Source: Oryzias latipes | Taxonomy: Eukaryota; Chordata; Actinopteri; Beloniformes; Adrianichthyidae | Length of the DNA: 64,000 nucleotides | Reading direction: 5' to 3' | Assembly: GCF_002234675.1 (NCBI RefSeq) | Contig: NC_019860.2 | Span: 9,422,586-9,486,585 of the forward strand | Position numbers and translations under genes: made by a program | Shown: in pieces, positions 1-64,000 of the stretch | How the letters are laid out: each line of letters starts with the position of its first letter | How positions within the stretch are numbered: position 1 is the first letter of the stretch | The notes under the pieces: generated by a model | Told to the model about the DNA's origin: nothing | Databases searched by the model: none | What the model saw: only the letters and a program-made list of their open reading frames with translations

Positions 1-59
1 AGCTTTTTTTGTCAGAACACAGGCCCCACTGCCCCAGAGCAATTAAAAGCCACCAGACA

Positions 60-300
60 AGAACTAACTAGTCTGGCTCCAGGGTGGGGGCACTGGTAAC
101 TCTTATTAGGGGGAGTAGGTGGATCTAGTAATGAAAAGGTTTTTGGTTGAATCGCCCTTAGTCTGGCCCGTTTCCCAGGACCAGTTTGAGGTGGAACACC
201 ACCAAGGTACCGGCTCCTTGGATCATTCGGGCATGCAAACCCCTCCACCACGATAAGGTGGCGATTCAGGGAGGGGGTATTTATCAGTCACTAGCCAATC
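60..300. repeat. Dispersed repeat fragment
   Basis: This segment contains a stretch with the words accgctccttggatcattcgg-like and cctccaccacgataaggtgg. I associate such text with a widely dispersed fish repeat, probably a LINE 5' region. It carries no long reading frame. A related fragment lies at 1310-1515, and both recur in unit 2. Family assignment is from memory and weak. Confidence 0.35.
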
Positions 301-2050
301 ACTAAAAATTACGGTGGGGAAACTGAAATGCTGGGAGAAAACCCACAAGACTGCCCGGCTTTAATTTGGTTCATGATCTATATATGTTAGTGACTGATAT
401 TTTTTATTTTTTTATTTATTTATTTGTTGGATTATTTGTTTTATGTTTTAATTTTATTTATCATTAATTGCTTATTATATAGTTGATATGTATATTTTAT
501 TATTATTAATATTAGTATTATTATTAGTACTATTATATTTTTACTATTACTAACTACTATTTATACTTTTATTACTATCAGTTTTAGCCACATACAGCTC
601 AGACAGCCTAACAGAAAGAGGACACGTAGATGCACAGCGAGGGCGAGTGGCGTGTAGAGGTGATGGTGAGGGCAGATGGCGCTCTTAGCCTCTAATTTAC
701 TTTAAAAAAATCTTTTTTTAGAATCTAGGGAAAGCCGGAGAACCCGGAGAGAACCCACTAATGCACAAAGGAACACAAAAACTATTCTTGACATAGTGAT
801 TACCTTATTACCTTGTGCTATCCAAGGCCCTTTAACATTGGGAGTGGGGTCATCTGGACCCCACAAGACATATAGCATATAAACGCTCGGGTTTCCTTGG
901 ACTAGGGGCGGCTGAAATTCCTGGGTGGTTTCTCTTTGTGTCAGCCTTCCTCTGTTGTTTGCCTTAGCTCATCTTGCCTGGTTTTGCCCTCATTTATTAC
1001 TTTTGGAGTTTTTTGCCCTGGTGTTGACCTTCTCTTTTGTGTCTTTACGTTTCAGATTCTTTTCAGTTTGCTGTTTTTTGTGTGGTATTTCTGTTTTCCC
1101 TTGTTGTTGAAATAGCCATGCTCTCCAATTTGTTATTTCCTAACCCCCCTTCATTCATGTCCTTGTTTTCTTATCCCTCTTTGTTGGTGCAATACCTGTA
1201 ATAAATGGCCTAGCTGCCATTTATTGCTGATCCCTCACTGGTTGTTTTGTTTTGTCTTTATGTTACATATTCATCCCTTTTTAAGTAGGCAGCATGGATT
1301 AAAAGGGATGGAACAGTGGGGCTGGGGTGGCACCAATTCAGGCAACATTATAAGAACTTCATGGTTCCTTCTCATGAAGGAGCTTTGAACCGCTCTTGGC
1401 CTGGCTCGTCACTTTGGACCTGTCTGCCATGGGTAACAAAAGCAGGGGAGTTAGCCCCAGACATCTTTGCTCCTAGAATCACTCCAGCTCCCAAACCCCT
1501 CCACACCTTTAACGTTGGTTTACTGAGGGCTCTGTATTTATATTTGTATGCTTGTCCAGAAATATTTTTCATATTTTGTTTAAGAACTTTATCTCTATAT
1601 ATTTTTGGATATTTCATGTATCACTATATTTTTCTGTAAAGCAATCTCTGTACGTAGAGATATTTATGAGTTTATCTTTTTCAATTTGAGAGACAATATC
1701 CTAACAATTTTGTATATTTGTACATAAATCTATTTTTTTAGTTTTATATTTATACTTTTTAAAACAAAGATCATAAGAAACTTCAAGTCAAACAGAGATA
1801 AACTAACTAAATGAATATATGAATAATACATAAAAACAAAGACTTACAAATATTTATCAACTTCAGACTTGTTTCTCTCCATCCAAATAAAAAATAAATC
1901 TTTAAAAATAAATTAATGACAACTTAAATTTATCTTAGTAAAAAACACTAACATTTTTTAATATTAAATAATTCAATATAAATTCATTTAAAAACCTGTC
2001 ACACCTTTTTATTACTAAAATATTTATTTTCCTACTAACTAATGTTGTCT
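301..2050. other. Gene-poor AT-rich part of unit 1
   Basis: This stretch holds AT-rich tracts (370-600), a piggyBac-type MITE remnant (806-872), a T-rich stretch with a short frame at 925-1110, another dispersed-repeat fragment at 1310-1515 (cctgtctgccatgggtaac) and an AT-rich 3' flank of the downstream gene. The short frames are identical in kind in unit 2 but show no protein features, so I do not call genes. Confidence 0.6.
806..872 (+). mobile_element. piggyBac-type MITE remnant
   Basis: This is the left part of the CCTTGTGCTATCC ... GTGGGGTCATCTGGACCCC element found in full at 39070 and 47685. The right half is missing. The same truncated copy sits at 7655-7718 in unit 2, so it was present before the duplication. 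Confidence 0.6.
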
Positions 2051-2061
2051 AATATTTACAC

Positions 2062-3753
2062 CTATGCATTGCTGCTTGCATTGCTGCTGACTTTAAAAGC
2101 CGTTACTTCTGACTGAACCCAACTGAACTGATGTGGTGGATTCACTTTCAGTGTGTCTAGCAGTTGAGAAAAGGCGTCCGGCTTTGCTTTAGGGCACATG
2201 CTCTTAATTTTTCTTCTATTGGTTGTTTTCTGAGGTGCAGCTCCAATGGTAAAGATAGTCTTCTTAGGTTCTAACAACAAGGAGGCTTTTACTTTGTCCG
2301 ATGTCGAGACTTTCTTTGGAAAAGAACTTTGTTGTTGGCAAGACTTTTCCTGAGGTGCACACCCACTGGATTTAACCTGGCTGCTGATTTTAACAGCCTC
2401 TTCTTCTGATGGAACCCAACTGAACTGATGTGGTGGATTCACTTTCAGTGTGTCTAGCAGTTGAGAAAAGGCGTCCGGCTTTGCTTTAGGGCTAATGGTC
2501 TTGTTTTTTCCTCTCCTATTGGTCGTTTTCTTAGGTGCAGCTCCAATAGTAAAAATACTTTTTTGTGATTCCAAACAAGCTGAGGCTGTTATTTGGTTCA
2601 ATCCAGAGGCACTTTCAGGTCCATAAAATTCAGTCTGGGTTGATGTCTTCTGTTGAGATACACACACAATTGTCTCTGCTTGGTTGCTGATTCTATTGGT
2701 TGCTAAGTTGGACAGAAAGACCATCTCTACCACCTGAATTTCAAGATTTTCTTTTTTCTCCTTTTGTTTTCCAATTTGATCTTCCATGTGTAAATTTAGA
2801 TTGTTGATTTCAAGCAGTTGTTTTGTGACCATTTCTGTTTCCTCTAAAACTGTCTTGTAACCCTTTGAGTAGCTTGGTTTCTTTTCCCCCTTGAGGAATT
2901 CTGTCACATTTTGGATCTTCTCCTCAAGTTCTCTGATTTCCTTTCGACTCTCTTGTCTAATGTGACGCTCCTGCTCAATACTTTTTTCAGAAAACAACCA
3001 GTCTTCATCAGCCTTAAGTGCCTCCTGCTCATATTTCTTGACGAGGTCCAGTTTTCTTGCGATGTTCCTTTCCCTCTTAGCTAAACAGCTTTATAGCTTA
3101 TTGCGCTGTGAGATCAATCCATTAAGATCGTTGACGTCAGATTCTTCTTGAGACTCCTCTGATAGTGAGTCTTCTGAATCAGAATCACTTGAATTGTCAT
3201 CCTCACTATCTGAATCAGAGGGTCCAAATGGATATTCTCTGGGGGTGGGAGAGTCCAGACTGTGCTCATCTGTGTGCTCATCGGTGTAGCTGTTGTCAGG
3301 GGACATCGAGTAGTAAAACTCCAGATCACCTTCAAAGTCACTCTGACTACATTCCCTTTCGCCATCAGAGATTTGAGATGAATTGTCTTGAGAGTCCAGA
3401 CTGTGCTCATGGGTGTAGCTGTTGTCAGGGGACATCATATTGTTGACCTCCAGATCAGCTTCAAAGTCACTCTGACTACATTGCCTGTCACCATCAGAGA
3501 TTTGAGATGAATTGTCTTGGGGGATGAGAGAGTCCTGACTGGTCTCCTCTCTGGAACTTTCCTCAGGGAAGACAATCATGTTATAAAAGTTGTCGTCCAG
3601 GACGATGTCACTCTCATTTTCAACAATATCGGACCAGAGTTTTGTAACTTTTTCTTCCTGTTGCATCATTTTTCTCATTCTTGATAGCTGATTTGTTTTC
3701 TTTGTGTCTTCTTGAGTTGAAGGAATGCTGATCTCTGGGGAGTATTTATGCAT
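2062..3753 (-). pseudogene. Unit-1 copy of the 563-codon gene, one nonsense codon
   Basis: This is the counterpart of the open gene at 8919-10610, with exactly the same span (1692 bp, no net indel). The reading frame runs from ATG at 3753 to a TAA at 3091-3093 after residue 220 (QRNKL then stop). The unit-2 copy has AAA (Lys221) at this place, so one A-to-T change on the coding strand breaks it. Beyond the stop the frame stays open to 2062, with the coiled-coil region and both C-terminal repeats intact. The break must therefore be recent, or the downstream part (possible Met restart at 2997) may still be made. Function is unknown; see the unit-2 copy for the layout of the protein. Confidence 0.8.
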
Positions 3754-3915
3754 TTAAATCCCATCATGCCATGATGTAAAATGACATCATTGCATGTTAT
3801 CATGTGATGACATGATTTAATATCACCAAAGGATGACATCATATAATGTCATCCTTTGATGATGTAATCATTGAATGATGTCATCACTGAATGATGTCAT
3901 CTCTGAATCACGATA
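3754..3915 (-). promoter_or_regulatory. Upstream region rich in TGACATCA-type palindromes
   Basis: Directly upstream of the start codon lies a cluster of atgacatcat / atgatgtcat words, including a 12-bp perfect inverted repeat (aaaggatgacat ... atgtcatccttt) around 3834-3862. The words resemble CRE/ATF half-variants. The cluster is kept in unit 2 (10611-10770). A regulatory role is inferred from position only. Confidence 0.4.
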
Positions 3916-5096
3916 CTACATACAATATTTCCCTCGTCTTCCATGCAGGACCAGCAACTACGGAGAACCACCCCACCTGTACCACAGTTGAAGAATGTCC
4001 ATCACTGATCCTTCCTCATCAAAAACCCTCCTGAACATTTCTGATGCTTTGTGAAACATTTATTAAAGAGCATTTGAATATTTCTCAATATAAAGTTTTT
4101 TTTCTCTCTCAAAGCAATAGATTGATCATCCGTATGATAGTTACGTCTGTTCTCTGTGATAATCTTTCTCAGCGTATCTCCTGCAGATTTGGTCGTTGTT
4201 TTCTAAATCATCCCTAAATTCATAATCAAAGAAATAACTTTTAACATGAACCCAAATGTGGAGTAAATTTGTTCTGTATCAGAAATTTCTGCACAATTAC
4301 AGAATATAACTTTGTTATAACTTGTTCTCTTTCAACTATGTGAGGTTATCCAAATATATTTTTTCTTACCAGTGTTCATCAATTATAAAACTTTTTTTAA
4401 AGGTAATTCAACATATTGGATTCCTGAAATTGTTTTTATTTTATTTTATCCTACAGGGAATTGAGAACATCAAGTGAGAAGGATCACGGAGATCTTGACA
4501 AGCTGGAGCCTCAGAGTTGTACAATAAAAAATATATTTTTTATGTTTCTTTCTCTTTTTTTAATTTTTTTCAAAGGCAGATGACCAATAAATAAAATGTT
4601 TTTGACAATCTAGTTTTATTTTTGATATTTTCCAACAAGACAGAAGAGGGGAAACTGACTAAGTGTTTAAACTAGTTTCAACCTGATTTCCTGCAAGATT
4701 TGATTCAGTTTGACAGACTATTAATTGCACCAAATGAAGATAAAACAGAGGTACATGATCAGTTTTCAATTTCCTAAGATCATTAAGCTATCCTGACTGT
4801 GACACCAATTTTAAAAATCCTTTATCTTCATGATTTTGTAACTTACAATTGGGATATTCTAAAACCGGTGCATATAGTGCAGCATAAAAACTCAAACAGG
4901 GATTATGACAGTTGTCAGCATTTACAGCACATACAGTTAAGAGCAGACGAGCAGCAGGTTACAGGTGGAGATAAACGTGTGGCCCAGCAGCCATAAAATA
5001 GCTGAACTGGATTCTCAGCTGAAATACAGCAGTGTCCAGGTTAATAAAAGTTCATCTCAAAATGTAGCAGTATCCACGATCTTGGAACACAATTAA
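3916..5096. other. No recognisable gene; AT-rich
   Basis: AT-rich sequence shared with unit 2. It has polypyrimidine and acceptor-like sites (around 4455 and 3950), but I found no coding exon. Nothing else is recognised. Confidence 0.5.
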
Positions 5097-5240
5097 GTGG
5101 TAATGGTAAATGCCAAATACTTACAAAGCACTTTTCTACCTTCTTTGAAGGCCCAAAGCGCTTTACAGTCACACACACATTCACCCAATCACACACACAT
5201 TGGTGGCAGCTCCCCTGCCTGGCACCAACTTTCCACCAAC
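5097..5240 (+). mobile_element. SINE-like fragment
   Basis: The text tggtaatggtaaatgccaaa ... cccaaagcgctttacagtca ... acattggtggcagctcccc matches the body of the better-preserved tRNA-derived SINE at 45737-46004. Only one part is present; the tRNA-like head is missing. It recurs at 11866-12012 in unit 2. Confidence 0.6.
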
Positions 5241-5294
5241 CTTCCAAATGTTGTAAGTTTACAGAGAATGATTATTCAGACTTTCTGAACATCC

Positions 5295-5366
5295 TGCTGT
5301 GACCCGGATTCGAACCAGGGTTGCTGAGGCCACAACACAAAGTACTAACCACTATACGATCACAGC
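5295..5366 (-). tRNA. tRNA-His(GTG)-like, probably degenerate
   Basis: Read on the minus strand, the 72-nt sequence folds as a tRNA-His: acceptor stem GCTGTGA/TCACAGC, D-arm with TAGTGGTTAGTA, anticodon loop TTGTGGC (anticodon GTG) and a T-arm with GGTTCGAATCC. The anticodon stem has a mismatch (TTGTG against CTCAG), and no run of four T follows within about 50 nt. A tRNA pseudogene is more likely than a working gene. Confidence 0.6.
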
Positions 5367-6735
5367 TGACAAGTGCCAGCGGTCATAGTTCTAGTCTTTG
5401 TTGCTCTCCAGAGCTTTTTTTTGTCAGAACACAGTTGGACTTCAAGAACAGTAGAAATGCTAAGTTTGTTATCTTCATACACAAATATAGGAGAGACACA
5501 TTTTCACATCACAATCACTGCAGCTGACCACTCTGGTCTTTTATCACAACACTTTTGCCCCTTTTAGTCAAAAACATTTTTCTATTCTCTCTTTACTTAG
5601 TATCAACCTAACAGCGGCATGTGTGTAGAAACGGGCTTTAATCACCATACAGAAAAACACCATAGAGATCTTTGTACACCAAGGTGTGAGACAAGAAACC
5701 AACCTTCAAGAAGAAGACTTTATCACAACAGCTGTCTTTACTGAGTCTGAAAGTGACACCAAAATGAAGACAAATACAACAGGCTCATTTCCACCATGCC
5801 TTCCCATGTGTCCAAGGGTCCTTGGGCAAGACATTAAATCCTGTTTTTGTCCTGGTCGTTTAAGGTTGGCGCCAATATTTAGCAATGTTTGAATGTGTGT
5901 GTCTATTGGGGAATGGGACTGTGAATATAAAGCAAGCCTTCTAAGAAGGTTGTAGAGCACTACATAAGTAGCATATGCTGTTATCTATTTCTTCAGATTT
6001 TCACCGGTAGAAGAATCTGACAGTGAGATCAATTCAAATGCACAGAATTGTGTGTTGCTGTGACACTTGGATGGGAACTTGGTGACTAAAGGCCATAGAT
6101 GTTTAAAGCTTAAACCATGTGCACCTGTACGGCTGCTGTTTCTCTTTGGGTTATCCATGCCCGTGGAGGGTCGTAGAGAGGAGTGGCTGCAATCATAAAG
6201 AGAGTACAGGTGTGTTTGAGAGTTCCCGTTGGAGTCGTTGAAAGCAGAAGCTATGATTGTTGTGCGTATGGTAAGTGTTTTGTGAAATATTCTTTTGTAA
6301 GTTGATGTACAGATGATGCTGTTGTACGGAGCTCCTAAGCCATATTCTAATTATAGCACAATTTTGACCTTCACTTACATAGGCTTTTGCAGGAAAAAAA
6401 TGTGCAACCGTGTTCGGTGAGAAGAAGGAACATGCACTGATCGCATGAACAGCACCTGCACTGTCCACAGGATTGGAGGGATTAAAACCATTGAAAATCT
6501 CAATGAAACACCTACATCTTTCACAAGAAAAACTCCTAAGACTATCTTTTTTCAGTTGGGATAGGGGTGTCCAACAGACTGAAGCTGTTGGGCATGAGGA
6601 GTCCAGACAGCCAAGTTCTGGCATCTTGGATGTATTTTTGTTTCAAGAAGATGTAAGATTTTGCAGCATTGAAGGAATTCATGATCAAACATTGTATGTT
6701 TACAGAAAGTGATTTTTCAGAATTTCTGAACATCC
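5367..6735. other. Spacer between tRNA-like copies
   Basis: It begins with a block (tctccagagc followed by a T run and gtcagaacacag) that also follows the second tRNA-like copy at 6852. This shows that the tRNA segment was duplicated inside the unit before the larger duplication. It also contains an inverted SINE tail fragment near 5795-5960 (gtccttgggcaagac, gaatgggactgtgaat). No gene is seen. Confidence 0.5.
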
Positions 6736-6807
6736 TCCTGTGACCCGGATTCGAACCAGGGTTGCTACAGCCACAACGCAGAGTACTAACCACTATACGA
6801 TCACAGC
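6736..6807 (-). tRNA. tRNA-His(GTG)-like
   Basis: This is the second tRNA-His-like sequence of unit 1. The anticodon loop TTGTGGC is kept, and the anticodon stem pairs with two G-U wobbles. The last acceptor base pair is lost (GCTGTGA against TCACAGG). A- and B-box-like sequences are intact. No poly-T terminator is evident close by. Confidence 0.6.
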
Positions 6808-8918
6808 TGACAAGTGATGTTGGTCACAGTTTTAGTCTTTGTTGCTCTCCAGAGCTTTTTTTGTCAGACCACAGGCCCCACTGCCCCAGAACAATTAAAA
6901 GCCACCAGACAAGAACTAACTAGTCTGGCTCCAGGGTGGGGCACTGGTAACTCTTATTAGGGGGAGTAGGTGGATCTAGTAATGAAAAGGTTTTTGGTTG
7001 AATCGCCCTTAGTCTGGCCCGTTTCCCAGGCCAGTTTGAGGTGGAACACCACCAAGGTACCGGCTCCTTGGATCATTCGGGCATGCAAACCCCTCCACCA
7101 CGATAAGGTGGCGATTCAGGGAGGGGGTATTTATCAGTCACTAGCCAATCACTAAAAATTACGGTGGGGAAACTGAAATGCTGGGAGAAAACCCACAAGA
7201 CTGCCCGGCTTTAATTTGGTTCATGATCTATATATGTTAGTGACTGATATTTTTTATTTTTTTATTTATTTATTTGTTGGATTATTTGTTTTATGTTTTA
7301 ATTTTATTCATCATTAATTGCTTATTATATAGTTGATATGTATATTTTATTATTATTAATATTAGTATTATTATTAGTACTATTATATTTTTACTATTAC
7401 TAACTACTATTTATACTTTTATTACTATCAGTTTTAGCCACATACAGCTCAGACAGCCTAACAGAAAGAGAACACGTAGATGCACAGCGAGGGCAAGTGG
7501 CGTGTAGAGGTGATGGTGAGGGAAAATTGCACTTTCATCCTCTAATTCATTTAAAAAAAATTTTTTTTAGAATCTAGGGAAAGCCGGAGCACCCGGAGAG
7601 AACCCACTAATGCACAAAGGAACACAAAACTTTTCTCCAAATAGTGATTACCTTATTACCCTTGTGCTATCCACGGCACTTTAACTTTGGGAGTGGGGTC
7701 ATCTGGACCCCACAAGACATATAGCATATAAACGCTCGGGTTTCCTTGGACTAGGGGCGGCTGAAATTCCTGGGTGGTTTCTCTTTGTGTCAGCCTGCCC
7801 CTTTTGTTTGCCTTAGCTCATCTTGCCTGGTTTTGCCCTCATTTATTACTTTTGGAGTTTTTTGCCCTGGTGTTGACCTTCTCTTTTGTGTCTTTACGTT
7901 TCAGGTTCTTTTCAGTTTGCTGTTTTTTGTGTGGTATTTCTGTTTTCCCTTGTTGTTGAAATAGCCATGCTCTCTAATTTGTTATTTCCTAACCCCCCTT
8001 CATTTATATCCTTGTTTTCTTATCCCTCTTTGTTGGTGCAATACCTGTAATAAATGGCCTAGCTGCCATTTATTGCTGATCCCTCACTGGTTGTTTTGTT
8101 TTGTCTTTATGTTACATATTCATCCCTTGTTAAGTAGGCAGCATGGATTAAAAGGGATGGAACAGTGGGGTTGGGGTGGCACCAATTCAGGCAACATTAT
8201 CAGAACTTCATGGTTCCTTCTCATGAAGGAGCTTTGAACCGCTCTTGGCCTGGCTCGTCACTTTGGACCTGTCTGCCATGGGTAACAAAAGCAGGGGAGT
8301 TAGCCCCAGACATCTTTGCTCCTAGAATCACTCCAGCTCCCAAACCCCTCCACACCTTTAATGTTGGTTTACTGAGGGCTCTGTGTTTATATTTGCATGC
8401 TTGTCTATAAATCTCTTTTCATATTTTGTTTAAGAACTTTATCTCTATATATTTTTGGATATTTCATGTATCACTATATTTTTCTGTAAAGCAATCTCTG
8501 TACGTAGAGATATTTATGAGTCTATCTTTTTCTAATTGTCTGTCTAAGACAATATATCCTAACAATTTTGTATATTTGTATATAAATCTATTTTTTTAGT
8601 TTTATATTTATACTTTTTAAAACAAAGATCATGAGAAACTTCAAGTCAAACAGAGATAAACTAACTAATTGAATATATGAATAATATATAAAAACCAAAA
8701 CTCACAAATATTTATCAACTTCAGACTTGTTTCTCTACTTCCAAATAAAAAATAAATCTTTAAAATAAATTAATGACAACTTAAATTTATCTTAGTAAAA
8801 AACACTAACATTTTTTAAGATTAAATAATTCAATATAAATTCATTTAAAAACCTGTCACACCTTTTTATTACTAAATTACTTATATTCCTACTAGCTAAT
8901 GTTATCTAATATTTACAC
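6808..8918. other. Gene-poor AT-rich part of unit 2
   Basis: This is the counterpart of bases 1-2060: dispersed-repeat fragments at 7000-7150 and 8160-8365, a MITE remnant at 7655-7718, and AT-rich 3' flank. No gene is supported. Confidence 0.6.
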
Positions 8919-10610
8919 CTATGCATTGCTGCTTGCATTGGAGCTGACTTTAACGGCTGCTTCTTCTGACTGAACCCAACTGAACTGATGTGGTGGATTC
9001 ACTTTCAGTGTGTCTAGCAGTTGAGAAGAGGCGTCCGGCTTTGCTTTAGGGCACATGCTCTTAGTTTTTCTTCTATTGGTGGTTTTCTGAGGTGCAGCTC
9101 CAATGGTAAAGATAGTCTGCTGAGGTTCTAACAACAAGGAGGCTTTTACTTTGTCCGATGCCGAGATTTTCTTTGGAAAAGAACTTTGTAGTTGGCAAGA
9201 CTTTTCCTGAGGTGCACACCCACTGGATTTAGCCTGGCTGCTGACTTTAACGGCTGGTTCTTCTGACTGAACCCAACTGAACTGATGTGACGGATTCACT
9301 TTCAGTGTGTCTAGCAGTTGAGAAGAGGCGTCCGGCTTTGCTTTAGGGCTAATGGTCTTATTTTTTCCTCTCCTATTGGTTGTTTTCTTAGGTGCAGCTC
9401 CAATAGTAAAAATACTTTTTTGTGATTCCAAACAAGCTGAGGCTGTTATTTGGATCAATCCAGAGGCACTTTTAGGTCTATCAAATTCTGTCTGGATTGA
9501 GGTCTTCTGTTGAGGTGCACACACAATTGTCTCTGCTTGGTTGCTGATTCTATTGGTTGCTAAGTTGGACAGAAAGACCATCTCTGCCACCTGTATTTCA
9601 AGATTTTCTCTTTTCTCTTTTTGTTTTCCAATTTGATCTTCCATGTGTAAATTTAGATTGTTGATTTCAAGCAGTTGTTTTGTGACCATTTCTGTTTCCT
9701 CTAAAACTGTCTTGTAGCCCTTTGAGTAGCTTGTTTTCTTTTCCACCTTGAGGAATTCTGTCACATTTTGGATCTTCTCCTCAAGTTCTCTGATTTCCTT
9801 TCGACTCTCTTGTCTAATGTGCCGCTCCTGCTCAATACTTTTTTCAGAAAACAACCAGTCTTCATCAGCCTTAAGTGCCTCCTGCTCACATTTCTTGAGG
9901 AGGTCCAGTTTTCTTGCAATGTTCCTTTCCCTCTTAGCTAAACAGCTTTTTAGCTTATTGCGCTGTGAGATCAATCCATTAAGATCGTTGACGTCAGATT
10001 CTTCTTGAGACTCCTCTGATAGTGAGTCTTCTGAATCAGAATCACTTGAATTGTCATCCTCACTATCTGAATCAGAGGGTCCAAATGGATATACTCTGGG
10101 GGAGGGAGAGTCCAGACTCTGCTCATCTGTGTGCTCATCGGTGTAGCTGTTGTCAGGGGACATCGAGTAGTAAAACTCCAGATCACCTTCAAAGTCACTC
10201 TGACTAAATTTCCTGTCAGCATCAGAGATTTGAGATGAATTGTCTTGAGAGTCCAGACTGTGCTCATGGGTGTAGCTATTGTCAGGGGACATCATATTGT
10301 TGACCTCTAGATCAACTTCAAAGTCACTCTGACTACATTGCCTGTCACCATCAGAGATTTGAGATGAATTGTCTTGGGGGATGAGAGAGTCCTGACTGGT
10401 CTCCTCTCTGGAACTTTCCTCGGGGAAGACAATCATGTTATAAAAGTCGTCGTCCAGGATGATGTTACTCTCGTTTTCAACAATATCGGACCAGAGTTTG
10501 GTAACTTTTTCTTCCTGTTGCATCATTTTTCTCATTCTTGATAGCTGATTTATTTTCTTTGTCTCTTCTTGAGTTGAAGGAATGCTGATCTCTGGGGAGT
10601 ATTTATGCAT
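8919..10610 (-). CDS. Intronless 563-residue protein, unknown function (acidic N-terminus, coiled coil, C-terminal repeats)
   Basis: A single open frame from ATG to stop; I do not recognise the family. Seen in the sequence: an acidic Ser/Asp-rich N-terminal third with two copies of a 43-46-residue unit starting DNSSQISD (about 80-122 and 123-168) and a DSDSEDD/DSDSEDSL stretch (about 180-205). A charged helical region rich in Lys/Glu/Leu with coiled-coil character follows (about 213-345). The C-terminus has two copies of a roughly 60-residue unit with a 100-residue period (about 398-458 and 498-556), each with FTIGAAP, TTNRR, PKAKPDASSQLLDTLKVNP and HQFSWVQSE. No signal peptide or membrane segment is visible. 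The start is supported by the unit-1 copy sharing it. A nuclear or cytoskeletal scaffold role would be a guess. The frame is kept open over 1.7 kb in one of two copies, so it is probably a real gene, though origin from a mobile element cannot be excluded. Confidence 0.7.
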   Translation of the reverse strand: MHKYSPEISIPSTQEETKKINQLSRMRKMMQQEEKVTKLWSDIVENESNIILDDDFYNMIVFPEESSREETSQDSLIPQDNSSQISDGDRQCSQSDFEVDLEVNNMMSPDNSYTHEHSLDSQDNSSQISDADRKFSQSDFEGDLEFYYSMSPDNSYTDEHTDEQSLDSPSPRVYPFGPSDSDSEDDNSSDSDSEDSLSEESQEESDVNDLNGLISQRNKLKSCLAKRERNIARKLDLLKKCEQEALKADEDWLFSEKSIEQERHIRQESRKEIRELEEKIQNVTEFLKVEKKTSYSKGYKTVLEETEMVTKQLLEINNLNLHMEDQIGKQKEKRENLEIQVAEMVFLSNLATNRISNQAETIVCAPQQKTSIQTEFDRPKSASGLIQITASACLESQKSIFTIGAAPKKTTNRRGKNKTISPKAKPDASSQLLDTLKVNPSHQFSWVQSEEPAVKVSSQAKSSGCAPQEKSCQLQSSFPKKISASDKVKASLLLEPQQTIFTIGAAPQKTTNRRKTKSMCPKAKPDASSQLLDTLKVNPPHQFSWVQSEEAAVKVSSNASSNA

Positions 10611-10770
10611 TTAAATCCCATCATGCCATGATGTAAAATGACATCATTGCATGTTATCATGTGATGACATGATTTAATATCACCAAAGGATGACATCATA
10701 TAATGTCATCCTTTGATGATGTAATCATTGAATGATGTCATGACTGAATGATGTCATCTCTGAATCACGA
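10611..10770 (-). promoter_or_regulatory. Upstream palindrome cluster, unit 2
   Basis: This is the same TGACATCA-type cluster and 12-bp inverted repeat as in unit 1, immediately upstream of the open copy. It has one visible substitution (gatgtcatgactg against gatgtcatcactg). A regulatory function is inferred. Confidence 0.4.
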
Positions 10771-12065
10771 TACTACATACAATATTTCCCTCGTCTTCCA
10801 TGCAGGACCAGCAACTACGGAGAACCACTCCACCTGTACCACAGTTGAAGAATGTCCATCATTGATCCTTCCTCCTCAAAACCCCTCCTGAACATTTCTG
10901 ATGCTTAGTGAAACATTTATTAAAGAGCATTGAAATATTTCTCATTATAAAGTTTTTTTTCTCTCTCAAAGCAATAGATTGATCATCCGGATGATAGTTA
11001 CGTCTGTTCTCTGTGATAATCTTCCTCAGTGTATCACCTGCAGATTTGGTTGTTGTTTTCTAAATCATCCCTGAATTCATAACCAAAGAAATAACTTTTA
11101 ACATGAACCCAAATGTGGAGTAAATTTTTTCTTTATTAGAAATCAGAAATTTCTGCACAATTACAGAATATGACTTTGTTTTAACTTGTTTTCTTTCAAC
11201 TATGGGGGGTTATCCAAATATATTTTTTCTTACCAGTGTTTATCAATTATAAATCTTTTTTAAAGGTAATTCAACAGATTGGATTCCTGAAATTGTTTTT
11301 ATTTTATTTTATCCTACAGGGACTTGAGAACATCAAGTGAGAAGGATATCTGAGATCTTGACAAGCTGGAGCCTCAGAGTTGGACAATAAAAAAATATAT
11401 TTTATGTTTCTCTCTATTTTTTATTTTTTTCAAAGGCAGATGACCAATAAATAAAATGTTTTTAACAATCTAAGTTTATTGTTGTTATTTTCCAACAAGA
11501 CAAAAGAGAGGAAACTGACTTTAAGTGTTTAAACTGGTTTCAACCTGTCCTGTCCTGACTGTGACACCAATTTTAAAAATCCTTTATCTTCATGATTTTT
11601 TAACTTAGAATTGGGATATGCTTAAACTGGTGCATATAGTGTAGCATAAAAACTCAAACAGGGATTATGACAGTTATCATCATTTACAGCACATACAGTT
11701 AAGAGCAGACGAGCAGCAGGTTACAGGTGGAGATTAACGTGTGGCCCAGCAGCCATAAAATAGCTGAACTGGATTCTCAGCTGAAATACAGAAGTTTCCA
11801 GGTTAATACAAGTTCATCTCAAAACGTAGCAGTATCCACAATCTCGGAACAAACGCAATTAAGTGGTCATGGTAAACGGCAAATACTTATAAAGTGCTTT
11901 TCTACCTTCTTTGAAGGCCCAAAGCGCTTTACAGTCACACACACATTCACCCAATCACACACACATTCACAAACACACACATTGGTGGCAGCTCCCCTGC
12001 CTGGCACCAACCTTCCAAACATTCTAAGTTTACAGAGAATGATTATTCAGAATTTCTTAACATCC
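10771..12065. other. Spacer of unit 2
   Basis: AT-rich, collinear with 3916-5294, with a SINE-like fragment at 11866-12012. No coding exon is recognised. Confidence 0.5.
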
Positions 12066-12137
12066 TGCTGTGACCCGGATTCGAACCGGGGTTGCTGCAG
12101 CCACAACGCAGAGTACTAACCACTATACGATCACAGC
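12066..12137 (-). tRNA. tRNA-His(GTG)-like, best-preserved copy
   Basis: On the minus strand the acceptor stem (GCTGTGA/TCACAGC), anticodon stem (CTGCG against TGCAG, one wobble), anticodon loop TTGTGGC and T-stem (CCCGG/CCGGG around TTCGAAT) all pair. Of the four copies this one looks most likely to be functional. There is still no run of four T directly downstream. Confidence 0.7.
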
Positions 12138-13409
12138 TGAGAAGTGATGGTAGTCACAGTTCTAGTCTTTGTTGCTCTCCAGAGCTTTTTTGTCAAAACA
12201 CAGTTGGACCTCAAGAACATTAGAAATGCTAAGTTTGTTGTCTTCATACACACATATAGGAGAGACACATTTTCACATCACAATCACAGCAGGTGACCAC
12301 TCCGGTCTTTCATTCACAATACTTTTGCCCCTTTTAGTCAAAAACATTGTTCCATTCTCTCTTTACTTAGTATCAGCCTTAACAGCGGCATGTGGGTAGA
12401 CACTGGCTTTAATCACCATACAGAAAACACCATAGTGGTCTTGGTACACCAAGCTGTGAGACAAGAAACCAACATTCAAGAATAAGACTTTATCACAACA
12501 GCTGTCTTTACTTAGTCTGAAAGTGACACCAAAATAAAGACAAAGACAACAGGCTCATTTCCACCATGCCTTCCCAAGTTTCCAAGGGTCTTTGGGCAAC
12601 ACCGTGAATCCTGTTTTTGTCCTGGTAGTTTAAGGTTGCCGCCACTAAGTAGCAGCTGTTAACTATTTATTCAGATTTTCACCGGTAAAAGAATCTGACA
12701 GTGAGATCAATTCAAATGCACAGAATTGTGTGTTGCTGTGACACTTGGATGGGAACTTGGTGACTTAAGGCCATAGATGTTTAAAGCTAAAATCATGCGC
12801 ACCTGTACGGCTGCTGTGGCTCTTTGGGTTATCCACGCCCATGGATGGTCGTAGATAGGATTGGTTGCAATCATAAGGAGAGTACATGTGTGTTTGAGAG
12901 TTCCCGTTAGAGTCGTTGAAAGCATAAGCTATGATTGTTGTGTGTATGGTAAGTGTTTTGTGAAGAATTCTCTTGTAAGTTGATGCACCGATGATGCTGT
13001 TGTACGGAGTTCCTAAGCCACATTCTAATTAAAGCACAATTTAGACCTTCAGTTACATAGGCCTTTGCAAGAAAAAAAAGGGCAACCGGGTTGGTTGAGA
13101 ACAAGGAACATGCACTGATCTCATGAACAGCACCTGCACTGTCCACAGGATTGGAGGGATTAAAACCATTGAAAATCTCTATGAAACACCTACATCTTTC
13201 ACAAGAAAAACTCCTAAGACTATCTTTTTTTCAGTTGGGATAGGGGTGTCCAACAGACTTAAGCTTTTGGGCATGTGGAGACAGCCAAGTTCTGGCATCT
13301 TGGATGTATTTTCGTTACAAGAAGATGTAAGGTTTTGCAGCATTGAAGTAATTCATGATAAAACATTGTATGTTTACAGAAAGTGCTTATTCAGAATCTC
13401 TGAACATCC
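12138..13409. other. Spacer between tRNA-like copies, unit 2
   Basis: Collinear with 5367-6735, with internal deletions around 12650. No gene is recognised. Confidence 0.5.
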
Positions 13410-13481
13410 TGCTGTGACCCGGATTCGAACCGGGGTTGTTGCGGCCACAACGCAGAGTACTAACCACTGTACGATCACAGC
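13410..13481 (-). tRNA. tRNA-His(GTG)-like
   Basis: Fourth copy. The acceptor and T arms pair fully and the anticodon GTG is kept. One mismatch lies at the outer anticodon stem pair (CTGCG against CGCAA), and one change in the D-arm (TACAGTGG). Confidence 0.6.
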
Positions 13482-13700
13482 TGAGAAGTGATGGTGGTCA
13501 CAGTTCTAGTGTTTATTGCTCTCCAGGGCTTTTTTTTGTCAAACCACAGGCCCCACTGCCCCAGAGCAATTAAAAGCCACCAGACAAGAACTGACTAGTC
13601 TGGCTCCAGGGTGGGGGCACTGGTAACTCTTATTGGGGGAGTAGGTGGATCTAGTAATGAAAAGGTTTTTGGTTGAATCGCCCTTAGTCTGGCCCGTCTC

Positions 13701-14316
13701 TATCGTGTCAAATTAGCGCCTAAAGTATTGCGCATCAAAACAGTAAAACCGCGCATCAAAACCCCAAATCTGCGAATCAAAATGCATAAATTGAGAACCA
13801 AAACCCACAATTTGCAACCAAAAGCTATAACCCAAAGCACAATCCTATTTCTCAGCTGGCGATTTGTTTTCTCGCCATTCCTGTTTTTGAGTTGCAGTTT
13901 TATTTTGAAATTGTCTTTTTGAGTTGCGCTTTTATTTTTTGAGTTGCGCTTTTATTTTTTGCGGTTTTGATTCTAAAACCTGTCGACACGTAAAAACAGC
14001 GACATGTCAGTCAAGGGGAGGGGAGGCGGGACATCCCTGAAATCCAGAAGCTCATTGGCTGCCGAATAACACCGAGTCTTACGTCAACAGACCAGTTTAG
14101 AATGTGCCGGTAAGTTTTACATGTTTTTCAAATCTTTTACTATATTAAACGATCAAACTTGTACTTTATTTAACCAGAGGACACCAGCACAGTCAGATGA
14201 GGAGCTCCACCAGTAGCTGCTAGTGAAAAAAAATGTTGGAAATTTAGATGTTGCATGAAAAACTATCAGCATTGTTCTCCCGTGTTAGCATGCTAGCTAG
14301 CTCAATGCTAGCGGGG
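13701..14316 (+). repeat. Left terminal inverted repeat
   Basis: 616 bp, nearly identical to the reverse complement of 17873-18495. It contains short direct motifs (gcgcatcaaaac, aaaccgc, gagttgcgcttttatttttt twice) near the tip, a subterminal arrangement that could bind a transposase. The inner end has gctagc-rich sequence. Confidence 0.9.
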
Positions 14317-15291
14317 TATGTATGCGTCTGCACTATGCAGACTGGCAGAATTCTGGTTCAGTGAATCAGAGCAGAGTAAATTGTAGCAGACCAGCAAAAA
14401 CGTGCTTTATTCCCCATAAAATTAGTCCAGTATTAGACATCAATAGAATTATTAGTTTCTTTTTAATTAGGTGGTGGTTTTAAAATGGACTATTGCTGTA
14501 TGTCTGTTGTTTTCTATAAGGGCCGTTGTTATGCATGCCATAACAAAAAAGGCAGGAATACTGAGGTAGCAACGAAGTGGATGTCCACAACTTCTTTAAG
14601 GTAAAGAAAACAATTTTAATCTTATTTTTTCTCTTCTTTTTTTGTTTAATTGACTTTGCTGGTTTTGTTTCTTTCCAGATGCAGGCTCCAAAGACGGCCC
14701 TGGTGTAATGCAAAGGCTGTCCAGCAGGCTCACAGACATCTCCTGTTAACTGAAAGAGAAGCATTTAAAATAGTTGTCCATTTTGACCTTGATTGCATTG
14801 ACAACATGCCCAGGCACACTGTCTGCTTCCCATTTCTCAGTGCCACCTGCACGAAAACAGTGACTTTTCCACCTCAAGTCTTTTGAGGAGTTTTAAAAAC
14901 AGTTATTTTAATTTCTCTGAATTGGGGTTCAGAATTTCACAGAATCTAAAACACTTGACTCTGTGTTTCAAAGATCTTTGCAAAACCATCAGTCTTTTGT
15001 ACAAAACACATTTAATGGTCAAAGATTAAAAAATGAAGCATTACAAAATACCAGTGGTGATTATTAGCCATTTCTTTTCTTAAGGGGTGCAGTATTTTGT
15101 AAGGCAGATGAGATCTGTTCACATTGTTAGTTTTTGTTACATCCTGCTGAGATGACATGCATAGATCAGTACATAAATGTTAATGTCTTGGCCATGGTTT
15201 TCCGATGTCCCACAAGGGTTGAACAATAGTGACAGGTCTGAGAGGAGAGAGGACAAGCCACAGAGGGAACAACAACTCCAACAGTTTCCTG
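14317..15291 (+). other. Transposon interior, possible decayed exons
   Basis: Near 14483-14613 a short frame is rich in Cys/His (CCMS, CYACH) and is followed by a donor-like aggtaaag. After tttccag at about 14680 a second frame follows but contains stops. This could be the debris of a zinc-binding transposase exon pair. I cannot name it. No long frame is present. Confidence 0.3.
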
Positions 15292-15549
15292 GGGCCTGTT
15301 TCAGAAAGAAGGTTAAGTGTAAACTCTGAGTGCGTTAACCCTGAAATCAGGGAAACCCTGGGTTTTCCGTTTCAGAATGGGAGGTTTGTTAAACCAGAGA
15401 AAGCAGAGTAAGTCAAACCCGTTTCTGAAAGAGAGGTAACTTATACTCGGAGTCAGTGTCCATGGTTACTTACGCTGTGAACCTAACCTGGTCGGGAGCA
15501 GGTTTTATTCTCTAAACTCAAGGTTTCTGTCGGTCCCCTCCCCTTTTTC

Positions 15550-15940
15550 TACAGAACTCAGCGGCACGAGTGCTGACGAGAACCAGAGGGCGGGAACACA
15601 TTACACCGGTTTTAAAATCGCTGCATTGGCTCCCTGTGCGTTTCAGGATTGATTTTAAAATTCTTTTAATGGTTTATAAATGTTTTTATGGTCTTGGGCC
15701 TTCTTATTTAAATGATATTCTTTTAAAATATGAGCCCTCGCGGACCTTGAGGTCTTCCAGTGCTGGCCTCTTAGTTGTTCGCAAGGTGAGGACCAAAACT
15801 TATGGTGAGGCTTAGTTCTGCCATTATGGTCCTCGCCTGTGGAACGGCCTTCCGGAGAACCTCCGGGCCGCAGAGACTGTAGAGGTTTTTAAGAAGAGGC
15901 TCAAGACTCACCTTTTTAATTTAGCTTTTAGTTGATTTTA
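15550..15940 (+). mobile_element. L2-type LINE, 3' end of reverse transcriptase ORF
   Basis: Plus-frame translation gives NSAARVLTRT, SLHWLPV, RIDFKIL, YEPSRTLRSS and, after a frame break near 15810, WNGLPENLRA-like text. These are the conserved C-terminal words of the L2/CR1-type polyprotein, also seen in the intact copy at 57440-57850. A 5'-truncated fragment. Confidence 0.8.
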
Positions 15941-16089
15941 ACTGCTAATTTATTCTATTAGTTTTAATATACGCTATTTTTTGTATTTATTTTAATTTTA
16001 TGCATCTTCTTCTCAATTTTATGTTTTTTTTCTTCTTCTTTTTTATGTTCATTGCCCAAATTTCCGTCACACAGAGACAAGTGACAAGA

Positions 16090-16260
16090 ATGGCTTGTCC
16101 TTTTTTGGAGGACCCAATAGACGAGGAGGCTGCATTAATTCCTAGAGAATTACATTTACGTCGTGCGAGGATTTTGAGACCTAGACTCGATTTTTTGTCA
16201 TTTCCCCATACGTTTTTGTTTGAGCGTTACCGTTTTTCGTTGCAGTCAATTACATATATA
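16090..16260 (+). pseudogene. HARBI1-type transposase, N-terminal fragment
   Basis: From ATG at 16090 the frame reads MACPFLEDPIDEEA ... RARILRPRLDFLSFPHTFLFERYRFS, matching the typical start of Harbinger transposase (PF..DP...LRR.R..R.R.D.L.....ERYRFS). It stops after 57 codons. The catalytic DDE region is absent. Deleted relic of the nested Harbinger element. Confidence 0.7.
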
Positions 16261-16836
16261 CAATGAAAACAACATTAGATATTGCTATGTAGATGTTTCA
16301 TATGTCAAATATTGTCAACAAAGCCTACATCCATGACATGCTCCCCATGGACCTGATTGAATTATGTTTTTATACTTCATTTTTAGCTGCTGCCATGTTC
16401 TTTTAATTCCTGCAGGATTGCATCTACATGAAAATGAAATCAGGGACATTGAATTAGATTAATGAAACAATTACTTTTTGGAAACACAATTTGCTAGTTC
16501 TGCTTACTTTCTTAATCCCATATAAACCTATACCAGTTGATCAATACAAGGGTAGACAAAAGTTCACTTTTGAAAACACAATTGCATGTATTAATATTAA
16601 ACTGACCAACGTTTGCAAGAGGGGAAGGTTAACAAAAAAGTCCTCTAAACATTACCGACGTTAAATGCATTTTTCCCCAGATTGGTTCTGTACACTATGC
16701 AGCATTTCATGCAATTACACCAGGAATAACACTTCAAAAGTACACCTAAATATCGCCATTTTTTATTTCACACCTTACTCTATTTAAAAAGTTATTACAG
16801 TCAATATTTTATAACAATGATTTAAATGCAAACTTA

Positions 16837-17050
16837 GGCATTAACTTGAGCAGCTGTGTTCTCCCACGCTAACTGTCTCTGTTTTGCAGATGCAGCGGTG
16901 TTGCTTTTCTTCTGGAATATGTTCTCATATTCACTGTAACTCTGCAGCAGCACGTCAAGTTTAGCTGGCGAAAAATACGGAGACTTCTTTTTTTCACGGT
17001 TGCCATGGTGACTCGTAATATCTGCACTCCATTGATAATGGCTTCTTATA
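16837..17050 (-). pseudogene. Harbinger Myb/SANT-like DNA-binding protein, fragment
   Basis: Minus-strand frame with YFSPAKLDVLLQSY, FQKKSNTAASAKQRQLAWENTAAQVNA, the signature of the Myb-like partner protein of Harbinger elements (NAIF1-like). A candidate ATG (about 17008, MATVKK) lies in a different frame, so a frameshift separates start and domain. The protein ends at the domain edge. Confidence 0.75.
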
Positions 17051-17307
17051 GTCGCGGTGCGCACGCTTAACTCCGAATCAGTCCACTCAGAATTGATTGA
17101 CCTAACTCCGATCAGCTGCTCTGAAACAGAAAACTCAGAGTTGTTAATCTCTCGATTGACCAACTCAGAGTTCAAGTTTAACCTCAGAGTTGGTTGAACC
17201 TCCTTTCTGAAACAGGCCCCTGCTCTGCCTGGTTTAAGTTAGTCTGTCGTCCAATGTCCACAGCATCCTGCACACAAAGAAAAATGTATTTAAGACAGTT
17301 AAAATCA

Positions 17308-17310
<3 letters not shown>

Positions 17311-17400
<90 letters not shown>
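17311..17400. repeat. (TA)n(CA)n microsatellite
   Basis: About 34 TA steps followed by about 11 CA steps. It lies in the outer transposon interior, to the right of the nested Harbinger. Length is likely polymorphic and may be unreliable in assembly. Confidence 0.95.
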
Positions 17401-17872
17401 TTAAATAATACTCAGTAGCTGCATATTGTGAAAGTTAACTTCCTTTGTGAACCTGCAATCTTTAAGGTTGAGAATAAAATGGTTTGGGAATACAGTTCAG
17501 AATCAGAAAAACTTTATTGATCACACATGTGGGAAATTTGTTCTGGTACCTCAAATAAATAATGTGTTTCTGAATCATAAATTTACTTTTCTTTTTTTTT
17601 TAAATAGGGATGAACTTGATCCCAAACTAGGAAAGGTGGCACTTTTCTTACAGAAATATGTTGCTTTGTTCAATCAATCTGTAATCCCTAAAGGTATATT
17701 GAGAAACCTTATAAATTAAATTATACATGAATGTATTTCTTGAAAAAAATCTTTGATTAATCCTAGTGACAATTCACGGGCAATTATTCCCAGGTTTACA
17801 AGACTGATCCTGACACTGTGGTAAAAAATTGACTTTGTTTAATCCATAAAAGCCATGAAAAGAGCTGGAAAA
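17401..17872. other. Transposon interior, right part
   Basis: A short plus frame at about 17600-17719 (DELDPKLGKVALFLQKYVALFNQS) might be a transposase exon remnant. I do not recognise it. The rest is AT-rich. Confidence 0.3.
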
Positions 17873-18495
17873 CCCCGCTAGCATTGAGCTAGCTAGCATG
17901 CTAACACAGGAGAACAATGATGATAGTTTTTCATGCAACATCTAAATTTCCAACATCTTTTTTCACTAGCAGCTACTGGTGGAGCTCCTCATCTGACTGT
18001 GCTGGCGTCCTCTGGTTAAATAAAGTACAACTTTGATCGTTTAATATAGTAAAAGATATGAAAAACATGAAAAACTTACCGGCACATTCTAAACTGTACT
18101 GTTGACGTAAGACTCGGTGTTATTCGGCAGCCAATGAGCTTCTGGATTTCAGGGATGTCCCGCCTCCCCTCCCCTTGACTGACATGTCGCTGTTTTTACG
18201 TGTCGACAGGTTTTAGAATCAAAACCGCAAAAAATAAAAGCGCAACTCAAAAAATAAAAGCGCAACTCAAAAAGACAATTTCAAAATAAAACTGCAACTC
18301 AAAAACAGGATTTCAGAATGGCGAGAAAACAAATCAGCAGCTGAGAAATAGGATTGTGCTTTGGGTTATAGCTTTTGGTTGCAAATTGTGGGTTTTGGTT
18401 CTCAATTTATGCATTTTGATTCGCAGATTTGGGGTTTTGATGCGCGGTTTTACTGTTTTGATGCGCAATACTTTAGGCGCTAATTTGACACCATA
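17873..18495 (-). repeat. Right terminal inverted repeat
   Basis: 623 bp; pairs with 13701-14316 with few differences. It ends ...ggcgctaatttgacaccata, followed by the target duplication cgtctc. Confidence 0.9.
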
Positions 18496-19030
18496 CGTCT
18501 CCCAGGACCAGTTTGAGGTGGAACACCACCCAGGTACCGGCTCCTTGGATCATTCGGGCGTGCAAACCACTCCACCACGATAAGGTGGCGATTCATGGAG
18601 GGGATAATTATCAGTAGCTAGCCAATCACTAACAATTACTGTGGGGAAACTGAAATGCTGGGAGAAAACCCACAAGGCTGCCCAGCTTTAATTTGGTTCA
18701 TTATCTATATATGTTAGTGACTGATATTTATTTATTTATTTATTTTTTACTTATTTATTTATTTATTTGTTTGATTATTAATAATAATAATACTTATTAT
18801 TACTATCAGTTTTAGCCACATGCAGCTCAGACAGCCTAACAGAAAGAGAAGGTGTAGGTGCAGACAGTGAGGGCGGGTGTCGTGTAGACGTGATGGAGAG
18901 GGAAGATGGCGCTCTAAGCCCTTTAATTCCCTTTTTAAAAAGTCTTTTTTAGGGAAAGCCGGAGCACCTGGAGAGAACCCACTAATGCACAAAAGAACAC
19001 AAACATTTCTGTACATAGTGATTTGTGCAG

Positions 19031-21040
19031 AAAAGAACCTTCCAGACATCTAACCATCTATCCATTCATCCATCCATCTATCCATCCATCCATCTTTTTC
19101 CGCTCATCTGGGTTGTGGGGCAGTGGGGAAACTGGAGTGCCCAGAAAAACCCCACAGGTGTTTTTTTCCAATATTTTTAGTTTACTTTTGGTGTGAAGAA
19201 CTTTCTCACTCTGGTAAAGAACCTCCTAATTCTTCTGAAGCACTTTGATCTTGTTTTTGTTTTTTCTTCTTTGGAAGATCCACCTTTTAGATTTTCTTCA
19301 CTGCCAGTTGGATTTTCTTCTGAGGTTTTGTCTGGTAGTTTTTCCGAGGAAGCAGCTGGTGTTAGGTAAAATTCTGTTGGTGGTGGAGCATCCCCAGTTA
19401 TGGTTTTTAGTTCAGTTCTCGTCCATCATTAGGAAGCAATTATAGAAAAAAAATTGCAATTAGAAGTTGTAGATTTTGAACGGCGTGCGTGTGGCAAACT
19501 TGCAAAAGTAGCTTTTTCCTATTAATTGCACATTTAACAAAATACTGTAAAAATGTAATGCATGCATCCATGGCTAGAAGTAAAGAAAGTGATATAACAC
19601 TGGATATGAACATATAAGGAATGTCGGTGTTGTTGCTAAGTAACTCCAAATGTTTACTTTTGCTGATTCTTATGAAACTCTAATCAATCTGTTCGTTATC
19701 CCCAGGCAACCAAAAAATAAAATGGTTGCTATGGAGATGAAACCAACAGAAAAGCCGCCATTTTGAAAAAAGGGTATTTATATTTCAACATATCACATGC
19801 AGGTCTTACCAGTATTAACATCTTAAGCAATGTATTTTTCAGATTCAGTTGATGGGGACTGCACTGCTAGTACTTTTAGCCACATTAGCATAACTAGCAT
19901 ACAGTAGTTAGCATTATTAGCATCTTAATCAATGTGTTTTTCTGAGACAGTTAATGATGCAGATAGCAATGCTAGCACTTTTGGTTAGCATTGCTATTTA
20001 GCTATTTTATTAGGCTAAAATATATTAAAACAAGGGACGCAATCACACTGGGGAGGGAAGATTGGGGAGGAGACCCTTCAACGGTGGAGGCTTACCAACG
20101 GAGCACGGGGCCAGCCCATGTGGAGGAGATCGGTAACCAAAGATTAAAACAAAAGAAAACAACCCACTCTGTGGCAAGCACTTACGTGAAAAAACTAAAT
20201 CCACATTCAAGCCCCAATCGAGCCTCCACCGTTGTCGCCGGACACGCTCCGTCCAAGCACATGGCCCTTAAAAGAGGTGGTGGTGGGGGGGGTTATGAAA
20301 CAGGAGTAGGCAATATGGTTTTAGGGCAGCTGAAAAAACAGCAATCATTGCCCACCCTTACTCACTCATACACCAACACACCATAAAACCAAAATCTAAA
20401 AACAGGATAAAAACCAGCACATCTGACATTATAATACACTTGAAAGCTCAAACATTTGATTTTGAATGATACAGGCCCTTTAAATAAGCTTAAACCTAAA
20501 GATTAACATGTTGTATTTAATGAGAACTACATTTCTCATTAAAAATATCAAATATCCAGATGAAGGGAGGAGGTGCAAAATTTTCATCACATAAAAGTGT
20601 TTTAGTTTAATTTTCCAATTTATTTATTGTTGGAACGTTGACATTTTTCCAGTTTATTATGATCATTTTTCTCCCTGTTACTAATATCATATGTACATTT
20701 CCTTGTTCCCTCTTGAAGATATTATAAATCACACTAAGCAGATGTAGCTGTACATTTGAAGACAATTTATTTTTAAGGATTTTTTTAATTTTTTTTAAAA
20801 ACTTTGATCCAGTTTTCTGTAATAAAAGGGCCCTCCTTAAATATGTGTTTGTACGCCTATTGTTCGTCTTTTTCTCCTGCATAGCGCTGATAATAGTTTA
20901 GTGGATTTAGAAATAGTTAGAGGTGTAGAGAAGGATCTCATTTTTACTTTCCAATCAAATTCTCTCCATTGTTGACTTTAATTACTTTTATTACAGCTTT
21001 TACACAATTCATCTCACAAATGATTTTCAATGATAGCCAT
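19031..21040. other. Gene-free repeat debris
   Basis: Holds an ATCC-rich simple repeat (19040-19095), a repeat tail with ccgctcatctgggttgtgggg, gctagc/attagc-rich sequence (19870-20000) and unassigned sequence. No frame in 20030-20390 or 20607-20882 shows protein features. I see no gene. Confidence 0.5.
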
Positions 21041-21302
21041 AGTGTTCACGGGGGAGATTTCTGGGAGGAGTTCGGTGAGGCCATGGAGAAAGACTATCGG
21101 TTGGCCTCGAAGAGATTCTGGCAGACCGTCTGTCGTCTCAGGAGGGGAAAGCAGTTCTCTAAAGGCACAGTTTTCAGTGCAGGTGACTTCAGCTGTTGAC
21201 TTCGATTGGATTGTCAGGCAGTGGAAGGAATACTTCGAAGCTCTCCTCAATCCCACTGACATGCCTTCTTTTGAGGAAGCAGAGAATGAGGACTTTGAAT
21301 GA
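21041..21302 (+). mobile_element. LINE ORF2 fragment (linker region)
   Basis: Two adjoining frames give FWEEFGEAMEKDYRLASKRFWQTVCRLRRGKQ and, after a frameshift near 21180, WIVRQWKEYFEALLNPTDMPS. Together they match the region between endonuclease and reverse transcriptase of a common fish non-LTR element. The fragment is truncated on both sides. Confidence 0.7.
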
Positions 21303-21568
21303 TGCGTGCACTTAGGATTAATCCGCAGTACTCTACGGATCACAATTTAAACAAAGTAAAAAGCACAAAGGAAAAAGGAGACAATGTGACTTTCGGTTTA
21401 AACTTTTCTTAAAATCTTGTGGAAATGCAAAGTTGCAAAGCTTGACCATTTCATTTGGTAATAAACATATCAAACCTGGATGCATGTACAGTGGTCCCTC
21501 TTTTATCCCTGGGGTTACGTTCTAAAAAATTGCTTGCAATAGGTAAAAAGTAGCATTATAAATGTTTA

Positions 21569-21719
21569 AATAAGCGACTCGTCGCATTTCGGGCAGACAC
21601 TCGGCAGAATTGCAGTTTACTCCCCTAGGGCGGGTCTGTTAATTAACCCACCTGCTTAGCGTCCTATTTAAGTCAGGTGTACAATTGTTCATTCTCTCTT
21701 ACCTTCAGCGCTCATTCTT
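21569..21719 (+). repeat. A1 repeat
   Basis: 151 bp starting aataagcgactcgtcgcatt and ending agcgctcattctt. It matches A2 (26339-26489) without a visible difference. It includes a tatttaa word that could be a promoter element. Confidence 0.9.
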
Positions 21720-24510
21720 CGCCGGTCTCCGAGCCCGCGGGTCTCCTTCTCTTTCGGCGTCTTGCCATGTTCCCCCGTCCTTGGGAAGGATGATCCCCAT
21801 CTTTCTGATGTGGGGTTTTGGTTTCGCCGCGTCTGCTCTCCTTAATTTCTCCTCCGCTCCGCGGGCGGCTGCCGATCCGCGGGCGGCTGACGGCGCACAG
21901 CGCGTTCGTTTCGCCGCGGTCGCGTGCATCTGCAGGGGGTGTGCTTTCCGCAATGTTCGGGATGTCCGTGCCCCCCGATCAGGAGTAGTCGGGTCTTCTC
22001 GTCTGCCGTGGTCACCCCAATTATCCACGGTGAGCGTCGTGCGGTACTTTTCCCATGTAGTTTTCTATGGCTGCGTCTCACTTCCTGTTTACTTCGGTGA
22101 CGTCACGCCCCTAAGGACCCTGGGAATTGTAGTTTTTTTCGGGTCCTTTATGATGCACTTCTGATTCTTTTTCTGCTGCGTAGTTCTGCGTCGTCCGGTT
22201 GTTTTATTTTTTTTTTTTCAGGGGTTGTGGGGTCCTTTCTGTGGTTGTGAAGGCTGGCAGTCCTCGTTTGGACAGGTTTCTCATGCTGGCTGAATTTATC
22301 GTGGCTTTTAGCATTTATTTTCTATTGCTGTTTTGTTCTTTGGGAGCTGTGTGTAAATCTTGATTGTCTTTAATTTGATGCTGGCTTTATTATTATGGCG
22401 GTTCTTCTGTTTGTTTTCTTCGTTGTTGTAGCTGCTGGTTAGTTGGAATGTGAATCAGTGTCTCTTGGACCCGTCTCTGCGCTATGGACATTTTCCCTTA
22501 TGATTGGTCTCTCTTATGCAGCGTCTATGGCTCATTTTATTCACTCAGCGATCCTCATTCATTGCCCCGCACGTTCTGCTCCGCCTGTTTTTTCCCTGCT
22601 CTGTGTACCCCAGTGGGTCCTGCCCTGTCCTCAGGGACTTGCGTCGGCCGCATTAGTGAGTGTGTCGGTCTCGTCGCGGCCTTGTTTTCTCGGCTGGGGG
22701 TAGTTCGATCCTGGGCCGCGTGTTCCTGTTCTGGATTTTCGTGTTTTGCGTTTGATCTTTCCCTCTCTATGCCTGGAGTGGTTTTGTGATGAATGTTGTG
22801 TCTTCAGGCTTCCTCCACTTGTTCTCCTGTGTCTGCGCCTTCTGGTTTGGGGGAAAAGGATTTAAGAAGAGTGGTTTGTGTTTGACCGGCCGCCAGAATC
22901 TACAGCTCTGATGGTTCTCAAGGGGTCGTCCGGTTATTTCATCCTTGGAGATTATATTAAGGCTGTTTCAATATTGAATGATAGTATTGTGTCATCGGTT
23001 GACTTGGTTAATTAACACTTTGAGCAACTTCTACCCTGACCATAGGAAATATATCACTTGCGCTCTCAAGCTTAGTTCAAGAGTTAAATCTTGTGTCCAC
23101 AAGTCAGTCTTCGGTCTGACTTTTCTAAGCAGATGGCACTCTGCTAGATGCATCCCCATTTGGAGGCTTGTTATACTCCGCCTCTGAATGCTTAAGGTTC
23201 AGTCTAGCAAAAATAATATCAAAACCATGATCCCTCATGGCTCTCAAGTTCTCTTTTGCAGTATCCAGTCGCCCTTGGCTAAATAAAAAATTTGAGAACC
23301 ATTAATATCATATACAAGGCATCAAATCCAGCCGAGCTGTAATCCTCTGCTACGTGGGATGTTGACCTTCCTCATCTACAAATCTCCTTGGCTACTCTTC
23401 CCATCTACTACTCCTACTCCTCGATGGCCTCCTGAAGGTGCGTCCCTCTGAAACTGTCAAAGGTTACTTTTATCATTGGAATATATAAAACAAAAAATTG
23501 GTGTTAAGATTCCGTGCAGGTCATATATTTCACTATTATTTCACTGTTGGAATTTGTAATTATGGTGGTTTCTTGGGTGCGATAAATCCACAATGGGTCT
23601 TTACCTTAACTATCTACTAAATTTCACTTTCTCAGATTTGTTTTTAAAAGCACTGTTATTTAATTTATCTCAATCATTTTGAAACTGATCAGTTTCTGGG
23701 TTATTTATATATTCTTGTCAAGACTAATACTGCTTTGTTTTTTATCTATGCATCGCATCCTGAGCCTGCGAACCCTCACGCCCCGATCAGCTTCTCCGTT
23801 TCCAGGAAATGATGTCACCCATGCATTCCCTGATCTGGTGCTGCAACGATGACTGCTCAACGTACCTATTGCTGCACTGAAAGTGAAGGGGTGGTGGACC
23901 TCCTCTGCGTTCCAAGGACACTTCTGGCTTGAATCAATCTATGTCAGCTGCAGAATGAGTGTGAAATTCTTGGATTATAAATGTTGAAAGAAAATTATTT
24001 GTCAGGTGGAAGCCTCAAAATTTAGGTTGCTCTAAGTTGTATCAATTCAATCATTTTAATTGGTATGCCAAATGGGAGAAAACTTTGTGGCCGTTAAGCT
24101 CGTTGTGGTATTGTCGTTGGAGTTCGTAATAATGGCAGTTATTAAGCCTGCGTTAGTAGCATGCATGATGTGTATATAATGGCGTCGAGCCCGTCATAGT
24201 GTGATGGCAGCTTAGAATAATGGATTTTACTAAGCTTGTGTGAATATTATGCCAGATGAAATGTTTATGGCCGTTAACCCCGTCATAGTATGTGATGGAA
24301 GCTTCAAATATGGGGTTATTTCATTCATGGCATAGGATGTCATCGGGAGCATTGTATTGGATGTAAGTTTGTGTCATCCTAGGGTCGTCCATGGCGGCTA
24401 GAATTATAGTTCCGCCAGCGTTTTGCGGACGTGGGCTTTACGTTCTAAGATCAGGTAGGAGTACTTCTTATGTCGGCTCCCATTTCATTTCTTTCCCTCT
24501 CTCTTTGAGG
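21720..24510. other. Interior of the split-repeat element, no intact ORF
   Basis: GC-rich (21720-22150), then increasingly AT-rich. Near 22100 it carries ctgggaattgtagttttt, text frequent in fish UTR-like or repeat sequence. Frames up to about 160 codons on both strands show no domain I can recognise. Confidence 0.4.
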
Positions 24511-25097
24511 TAGTATGCTCCCCTGGTGAATGGGAGCGGCCCAACGGTCAATGGTGCCGGGGTAAACACATAGCAGATACACTAGATAGCATGTTCCCTT
24601 CGTAGAGTGGTTCTCGAACGGGAGCGGCCCAACGGTCAATGGTGCCGGGGTAAACACATAGCAGATACACTAGATAGCATGTTCCCTTCGTAGAGTGGTT
24701 CTCGAAGGGAGCGGCCAAACGGTCAATGGTGCCGGGTAAACACATAGCAGGTACACTAGATAGCATGTTCCCTTCGTAGAGTGGTTCTCGAACGGGAGCG
24801 GCCAAACGGTCAATGGTGCCGGGTAAACACATAGCAGATACACTAGATAGCATGTTCCCTTCGTAGAGTGGTTCTCGAAGGGAGCGACCCAAACGGTCAA
24901 TGGTGCCGGGTAAACACATAGCAGATACACTAGATAGCATGTTCCCTTCGTAGAGTGGTTCTCGAAGGGATCGGCCAAACGGTCAATGGTGCCGGGTAAA
25001 CACATAGCAGATACACTAGATAGCATGTTCCCTTCGTAGAGTGGTTCTCGAAGGAAGCGGCCCAACGGTCAATGGTACCGGGTAAACACATAGCAGT
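24511..25097 (+). repeat. 86-bp tandem repeat, array 1
   Basis: A leading partial unit, then six units of 86-87 bp. Each unit has a hairpin (cccttcg ... cgaaggg around tagagtggttct), then aaacggtcaatggtgccggg and tagcagatacactagatagc. The frames in it are by-products of the repeat and not genes. Confidence 0.95.
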
Positions 25098-25380
25098 CAT
25101 ACTGGAAAATGAAATGAAGTGAAGTGAAAATGGAATGCAGCCGAAAACACACCTCATCTTATTTACACACTGATTATACATTCACATTTTCTCTTCTGGA
25201 TGATCTTGGCGTTGGGGGTTTTTGTTACCCTAAAGCGTAAGGAAAATAATTATCTTAAGAGAAGTCCTCCCTCAAGTAGAAGCCGCGAATGATGAGTATA
25301 AAATGCATGGTGTTTAAATTGAATCAGGTTGTGTAATCTTGTTGGCTCCCCTCCAGTCTTCTTTTTCTCTCTCTCTCTTC
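25098..25380 (+). other. Spacer between the two 86-bp arrays
   Basis: It starts with agcagtcatactggaaaatg, which also follows array 2 (26048). It includes a diverged piece of the B repeat (about 25215-25260). The whole module of array plus trailer is therefore duplicated. Confidence 0.7.
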
Positions 25381-26053
25381 AGATAGTATGCTCCCCTGGT
25401 GAACGGGAGCGGCCCAACGGTCAATGGTGCCGGGTAAACACATAGCAGATACACTAGATAGCATGTTCCCTTCGTAGAGTGGTTCTCGAAGGGAGCGGCC
25501 AAACGGTCAATGGTGCCGGGTAAACACATAGCAGATACACTAGATAGCATGTTCCCTTCGTAGAGTGGTTCTCGAAGGGAGCGGCCAAACGGTCAATGGT
25601 GCCGGGTAAACACATAGCAGATACACTAGATAGAATGTTCCCTTCGTAGAGTGGTTCTCGAAGGGAGCGGCCAAACGGTCAATGGTGCCGGGTAAACACA
25701 TAGCAGATACACTAGATAGCATGTTCCCTTCGTAGAGTGGTTCTCGAAGGGAGCGGCCAAACGGTCAATGGTGCCGGGTAAACACATAGCAGATACACTA
25801 GATAGCATGTTCCCTTCGTAGAGTGGTTCTCGAAGGGAGCGGCCAAACGGTCAATGGTGCCGGGTAAACACATAGCAGATACACTAGATAGTATGTTCCC
25901 TTCGTAGAGTGGTTCTCGAAGGGAGCGGCCAAACGGTTAATGGTGCCGGGTAAACACATAGCAGATACACTAGATAGCATGTTCCCTTCGTAGAGTGGTT
26001 CTCGAAGGGAGCGGCCAAACGGTCAATGGTGCCGGGTAAACACATAGCAGTCA
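25381..26053 (+). repeat. 86-bp tandem repeat, array 2
   Basis: A leading partial unit, then seven units of 86 bp, more uniform than array 1. It has the same start (agtatgctcccctggtgaa) and the same trailer as array 1. Confidence 0.95.
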
Positions 26054-26188
26054 TACTGGAAAATGAAATGAAATGAAATGAAATGAAGTGAAAATGGAAT
26101 GCTGCCGAAAACACACCTCATCTTATTTACACACTGATTATACATTATACATTTACATTTTCTTCTTCTTCTGGATGATCTTGGTGTT

Positions 26189-26341
26189 GGGGGTTGTTAC
26201 CCGAAAGTGTATGGAAAAATAATTGTCTCAAGGAATTGAACGGAGCCTTATGCCAAAACGAAGTTGTGAATCAAATTGTGAATGTCATCCTAAAGATGTT
26301 GTGAAATAAATGTTCTTCTGCAAGAGTTGTCTGACTGAAAT
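26189..26341 (+). repeat. B1 repeat
   Basis: Starts gggggttgttacccgaaagt and ends gttgtctgactgaaat, abutting A2 directly. Matches B2 over 153 bp without a visible difference. Confidence 0.9.
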
Positions 26342-26489
26342 AAGCGACTCGTCGCATTTCGGGCAGACACTCGGCAGAATTGCAGTTTACTCCCCTAGGG
26401 CGGGTCTGTTAATTAACCCACCTGCTTAGCGTCCTATTTAAGTCAGGTGTACAATTGTTCATTCTCTCTTACCTTCAGCGCTCATTCTT
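26339..26489 (+). repeat. A2 repeat
   Basis: Same as A1. Linked to B2 by about 43 bp of pyrimidine-rich sequence. Confidence 0.9.
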
Positions 26490-26532
26490 TGCCCCTCCCT
26501 CCTCCCCGGCTTCCACCTGTGGGCTCCGTTAC

Positions 26533-26685
26533 GGGGGTTGTTACCCGAAAGTGTATGGAAAAATAATTGTCTCAAGGAATTGAACGGAGCCTTATGCCAA
26601 AACGAAGTTGTGAATCAAATTGTGAATGTCATCCTAAAGATGTTGTGAAATAAATGTTCTTCTGCAAGAGTTGTCTGACTGAAAT
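26533..26685 (+). repeat. B2 repeat
   Basis: Same as B1. Its right edge (gaaat then gctttcaaac) marks the right end of the element. Confidence 0.9.
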
Positions 26686-26916
26686 GCTTTCAAACTTCTT
26701 GTTACTCACTTTATACACGTTTCTCTCCTGTTTAAACTCTCAAAGAATAAGTCCAGATCTTCAGAGCAAACATGTTACAATTTTGTTTGCCCTTTCCATC
26801 ACGTCTTTCATTTTCTTTGTTCGTCTGTTATATTTTTTTTGAAGGCATCTTAAACAATCAACACTTACTTTTGATTTCCTCCTGATCAAAGGCAAATTGA
26901 TTACTCAAACATGTCC

Positions 26917-27136
26917 TTAACCCTTGTGCTATCCAAGGCACTTTATCATTGGGAGTGGGGCCATCTGGACCCCATAAGAGGGTGCACTTAACCTTTTTTC
27001 TTCAATGATTTGTGATCTTCACTGGTGTCCATGGATTACATGAAATCCTCTTTACCTTTATCCACCTTTGTCATGGTAGGGAGAACATGTCAATGTAAGG
27101 GTGGGGTCATTTTGACCCCACAAGATAGCAAAAAGG
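26917..27136 (+). mobile_element. piggyBac-type MITE
   Basis: TTAA followed by CCCTTGTGCTATCC at the left and a degenerate gatagcaaaaagg at the right. The inner text (gtggggccatctggacccc, ccatggattacatgaaat) is shared with the copies at 27579, 39070 and 47685. Confidence 0.75.
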
Positions 27137-27137
27137 A

Positions 27138-27300
27138 TATGTGTGAATGTGGGTGTGCATGAGTGTTTGATTTGTGGCCCTGTGCCAGACTGGCGACCTG
27201 TCCAAGATGTCCCCTGCCTTCGCCCACGAGTTGCTGGGATAGGCTCCGGCTGCCCTCTGACCGCGAAAGGGACAAAACGGGTTTAGAAGATGAATCATTT
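27138..27300 (+). mobile_element. SINE 3' fragment
   Basis: The words gtcccctgccttcgcccac, ataggctccggc and gaaagggacaaaacgg match the 3' half of the SINEs at 40496 and 53652. It abuts the MITE. Confidence 0.75.
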
Positions 27301-27578
27301 GCTTATTGATCGTTTAATAAAAAACTCCAATCTGTACCACTCATCCTCCCCTTCTTCATCTGTTTGAGGCACCGGTCGCCCTCCCCCTCCCACCACGCTG
27401 CAGATGATCCTCTCCCGCTTGTACAGTGCCGACCAAGCCGAGTCACAGTGTCAAATGCAGATTTGTTTCTTTGTGATGGAAGAACAAGTGGGTCTAATTA
27501 CATTTGGTTAGATCTCATCCTGTAGAAACTATATCCTAGAAAACCAAGGTTTTTGGATTTTGACTAAAAACAACAGCA

Positions 27579-27780
27579 TTAACCCTTGTGCTATCCTAGG
27601 CACTTTAACATTGGGAGTTGGGTCATCTAGACCCACTAGACAGTGCGCTGAACCTTTTTTCTTTAATGAGTTGTGATCTTCACTGGTGTCCATGGATTAC
27701 ATGAAATCTTTCCACCTTTATCATGATAGGGAGAACATGTCAATGTAAGGCTGGGGTCATCTAAGATAGCACAAGGACTC
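27579..27780 (+). mobile_element. piggyBac-type MITE
   Basis: TTAACCCTTGTGCTATCCTAGG at the left and gatagcacaagga at the right. The right TTAA is lost. A shortened copy of the 26917 element. Confidence 0.75.
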
Positions 27781-28037
27781 AAAGATCACTGGGAACTATT
27801 TTACAATAGATCCAAAGATGATTGGAGTCGGACTTCAGGTAAAGAAACCCATGCATACCAGGAGAGAAGATGCTAACTCCAAATAGAAAGAATACTGCAT
27901 CAAACATTTAAAACAAAAAAACATACTCAAATGAACTAAACTACTTCATTTTTGGACAAATTAACTTTTATTTACATTTGAAAGAAACAACAATCATTTC
28001 TCATTGCAGGACTTTTCACTTACAGTGATACCTGCAG

Positions 28038-29599
28038 TTATTCATACTCCAGGGCAGGACTATTTTTTGAAGCACTAGAACAAGAAACCATTTTCTGCTT
28101 TGTGTGAGCTAGCATGTGATTTTTGAGTACATAACTTCGACTAAAACTTTTGCTGCATTCTGCACAGGAAAAAGGCTTTTCTCTCTTATGAGTTAACATG
28201 TGACGTCTGAGAACAGAACTATGCCTAAAAGTTCTGCTGCAGGCTTTACAGAAAAAAGGCTTTTCTCCCGTGTGAGTTAATATGTGACGAGCGAGATTCG
28301 AATTTTTGCTGAAACCTTTATGGCATTCTTTGCAGGAAAAGGACTTTTCTCCGGTGTGAGTTAGCATGTGACGTTTGAGATAAGACATTTGCTTGAACTC
28401 TTTGCTGCAGTCTTTACAGGCATAAAACTTTTCTCCCGTGTGAGTTAGCATGTGAGATGTGAGACTATAACTACGACTGAAACTTTTATGGCATTCTTTA
28501 CAGGAAAAGAGCTTTTCTCCTGTGTGAGTTGAAATGTGTCGAGCGAGATTAGAATTTTTCCTGAAACTTTTATGGCATTTTTTACAGGAAAAGGACTTTT
28601 CTCCCGTGTGGGTTAGCATGTGATGAGCGAGATTAAAATTTTTCCTGAAACTTTTATGGCATTCTTTACAGGAATAGGGCCTCTCTCCGGTGTGAGTTAG
28701 CATGTGACGTTTGAGATAAGACATTTGCTTGAATGATTTGCTCAGGTCTTTACAGGAATAAGACTTTCCCCCCATGTGAGTTAGCATGTGAGATGTGAGA
28801 TTATAACTACGACTGAAACTTCTGTGGCATTCTTTGCAGGAAAAAGGCTTTTCTCCTGTGTGGGTTAACATGTGACGTGTGAGAACAGAACTATGCCTAA
28901 AAGTTCTGCTGCAGTTTTTACAGGAAAAGGGCTTTTCTCCCGTGTGAGTTAAAATGTGACGTACGAGATTAGAATTTTTGCTGAAACTTTTATGGCATTC
29001 TTTACAGGAAAAAGACTTCTCTCCGGTGTAAATCCTCATGTGACACCTCAAACCTAGAAATTCTTTCTTAGATGTTTTCCCACAGACATGTTTTTTTTTC
29101 TTCTTCTCTGAGTTGATATCAAAATGACTTTCTAACATGTGAGAGCTGTCCACACTTTGGACATAAATTTTGTCTTTTCTCCTTCTCTGATCTCTGTTCT
29201 GTGGATCTGTCTCTTCTTCTTTTGTAGATGTTGATTGTTCATGCTGACTTCCTTTTTCATCCTGACTATCAGATACATTAAAGTTCTGCTGATTGTTTAG
29301 ATCTGCTTCACTGTTCTCATCTTCCTCATGAGTAGGAATCTCCATCAAGGTATCAGTCTCCTGCTTCAGATCAAGCTGATCTTCATTCTCACTGATGCAG
29401 AGCCCTTCTTGTTCCTCTTTAATCTGTGGAGGTTCTGGTTCTTCCTGTTCTTTAAATTGAGATGGTTCTAGTTCTTCCTGTTGTTTAACTTGAGATGGTT
29501 CTGGTTCTTCCTGTTCTTTTACTTGAGATGGTTCTGGTTCTTCCTGCTCCACACTCCAGGAGTTTCTCTCCAGTTTATTCAGATAATGTTGGGGAAGGT
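28038..29599 (-). CDS. C2H2 zinc-finger protein, exon 2 (finger exon)
   Basis: Likely a nuclear DNA-binding transcriptional regulator of the fish multi-finger C2H2 family. The exon starts after tgtccttacag (acceptor at 29600-29601) with a 1-nt carry that makes Asp of DLPQHYLNK. It then encodes four tandem 11-13-residue units of the type EQEEPEPSQVK, an acidic linker and KEEETDP. A degenerate leading finger is followed by 11 finger positions of the form C-x2-C-x12-H-x3-H joined by TGEKPF-type linkers. Finger 4 has lost its second Cys (YSCKDLSKSF). Finger contact residues repeat in blocks (KNSNL, RHSSVL, SRSYNL, KQMSYL), showing internal duplication. The open frame upstream of 29599 is intron. 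With exon 1 the protein would be 576 residues. No KRAB, SCAN or BTB domain is seen. Confidence 0.85.
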
Positions 29600-29930
29600 C
29601 TGTAAGGACATAAACAAGAGAGAAACTTAGTGTGATTTCAAGGGCAGCGTTTCCACCCGCCTGAAAACATCTGCCATTAAATTCCATTCCATTCAATTCC
29701 AGAGCCAAATTAGGCTGCAGTAAATGAAACTTTGTGTAAAAGAACAAAAAAAATCTATTCAGGAAAACTAATACAAACAATAATAAGATAATACATTATT
29801 GATTCATCAAATCTGAGGTGTTTCCGGTTCCGGGTTACAGCACAGACGCGTGTTGCTCACTGCAGCTATACAACTATCTTCAAATGACTTAAAAAGTTGA
29901 TTTTCTCAAAAAAAAAAAAGAGCTGACCGT

Positions 29931-30669
29931 GGCCCCTAAGAAAAACCAGGACTACGAAGACCTTAAAAAGACTCTTGATGACATCCAAGCTGTGTTGTAT
30001 GCCTTTATGGAACAAGTGAATGCTAAGCTAACTCCGCTTTTGGACCTAATAGAGGACTTCTGAAGATTCCGAGCTCAAAACGAGCAACGAGAAAACCGGG
30101 TTGACATTCTGGAGAAAAGACTGGACGATGTGGAACAACAAGTAAGGATGAATAATGTCATTCTCACTGGAGTACCGATCAAACCTCGGGCAAAGCTAAA
30201 TGCAGCTGGAGTTAGCATTGCTAATGCTAATAGCGCTAGCATTGCTAGCAGTCCTGAAACGGAGAGCGGTGGAGAGTCTTTGGAATATCAAGTGGAATCA
30301 TTTCTCACGTCTAAAGGGATTTCCCTGGATCTCAATACCATCGAGACGTGCCACCCGCTCCCCAGGAGAAAGGAGACGGATAAACCAGTGATCCTCATCA
30401 GGTTTGTGAATCAAAAACACAAGCTAGCTCTGATGAATCAAAGGAAACACCTGAAAGGTTCGGCTGCTTATCTGAACGACCATCTGACCAGAAGGAATGC
30501 TGAAATCTCAAAACATGCACGGCTTCTCAGGAAGCGTAAGCAGATTGAGAACACTTGGGTTAAAGGCTGCAGGATTTATGTCAAACCACTCGGTCCAGAG
30601 GACCGGTCCAAGGTTCAGGTTGTGAACACCATGAAGGACTTTGAGAAGTGTTTGATCACGGTCGTCTGA
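29931..30669 (+). pseudogene. LINE ORF1-like RNA-binding protein, one stop
   Basis: The plus frame starts VAPKKNQDYEDLKKTLDD and has a TGA at 30061-30063 (a likely former CGA). It continues through a coiled-coil part (RENRVDILEKRLDDVEQQV) and then an L1-type RRM-like part (NNVILTGVP, VESFLTSKGI, ETCHPLPRR, KPVILIRFVNQKHK, AAYLNDHLTRRNAEI, YVKPLGPEDRSKV). L1/Tx1-type LINEs have such ORF1 proteins. It is followed by a 3' tail with gtttgcttccttccactccc and gaaataaa at about 30860-31010, with no ORF2 between. The copy is therefore internally deleted. Confidence 0.65.
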
Positions 30670-31081
30670 AATAACATGCAGTAATAAATCAAAGAGCCAA
30701 ATAATTTCAAGAAACATGGCGATTAATCACTTTCCCCAAAAGTCTGAAGGACCCTGATTCTCAGCAAAGTTCTGACCTGCAGACAACTTGACCTCGTCGC
30801 TGATATCAGCTGAAAAAGGATATGGACCTTAATGGTTACAGTAGAACAGGGGTGGGATTATATAAGTTTGCTTCCTTCCACTCCCTTTCAAGCAATTTCT
30901 ATTAATATGTCTAGTTATCCTAAGTATGATTAGTTATTGTATGAATGTATAACTGATGATTGTATTGTTTTTGTGTATTATTTCTATTTAATAGCTTGAA
31001 ATAAACCATTTCAAATAAAAATAAAAATCTAAAAAACAAATATCCTTTTTCGTTTTTCCTATATTTTTTAGACCAAAAAAT

Positions 31082-31126
31082 ACCCCCCCCCCCCCAAAAC
31101 AAACAAACAAACAAACAAACAAACAG
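31082..31126 (+). repeat. Poly-C and (CAAA)n simple repeat
   Basis: A run of 13 C followed by about seven CAAA units. Confidence 0.95.
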
Positions 31127-31669
31127 GTAACTCTCTTTGCATTAACTGATTAATAATTTTCAATGTGGTTTTAGTATCCTTTTGGGACTCCTTAAATTAT
31201 TTACTGAAATATTTCTTTTTTGTTTTTAATAGTCCTATCTAACAGCTGAGCAAGCTGGTTGGACCTGAAGGTCAGATGGACAGATTTTACTATTACAATA
31301 CGGGTTTATGGATCTTCCGGCAAACCTGATTCCAGAATCGATTTGATTCGATTCACAATCGTTTTGATTCCTTCAATCCACTCAATTCGATTCAATTACC
31401 TGAAATTAAATTACCTGCAAAATGTTATGCTTTCCTCCTTCATGGACTCATTTCTCTTATTTTGGCTGTTGAAACCCGCACAATGAACTGGTATTATGCA
31501 AAAAATGTGTTCACATGCATGCACTGCAGCAGTGACTGGACATCACCAAGATGGCAGTGCTCACCTCCCATGAGGAATCACGTGATGTCTCCTCAGCGAA
31601 ATAACTCAGTGGCTACGTTCTTCTTCTGGCTAACTATTGAAGCATATCTGTCTCATTATTCAAAAATAG

Positions 31670-32840
31670 AAGTCAATACCCAAAATTATTTTTCATTTTC
31701 ACAATAAAGCTGCGTCTGTTGACTCAAAAATAAAATGAAAAATCAATCACTCATTCTGTGACATAATTAAAGCAATAATGCAAAGAGGGGATTTGATTCT
31801 CATTTTCACAGGCGGGGCGATGACGTCAGTGCTCACTCGGTGTGGCGCTCCAGATGAGGCTTTGGAGTGCTAACAGGACCGGCCGGCTGCTCCATGCAAG
31901 CAAAGCATGTTTCTGAATAGTGCAGCCGGACTTGTAGCTTCACGTTGGCGGGCAGGGGAGGGTTCTTTGTTTAGGTTGTGCGCTCCGGAGGAGGATTTGG
32001 ACCCCAGTCCGTCCGGCTGCTCTGCGTGAGCGAGCTGCCAGATTCAGGAGAACCGTGTCTTCCGGTAGAACTTTGTCTCCGAGCAGAGGTGCGGCTTTCG
32101 GACGGTGTTTGAGCGGGCAGAGGCAGCTGTTGAATGCAGAAATGCTGCACCACGCAGTCCAAAGCTAAATGTTGTTTTTGGCACATATTAGCCTAATCCT
32201 AACTTTTTTCTTCAAACAGACCCTTAAAAATAATCATAACAATAATAAAAGCACATTTAGAAGATGGTCTCCTGCTGCTTCCCGCTGGAATTGCTGTTTG
32301 AGGACAGCTGCAGCCTCCCTCAGCAGTTCTAGCACAGATTTCCCTCTTTTTTCAGCACCAAATAGAAAAAGCAATGGCAGAAGAAAGAGCGTGAGCACTG
32401 ATGTCGTCGCCCTGTCTTCCCATTGGAAATGCTGACTAGAATTGAATTATGCGACGATGTAAAAAAAACAAAAATGTAATCCCCTCTTTGCATTATCGCT
32501 TTAATTACGTCACCGAATAAGCGGTGTTTAAGTACTGCAAAATGAAAAAGCCATTTGGAGGCTTGATTTTTGATTTTAATTTTGAGTCACTTTATGCAGT
32601 TTCATTGCGAAAATAAAAAAAGTGTTTCTGTCGCTCCATTTCACTTCTCAAATTAGACATTTCTAATTGAATTTTGCTGCACATTGAATATGTTGAAAAT
32701 GAAATGTCAAATACCATTTTCTTTATCATTTCAATTAAGTGACAGAATGAGGGGTGTTTGGAGGCTTGTTTTATTTTTATTTTTGAGTAAACAAATGCAG
32801 CTTCATTTTGAAAATGAAAATGCATTTCTGGTATAGACTT
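31670..32840. mobile_element. Foldback-type element with long inverted ends
   Basis: The left arm (about 31675-31795: tgactcaaaaataaaatgaa, aattaaagcaataatgcaaa) recurs inverted at about 32480-32630 and again, more diverged, at about 32690-32835. The right end is thus doubled. The interior (31800-32470) has GC-rich text without a convincing frame. Family unknown. Confidence 0.55.
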
Positions 32841-33111
32841 TTACTTTGAAATTTTCAGATGTGCGTCCATAGCTTACAGTTGGCAAAACAATTATTAAAA
32901 CGTAACAGCGCCATCTGTCGTCACAAAATCTGACAGATCACAGTTCTCTGTGTAACCCTTGACTAGTATAAGAACTACATGAAGTCTAACGGTGTGACAC
33001 CAGAATCCTCAAACAGAATCAGTCATCAGTCCTCCAGAACCTGGATCATCTAAATGTTCTGGAAGATGAAGGGCTTTTCTCCACTCTGTTAAGCGAACAA
33101 CTATAGTATAC

Positions 33112-33280
33112 CTATAGCGACCTGCAGCTGTGGTTTCCAGGCGACATCCAGCAGTCGGCGCTGACGACAGAGCTCCTGCTCGTACTGGACGATGGTTCCT
33201 TCACAGAGTCTGCAGATTTCTTCAGCAGCAGCAGCTAGTCGCTCGCTGATCAACTCTCTCAGAGACTGAAGGGAAGACAT
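33112..33280 (-). CDS. C2H2 zinc-finger protein, exon 1
   Basis: From ATG at 33280 the exon reads MSSLQSLRELISERLAAAAE followed by EEICRLCEGTIVQYEQEL, RQRRLLDVAWKPQLQVAI and one carried base G. This N-terminal helix-rich exon is typical of teleost multi-finger C2H2 genes. The donor ATAG/GTATAC gives phase 1, which matches exon 2 and yields ...QVAI-D-LPQ. An earlier donor-like site (CAG/GTCGCT) would not keep the frame. An in-frame ATG at 33316 exists, but the Ser-Ser-Leu start fits the family better. No stops, so the gene looks intact. Confidence 0.8.
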
Positions 33281-33560
33281 GGTTCCTGCTCCGATCTTTA
33301 GCTCCAACTCCCACAAACTCCGCCGTCCTCTTCACTGCAGCTCCGATCGATCATCTGCTAGTCTCAAAATCACAGCAATCCACGTTGTCTTTCCGTTCAA
33401 CACTTCTTCACTCATTTACGACACTTTGGAAAATTCTGAGAGTTCCCACACGAACCACGTATCGTCCTTTCTGTCCAAAAACCTCACAAACGTCCCAACA
33501 AAACACCACCGTCCTCTCAACACAAGCTAGCCTGCTAGCGTCTTTGTTACTTCCGGGTCA
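33281..33560 (-). promoter_or_regulatory. 5' UTR/promoter region of the zinc-finger gene
   Basis: Sequence upstream of exon 1, rich in short pyrimidine tracts, with no TATA box close to the start. The stretch 33365-33540 reappears at 62690-62846 in the opposite orientation. This suggests the whole 5' end was duplicated with another family member. Confidence 0.55.
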
Positions 33561-33719
33561 CGTGCAGAAACTTTTTTTTTTATTTACTTTTTTTAATGTA
33601 TAAAATGCTTAACCTGTCCTCAATGTTGTTCAAAATGATGTCAATATTTATATAAAAAAACTTTTTAAGTCAGGATATGCTAAAGAAAAACCTCAAGGGG
33701 GGGGGGGGGGGGGATCCAG

Positions 33720-34210
33720 CTGCTTTTTTAAACTTTATTGTTCAAAACTAATAGAACAAATATGTATGACAGGAACAATAGTCATAACAACGAGAATGTC
33801 AGGGAATGGTACATGTATTACAAAAAAAAGTTACAAAAACAGATTGCTATGCATTGAAAATATTCAAAGACAGACAGTTTTCATCAATATGTATGGCCTT
33901 TTTGTTTAAGCTATTAGAGACAGTATGTAAATAAGATTCTAATTATTTAATTATTACAGGAAAAAAAAGTTGTGATAAGGAAAACTTTGATTTGTGAATA
34001 TGAAATTGACCAAATATCATAATTAGATTAATTTCCAATTTTACGTTTGATCTTATATTTTTTTCGTGAAAGCCAAATATGATATGTTTAAACTTCATCT
34101 GATATTGTGAATCTAATTTGTAATTTATAAAACGTGCACAATATTTCCAATTTTTTTTAGAAGTATTACAGTTCCAAAATAGGTGACTGATTGTTTCTGT
34201 AATCATGGGG
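33720..34210 (-). mobile_element. L1/Tx1-type LINE, 3' end of ORF2
   Basis: The minus frame at 33943-34206 has ETISHLFWNCNTSKKNW, KFKHIIFGFHEKN and FGQFHIHKSKF, the C-terminal text of L1/Tx1-like ORF2 proteins with the HLFW.C motif. The 3' flank (33720-33940) is AT-rich UTR, ending at the G-run 33698-33713. Strongly 5'-truncated. Confidence 0.7.
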
Positions 34211-34259
34211 CAGCAGTGATATTTTTACACACTGCACAGTGACTGCAAAGGTTTTAAGA

Positions 34260-34440
34260 AAAAGTTAAAATTATGTGGCAGCCAGACGATTTTGTTTGAC
34301 ATCGATCAGTGGCCACCCAGGCACATTTCTTTAATCACAAGTTGGGCCACCATGGAAACTGTGGACAAACCCATTAGGGGCCCACATTGTCTGCCCACAT
34401 TTAAAGCATATGGGGCCCACTTGGCCTTGCTGGCTGGGAT
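34260..34440 (+). other. Unassigned insert before the hAT relic
   Basis: Text such as gggccaccatggaaactgtg and catatggggcccacttggcc looks like a repeat fragment. I could not assign it. It does not continue the transposase frame. Confidence 0.25.
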
Positions 34441-34454
34441 TTATCAGAGCAAGA

Positions 34455-35114
34455 GCACGAGTATGAAGTCATAGAAAGAGTTTGTGATGAGAACTTCATG
34501 GTGAAACTGGCTTTCATAAGTGACATATTTGGAAAACTAAATAAACTATACCCACAAATTCATAGGAAAGATAAACACATCCCTCAAGTCGCAGACTAGA
34601 TCAGATCTTTAATTCGAAAGCTTGCAATGTGGGAAAGGCGACTAGATGAAGGAAATTCATTCGAGAACCTGCATGAATTTGTCAACACTGCTGACTATGA
34701 TAGCACCTCAGCGATTCCATGTATGAAGCAGCACGTCACCTCAGTGATGGAATTCTTCAAAAAGGACTTTCCAGAAAATGGTTCCCAGTCTGACTGGGTG
34801 AGAGATCATTTCAATGGTTCGTTGACATTACGTCTGATTCCTATTGAGACTGAGGTTCACATCGCAGACACCCAGTGAAATCTGGCCAAGTGTAGAGGAA
34901 GTATTTGCTCTTAGAACAGAGGGCTATTGGTGATCTTCTGTCTTTTGCAGATTCTTACCTTTGTGAGACCGCTTTCTCTGCTGTTGTTGAACTGAGGACC
35001 AAGTACAGGTCCCAGCTAAACATTGAGCGGGGGCTAAGACTTGCAGTACTGAACTTCAAACCCCGCTTCACAAAGCTGTGTGCGAAACCTGCTCATTCTA
35101 GTCATTACTCCTGA
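34455..35114 (+). pseudogene. hAT transposase relic (ZBED5/SCAND3-like)
   Basis: Frames with ENFMVKLAFISDIFGKLNKL, IRKLAMWERRLDEGN, YDSTSAIPCMKQHVTSVMEFFKKDFP and, after frame breaks near 34600 and 34880, SYLCETAFSAVVELRTKYRS and GLRLAVLNFKPRF. This is the C-terminal half of a hAT transposase of the type also domesticated as ZBED5/SCAND3. The last block is the hAT dimerisation region. The in-frame TAG at about 34598 and the frameshifts mark it as dead. Confidence 0.8.
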
Positions 35115-35456
35115 GTTCCTCATTTTGATTTTAAAAAGCACAAATTGTTTAATTTCTTCTTGTTTTGTAGGTTAATGTGTTTTATATACCTTGTCACCAA
35201 ATGTGTAACATTTAATGCAATTTGATTTTATGACATATTAATTAGATTTTTTTTATTGTATCAAATGGTCCAGTTAGTCAGCCAAAAATGTTCAATTCAT
35301 TTAGAGACAATGTTAGTGAAGTGATTTATGAGTTGATCTATTTTTTGTTTCCTTTAATGATAATAAAAATATAAAATTTTTAGAGAAATAATTTTAACCT
35401 GAACAACTTGACTACTGATACTAATGAAAGCTGTGGCATAAAGTTGTTTTGAGGGC

Positions 35457-35763
35457 TGTGACGGGGTCCCGCCGGAAAAGGATGCATAGGAGCCAAGGTG
35501 AGTGGGTTATTTCTTTATTCAAGAATGGTGAGCTCTCCACTAGCTCCACGCAGGGCCATATCAACATAGACACCCCCGTCTCACTCATTCCTCACTACCT
35601 GTGATGCACCCTTTTAAATGATGAGCCCCTCCGATTGGGCGTGGCTCTCCATCATCTTCCAGGTGGCACCACAGGTAGATATTTTATACATAAAATATAC
35701 ACAAATACACAAAATAAAAACAGTGTGGGCCCCCTCACCATCTGACGGTGCCACACCGTCACA
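35457..35763 (-). repeat. 3' LTR
   Basis: 307 bp, TGTGACGG ... CCGTCACA-type ends (TG/CA). Its last 50 bp match 36491-36541. The interior has a ttcttta-rich end and Alu-like sites are absent. Confidence 0.7.
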
Positions 35764-36469
35764 TCATCCCCCTCCTCTGAGGGATCGATGATGTGTAGCA
35801 ATCCAGCTCAGCAGTCCGCCACCGCGCAAGCCCCACGCCGATCTCCACCCAACAGTTCTGGAGACGCCCTCCAGTGTAGAGGCCCTGCAGTCCAACCACC
35901 AGGCATCAGCGGGGCCTTCTTCTGGCTCGTGCTCCTCCACCCACGTCCTTGCGTCGGCTGGATGCACTTGCTGCGGCTGCTCCATGACGGCGACCCCTCC
36001 CGCTCTGCACCTCGGTGCGCCGCTCGGTGTGGTCCCAGCCCCGGCAAAGGCCCTTCAAACGGCAACACGCCTCCGCTGCTCCAGCCCGGGATGGCGCCTC
36101 AGCAGAACGGAACCGCTGACAAAACGTCTCTGGCAAGATGTTACGTTTGACCCGGGGGGCTCCGCTGAGGACCCGATAGACGTGGGGCCTCCAACGCCTA
36201 GGCGGCAGTGGAACCGGGCGGTGTGCCCATCCCACCTCCGGCCATCTCCGCGCTCCAGCAGTCCGCCACCCTTGATGTCCGCCGCTCATGGACGCCGAAC
36301 CAGATGCCAAAGTGTCTCTTTCCGGGCCCCTGACCAGACCTGATGCTCTGACGAGGCCACCCGGATCCACCCCCTCTTCCTTAGAGGATGAAGTACTCCT
36401 CGACGGAGGTGTGCCTGTGGATCTTCTTCCCCGCCTCTGCTTCCTCACCTTTTTGTGGCCTCCTCTGCG

Positions 36470-36487
36470 ATCCCACTTCTGACACCA
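36470..36487 (-). promoter_or_regulatory. Primer-binding site, tRNA-Leu type
   Basis: Minus strand TGGTGTCAGAAGTGGGAT, three bases inside the LTR end. It complements the 3' end of tRNA-Leu (…ATCCCACTTCTGACA plus CCA), as known from vertebrate tRNA-Leu genes. Confidence 0.7.
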
Positions 36488-36541
36488 TAATGTCGCGAGG
36501 TCCCGCCGGAAAAGGATGCAGAGGAGCCAAGGTGAGTGGGT

Positions 36542-36864
36542 TCCTGATTGGTGGTTTGTTAGTGAGTGGGAGGAGCATAATCCAAGGCTGCTTCTGACCT
36601 TCTGTTTTTGTCTTTATGTGTTCAACATTTAACAGCAACAATCAAAGTTAGAGTTGGTGAGGTTTTCGGGTAGTTTCACCTCTTTTTCAGAGTTGATGTT
36701 TATGGAGGTCAAAGGTCAGATGGAGCAGTTTTTTCTACTCTAGAATTTAAGAAGAGGAACGTTTCAATGCTGAAGAACTCAACCAAACACTGACATTAAA
36801 TGATTTTTTTAACGCTCTTTATCTTTACCTTTTCATGAATGCATGGAGGAAAGAACCTGACCTG
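36542..36864. other. No recognisable feature
   Basis: Ordinary sequence between the LTR remnant and the Harbinger element. I see nothing in it. Confidence 0.5.
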
Positions 36865-38280
36865 GGGGGTATTCCAGAAAGCATGTTTAAACTAGCCTGA
36901 CTTTAAGCCTGAACTCTGGCTGAAATCTGCCTGAACTTGCTTACTCTGGGTATGTCGGTTCCAAAAGACCGGATATGAGTTGGCGTAATTATGCTCGACT
37001 TGGTAACCCTGGGTTAATGCACGTGAACAGCAGGTACATAAAGACATTCTCAATGGATCGCCGATTACTGGAGTCACCATGGAAACACGTGATGAAAATA
37101 GGAAAGCGCTATGGTTCGGTGAGATGGAGTCTGAGAGTTTAATGACGGCGTATGAAGATTATACGTCCATCAAAAAAGTAACACGGCTGCATCATCAAAA
37201 GAAAGAGTTTCTGCTTGTAGTAGAAGAACAGACAAAGTAAACGCACGAGTTTCTGATCTTATTTCCATTTTCCTTGTGACACATATATATATAACTTATC
37301 CAATTTTGCCAACTTAAATGAATTCCTTCTATTGGTAACAAATGATTTAGTTAAATTTATTCAACCTAATTTCTTATGTCTATAAAACTCAATAATTGTT
37401 TATACAACTCAAATTTATGTATTTATCTAACTAAATGTCATATTACTCCAATTCAATTAATATTTTATCCATATTAATTAATTATATTTCTTGATCTCTC
37501 ATATGTCTAAGTATGAGCCGGCAGATATGCTCATTTTTATAACAATAAAAAGACGGGGAGAAAATACACAGTGTGCATAAATTCATTGTCATTGAAGCAA
37601 TAAGTGGTAGGGGTGCTAAATAAACTCATCATCTTCTCCTTCACTTTCACTCATGGTGCAGAGACGTAAGCATAGTAGGACAAAATAACTCGGCAAAACA
37701 CAGTAAAACAGCTAAACAACTAAACACATTTGGTCAAAAACCCACACTTAAACCCAAATCTGTCCAGACAGGCAAAGGGAATGGTATCCCACAATCCCTT
37801 GCGGTGCCGCTCTAACAGCCGTACCAAAGTTACACCTACTTAATTGAATTAATTTAAATGAAAGTAAAATAACTGTCTGATAACTACGTGTTATTTTTAA
37901 ACTGACTTAACAAAAAAAGATTTTTAATTATCTTAACTGAAGCAAATAATTAAGTTAGATCAAAGTAAAAAAGTTTATCTTTCCAACATCCATATGTGGT
38001 CTTATCACCCTCTCACGGTGGAAAAAGTATTATCTGAGCTTCTTCATCCACTAAATCATCTTCAAATGGACACACCATGCTGCTTCACCTCTCTGTAAAC
38101 AAACTAACCTTCAACTAAACCTGCTCCAGACCAGGTTATGTTCAGAGCATGAGTTGCCATGGCAAATTGACATACCCTGAAACATACTTCCATTTCTGGA
38201 ACCGAAAGCTGAGGTTATCAACTTCCTTAGCCTCAAACTTATCGTGGGAGCTAGCATAACCTGCTTTCTGGAATACCCCC
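36865..38280. mobile_element. Harbinger-type element, non-autonomous
   Basis: Terminal repeats gggggtattccagaaagc at both ends, flanked by CTG (36862-36864 and 38281-38283). It carries a short remnant of the Myb-like protein on the plus strand from ATG at 37079 (METRDENRKALWF ... SLMTAYEDYTSIKK). No transposase is present. A right-end copy lies at 44467-44943. Confidence 0.8.
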
Positions 38281-38283
38281 CTG

Positions 38284-39069
38284 TAGACTGTCAAGTCCCA
38301 AAGAGGACTCCTCTGTTTCCTTTAGCTCAGCTGTCCTGTGCTGCGTATAAGGAGTTGAATCACAGAGAAACTTGTTGTTTACCATTGCTGTTTTTTTTCT
38401 TCGAACTTTTCCTGTCCAATAACTGCACTAAAAGATCAGAGCTGAAGGCTCTACTGTCACAACAGGGGTTATGAATCTTCTGACACGTGAGGTGTATATT
38501 TGTACAAACCCCTTTTTTATGTGCGCCTAAACTGTTTATGTTGATCATGTTTGTATTACCTTTTTTTGTTGTTGGACCGGACAGAAAAGAAGAAGAGAGT
38601 GGGACATTAGAGATGGGAGATACGTGTACAAAAGAGAGCAACTAATACTGTCAGATGTAAATGTTTGTCAAAAGGGGCAGAGCCAGGCCACAGGCTCAAA
38701 AGTTACAAACCTACCTGTCGGCTCCAAGTATCGTCAGATACAAACATGTCAACATGTACACAAAAAAACTACTGTTCCCACACACTTTACTATACATATA
38801 AACACACACACATGGAGCTTTTCATTCTGTCACGCATACTATGTGTGCAAAGGTGAGCTGACACCTGCATTCCGGTGAGTGTTGCAACTGTTTCTAAAAA
38901 CAAAGGAACAGCTCGGGTTACTTCTGCATAAAAGCCGACAAATGATTCAATAGGCAAAAGCAGAACTGTGAGGTTACATGATCTGCTCCACACCAAACAT
39001 GTTATAAAAAATATGGATTATTACAGACTGTTCAACACAGAAGTGGAAGGGAAATGGTGTGGGCTCCTT
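38284..39069. other. No recognisable gene
   Basis: Mixed sequence. Short frames at 38360-38880 show no domain. Nothing supported. Confidence 0.5.
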
Positions 39070-39292
39070 TTAATCCTTGTGCTATCTTATGGGGTCCAGG
39101 TGACCCCACCCTTACTTTGATGTGTTCTCCCCACCATGATAAAAGTGGACAAAGGTGGAAAGATTTCATGTAATCCATGGACACCAGTGAAGATCACAAA
39201 TCATTGAAGAAAAAAGGTTCGGAGCACTGTCTTGTGGGGTCCAGATGACCCCACTCCCAAGGTTAAAGTGCCTAGGATAGTACAAGGGTTAA
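39070..39292 (-). mobile_element. piggyBac-type MITE, complete
   Basis: TTAA on both sides (39070-39073, 39289-39292) with tip repeats CCTTGTGCTATC / GATAGTACAAGGG and an inner gtggggtccagatgacccc palindrome. The TTAA duplication and CCCTT tips fit piggyBac-type MITEs. Confidence 0.85.
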
Positions 39293-39428
39293 ACCCAGGC
39301 AATTTCCATTGACTGAGTTAACAAAAACTGAAACAAAAGTCATTTAGTGTTTTTTTACTTTTTTTGTCCACTCTCACACACACTTTTGCAGGACCTGTGA
39401 ACTTTGAATCAATTTCAAACCACTACTT

Positions 39429-39429
<1 letters not shown>

Positions 39430-39494
<65 letters not shown>
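39430..39494. repeat. (TA)n microsatellite
   Basis: About 32 TA steps. Frames through it (YIYIYI) are artefacts. Confidence 0.95.
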
Positions 39495-39496
<2 letters not shown>

Positions 39497-39694
39497 ACCA
39501 AGGAAGAATGTTTATGTATAGCAGTTCAGTATAACTGCCAAATGCACCAAGGTGGATGCCGTAGATGGACTAGAACATGGACACAACACAACACACACGA
39601 CACACACACATACTTTCAGGGAGGAGACTAAGCCAAGCACACGAATAGGGGGCGGAGCTCTGTTCAGGTGTTCCTGAATCAGAAAATGGGGAAA

Positions 39695-39771
39695 TTGAGT
39701 GTTTTTCTCCATGTCAGAGCAGACTGTGGCTCCAGGAGGAGACGGTGGCTCCGACTTTCTTCTTCTTCACG
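39695..39771 (+). other. Possible 5' non-coding exon of the NLR gene
   Basis: The segment ggctccaggaggagacggtg ... cttcttcttcacg ends in a strong donor (ACG/GTGAGTC). It lies 1.76 kb upstream of the first coding exon on the same strand. Assignment rests on position and donor quality only. Confidence 0.35.
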
Positions 39772-41527
39772 GTGAGTCTTTGCGTTTTCCGTTATCTTCT
39801 CCACTAATGATGAAGGCTTTCATTTGTGAGGAAGAAGAGCAGCGGAGGGAGAGCTCAGACTGAAGTTTGTCTTGAACTTCTTCTGTTCAGAAAGAAAAGA
39901 GTTCTTCCAAAAACCATCAGCTTAAGGTCACCTGAAAGAGAAATGAAGGGACCTGAGGAGTGTGTGGGGTGTTTAAGAGTGTGTGTGTGTGGGGGGGGGG
40001 GATTGAATAGAGTGAAGATGAACAGAAGTGTGTGTGAGTGACAGATGTGATGAGGGGATGATGGACAGACAGCAGCTGGTGTCTGACAGGAACACCCTGC
40101 TGGATCTTAGTCCTCCAAAGAGGGTTGGTGTCCCTCACACAGAGAGCAGCTCATTGGCTGATTCTCTGTGACATCATCCGACCAACAGTGATTCTCTCAA
40201 ATGGAGTGATCACTCTGCTTCCCCCTTTCTTTCTCCAGCTCAGATCCAAATGTAATACAAATGATAGAAAACATCGGTGGGAGTCAAATGAGGTCTGTGA
40301 GAGGCTGTGGAAGATCTTCAGTGGTTTGAGTAATCTCTCTGCTCATGAAGGTTTGAACTCAAAGGTCATCAGTGCTTAAACTGCTGCACGTTTCCAATCA
40401 TCTCAGTGCTGAGATCTCCTTAATTTCTGAACTTCTAACTTATAATGGAACGAAGCTGTGAACAACAACTTTTAGTTTTTAAATGAACCGATGAAGGGCT
40501 GCATGGTGGCGCAGTAGTTAGCGCTCTTGCCTCACAGCAAGGAGGCCCCCAGTTCAAGTCCCAGCTGGGGGGCCTGAAACAGAACATCAATGGGGGACCT
40601 CTGTGTGGAGTTTGCATGTTCTCCAGGCTTTCTCCAGAGACTCCAGCTTCCTCCCACCATCCAAAAACATGCTTCATAGGTTAACTGGTCACTCTAAATT
40701 GTCCATGTGGGTGTGAGAGTGAATGGGTCTGTGATTATGATTGTGGTTGTGGACATTCTACCCTGTGACACACTGGCAAACTGTCCAGGGTGTCCCCTGC
40801 CTTCGCCCACAAGTGGCTGTGATAGGCTCTGCCAGCCCCGTGACCCCAAAAGGGACCAAACGGAATAGAAAATGAATGAAACGCCTGAGATTGTAGCAGT
40901 ATACAGAGTGTCTGCTTACAAAACAGAAGCTATGGCGACATGACCAAAATAATAAATAAATAAAATCTCAGATTTTTTCAGGAAATCACTGCTTCGATCT
41001 GTTTGGAGTTTCTTCTCAGGTCTGCTCTCAGCAGCTTCAGTGTTCCAGAGCTCTCTCCAACAAATCGCTGTATCAAAGTCCATAGCGGCTCAGCCTGCAG
41101 CTCTCTGCTCGTTATTTCAGTCAGAGGAAGAATTTATGTCTTTCTTTCTTTTTTTTTCTCCTCATTCTTTGATTTCTGTATGTTTATCTTGACGGCTTCA
41201 TGTTTCCTGATGTGTAAAAACAGGAAGTTTGTTGTCTCTTTGTCAAAGTGACTGAATGGAAATTTGCTGCTGCAGCTCCATGTCTCCACCTGGTGGAGAC
41301 ATGGAGCTGCAGAAGTGCAGCAGCTGATGGCAGCTTCCTCTGCCTCCCACTGCTGTCTGACTGCATTCACCTGAACCTGAGAGGAAACACAAGAGAAGAG
41401 CCAATCAGTGGAGGAGCAGCTGATCTGTTGGTGAAGGAGGATCAGAGCTGATGATTAGGAGGGTTTCCTCTGCAGGTGAAGGAGGAAGGTGTGTATGAGC
41501 TGCTGTGGATCCAGTGAATTGAGCAGC
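39772..41527 (+). other. Upstream region/first intron of the NLR gene
   Basis: Contains a GT/G-run simple repeat (39980-40001), a SINE (40496-40890), and a local inverted repeat at 41269-41315 (cagctccatgtctccacc / ggtggagacatggagctg). No coding exon is recognised. Confidence 0.5.
40496..40890 (+). mobile_element. tRNA-derived SINE, full length
   Basis: The head gggctgcatggtggcgcagt with A-box- and B-box-like sequences (gttcaagtcccagctgg) is followed by the conserved body (ggagtttgcatgttctcc, tgtcccctgccttcgccc) and the tail aaaagggaccaaacgg...aatgaatgaa. The same family occurs inverted at 53652-53997. Confidence 0.85.
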
Positions 41528-41616
41528 ATGGATCAGTGGGAGGAACCAAAGGAGGGAGCCCCTCCCTCTAAAAGCACTCTGTGTTGGGAAGATGAGAGCC
41601 ACAGCAAAGCTCAGAG
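41528..41616 (+). CDS. NLR (NLRC3-like) exon: start codon exon
   Basis: ATG then MDQWEEPKEGAPPSKSTLCW and EDESHSKAQ plus two bases (AG), ending CAGAG/GTGAGA. This is the usual first coding exon of the large teleost NLR-C family (MDQ.E......PPSK..L). Phase 2, matching the next exon. The gene product is a predicted cytosolic NACHT-LRR receptor, by family knowledge an innate-immunity regulator; no function of this copy is known. The nine exons given here join to a predicted 971-residue protein. Confidence 0.8.
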
Positions 41617-41698
41617 GTGAGATAAACATCTCCAACTGTCCATGATCTTCTCCATGTCAGAACTCAGGAATCACACCAGCAACCTTCATTCTTCACAG

Positions 41699-41803
41699 GA
41701 ACCAACCTGGACCTGGATCTGAATCAAGCTATGTGTCCTTCAGGAGTGACATGTCAAAGGATTTACCTCTTTTCTTCATCGACAGCAGTTCAGGAGTGGA
41801 ACA
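41699..41803 (+). CDS. NLR exon: Ser/Asp-rich N-terminal unit 1
   Basis: Acceptor cttcacag at 41698. It reads NQPGPGSESSYVSFRSDMSK then DLPLFFIDSSSGVE, 35 codons in phase 2-2, with donor CA/GTAAGTG. The SESS.VSF.SD unit is a repeated short exon in teleost NLRs. Confidence 0.75.
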
Positions 41804-42048
41804 GTAAGTGTTAGTCAAAAATGTGTTTTGGATTCAACAGATGGACAATAATTGATGAACTGGAGGCTCTCTCCAACCAAGCATTTAGTTTCATACAGTT
41901 GGCACTAGGGGGCTTTTTTAACAAATTGTCTCACTCTTGATCCATCTGTTTATTATCTGAGTTAAATTGCTCAACATGGAAAAAAAGGTGATTAACCTCC
42001 ATCATGGAAGAAATTAATTTTTATTAAAACAAATGTTTTTTCTATCAG
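41804..42048 (+). other. NLR intron
   Basis: Short intron, no repeat recognised. Confidence 0.6.
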
Positions 42049-42171
42049 GACCCAACAAAGACTTGAAAATGACTCTGACTCTGGATCTGAATCCAGCTGG
42101 GTGTCCTTCAGGAGTGACGATTCAGAGGATAAAAATCCTGACTTTAAAGACATCCGTTCAGGAGTGGAACA
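42049..42171 (+). CDS. NLR exon: Ser/Asp-rich N-terminal unit 2
   Basis: Acceptor tctatcag. It reads TQQRLENDSDSGSESSWVSF then RSDDSEDKNPDFKDIRSGVE, 41 codons, phase 2-2, donor CA/GTAAGTG. It is clearly a duplicate of the preceding exon (SGSESS.VSFRSD, SSGVEQ), so exon duplication has lengthened the N-terminus. Confidence 0.75.
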
Positions 42172-42260
42172 GTAAGTGTCTGGATTCTAGTTCAGATGAT
42201 CAACAGTTTTCAGATGAAGGACTTGAGGTCTGGTTCAGTTCTGGATCTCTCTGATCAGAC

Positions 42261-43045
42261 CAGTGACGTGCAGTCAGGAGAGGCAGGTGAGGCTGTGCCT
42301 CACCTGTCATTATGGGAAGAAAAGAGAACAAATAAATTAAATTATTATATTTAATCAGTAAATTGTGCTTTGCAGTCATTTTCCATTTAAATGTACCATT
42401 TTTGGGTGTTTTTTCTTTTCAAAATCGCTGAATTTCCGCATTTGCCGTTCAGATACTAAGTGACGTGCGATGAGGCACCAGCCCGCTGAGCCTCACCTTG
42501 GATTGCGCAATACCTATGCAGTCAGACGGTACTGCTGTCTCTCTGTATGTCGGTTCAATCACTTGTACTATATGAGCTGAGTTTACATAATTTAGCAGAT
42601 GTATATGATGTACAGTGCTTGTTTTTATAAATAACTGTATGTGAGGGACGTGTTTCTTGTGCTGAGCGCTAAACGCCGGCAAAAAAGCCACTGGGTGAGG
42701 CCAGCAGTTCTCGTGCCTCATGTTAGGGGGCGCCGGTGAGCCCTGAGATTATGACGCTAAAAAATACTAGAAGAAGTGATAGCAAGCGGCAAGTCATTTT
42801 CTTCAGAAGGAGCGGCGTATGGACTTTATTTACAAGTAAAGTGAAGACGATAATAACGTTTGTGCTTTTTTCTATGCTGCAGTTTGTATATGGAAAAAAA
42901 ACATGTTGAAATGATATTTTAAACAAAAGACGTTAACTGTTGTCAATCAAATGGTGAATAAGTTACTCAGTATGGTTCACATGTTTGTAAATCTGACTGA
43001 TGACGTCAGTGCCTCACCAGCCATTAACCTCACCGCACGTCACTG
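42261..43045. mobile_element. hAT-type MITE
   Basis: Ends CAGTGACGTGC...  / ...GCACGTCACTG, flanked by the 8-bp direct repeat gatcagac (42253-42260) / gatcggac (43046-43053) with one mismatch. Sub-terminal gaggc/gcctcac motifs. 785 bp, no coding capacity. Confidence 0.8.
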
Positions 43046-43799
43046 GATCGGACTCACTTGGAGCATCATGCGTGTGATGAAATCTTTTCAGTTGAGTTTT
43101 CTGAGAGTCTCTGAGAGCAGAGATGTTGGAGAAGAAAACATGTTGACTGCTGACTCTGACTGACAGCAGCTCCAGTCTAATGAGGAGAATCACTGCAGAC
43201 TCCTAGGATTCAGATATGAGTTGTCCATTTGTTTAAATCATGACACACTGGCAGATACACACTGGCTTGAATGTAAAGTATATGTTTTCCACAGAGTCTC
43301 ATATTTCTGTCAGCTTAACATTGTTCTCATCACACCTTTAAATAGCTCAGCTTTGTCTGTTTGGATTGGAGTCATTTACAGAAAGGAAAAGAAACTTTAA
43401 AGACTTTTTGATTTCCACAAATGTTTGATCAGAACTGAAAGATTTCAGTTTGGTCTCAAATGTTTGATAAAGGTCTTCATGTTGTCTCGAATGTCATATT
43501 CAAAGTGAGCCTGAACAACAGAAAAGATGAATTATTGATGCATAAAGTTGACTCTATCCAGACTTCAAATAGAAAGTTTGGTTCCAATCGACAATCCTCA
43601 AGTTCTAAAGTTTGTTCTGCTTCAATGGACTTCTAAAGATGAGCTTCTTCACTAAATGCAGACGAGAGAACCAAACATGAGCAGCCTGAATCCAGTTGAC
43701 TGTAACTCAGATTGAATGAATGTTAGCTTGATTCGTGCTATAATCCCTCAGAATCTACAACCTACAGATGATCTAAAAAGCTGCTGCTAGTCTTTTCAA

Positions 43800-44065
43800 T
43801 TTCATCTCAAAAGGACTCGTCAATGTCTTGCTTTCTGCAGTTGCTGCCTGCAGACTTCAATCTGGCCTACAGAGAGATCAGCTCAACAGAACCTTCTTAC
43901 CTGAACACTCTAATCAAGATCTACAAGACTTCCTCCTCTGAAGTCCTGTCAATGAACTGTGATTCAATTTGCAGCATAAGATCAGCATACCTTTGTGATC
44001 TACAAAGAGGAATGAGCTATCCAACTCTATGCCAGGGATTTGACCGGTTGCACCTGGTTGCCTAA
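43800..44065 (+). mobile_element. Possible LINE 3'-end relic
   Basis: The frame CFLQLLPADFNLAYREISST and EPSYLNTLIKIYKTSSSEVLS resembles the LHWLPV...PSYL..L...Y..S..LRS order of LINE C-termini. It is too diverged to be certain. Confidence 0.25.
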
Positions 44066-44466
44066 CTTTTTTCTTTTTTCCACTTTCTGGTCAACATTGC
44101 CTTTAACTCAGCAATTTTTATTTTTATTTTTTTTATTTTTTTATCTTTTAATTAATAAACTGGTAAACAAAAAGTCCATTATTTGAAACACAATTCTAAA
44201 ATAATGATAAATCATATGAAAAAGTTGGTGTACAAAGTCTGACTCAAATGAAATTCAGGCTTTTGGATCTAAACTAACCCGATCTAAACGGCTGGATAAC
44301 TCTGACCTTTTTGCCTCACGCTAATGTTAGGTTAGGGTTGTGAGGGACTGTAAATAGCAGAAGAGTGTAAACAAAGATTTCCTGAGATAATATGTACCAT
44401 GTAAATACCACTTAAGTACACTGTAAGTACTGTACTGTAAAAGAAAGCGTTACCCAATTCCTTGTG

Positions 44467-44943
44467 CTGCCGATCTAACAGCAGCACCAAAGTTACACCT
44501 ACTTAATTGAATTAATTTGAACGAAAGGAAAATAATTGTCTGATAAATATTTGTTATTTTTAAGTTGACTGAACTCAAAAAAATGATTTATCTTAACTGA
44601 AGCAAATAATTAAGTTAGATCAAACTAAAAAAGTTTATCTTTCCAACATCCATATATGGTCTTATCACCCTCTCATGGTGGAAAAAGTATTCTCTGAGCT
44701 TCTTCATCCACTAAATCATCTTCAAATGGACACGCCATGCTGCTTCACCTCTCTGAAAACAAACTAACCTTCAACTAAACCTACTCCAGACCAGGTTATG
44801 TTCAGAGCATGAGTTGCCATGGGAACTAAGCATACCTTGAAACATACCCCTGTTTTTGGAACTGAAAGCTGAGGTTATCCACTTTCTTTGCCTCAAACTT
44901 ACTGTGGTAACTCACATAACCTGCTTTTTGGAATACACCCCAG
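44467..44943. mobile_element. Harbinger-type element, right-end fragment
   Basis: Aligns with 37800-38280 (agcaccaaagttacacctac, ccatgctgcttcacctctct, ending ctgctttttggaatacaccc). The left half is absent. Confidence 0.8.
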
Positions 44944-45094
44944 GGCCACCATAGTTCATCCTTTAATACCAATAATGTCACAACAACACCTAAATAACAC
45001 CGTTTTTTTGACATATCGTAAATCTTCAATCGTTCACACGACTCCTGTGAGTCAGCTGATTCTGACGTGGAGAAACGCTGATTTTCTTTCCAAC

Positions 45095-45511
45095 TGTCAC
45101 GGTGGGGGGTGGCTCGAGAGCCGGTAGGACCCAGACGCAGAGACGGGAGGCCAACGGGTTCAGGACTAGAGGGTTTAATGTCCAACAAACAAAAGGCGCT
45201 GCAGAGCAGGATGACAAAAACAAAAACAAAAACTCACTGTGGCGTGGCATGAAACAAGGAACATGGCATGAAGACGTGAACACCGAGACAAAGGCTACTG
45301 GACCAGCACAGGAGGAAGGCAGAGACAAGACTTAAATACAGACAGGGCAGACAAGACACAGGTGAACACGATCAGGGCAGATGGGTACCAAGGAAGTACA
45401 ACTCAAGAAACAAGACAGGAAACCTTTCAAAATAAAACAGGAAACAGAACCAAACAAGACAGAACAAGAACTAAAACGAAAAACAAGACACAACAAACTC
45501 AAACCATGACA
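45095..45511 (+). mobile_element. Solo LTR with 5-bp target duplication
   Basis: TGTCACGG ... ACCATGACA, 417 bp, flanked on both sides by ccaac (45090-45094, 45512-45516). It has no internal region. Orientation is not certain. The ends resemble those of the 588-bp copy at 48313. Confidence 0.75.
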
Positions 45512-45736
45512 CCAACATCAGACCACATCTCTATTGAGCTGGCACCGGCATACAGACCTCTCCTCACCAGAACTAGACCCTCCTTAAAACTGGTGAGTGT
45601 ATGGCCAGAGGGAGGCATGGCAACACTGCAGGGTTGTTTTGAATGCAAAGACTGGTCCATGTTCAAAGAGACTGCCACCAAGGGCCAGAGGGTAGATATT
45701 GAGGAGTATGAGGGGACTGTGTTGGCCTACATTTGA
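45512..45736 (+). mobile_element. LINE (Rex1/CR1-like) endonuclease end, fragment
   Basis: Plus frame with SDHISIELAPAYRPLLTRTRP, VWPEGGMATLQGCFECKDWS and VDIEEYEGTVLAYI, matching the C-terminal endonuclease and linker of Rex1-like LINEs. The frame continues after the inserted SINE at 46012. Confidence 0.7.
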
Positions 45737-46004
45737 TGGTAAATGGCGTATACTTATATAGCACTTTTCTACCTACAAGTCCCAAAGCGCTTTAGTCACA
45801 GTCCCATTCACCCAGTCACACACACATTCACACACTGATGGCGGCTCCGCTGCCAAACACTGGCGCCAACCTCCCACCAGAGGCAAGGTGGGGTTCAGTA
45901 TCTTGCCCAAGGACACTTCGACTCACGGATGTGCAAGGCGGGAATCAAACCTGCAATATTATCATCATGGGTCGACCGCCCTACCGCTGCACCACGGCCG
46001 CCCC
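45737..46004 (-). mobile_element. tRNA-derived SINE inserted in the LINE fragment
   Basis: On the minus strand the head gggcggccgtggtgcagcgg with a B-box-like ggtttgattcccgcc is followed by tccttgggcaagatactg. The end near 45737 reads taaatggcgtatacttatat. It splits the LINE frame between TVLAYI and KINKKPWMTAE-like text. Confidence 0.75.
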
Positions 46005-46011
46005 AAGTTAA

Positions 46012-46380
46012 AAGTGCATGGAGAACGTTTGCACACAAAAACACATCAAAAGAATATTAACAAGAAACCATGGATGACGGCAGAGTCCTGCTGTGAGAGA
46101 GAGAGAGAGAGAAACTGTGCTTTTGGATCTGGAGAAAAGCTGTCCTCAGAACGGAAAGAGTCAGACTGAACAAGGCTGTCAGACTGGTGGAAAGGGCCCA
46201 TGGAGACGAAATCCAAGACCCTTTTCAACAATTTTCTACAATGGCAGGAGTTTGTGGCAGGGAATTAAATCTGTTATGGACTATGCAATGATTGCGATTA
46301 TTCCTCAACCCTTTGATGAGTGCACAAACGTCCTGAATAAGATCGATATGTACTTTGGATGGTTTGAGGCTTGAAAGTTA
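46012..46380 (+). mobile_element. LINE fragment, continuation
   Basis: It has NKKPWMTAE, then ERERNCAFGSGEKL in the frame of a LINE linker, GAGA simple sequence at 46095, and WQGIKSVMDYAMI further on after a frameshift. Joined with 45512-45736 it is one Rex1-like copy. Confidence 0.6.
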
Positions 46381-46441
46381 GTTTGGTTTGAAACCTACCA
46401 ACACAGACAGAATGGAGCTGATTGTTGCTGATTCTCCACAG

Positions 46442-46520
46442 ACTGGACCAGCAGAGCTCAGAGACTCCCAGTGGTCCGTCTGTCCAGCAGCATCAAACAC
46501 AGCTGGACTCCATCTTTCTG
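46442..46520 (+). CDS. NLR exon: linker unit (DQQSSE...LDSIFL)
   Basis: Acceptor ctccacag, exon LDQQSSETPSGPSVQQHQTQ and LDSIFL, donor CTG/GTCTGT. It enters in phase 2 and leaves in phase 0. This is the standard teleost NLR exon before the pre-NACHT helix. Confidence 0.75.
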
Positions 46521-46681
46521 GTCTGTACATGAACAACAACTACTATTCCATGATTCTGTCCACAGTCGTCTCCATGCTGCACTTTGGACACCAGTGGACT
46601 GTCAGTGTGTCCAACATGGAGCTGATGTTTGGCTCCATGACTTCACTCTGATTGGCTCATTCATCTGGAATTCTGTTGCAG

Positions 46682-46874
46682 CTGCTGGAGGACAACATTG
46701 CCACTTTTGTGAAGAAGGAGCTGAAGAGGATCCAGAAGCTTCTGAGTCAGAGGGAGGATGAGGAGGAGGCTGAAGATGAAGAGCAGATGAGCAGCAGAGA
46801 GTCACTGGTTAAGATCACAGAGAACTTCCTGAGGAGAATGAAGCAGGAGGAGCTGGCTGATCGACTGCAGAGCA
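46682..46874 (+). CDS. NLR exon: pre-NACHT helical linker
   Basis: Acceptor ttctgttgcag. It reads LLEDNIATFVKKELKRIQKL then LSQREDEEEAEDEEQMSSRE and SLVKITENFLRRMKQEELAD RLQS, with donor AGCA/GTAAGA (phase 1). The LLE.NI.TFVK.EL motif and the LRRMKQEELAD end are diagnostic of the fish NLR-C group. Confidence 0.85.
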
Positions 46875-47368
46875 GTAAGAGGAGTTGGTGACACTTTACA
46901 ATAAGGGTTCCTTCATTGACGTTAGTTCATGCATAGTTAAGCATTATTTAGCTATTAAATAACATGTTAGACACATTTTTGCGTTTTTGCATTACTAAGT
47001 GTATCATTTATTTCAATAGTTAGCAGCTATTATCTTACTTACTTACTTAATTCATAAAAAGGCATTAAGTGTCAGTTGACACTCTTTGTGGGGGGAAAAA
47101 CCACACCATTATTGTCTGTAGTTTTAAAATGGAAATAGACTTAGAATTCCTTAAAATGTTTGTTTTTCATGTTAATAAAGCCTCTCAAATAAAACAGTAA
47201 TTGTGACACAGCACATCAATACTTTTTCTACAATAAAACAATGATAACATGATTCATTAAGAAACTCTTAGTTCCTACACAGATGTAGACTGAACCCTCT
47301 ATAGAATATATTTGTCACACACAATGTTCATAACCATTTTTTTCTTGTTCTACCATTTTCCCTGTACA

Positions 47369-47625
47369 CAGTATGGAAGGGGCAGGGTCACTGGTAGCTG
47401 GAATCAGAGGAAGTGGGTATTTGGGATGCTGGGGGTGCACCACTCTCAAGGACAGACTTGGCAGCACCGTCAAACAAGTTCAGGGATACCGCCACTTTGG
47501 TTGGTGGAGAACAGAGGCAAGAGGGAACATATGCCACTTATAGCAAATCATGTCAAAAGAGGGTCATGTATCATCAATGATGAGTGGCGAGTGTGCCAAA
47601 ATGCCCTGTCCCAATGATATAACAC
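47369..47625 (+). pseudogene. Merlin-type (IS1595/ISXO2-like) transposase fragment
   Basis: Plus frame YGRGRVTGSWNQRKWVFGML, then LVENRGKREHMPLIANHVKRG and SCIINDEWRVCQNALSQ. This is the core of the ISXO2-like DDE domain: a GRGR.RG......VFG.. strand, then the second catalytic region with I.NDEWR. An acceptor-like tgtacacag precedes it. It stops at 47620 before the C-terminal part, and no Merlin ends were located. Confidence 0.7.
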
Positions 47626-47684
47626 TGTAAATCCCGGTGTGTCCCATGGCAGTGGTGAGACGGGGGCCATGCCCAACATAATCC

Positions 47685-47908
47685 GTAACCCTTGTGCCAT
47701 CCTAGGCACTTTAACATTGGAAGTGGGGTCATCTAGACCCCACAAGACAGTGTGCTAAACCTTTTTTCTTCAATGACTCTTGATCTTCGCTGGTGTCCAT
47801 GGATTACATGAAATCCTCGTCACCTTTATCCATTTGTGTCATGGTAGGGATAACACATTGATGTAAGGATCAGGTCATCTGGACCCCATAGGATAGCACA
47901 GGGGTTAA
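47685..47908 (+). mobile_element. piggyBac-type MITE
   Basis: Left GTAACCCTTGTGCCATCCTAGG and right GGATAGCACAGGGGTTAA. The left TTAA has one change. The inner region matches the other copies. Confidence 0.8.
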
Positions 47909-48312
47909 GGCGGGATTCTTTGTGGCATGGTACTCAAAGACAGGAACACTAACAAGGAGTGGAAACAGACTAGTCAGATCAACTGACAGGTAGACTGACA
48001 GTGAAATGTCCAAAGTTTTTGTTATTCTTGTGGTTATTGAGGATGTTAAGTATGTAAATTTGCTCAAGCAATGAGATGTAAACTGACCTGTAAATAGTAT
48101 CGTTTTGGAGTTGAACAAAATGTGTGAAATGCTTGGTTTGTAATTGCTTACAGTGACAGTGAAGTTTGTTCACTACACTTTTGTATTTCTGAAGGGATAA
48201 ATGTTTGCAAAAAACCCATACATTACACAATGATTACCAGAGGTTGTAAGACTTTTAATAAATGTTTCCAAAGGGATAATTATGTACAATAAGATTCCAA
48301 TAATCATCACAT

Positions 48313-48900
48313 TGTCATGATGTGCGGTGGCGTGATCAGACCCAAACGCTGGAACCCAGAAAGAGACACCCCTCTCTTCGATGAATAAGGATATATTCTA
48401 AGGAAGATGCATGAGTCCATGACGTTGAATGAAGGTAAGTGAAGGAGAGTCTTTGTTGATGAGTCTGAGCGGCGTAGATGAAAGATGGAGATTGGCAGAG
48501 TTGTGGCGGGACTGGTGACATAGCTTGACTGGATAGTCACTTGGTCGTGGCACAGCTGGAGTCGTGGCACAGCTGGAGTCGTGGCTTGGCTGGAATTTGG
48601 CTGGAGACGTGGCTTGGCCATAGAGAGAGAACCCAGGTCGACACTTGTGATGTAAGGATCATGCAGGAGGTAGATCAAAAGCTTGGATTAGAATAAGTTC
48701 AACACGAGGTAGATCCAGAATAGACGAGTAAACATTAGACCAAACACTGCACCATAGAGGGCAACAAACAGGCGATGAATGCTGGAATGCGGCCACCATA
48801 TATACTGGAGCAGGAGATGAGGTGATTGATGAAAGCTGGGTTCAATCGGTGGAAGAAGCAGAGAATGGAGGGGGGGGGGGACTCCCGGAGACACCATGAA
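48313..48900 (+). mobile_element. Solo LTR-like element with 5-bp target duplication
   Basis: TGTCATGATG ... ACACCATGAA, 588 bp, flanked by cacat (48308-48312 and 48901-48905). Inside are three partial tandem copies of gtcgtggcacagctgga (48543-48615) and a G run near the right end. The start and end resemble the LTR at 45095. A base seems lost from the terminal CA. Confidence 0.6.
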
Positions 48901-49404
48901 CACATAACTATCAACTATGGTCAAGTATTTGTTAGGTAAAGGTTATGAGGCTTTACAGCATTTATAGGGTTAGGTCAGGTTAAAAACCTTAAGGAAAACC
49001 TTACTTACCATTACAAACAGCCATAATAAATGATTATGTCATACATTATTAAGACTTTATGTATATAGTAACTGATGCATATATAATGCTAAGCAATTGC
49101 AAAAGAAAACTTTGATTAATGCTTTGTTAAGCATTACGTAAGATTAAATAATAAACAGAAAACTATTCATGAATGCATTGGAAATCACACTTAGTTATGC
49201 ATAAAAGTTCCTGTTAACACTTTATTTAATTGTAAATTAATGCTTAATTTTGCATTAACTATCATTAACTATTTCTCTGAAGGTTCTAGCTTCGGGATAA
49301 ATTAAGATTCATTCATGTCTCAACACAAGTAACAAGATTGATTCAAATCTTCATCATTCAGGGCTGCAGAGAGTTGATTAACTCTGTTTGTTGTCTTCAA
49401 ACAG

Positions 49405-51202
49405 GTTTCACTACTGCAGTTTGTCGACAAAAAGTCCAATCTGGTCTGAAGAAGAAGTTTCAGTGTTTGTTTGAGGGGATCGCTAAAGCAGGAAACCCAA
49501 CCCTTCTGAATGAGATCTACACAGAGCTCTACATCACAGAGGGAGGAAGAGGAGAGCTGAATGAAGAACATGAGGTCAGACAGATTGAAGCAGCATCCAG
49601 GAAAGCAGACAGAGCAGAAAAAAGCATCAGACAAGAAATGCTCTTTAAACTCCCAGCTGGAAGACAAGAACCAATCAGAACCGTGATGACTAAGGGAGTG
49701 GCTGGCATCGGGAAAACAGTCTTAACACAGAAGTTCACTCTGGACTGGGCTGAAGGCAAAGCCCACCAGAACCTCCACTTCACATTTCCATTCACTTTCA
49801 GAGAGCTGAATGTACTGAAAGAGGAGAAGTTCAGCTTGGTGGAACTTGTTCATCACTACTTCCCTGAAACCAAAGAAGCAGGAATCTGCAGCTTTGAACA
49901 TTTCCAGGTTCTATTCATCTTTGATGGTCTGGATGAGTGTCGACTTCCTCTGGACTTCCACAAGACTCAGATCCTAAATGACCCTAGAAAGTCCACCTCA
50001 TTGGCTAATCTGCTGACAAACCTCATCAGGGGGAACCTGCTTCCCTCTGCTCTCCTCTGGATTACCACACGACCTGCAGCAGCCAATTTGATCCCTGCTG
50101 AGTGTGTTGATATGGTGACAGAGGTCAGAGGGTTCAATGATCCACAGAAGGAGGAGTACTTCAGGAAGAGGTTCAGAGATGAAGAGCAGGCCAGCATGAT
50201 TGTCTCTCACATCAAGACATCTCGAAGTGTTCACATCATGTGCCACATCCCAATCTTCTGCTGGATCACTGCTACAGTTCTGGAGGATCTGCTGAGGACC
50301 AAGGAGGGAGACAAGCTGCCCAAGAGCCTGACTGAGATGTACATAAACTTCCTGGTGGTTCAGGCCAAAGTCAAGAAGGTCAAGTATGATGGAGGAGCTG
50401 AGACAGATCCTCACTGGAGTCCAGAGAGCAGGAAGATGATGGAGTCTCTGGGAAAACTGGCATTTGAGCAGCTGCAGAAAGGAAACCTGATCTTCTATGA
50501 ATCTGACCTGAAGGAGTGTTGCATCGATATCAGAGAAGCCTTGATGTACTCAGGAGTGTTCACACAAATATTTAGAGAGGAGAGAGGCCTGTACCAGGAC
50601 AAGGTCTTCTGCTTCATCCATCTGAGTATTCAGGAGTTCCTGGCTGCTCTTCATGTCCACCTGACCTTTACCAACTCTGGAGTCAACCTGATGGAGAAAC
50701 AACAGAAGAAAGCCAATATCTTTCGATTAAAACAAAGTAGTCCAGTCCAGTTCTACCAGAGTGCTGTGAAGAAGGCCTTACAGAGTCCAAATGGACACCT
50801 GGATTTGTTCCTCCGCTTCCTCCTGGGTCTTTCTCTGCCGACCAATCAGAGTCTCGTACGAGGTCTACAGACTCAGACAGGAAGTAGCTTGCAGACCAAT
50901 CAGGAAATACTCCGGTTTATCAAGAAGAAGATCAGTGAAAATCTGTCTGCAGAGAAAAGCATCAACCTGTTCCACTGTCTGAATGAACTGAATGATGGTT
51001 CTCTAGTGGAGGAGATCCAACAGTCCCTGAGGTCAGGACGTCTCTCCACAGATAAACTGTCTCCTGCTCAGTGGTCTGCTCTGGTCTTCATCTTACTGTC
51101 ATCAGAAGAAGATCTGGAAGAGTTTGACCTGCAGAAATACTCTGCTTCAGAGGAGGCTCTTCTGAGGCTGCTGCCAGTGATCAAAGCCTCCAACAAAGCT
51201 CT
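49405..51202 (+). CDS. NLR exon: FISNA + NACHT domain
   Basis: Acceptor cttcaaacag at 49404, donor GCTCT/GTAAGAA, 1798 nt and open throughout. It starts with the fish-specific FISNA segment (KKKFQCLFEGIAKAGNPTLL, YTELYITEGG, EEHEVRQIE). The NACHT domain follows: Walker A GVAGIGKTV (about 49695-49721), sensor/FTFRELN region, Walker B LFIFDGLDECR (about 49908-49940), TTRPAAA, and a winged-helix end with FCFIHLSIQEFLAALHVHL. The helical C-terminal part runs to LLPVIKASNKAL. By family knowledge NACHT binds ATP/dNTP and drives oligomerisation. All key residues are present, so the domain looks functional. Confidence 0.93.
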
Positions 51203-51377
51203 GTAAGAACTATCACGTATACATTCATCACTTGACTGTATTTGCTGCTTTGTATGGCAGAAAAAGTTGCAGTACATTTCACTTTTTCTGCCAGACTTGT
51301 TTTTTTCCAAGAGATTTGTGTTCACTCAAGTGGTAATTGTTTTTTTTTTTCTCTATTTATTACATTTCCTTATGCAG

Positions 51378-51551
51378 ACTTGGTGGCTGTAAGCTGTCAG
51401 AGAGAAGCTGTGCAGCTCTGTCCTCAGTTCTCAGCTCTCAGTCCTCCAGACTCAGACATCTGGACCTGAGTTACAACATCCTGCAGGACACAGGAGTGAA
51501 GCTGCTATCAGCTGGACTAAAGAGTCCACACTGTAAAGTAGAGACTCTCAG
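51378..51551 (+). CDS. NLR exon: LRR 1
   Basis: 174 nt (58 codons), acceptor ttatgcag, donor TCTCAG/GTCAGC. It reads [20 protein letters not shown] then [20 protein letters not shown] and [16 protein letters not shown], a ribonuclease-inhibitor-type LRR pair. Phase 2-2, typical for this family. Confidence 0.9.
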
Positions 51552-51944
51552 GTCAGCTTTCAGTCAACTGCCGGTGTAATATTCAACTGTTTTTCAAGGT
51601 TCTGTTTGGAGAAAGTGTCAGACAGACTTCAGCAAAGAGGAAACAGCTGGGGATGGTTGCACAAATTAAAAGAGAATCAAAACTTCTTGTTTTAAGTTAA
51701 AATCCTTGTCTGATAGTTACAATAATTATCTTTTCATTTTCAATATGCCAGAATGAAAAGGAGAAGGCAAGCCCAACTAGGTGTTCATACCTGTGAGAAG
51801 TTCATCTTGTCTGTGTTCATTGAAAGAAAACATGAATCAATCAAAGAACTGACGATTTCAATGGACAAACAGTTGCAGCAGATTTCTGACCCACAGAGCA
51901 GCAGCTCCTTATGAAGAGATGTGAGGATGTCAAACTGGAGCAGA

Positions 51945-53325
51945 CTGATATGAGGTTCCGTTTGTGCCAAAAAAATGTTTTTGTGTCCACTGTCTATGTC
52001 TTTGGTCCATTGTTTATGTCTACCCACCGAGTTCATTGTAAAACTTTGCATCTTTCTTTGTTATGCGCCCTGTCGTCTCCTTAACAACCGTTGCTACTGT
52101 TGTTAGCTACGACGTTTCCCCGTGTCTTGTCGTTAGATCATAGATCTTGTCGTTTTTCAAATTTTGCCAAAGTTGTCAGAAAAATCCTTTGTACGGCTGG
52201 TAAATTGTTTCCTGTACTACCACAGAATGAAAAGAGAAATGTTTATTAAAGCCGGTGCTAGGGTTTAACCATGACAAATACTTTTTTAAGATGAACTTTA
52301 TTGATATTCCCTCAAACGCGCATTGCCAGAAAGATGGCAACGATGTACAACGCTTTCAGGTTCCCGAAGCGGCTCTCTTGCCAATTTTTTAAAGTTATTT
52401 AGAGTCTAGCTTCAATTAAATCTGGAGATGAAACTACTATTTAAGTCTTTAAAAAAATAGCTGTTCTTTATCAAACATGCTGTCACAAATCGGGTGGATA
52501 AACGAGGAGCAGACGGCCCAAAATCTTTGAGTGGATTTTGATCTTTTCTTTTCAATCTGTTAGGTATTTATTTGAGCATGAGGTGGCGCTCTCTGGACCA
52601 CTATAAGGCTCTTTTGGGCACCTCTGCTCCTCGTTTATCCATCAGATTTGTAACAACATGTTGAATAAAGATGAGTTACTTTTCAAATGACTTTTAAATA
52701 ATAGTTTCATCACAAGATTGAATTGAAGCCATACTCTAACTTAAAACTAAATAACGCGAACGCGAAACCGTTGTACGCATGCCCCCCCCCCTTTCTGGCA
52801 TTGCACGTTTGCAGGATTATCAATAAAGTTTTTTTTTAAACGTGTTTCGTTCCGTGATAATACAGGAAACAATTTAACGACCGTACAAAGGACTTCTCTG
52901 ACAACTTTTGCAAAATTTGAAATACAACAAGATCTAAGGACACGACATGGTGAGACGACGTAGCAAACGACACTAGCAACTGTTGCTAAGGACTTTCCTG
53001 ACGCCGTAGTTAGACGACTTGGGATAAGGACAATGACAAAGACAAATGCAAAGGTTAAGCATGGAGCAAGCATATGCATCACAAAGTAAATACAAAGTAA
53101 TAATCAAAGAATCATGGGCATGCAGAAGATATTGCTTAGTAGAACATAGACATGAACCAATGTAAAATGAACTCGTTCAATAGACAGACAATGAGCCCAA
53201 AGCACAGACAGTGGACGCAAAAACACAATCAGTAGACATAGACAATGGACCAAAGACATAACAGTGGACGCAAAAACACATTTTGATATTTTTGGCACAA
53301 ATGGAACCTCAGACTGACAGATCTC
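51945..53325. mobile_element. Large palindromic (foldback) element
   Basis: The two arms (about 51945-52560 and 52580-53325) are inverted copies. Matching pairs include gaggttccgtttgtgccaaa at the left with its inverted form at 53290-53312, the ccactgtctatgtctttggt stretch, and tggataaacgaggagcagac against ctgctcctcgtttatccat. Arms are diverged with indels; the right one has an extra tandem duplication near 53170-53280. The hinge lies near 52570. No frame. Confidence 0.75.
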
Positions 53326-53651
53326 GTCCACGGACCTGGTTTTGACGATTGTTCAGAACTGAGTTTGGATCAGAACAAGGTCCCTTTATACCTTAAAACA
53401 CAGTTTTTAGGTTGGATTCTGGCTCTCAGTTCTGCTTAAACAGACACTAAATCTTTGCTGGATCAGAGTTAAGAACTTCTGTACATACTTTATATACAAG
53501 GCTTGGAGCAGGGCTCCCTGGAAGAGGGTACTGCGCCCATTGTTGAGGTGCAGCAATTGTTATGTTGCGTTCCTACCAAATACTAATTCAAGAGTCAACT
53601 TCTCATCTGCCACATCTATATTGATGCATGTTAAGTTGCTGCTCAACGTTC

Positions 53652-53997
53652 ATTCATTTTCTGTACTGCTTTGTCCCTTTCGGGGTCACAGGGCTGCCGG
53701 AGCCTATCCCGGCTACTTGGGCATAGGCAAGGGATGCCCTGGACAGGTCGCCAGTCTGTTGCAGGGTAGAATGTCCAGAATCACACACCCATGCACTCTC
53801 ACACTCACGGACAATTTGGAGTTGCCAATTAACCTATGAAGCATGTTTTTGGACAGTGGGAGGAAGCCGGAGATCCCGGAGAGAACATGCAAACTCCACA
53901 CAGAAAGGTCCCCAATTGATGTATTTTTCATGGACTTGAACCAGGGGCCTTTTTGCTGTGAGGCAAGAGCGCTAACCACTGCGCCACCATGCAGCCC
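53652..53997 (-). mobile_element. tRNA-derived SINE with 15-bp target duplication
   Basis: Same family as 40496. The head gggctgcatggtggcgcagt is at 53997 on the minus strand. Flanks tgctgctcaacgttc at 53637-53651 and 53998-54012 are identical, an excellent LINE-mediated target-site duplication. A relatively young insertion. Confidence 0.92.
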
Positions 53998-54399
53998 TGC
54001 TGCTCAACGTTCCTCCAAAAGAGTTTTCACAAATCTGATATTTTTGCTGAAAGTTTCATGAGGCTGCAACTCCCATCCCTGGGCTTTTTTATTTTGAAGA
54101 GCTCCACTATTGAGTCAGCAAGGGCCTCATCATCTCTGGGTTTATGACATCATTCAGAGACTTAACAATAAACTGGACACACTCCTGCCATGGGAATCAC
54201 ATTCTGTGTGAATGTAGCTAAATGCCCTAATAACAAGTACCCTTACAGGAGTTGCCGTATACAAGTGCTGCTGGCTTTTGGATGGTCCTGGCTCATGGAA
54301 AGTTGGTTATTGACCTCATCTGCCAAGTGAGCAGAATGGCAGGGTAGAGGATGCAGCAGAGCGGCAAGATGTAACTTGGTCTCAAAAAGGGTCTGAAAA

Positions 54400-54670
54400 T
54401 CCTTTACCTAATGGCAGTCAGGCTACCTCTGGTGAGCACATGCAGAGATATGCGGCCCTCCAAAGGAATGCCACCCCAAACCATTACTGACCCACTACCA
54501 AACCGGTCATGTTGGACAATGTTGCAGGCAGCCAAACCTTCTCAACAGTGTCTCCAAACTCTGTCACGTCTGTCATATGTGCTCCTTGTGAACCACAAAA
54601 ACATAAGGACGGAGAAGAGGTCTGGGGTCTCCACTTGAAGATCGCTCCATGGTTAGAGGTGTCTTGGTGA
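54400..54670. repeat. Possible dispersed repeat fragment
   Basis: Text such as gcggccctccaaaggaatgc, ccattactgacccactacca and gtcacgtctgtcatatgtgc reminds me of a common fish repeat. Family not named; the frames in it are not supported. Confidence 0.3.
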
Positions 54671-54808
54671 TCGCCTATTATTTCCACTGTTGTCTATTCC
54701 ATTTGCACAAAAACATGTTAAATTGATTGTCACTATGCTGAATTTGCAAAGATCCTGGACTTCCAGCTGCTTCACTGCTCCTGAAGAAATTTTTCTGTCT
54801 GATTTCAG

Positions 54809-54982
54809 GTTAGAGATCTGCAGTTTGTCAGAGACCAGCTGTGAAGCTCTGGTCTCAGCTCTGAAAAAAAACCCGTCCAATCTGACAGAACTGGACCTGA
54901 GCAGGAACGACCTGCAAGATTCAGGAGTTGTTCATCTGTGTGGTTTTCTGGAGAGTCCAGACTGCAGACTGCAGACTCTGAG
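54809..54982 (+). CDS. NLR exon: LRR 2
   Basis: 174 nt, acceptor gatttcag, donor CTGAG/GTCAGA. It reads [40 protein letters not shown] and [17 protein letters not shown]. Phase 2-2, same length as the neighbouring LRR exons. Confidence 0.9.
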
Positions 54983-55854
54983 GTCAGACTCCATGTTTCA
55001 GTTGTGTTCAGATCAAATGATGACAAAGTTGTGTTGACACTAAACTGCAACCATGAGGCTGATGTTCTCCTGCTGCATGCTGACCATCTTCATGCTGAAG
55101 GCTGACTTCTTCTTCTGAGCTTTAGTCCATTCACTGTGAAAGAGGATCTCATGTTTGAATGTTTCTTTCCATCGTCTTCATTTCTAATGTCAGCTTCCTT
55201 CAGGACTCATCTTTTCTTTTTCCACAAAGGTCTGCAGATGTTTCCTCTTCACTGCAGTTGTAAGGAAAGCTTCTTCTTGAAGATCAAACTGATCTCATAT
55301 GGATGAAAGTTGATGTTTTCTGGAAGTTCTGACTCATTCCAATAACAGCAGAGAGTTCTTTAATTGTTGTGACTACAATCAGAGACTTGATCTTCAGGCA
55401 AAGTTCTTCCTGTTGGAGAAAGCTTGAACTGAATTTGCAGCATCTGTGTTGCTGCCATAATTTGATTGTCCGACAGGAATGATCTTGATGAATCAGTGAG
55501 CAGAAATGTCCACATTGTGAATCTGATCTGCAGCAGCATCTTCCTGCAGCTGCTTATTCTCTTCAAAGATCTCCAGAAGAACTTCTTCTTTTCTTCCTGC
55601 AGCTGCTTCTTTCAAAGCTGTCTGCTGACATTTGTGCTCCACAAAGTTCTGCTTGCAGCCATCAGCTCTTCTTTGTGTCTTTGCTCCAACAGACTCCTTT
55701 AAAACAAGTGCAGGAGAAGCAGCCGTGCACGCTCACATGCACTCTGAGTCCTGCTGTGTTTCAGCAGATGCAGCTGAGAGTCCAGCGGCTGATGTTTGTG
55801 AGCAGACAGTGACAGAGTCATGCTGCAGCTGGATGCTGCTCTGACAGACACATC

Positions 55855-55950
55855 CTCCACAAACATCCTCACCTTCTCATCCACAAACATCATCACATCA
55901 TCCACAAACATCATCACATCATCCACAAACATCCTCACATCATCCATCAA
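55855..55950 (+). repeat. Short tandem repeat (about 18-21 bp)
   Basis: Four or five copies of catcatccacaaacatcat-like text directly upstream of the LINE insertion. Confidence 0.7.
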
Positions 55951-55984
55951 AGCTCCCAGCAGCTTCTGACGCTTCATTCATTCA

Positions 55985-58062
55985 AGTCAAAACTCCACGT
56001 TCATTATGAAATGTATAAGGGGGAGTTGTACGCTTACAACCAGATCTTATGCAGAACAAGGGAAAAGTACTTCTATGAAATCATTGGAAGTTGCAGCAGC
56101 AACTCTCGTGTCCTGTTCACAACAGTTAACAGATTAACTAACCCTCCAACCCAGCTACCAATAGAACTGGTTTGCACACCTAAATGTAATGAGTTTGCTG
56201 TATTTTTTAATGACAAGGTTCAGGGCATTAAAAAAGCCATCAACTCCACAACACATATAACTATCAAACGGCCACCTACTCACTCTAAGCTGACTCACTT
56301 TGTACCTGTCACTGACCAAACTGTCCAAGAGACCATCACCCGTCTGAGCTCGTCTACATGCTGCCTTGATGTGTTACCCACTAGATTTCTAAAGTCTGTC
56401 TTGAACAGTGTGTTGCCATCAATTACTCAAATAGTTAACATGTCTCTTCAATCTGGAATATTCCCAGAGGCCTTAAAAACTGCAGTCATTAAACCTCTCC
56501 TGAAGAAAAGCGGTCTTGATCCCACTGTACTGAATAATTACAGACCTATCTCTAATCTGCCATTTTTAGGAAAAGTCCTTGAAAAAGTTGTCTACCAACA
56601 GCTCACTGATTTTCTCTTATTAAACAATTCATTTGATGTTTTTCAGTCAGGTTTTAGACCCCATCATAGCACAGAAACTGCTCTTATCAAGGTAACCAAC
56701 GACATCCGCCTGAACACTGATGATGGCAAAGTCACTGTCTTAATCCTGCTAGACCTGAGTGCTGCCTTTGATACTGTTGATCATGGGATCCTTTTGCACA
56801 GACTCCAAGACTGGGTTGGCATCTCTGGATCTGCCCTAAGTTGGCTCAAGTCTTATCTAGAAGACAGGAAATATTTTGTTGAAATTGGGAGTTGTGTCTC
56901 AGACTACATGGGCTTGAATTGTGGTGTGCCCCAGGGATCGATCCTGGGACCCCTTCTGTTCAACCTCTACATGCTGCCACTGGGGCAGTTAATACGCAGT
57001 AATAACATATCTTATTACAACTATGCAGATGATACTCAGATCTATGTGTCACTGACAACAGGTGAATATGGGCCGGTGGATTCACTCAGCCACTGCCTCC
57101 AACAGATCAGCGCGTGGATGCAAAACAACTTTCTCCAGCTAAACTCAAACAAGACCGAAGTTATTATTTTTGGCCCACAGAAACAAAGAGAAATTGTCAG
57201 CAGCTACCTTCATTCTCTGTCTCTTAAACCCTCAAATCAAGTCAGAAATCTAGGGGTAATCATGGACTCTGACCTGAACTTTAACAGCCATATCAAGTCA
57301 GTAACATCAGCGGCATTTTACCACCTGAAAAACATTGCCAAAATCAAAAACATATTCTCAAAGCGAGACCTGGAGATACTTATTCATGCATTTGTCTCCA
57401 GTAGGTTAGACTACTGTAACGGCCTGCTCACCGGCCTGTCCAAACGAGCTGTAAAACAGCTTCAGTACATCCAGAATGCTGCTGCTCGAGTCCTGACCAG
57501 AACCAGGAAGTATGATCACATTAGTCCTGTGCTCAGGTCTTTGCACTGGCTCCCTGTACCTCAAAGAATAGACTTCAAAGCAGCTCTGCTTGTGTACAAG
57601 TCTCTCCATGGCCGAGCACCAAAGTACATCTCTGACATGTTAGTGCCATATGAACCATCTCGTACTCTGAGGACCTCAGGGGCCGGCCTCCTGTTGATTC
57701 CCAGAGTCAGAATTAAACAAGGGGAATCAGCGTTTCAATATTCTGCAGCTAAAATCTGGAACAGCCTCCCTGAAGGCGTAAGACAGGCCTCTTCTGTGTT
57801 CATGTTCAAATCTAGACTTAAAACATTTCTGTTTAGCCGTGTATATGACTGAAAGGTCCTATCTGCACTTTTTCTTTCCTTTCCTTCCTTTATTTTTAAA
57901 TCAATTTTCAATTTTCTTTTCTTTTCTTTTAAAGTAAATTTTACGTTGATTATTTCTATGATGTATTGCGATTTTAATGCATTTTTCTGTTTTGTGAAGC
58001 ACCTTGAATTACTTTGTGTACGAATTGTGCTATACAAATAAACTTGCCTTGCCTTACCTTCA
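55985..58062 (+). mobile_element. L2-type LINE, 5'-truncated
   Basis: It has a coding part (56011-57852), a 3' UTR and a tail of tgctatacaaataaacttgc then cttgccttacc. The word cttcattca occurs just left (about 55971-55979) and just right (58060) and may be the target duplication. The endonuclease region is missing, as usual for truncated copies. Confidence 0.85.
56011..57852 (+). CDS. L2 LINE polyprotein, reverse transcriptase part, open frame
   Basis: An RNA-directed DNA polymerase of a non-LTR retrotransposon; 613 codons without a stop. Visible RT motifs in order: NNYRPISNLPFLGKVLEKVV, FQSGFRPHHSTETAL, LDLSAAFDTVDH (first catalytic Asp), CGVPQGSILGPLLFNLYM, YADDTQIY (catalytic Asp pair, about 57022-57045), NKTEVIIFG, LGVIMDSDLNF. 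The C-terminal NAAARVLTRT...SLHWLPV...YEPSRTLR block then ends at a natural stop. The endonuclease domain that should precede is absent, and the first ATG is internal to the original protein, so this is not autonomous. The clean frame suggests a recent insertion. Confidence 0.9.
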   Translation: MYKGELYAYNQILCRTREKYFYEIIGSCSSNSRVLFTTVNRLTNPPTQLPIELVCTPKCNEFAVFFNDKVQGIKKAINSTTHITIKRPPTHSKLTHFVPVTDQTVQETITRLSSSTCCLDVLPTRFLKSVLNSVLPSITQIVNMSLQSGIFPEALKTAVIKPLLKKSGLDPTVLNNYRPISNLPFLGKVLEKVVYQQLTDFLLLNNSFDVFQSGFRPHHSTETALIKVTNDIRLNTDDGKVTVLILLDLSAAFDTVDHGILLHRLQDWVGISGSALSWLKSYLEDRKYFVEIGSCVSDYMGLNCGVPQGSILGPLLFNLYMLPLGQLIRSNNISYYNYADDTQIYVSLTTGEYGPVDSLSHCLQQISAWMQNNFLQLNSNKTEVIIFGPQKQREIVSSYLHSLSLKPSNQVRNLGVIMDSDLNFNSHIKSVTSAAFYHLKNIAKIKNIFSKRDLEILIHAFVSSRLDYCNGLLTGLSKRAVKQLQYIQNAAARVLTRTRKYDHISPVLRSLHWLPVPQRIDFKAALLVYKSLHGRAPKYISDMLVPYEPSRTLRTSGAGLLLIPRVRIKQGESAFQYSAAKIWNSLPEGVRQASSVFMFKSRLKTFLFSRVYD

Positions 58063-58393
58063 TTCAGAGCTGAAGTCATGGATCGGGGATCAATGTCCAA
58101 CATTTGCTGCTGTTGGTGCAGAAACATCAGTTGATTTGAATGCAGCCAGAGGCTGATTTTTGACTTTCACACATCTGGACTTCTTTCCTGAAGCAGCTGC
58201 ATGTTGTCCTGAATGTTCCTGAATGTTCTTCTTCTCTGCTTCTGCTGGACTCTTCTGATCTGCTGCTGTTGCTTCACATCTTTGGACTTTTTCTAAACTT
58301 TCTGATCTTCTTCAGCTCTGAACTCTTTAGAAGAAATGAAGGATGAAAAAACTGAACTTTGTCTTTAAATTTAACTCTTTGTTCTGGATTCAG

Positions 58394-58567
58394 GTTGAAC
58401 TACTGCTGTTTGTCAAAGATCAGCTGTGCTGCTCTGATCTCAGCTCTGAAGTCCAACATGTCCAACCTGACAGAACTGAACCTGAGAGGGAACAACCTTC
58501 AGTCTTCAGATGTTCAGCAGCTCCAGGATGTGGTGGAGAGTCCAAACTCCAAACTGCAGACTCTGAG
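58394..58567 (+). CDS. NLR exon: LRR 3
   Basis: 174 nt, acceptor ggattcag, donor CTGAG/GTCAGT. It reads LNYCCLSKISCAALISALKS, NMSNLTELNLRGNNLQSSDV and QQLQDVVESPNSKLQTL. Phase 2-2. The expected PHC/PDC of the family is PNS here, a mild divergence. Confidence 0.88.
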
Positions 58568-59083
58568 GTCAGTAGAGGGTTGGAGTCAGTCCAGCTGCCT
58601 TCAGGGGCCTCATTTATAAACGTTGCGTGCACACAAAAGGAGGCGGACGCCACTCTCTGCGCAATAATTGATATTTATAAAAAGCAAACTTGATGGGAAA
58701 ATGTGCGGTCCTTCACACAAGCTCTGACCCAGGCGTACGCACAAAAACGGGTGAGATGGAAGAAACACGTGAAAGTGAAAATGACAATACTGCCTCTCAT
58801 AAATAACATGAAGACTTCACAAAGCAAGTCTTACAATTAACAGCCTACACGAACACCCGTTTGATTGATCAGCAGTGAAACAAACAAACAAAATCAAACG
58901 AAAATTACAACAGAAATTCAAACGAACACTTATTTGCAAAAAGAAAAGTGAAATTTGTTCTGCAATATTGGCATGTTGTGCAATTCATCCTCATAAATAA
59001 TATAAATAATATAGTTAACAGAACGAAACAAAACTGACATTCTTGTCAATGTGTCCGTCTGGCAGAGCAGATATAGGTGCAAT

Positions 59084-59086
<3 letters not shown>

Positions 59087-59141
<55 letters not shown>

Positions 59142-59166
59142 CATAGATAGACAGACACATAGATAG
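59087..59166. repeat. (GACA)n/(GATA) microsatellite
   Basis: About 14 GACA units with GATA variants inside the Harbinger element. Confidence 0.95.
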
Positions 59167-59396
59167 ACGTACTAATTGTCCACTGGGGAAAGTTGTTTTC
59201 ATAATAAAACATTTCTTCATTAGCTACGGAATTATGGTATTCATGCATATGCCTTTAGTTTGTTTTATTTTTGATAAAACAATGTATGGCGTATGTCTCA
59301 ACCATTCAGAAAGCAACAAGAAATTACATTTGCGCTGAACAATTTCCCATTTCCACGTCGATTATTACCGATTATCACAATGCATGATGACGCACA

Positions 59397-59575
59397 ATGG
59401 CTGATCTTGCGCTCTTAGAAGATGTGGCAAATGGAAGAATTCGGAGTGAACGCATCTTTAGACAGCAAGAAGACTTGCTGGCAAACGAGGACTAGTGGCT
59501 TATGAGCCGGTTCTGGCTACCTCGAGCCGTCCTGTTGGACCTCTGCGGGCTTTTGGGCCTGGCGTTACAGAGGAG
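59397..59575 (+). pseudogene. HARBI1-type transposase start with stop
   Basis: Reads MADLALLEDVANGRIRSERI, FRQQEDLLANED, TAG (59493-59495), then WLMSRFWLPRAVLLDLCG, the conserved Harbinger N-terminus (R.R..R...D.LA..D.WL.SRFR.PR..L.ELC). It is then joined to the opposite-strand Myb gene, with the catalytic part deleted. Confidence 0.75.
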
Positions 59576-60033
59576 CACTCGGAGGAACCACGCGTGTCAC
59601 CCGGTGCATCTGGTGCGTCGGTGTCCCCCTCCGCCTCAGTCCCCACTCCACTTAATAGGGATTCCCCAATAATTGCCTCCAGTCTCTCATCAAGAGGGGT
59701 CAGCTTCGGTGTCCCCTTTCCCCCACCCGTGGCAGACACACTCTGGCGATGGAGCGCTAGACGTTTTTTTTTTTGCCTCGATTTGATGTCCGACCATTTT
59801 TTTTTTTATTTTGGCCACGGTCCGAGGTTGTAAGGCTACAGCATTTACGGCGTTGGCCACAGTCAGCTAATCAGAGCAGCAGAAGCTCCAACAGGTGAAG
59901 ATGACAGGAAGCTGCTGCTCTGAACAGGACTGAAGCTCCTGCTGCTCTTTCTGCTGCTGTGCTGCATCACTGACTGACAGACCAGGATCAGGAGACACTC
60001 CTTCATCTCTGTTTTTTCATTATTTTTTTACAG

Positions 60034-60250
60034 GTGGTAAGACTTAAGTTTCTGTTCCTCTGGAGCAGAGAGGAGCAGCAGCAGCAGCTGGTCTGCAAAG
60101 ATGTTGTGACTGGACGGTTTTCCTGGGAGGTGGAGAGCAGAGTGATGGAGGAATCAGAGGAAGTGGAGATGAGTGTCAGAGCTGCAGCATGTACTGATCT
60201 GAGATCAGCTCCACTGTCTCTCTCAGCATCAAGTAGACAGTTTTAAAACA
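60034..60250 (+). other. Possible NLR terminal exon with SPRY-like relic
   Basis: The acceptor ttttttttacag at 60033 fits phase 2 from LRR exon 3. It would give Arg-Trp-stop (G TGG TAA), closing the protein at 971 residues. In another frame REEQQQQLVCKDVVTGRFSWEVE resembles the start of a PRY/SPRY (B30.2) domain, which many fish NLRs carry at the end. The domain does not continue, so either it is lost or this copy never had it. Confidence 0.35.
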
Positions 60251-61350
60251 CAGTTTTATAACAGTTTTATAGAGCTGCACTTCATCTTCTCACCAACTTT
60301 AATTGTTGGGAAGTCTTCTGGTGCTCTTCTCTCTCGTGCTGTTCAGCATTTGGATCTCCTCTCCTTCATTTGAGATGGAGGAGAGGAGATCCATTGCAAA
60401 AGAAACACGAGTGGACCCAGAAAGACAAACAATAGGAGAAACAATAATCTTAAGAAGAAGCACTAATAAAGAGATCCTTAAGACAACATTTAGGTCCAGC
60501 TGCAGATGGAGCACAGAATCATCCAGCTGAAGAGGAGGAGCTTCTGCTGCCTCAAAGAGGAAGGTGGAGGAGGTGAGAGGCTGCACTGGAGCTTTGGACC
60601 AAACCCTGTGATGGACTGACTCACAATATGTCTGTCTGTTCTCAGAGCTGCTTCTTCTCACCTTCATCCAGTGGATGGAAATGGACCACAGCAGTCTGCA
60701 GCTTTCTGTGGTGGAGCGGTCGTTCCACTGAAGAAAGTGTTGGTGGTTTGATTCCAGGTGATAGCTCCTCCTCCCTCACACTGAGGTTTCTGCTCACATA
60801 CTTTATTGTTCATCTGAACCTGTAGGAAGCTGCATGAACTGACACAAAGTTAAGCTTAAAGGTTGTATTTTAACTCATTTATGTTTTATTTTTTCCTGCT
60901 GTTTATTGATCATTTATGTATTTACTGTTAAAATGTGTGATTTCTGTTTTTTGCATTGATTGTCCTTTCATTTAAGTGTTTTATAATTTTTTTATTTATT
61001 TTTCAAATTGTATTTGTTGCTCTTTACCACAGTTTATGCCTTAACCTGCTAATAATTGTTTTGGGACTAGTTAAGTTCTTTCGTTTTTCTTTCTTTTTGT
61101 ATAGCGATTTTTACGGACTTTTGCAGTTTATACATTTCAAACAGTGTTATATTAATATAGAGTCAAATATTATATAAAATAAATCGAGTCACAGAAATTT
61201 GATTGAGTTTCTGAGAAAGACAAGCCTGCTGGGAATATGATGACTGACGTGTATAGTGTTAGTAAAGGAGGTAGAACGCATTAAGATTCCCACTCCAGAC
61301 CACATGGTGGCGCTAATGCACCACAAAGCTGTTTCCCAACAACCAGTAAA
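60251..61350. other. No gene recognised
   Basis: Contains a perfect 13-bp inverted repeat ggatctcctctcc / ggagaggagatcc (60352-60364 and 60380-60392), and AT-rich sequence from 60860. No exon is supported. Confidence 0.5.
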
Positions 61351-61358
61351 ATATAGAC

Positions 61359-62644
61359 CAGGGGTCGGGAACCTTTTTTGCAGAGAGAGCCATAAACGCC
61401 ACATATTTTTAAATGTAATTTCGAAAGAGCCATACAATAATGTAGTGTCCCTTTCCCACACTGAGGCACGGAGAGTTAACCTCTTTTAAGGTTCTTTATT
61501 CTGGTTACTGTAGACCGCAACAAACGCCGTACAATTAATTCAGCAACTCCTGAATCTCTCCCGCCGAGACGAGAGCGCTTCTCCCAACTTTATATTCCCC
61601 CGTCCTGCTCCAGCCCTCCCATTTCCCTTATTCGGCCCATAGCTGAACCCCATTGGTCCAAATTACCTAACAACCGCCTGAGCGACTGAACTGAGAGCCA
61701 ATCAGATCTCTGCTTGATGCGTTCAATGAACTCCAGAACTTTTAACGCGGCTCAACAGCCAAGTTAAACTCAGTCCGCGACAATATTTTTAAAACTAGAT
61801 ATACAACTGAATGTGTGCATTTGATGTAATTTTTAACAATTTTAAAGTACAATAAGTCTGTGGATTCTTTTTAATAACATTGTTATGCTGTTGCTAATAA
61901 ATGATGAGCATTTCTCGTGGTAGTTTTGCTGATTGTTGATACGTGGTGATACGTCGTGAGTTTCTGCTTCACGCAGGCGTTGATACTTTAAACGTGATCG
62001 TAGGTTGGTCTGACTGTTCTGTAGATGTGACAAAGACTGATCACATGCAGACCTGGAGCCAAACACACACTCACACGCTGCAGTGAGTGACGGGCAGCAG
62101 GTTTTACGTTTTTACAATCCCTGCGCGATTCACCTGCTGCTGGCCCCCCCCTCTGCTTTCTTCCTCTAACATCCAGTCCCCGCAACTATGGAGTGATATT
62201 TCTGCCACCATGTTGCACACAAAACTTTCTAAGTTGAACACAAAACTTTCTAAGTTTTTTGCTCAAAAAATTTTTTTTTTGCTCAAATTTTTTTTTTTTT
62301 TGCTTTCAAAAACATTTTTTGCGTTTGCAAAACACATTTTTTTACGTGCGTTGTGTCAAATCTCGCTTTTGTCTTATCTTTGATTTTGCTGACTCCTTTG
62401 AGCGCGACTTAGCGTGATATGACTGCCACTGGCATCGCCAAAAAGAAATTTGCATGCGTTGTGTGTCATCCCACTTTTTTCCTATCTTTGCTAAGTTAAG
62501 TTTCGGTTTGATGTGACAAGCTGCCATCAAACAGCTGAAAAGAAAAGTATAAAAAAAAAGTATAATTAAAGATTTGTCTACGAGCCACATGTGACCATCA
62601 AAAGAGCCATATATGGCTCGCGAGCCATAGGTTCCCGACCCCTG
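61359..62644. mobile_element. hAT element, non-autonomous, perfect 8-bp target duplication
   Basis: Ends CAGGGGTCGGGAACC and its complement, with agagccat/atggctc sub-terminal words. Flanked by atatagac at 61351-61358 and 62645-62652. No transposase frame. It carries a nested insertion at 61440-61779 and T-runs with gctcaaa words near 62240-62340. Confidence 0.92.
61440..61779. mobile_element. Nested LTR-like insertion in the hAT element
   Basis: About 340 bp, starting (a)tgtagtgtccctttcccaca and ending agtccgcg, with acaata on both sides (61434-61439, 61780-61785). Contains ggttctttattctgg, text often seen in LTRs. Whether it is a solo LTR (TG...CA ends are not exact) remains open. Confidence 0.5.
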
Positions 62645-62652
62645 ATATAGAC

Positions 62653-62846
62653 GAAGAACATCGCAAGACGCTAGCAGCATTAGCTTGTGTTGAGAGGACA
62701 GTAGTGGTTTGTTGGGACGTTCGTGAGGTTTTTGGACAGAAAGGACGATACGTGGTTCGTGTGGGAACTCTCAGCATTTTCCAAAGTGTCGTAAATGAGT
62801 GAAGAAGTGTTGAACGGAAAGACAACATTGATTGATTTGATTGTGA
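62653..62846 (+). pseudogene. Second copy of the zinc-finger gene upstream region
   Basis: The stretch ttgtgttgagaggacagtag ... ttgaacggaaagacaac matches 33365-33540 in inverted orientation. Homology covers the region upstream of exon 1 and breaks at a hAT insertion after gagactagca. Exon 1 is therefore not next to it in the window. Confidence 0.75.
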
Positions 62847-62854
62847 GACTAGCA

Positions 62855-64000
62855 CAGGGGTCGGCAACCCACGGCTCAGGAGCCGCATGCGGCTCTTTAA
62901 CACTGCCCTAGTGGCTCCCTGGAGTTTTCTCAAAAATGTTTGAAAATCTAAAAAGATGGATAGAGAAATATATTTTTGTTTTAATATGGTTTCTGTAGGA
63001 GGAAAAACAAGACACAAATGTTCTTAATGTTTTCCAATGCTGTAAGAATTTGTAGAATAAATATTGTAACGCCCAGCAGGTACGTCACTTGCAGCTAGCA
63101 AAACGGGAGCCAACTTGTCAACAAGTTGAGCTGTCAATCAAGTGGCTGCGCTGGAGAACTGTCCGTGTCCCATACACCGCACGACTTCGAACAGTCTCAG
63201 AGAGGAGGAGGCAGCTAGAGAAGTTGAGAGCGAAGTCTTGTTTCTGGCAAAACAAGCCCATTTAATGTGAACACACATCCCACTGAAAATTGTGCAGTGG
63301 TCATCAACCTCTCCCCCTCCCACGCTCATTGCACCATGAGCTACATAAAAAAAAAAAAACAGGAAGAATAAACTAAGGTGGAACAACAAAACTGCCATAT
63401 GAAAAGAAACATAGGCAAACAGAAATGCTCATGTTGAGCCCTAATTAGATCAGGAGACCACATCCCACAATCCCCTGCTGCTAACAGACCTAAAATGCAT
63501 ATGATCGCCACTACAATATTAAATTTAAACATTTCTGTCAACGAAGATTTGCGTCATCACCTGCAACACACGTTTCTACCAGCAGGGATTTTTTATTTTA
63601 AACTTTTAGCGGACCGCTAGGCAGGTGACTGATGTAAATCGAACCACCGTCAGTTCCGTGCATTGCTTGATGAAGTTGAAGGCGAATATTCTGATCTCCT
63701 GCTACACAACAAAGTCCGATGGCTGTCCAGGGGTGATGTTTTGCGTCACTTTGTTGTCTGTTTAGAACACTGAAACTTTCCTGAAAAGCAAAGACCTGAA
63801 CTACCCGCAACTGGAAGATACTGAGTGGCTCGAAAAGCTGCACTTTTGGGTGGATATGACTGTGACAAGCAACCTAAATGAGCTGAATGATGGTCTCCAG
63901 GCGCCGCAAATGCTTGAAGCTGTTCTGTCATTTGAGCGCAGCTGACTGTCTTTACCAGAGATGTACAGAGAAAGAATAGGATGCTGCTGCGTTTTACCCT
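62855..64000 (+). mobile_element. hAT element, runs off the window
   Basis: Left end CAGGGGTCGGCAACCC with ggagccgcatgcggctcttt, preceded by gactagca (62847-62854), the expected 8-bp target site. The right end lies outside. Confidence 0.75.
63640..63990 (+). pseudogene. hAT (ZBED/GTF2IRD2-like) transposase relic
   Basis: Frames give SDLLLHNKVRWLSRGDVLRHFVV, then FLKSKDLNYPQLEDTEWLEK and LHFWVDMTVTSNLNELNDGLQ. This matches the central hAT transposase text (VRWLSRG, W...L.F..D.T..LN.LN..LQG). Frameshifts and stops are visible. It belongs to the element starting at 62855. Confidence 0.75.

Follow-up and report, generated by a model that had tools for sequence, protein, structure and literature searches.

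A recently spread medaka element with split direct repeats that probably moves like a non-autonomous Ngaro-type retroelement

A stretch of approximately 5 kb in the Oryzias latipes genome carries two pairs of direct repeats around an interior with no recognisable gene, which raises the question of what kind of mobile element it is and how it moves. The preliminary description of the 64-kb DNA analysed here (NC_019860.2, positions 9,422,586 to 9,486,585, forward strand; the window) had proposed a non-autonomous, Ngaro-like tyrosine-recombinase (YR) retroelement.

Anatomy and coding content of the element

Exact alignment bore out the identical A and identical B repeats of the preliminary description and their order A1...B1-A2-B2, that is, split direct repeats (SDRs). 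The exact run of A at 21568-21719 was repeated at 26338-26489 (152/152 nt, offset 4770) and that of B at 26189-26341 was repeated at 26533-26685 (153/153 nt, offset 344), with a random expectation of approximately 1e-76 for such an exact repeat within 64 kb. The element is composed of A1, a 4.47-kb body, B1, A2, a spacer of 39-43 nt and B2. A2 and B2 are therefore not adjacent, and the conserved spacer between them refines the earlier account. As AAAT at 21568-21571 is common to the target and the B end, the element proper begins with AAGCGAC at 21572. The features, all on the + strand, are as follows.

21568..21571, +: left junction AAAT, present both in the target and at the B end of the element; crossover zone, from flank counts
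21572..21719, +: repeat A1, identical to A2
21574..21585, +: dyad GCGAC-TC-GTCGC adjoining the crossover site, compared with sister families fam2 and fam3
21663..21672, +: TATA-like box CCTATTTAAG, putative promoter by sequence, in a block mostly conserved across three families
21688-21694, +: initiator-like TTCATTC, putative function by sequence
21720..26188, +: non-coding body (no Pfam match over cut-off; ORF lengths against shuffles)
24532..25096, +: 86-bp tandem repeat array 1, 6.5 copies
25222..25260 (approx.), +: diverged B-like piece (array-tail-B), 85% match to B positions 6-44; repeats D5, D6 and D9
25405..26050, +: 86-bp tandem repeat array 2, 7.5 copies
26189..26341, +: repeat B1, AATAAA at 26305-26310
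26333..26359, +: internal B1-A2 junction, GACTGAAAT followed by AAGCGAC...
26342..26489 (exact run from 26338), +: repeat A2
26490..26532, +: A2/B2 spacer, 25-nt conserved run and GGCTCCGTT (26522-26530)
26533..26685, +: repeat B2, AATAAA at 26649-26654, element end GACTGAAAT

The two 86-bp arrays and the B-like piece in the body were absent from the preliminary description. The B-like piece was probably left behind by an internal duplication.

A Pfam scan of the four ORFs overlapping the element produced nothing over the cut-off and only noise below it (QCR10 with E 0.22, DUF3744 with E 0.037), so that neither RT nor RNase H was recognised in the body of the 21569..26685 copy. Open frames of the body upstream of the arrays were no longer than those in many shuffles. 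The earlier reading of an interior with no readable RT, RNase H or recombinase was upheld in that the Pfam scan of these ORFs and the shuffles revealed no recognisable gene. In addition, when the window was searched for Rfam families and tRNAs, no match fell within the element.

Copies, insertion sites and sister families

The genome contained 14 places that aligned with the element end to end at 95-100% identity, all with the same split-repeat order. Mean pairwise mismatch was 0.26% over 2.9 kb (n = 8 copies), which supports recent spread, as had been suggested from the repeats of this single copy. Both 86-bp arrays together gave 15 unit matches in 8/8 copies. A degenerate pattern of the B1-A2 junction had 134 exact matches in the genome and its reversed control had 0, and viral contigs searched with the A-start pattern gave 0 matches. 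Concerted variants were observed within copies. Site 45 of A was concordant in 12/12 copies in which both A repeats were read (G/G in three, T/T in nine), the B variants of L008 and L069 were present in both B repeats, and a GACACG variant was found in both A repeats of the copies at C17:4158547 and C21:14577578. Two within-copy differences, in A1 of L002 and B1 of L006, count against the explanation preferred below, as do the right ends of L026 and L056, which deviate from GACTGAAAT.

All 28 distinct left flanks counted ended in AT, with A at -3 in 24 and A at -4 in 22 of them. The resulting consensus T-[T/G]-AAAT is the element's own B end; nothing comparable was found in the right flanks. 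At the targets GACAT, TTTAT and TATAT the right end was nonetheless GAAAT, and as it stays so when the target differs from AAAT, it is not a target duplication. The missing target duplications that the preliminary description had put forward as a check were found at two homologous empty sites, neither of which showed a duplication and one of which was only approximately 70% alike with a 7-base length difference. The flank rule and the empty sites fit tyrosine-recombinase integration of a circle via a B-A junction, and we infer that a YR did the joining at the insertion sites.

Two sister families, fam2 and fam3 (one locus each), have other ends, but their bodies are related, likewise non-coding and furnished with 86-bp repeats; the loci read were non-coding over 3.2 kb in fam2 and 2.5 kb in fam3. 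At the place of the dyad fam2 has ACGAT-TT-ATCGT, in which both sides are changed and the pairing is kept, and a perfect dyad of this type was not present in fam3. From its sequence the dyad at 21574..21585 is likely to act as a recombinase-binding arm or hairpin. In a footprint of one unit per family, the promoter block was kept for the most part in this family (fam1) and both sisters, along with the polyadenylation signal, core and spacer. The 25-nt run of the spacer was identical in the three units, and its core had 907 genomic sites at ≤3 mismatches compared with 0 for the control. GGCTCCGTT in the spacer is complementary to AACGGAGCC in B, a pairing predicted for fam1 and fam2 and not for fam3. 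These families suggest that gene-less lineages with a common body and diverging ends can retain the SDR layout.

Search for an autonomous partner

With 57 of the 100 listed junctions, more than any other type, fam2 was at first taken for the autonomous partner and was rejected on its one locus read, which is non-coding in 3.2 kb. A profile search of the genome with PF00589 found no recombinase partner at E 0.001; with the limit raised to 10 it gave four matches with E 1.0-2.5, at a sensitivity for Ngaro YRs that is not established. The one of these loci that was read (L077) was rejected as partner recombinase, being DUF3504/Crypton-like. With RVT_1, 150 of 16887 candidates were scored, a set uninformative about a partner. 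Amphibian Ngaros carry an SGNH hydrolase, and for the profile of this enzyme (PF13472) 150 matches were scored of 353 candidates, mostly intact frames of approximately 305 aa with near-equal scores. Of the 102 on C1-C17, one lay within 8 kb of one of the 100 listed B1-A2 junctions, on C7 and on the wrong side, so the SGNH frames were not assigned to fam1; a LINE or another Ngaro may be their source.

Pairing of 100 listed of the 134 B1-A2 junctions with 100 listed of the 138 A1-body junctions left 58 paired and 42 unpaired, the listed A1-body matches having 0-1 mismatches, so that copies with a 2-3-mismatch body start count as unpaired. Unpaired junctions among those listed made up 14/16 of T1b, 9/9 of fam3, 17/57 of fam2 and 2/18 of fam1. 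The best leads to the partner are the T1b copies, which have the end AAT-AGCGAC, such as those near C9:22176467-22181763 and C15:13704617-13709057; for 14 of the 16 listed, the 100 listed A1-body junctions (of 138) included no start of the non-coding body.

Mode of movement and comparison with known systems

The best explanation, to which we give a probability of about 0.83, is a non-autonomous SDR element whose movement resembles that of a tyrosine-recombinase retroelement of Ngaro type. Beyond the observed anatomy, copies, flanks, empty sites and concerted variants, we infer an RNA step, a circle and the identity of the enzymes in the following scheme. The RNA would begin at the TATA/initiator of A1 and stop after AATAAA of B2, so the transcript would be without the stretch of A1 upstream of its start and without the final bases of B2. 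Both lost pieces, and nothing short of them, would be present in the B1-A2 block, from which template switching during reverse transcription in trans could restore the ends and close a circle at B-A; the internal B1-A2 junction is the junction expected of the closed circle. A recombinase acting in trans would then join the circle, after TGAAAT, to TGAAAT-like genomic sites with no target duplication. B1 has its own AATAAA, and the early transcript ends to be expected at times count against this scheme. The proposal of a Ngaro-like non-autonomous element stood as regards split order, dispersed copies, absent duplication and absent coding capacity, the first and third being Ngaro features. The superfamily is defined by a Ngaro-clade RT and recombinase, and the lack of a methyltransferase domain sets it apart from DIRS/PAT. 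The element works like a non-autonomous Ngaro, and Ngaro membership is not established because no RT or recombinase partner was found.

Solo A-spacer-B units were common, with 388 A-spacer junctions compared with 138 A1-body junctions. Among 40 B matches scored of 751 candidates, 38 had A adjacent or lay in a full copy, one closed an otherwise complete A-body-B copy, and the last (L070) closed a body with an unread 5' end. As all scored B matches adjoin A or body, none of them occurred outside the element. Neither ordinary LTR structure nor independent A and B, named beforehand as contrary evidence, was encountered, and the solo units hold A and B together. We lean slightly towards reading the solo units and A-body-B copies as leftovers of homologous recombination and not as integrated minicircles, since deletion between the identical direct repeats A1/A2 and B1/B2 gives exactly these forms, and isolated AB repeats in Cafeteria Ngaros are explained likewise in PMC8547959. 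A weak objection is that B1/B2 at 344 bp should recombine more than A1/A2 at 4.8 kb, yet the 40 scored B matches comprised 10 solos and two body-B forms without A2-B2. Tentatively, a circle with two B-A sites (B1-A2 and B2-A1) could instead be resolved by the recombinase into A-body-B and A-spacer-B minicircles, each with one whole B-A site and each able to integrate. If true, the full, A-body-B and solo A-spacer-B forms would all arise by integration from a single intermediate, and solo A-B units, including SIRE in T. cruzi and those in Cafeteria, would be a regular transposition product and not debris.

Membership of another SDR-bearing YR group (PAT-like, VIPER-like) or of an undescribed one is unlikely. 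SDRs are described as common to PAT, Ngaro and VIPER (PMC4157794, PMC6681497) and there is no partner protein for placement, but PMC4746887 puts Ngaro at 0.65% of the medaka genome and describes DIRS, in a set of four teleosts, as very rare except in zebrafish, and the internal 3'-end repeats agree with Ngaro as described in PMC4157794. Still less probable is movement as a circle of DNA that a tyrosine recombinase, e.g. of Crypton type, cuts and joins with no RNA step. The flanks and empty sites speak only for recombinase-like joining and the one recombinase locus read is Crypton-like, but the SDRs, the TATA in A, the AATAAA in B and the restorative B1-A2 block have no obvious purpose in a DNA cycle, and the units compared, one from each of three families, retain the signal and most of the promoter block. 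An ordinary LTR-type non-autonomous element (TRIM/LARD) or a local rearrangement mimicking SDRs can be dismissed, as a solo A-spacer-B looks like a solo LTR but the split order recurs in the end-to-end copies, A1 runs directly into the body at 138 sites, and neither whole terminal repeats at both ends nor a target duplication at the two empty-site homologs was found.

Understanding of YR retroelements is poor, and insertions that are clean, recent and present in many copies help to show how they move. This family offers near-identical insertions with a one-sided target rule, and the flank rule, compensated dyad, conserved spacer and three product forms make the SDR circle model testable by strain comparison. 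Exact-phrase searches across 5.39 million papers found no mention of a non-autonomous Ngaro/DIRS or of Ngaro-N1, and 'solo SDR' only in an unrelated Toxoplasma paper; fam1 may have a Repbase name.

The element shares its layout, A1-[interior]-B1-A2-B2 with identical repeats of comparable size, with the vertebrate, fungal and protist Ngaro superfamily. It differs from Ngaro in that gag, RT/RNase H, YR and SGNH hydrolase were not recognised in it, that its long body is non-coding and holds 86-bp tandem repeats, and that a conserved spacer lies between A2 and B2. Another non-autonomous element with SDRs and tandem repeats in its interior is TOC1 of Chlamydomonas, which differs in belonging to the PAT/TOC group and in its green alga host. 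For Xenopus DIRS-53_XT, the copies of A (236 bp) and those of B (152 bp) are each given as 100% identical (PMC9210276), and solo AB repeats are also described for Cafeteria Ngaro (PMC8547959). SIRE, the non-autonomous VIPER relative of Trypanosoma cruzi, is described as A2-B2 with approximately 30 bp of exclusive sequence, the layout of a solo A-spacer-B, and its authors leave open whether it is mobile or a remnant (PMC6681497); it differs in host and ends and has no 4.5-kb body. Finally, DIRS1-like elements are likewise described as integrating with no target duplication (PMC3266345), but with inverted terminal repeats and an internal complementary region (PMC9210276) in place of the split direct repeats found here.

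Structure and copies of the element

The element lay on the forward strand in the order A1, a 4.47-kb body, B1, A2, a short spacer and B2. The split direct repeats (SDRs) were located as follows.

21568-21719, forward strand, repeat A1, identical to A2 over 152 bases
26189-26341, forward strand, repeat B1, identical to B2 over 153 bases
26338-26489, forward strand, repeat A2, identical to A1 over 152 bases
26533-26685, forward strand, repeat B2, identical to B1 over 153 bases

Alignment over 152 and 153 bases confirmed the exact A and B identity in A1...B1-A2-B2 order claimed in the preliminary description, and chance was ruled out as the origin of these repeats. Absent from that description were two tandem-repeat arrays (unit 86 bp) in the body, a diverged B-like piece between them, and the spacer that keeps A2 and B2 from being contiguous. 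In the A repeat, CCTATTTAAG was followed about 25 bases downstream by a TTCATTC resembling an initiator, and AATAAA was found close to the end of the B repeat. The spacer GGCTCCGTT was complementary to AACGGAGCC in B; in predicted folds, 8/8 bases of the spacer motif paired with B in the element's own family (fam1) and sister family fam2, and 0/8 in a solo (an A-spacer-B unit without body) resembling sister family fam3.

The longest open frame before the arrays (21724-24504) had 146 codons, a length equalled or surpassed in 30/200 shuffles of this region and in 209/500 of its first 1.2 kb. A Pfam scan of four ORFs overlapping the element, the shorter ones among 14 listed frames being left out, produced sub-threshold matches only. 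No coding capacity was recognised in the interior, in line with the earlier proposal.

The genome searched comprised 734,051,031 bases in 25 contigs. At least 14 places were 95-100% identical to the whole element, matching from query position 1 or 2 through 5117, in addition to partial copies; this is a lower bound because 26 of 1429 candidates were scored. Eight full copies, all with different flanks, showed a mean difference of 0.26% over the first 2.9 kb (mismatches, gaps excluded). The spread was therefore recent, which bears out the activity suggested earlier. For the B repeat, 40 matches of 751 candidates were scored and each was read in context: 28 were the paired B repeats of 14 B1-A2-spacer-B2 copies, 10 were solos and two were body-B copies without A2-B2. 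One of the latter (C21:12491046, contig and position; loci L051 and L017) formed a complete A-body-B unit whose flanks were normal, and the other (C12:552262, locus L070) was read without its 5' end. The copy at C18:7315288 is probably inside another retroelement, because it runs straight into a 510-codon frame (1622-3151 of locus L022) with a BEL-type gag look by eye.

Elsewhere in the window, a large stretch of about 6.85 kb is duplicated in tandem within positions 1-14000. The duplication shows in closely similar ORFs (2062-3753, split over two frames, and 8919-10610, minus strand), in matching tandem repeats at 3273 and 10130, and in two pairs of tRNA-His genes (5295/6736 and 12066/13410). 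Short repeats mirrored by eye at 13729-18467 (13729-13782 and 13916-13961 against 18228-18273 and 18414-18467) may mark the inverted ends of a 4.7-kb element. Other frames judged by eye were a 585-codon frame rich in C2H2 zinc fingers (28038-29795, minus strand), also visible as an 84-bp tandem array, a 638-codon frame like a fish NACHT/NLRC3-like immune gene (49290-51206, plus strand) and a 679-codon frame containing a reverse transcriptase of LINE type (55813-57852, plus strand).

Solo units and sister families

With up to three mismatches in each pattern, 388 A-spacer and 138 A1-body junctions were found (controls 0). A pattern for the B1|A2 junction, a junction equal to that expected in a closed circle, matched exactly at 134 sites (reversed control 0). 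By these counts solos appear to be more numerous than body-bearing copies, at roughly 250 against 135, with the proviso that the patterns may catch diverged copies unequally and the A1-body pattern may miss bodies of T1b, a variant end (AAT|AGCGAC) whose junction is one A shorter. Solos may have arisen by deletion or by integration of minicircles, the former being somewhat more likely.

The 100 listed of the 134 B1|A2 junctions comprised 18 of fam1, 16 of T1b, 57 of fam2 and 9 of fam3. A fam2 locus (L075) was 94-97% like fam1 in the two longest aligned body stretches, 76-85% in others and only 74-85% at the ends. A fam3 locus (L076) had body stretches about 70% alike and 86-bp units 77-93% alike, and in L070 a fam1 B (99%) was joined to a body with 5' pieces only 71-82% alike. 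Because end and body likeness are unequal in these loci, ends and bodies either differ in evolutionary speed or are exchanged. When a single end unit per family was aligned across the three families, ATTTCGGGCAG, a spacer run of 25 bases, GAACGGAGCCTTAT, AATAAAT and GAGTTGTCTGACTGAA proved conserved, and the promoter block mostly so. Next to the crossover, fam1 had the dyad GCGAC-TC-GTCGC and fam2 had ACGAT-TT-ATCGT; one copy carried the intermediate ACGAC-TT-GTCGT. Pairing was perfect in 6/9 variants compared, with one G-T in 2/9 and one mismatch in 1/9; fam3 junctions (GAGCGACCTTGGGAGC and variants), outside this count, were without a perfect dyad.

Joining to the target and proposed repeat regeneration

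Left flanks were counted from A1 and from solos (28 distinct flanks), leaving out A repeats with the first base unaligned or identity <97%, namely three ends of AGCGAC type (L071, L072 and L074, reading ...AAT|AGCG or similar). Right ends without exact GACTGAAAT (L056, GACTGAAAAG; L026, slightly different) were also excluded. The terminal two left-flank bases were AT in 28/28, with A at -3 in 24/28, A at -4 in 22/28 and T at -6 in 21/28 (probabilities from the weakest to the strongest bias 6.5e-6, 1.8e-6, 2.4e-8 and 2.5e-27; background A 0.34, T 0.33). These flanks give the consensus T-[T/G]-AAAT, which is the element's own B end, CTGAAAT. On the right, the base adjoining the element showed no significant bias (A in 12/24 distinct flanks, p = 0.13), and the strongest position tested was A at +7 (15/24, p = 0.004, uncorrected for 20 positions).

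AAAT as a target duplication was rejected: left ends GACAT, TTTAT and TATAT face an unaltered right end GAAAT, and such independent variation contradicts a duplicated target. One homologous empty site, A/T-rich, matched through the junction and 8 bases rightward before homology stopped; the other was about 70% alike with a 7-base length difference, yet colinear across the junction. Neither of the two showed a target duplication, the absence of which had been proposed for checking. Flanks and empty sites match what recombination of a circle's B|A junction with a B-end-like site predicts.

A transcript spanning A1 to B2 would miss roughly 120 bases at the start of A1 and the final bases of B2, and its B1|A2 block would hold both missing parts. 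Restoration of split repeats through this internal block is a published idea for such elements. At A site 45, all 12 copies with both A repeats read agreed (3 G, 9 T), and both B repeats shared one variant in L008 and five in L069. Such within-copy variants are consistent with one repeat being regenerated from the other; against this, a private change was seen in A1 of locus L002 and in B1 of locus L006.

Autonomous partner and known elements

No autonomous partner was found in the recombinase family search, which produced four weak matches. The one read (L077) was a Crypton-like tyrosine recombinase remnant with DUF3504 (E 1.1e-14), followed in a different frame by a Phage_integrase match that was weak (E 0.001) and did not reach the curated cut-off. 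For 58 of the 100 listed B1|A2 junctions, a listed non-coding A1-body start lies 3.6-7.6 kb upstream, so these copies are probably non-autonomous. The best partner candidates are T1b copies, since a T1b-type solo in L072 was like fam1 (A 98%, B 100% over the aligned part) and 14/16 listed T1b junctions had no paired A1-body start among the 100 listed of 138. SGNH hydrolase ORFs formed a large genomic family (150 matches scored of 353 candidates, e.g. C9:26426002-26426382). Lying mostly in intact reading frames of about 305 aa that score almost alike, they look like a young mobile family, perhaps a LINE ORF1 or an autonomous Ngaro. Of 102 matches checked, one was within 8 kb of a listed B1|A2 junction, on the wrong side.

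Overall, this SDR element is real, has spread recently, is non-autonomous and works like Ngaro. The Ngaro-like reading held for SDR order, copies, absence of duplication and non-coding interior; with no partner found, membership of Ngaro itself is likely but unproven. TOC1 is a further element for comparison. Passages in published work describe an A1-[ORFs]-B1A2B2 layout and isolated AB repeats in Cafeteria Ngaros (PMC8547959), SDRs and a hydrolase in Xenopus Ngaros (PMC9210276), SIRE as the A2-B2 region of VIPER (PMC6681497), SDRs common to PAT, Ngaro and VIPER (PMC4157794) and integration of DIRS1-like elements without duplication (PMC3266345). Ngaro is given as 0.65% of medaka in PMC4746887, where the Ngaro row of Table 4 has 5 families, apparently all zebrafish.
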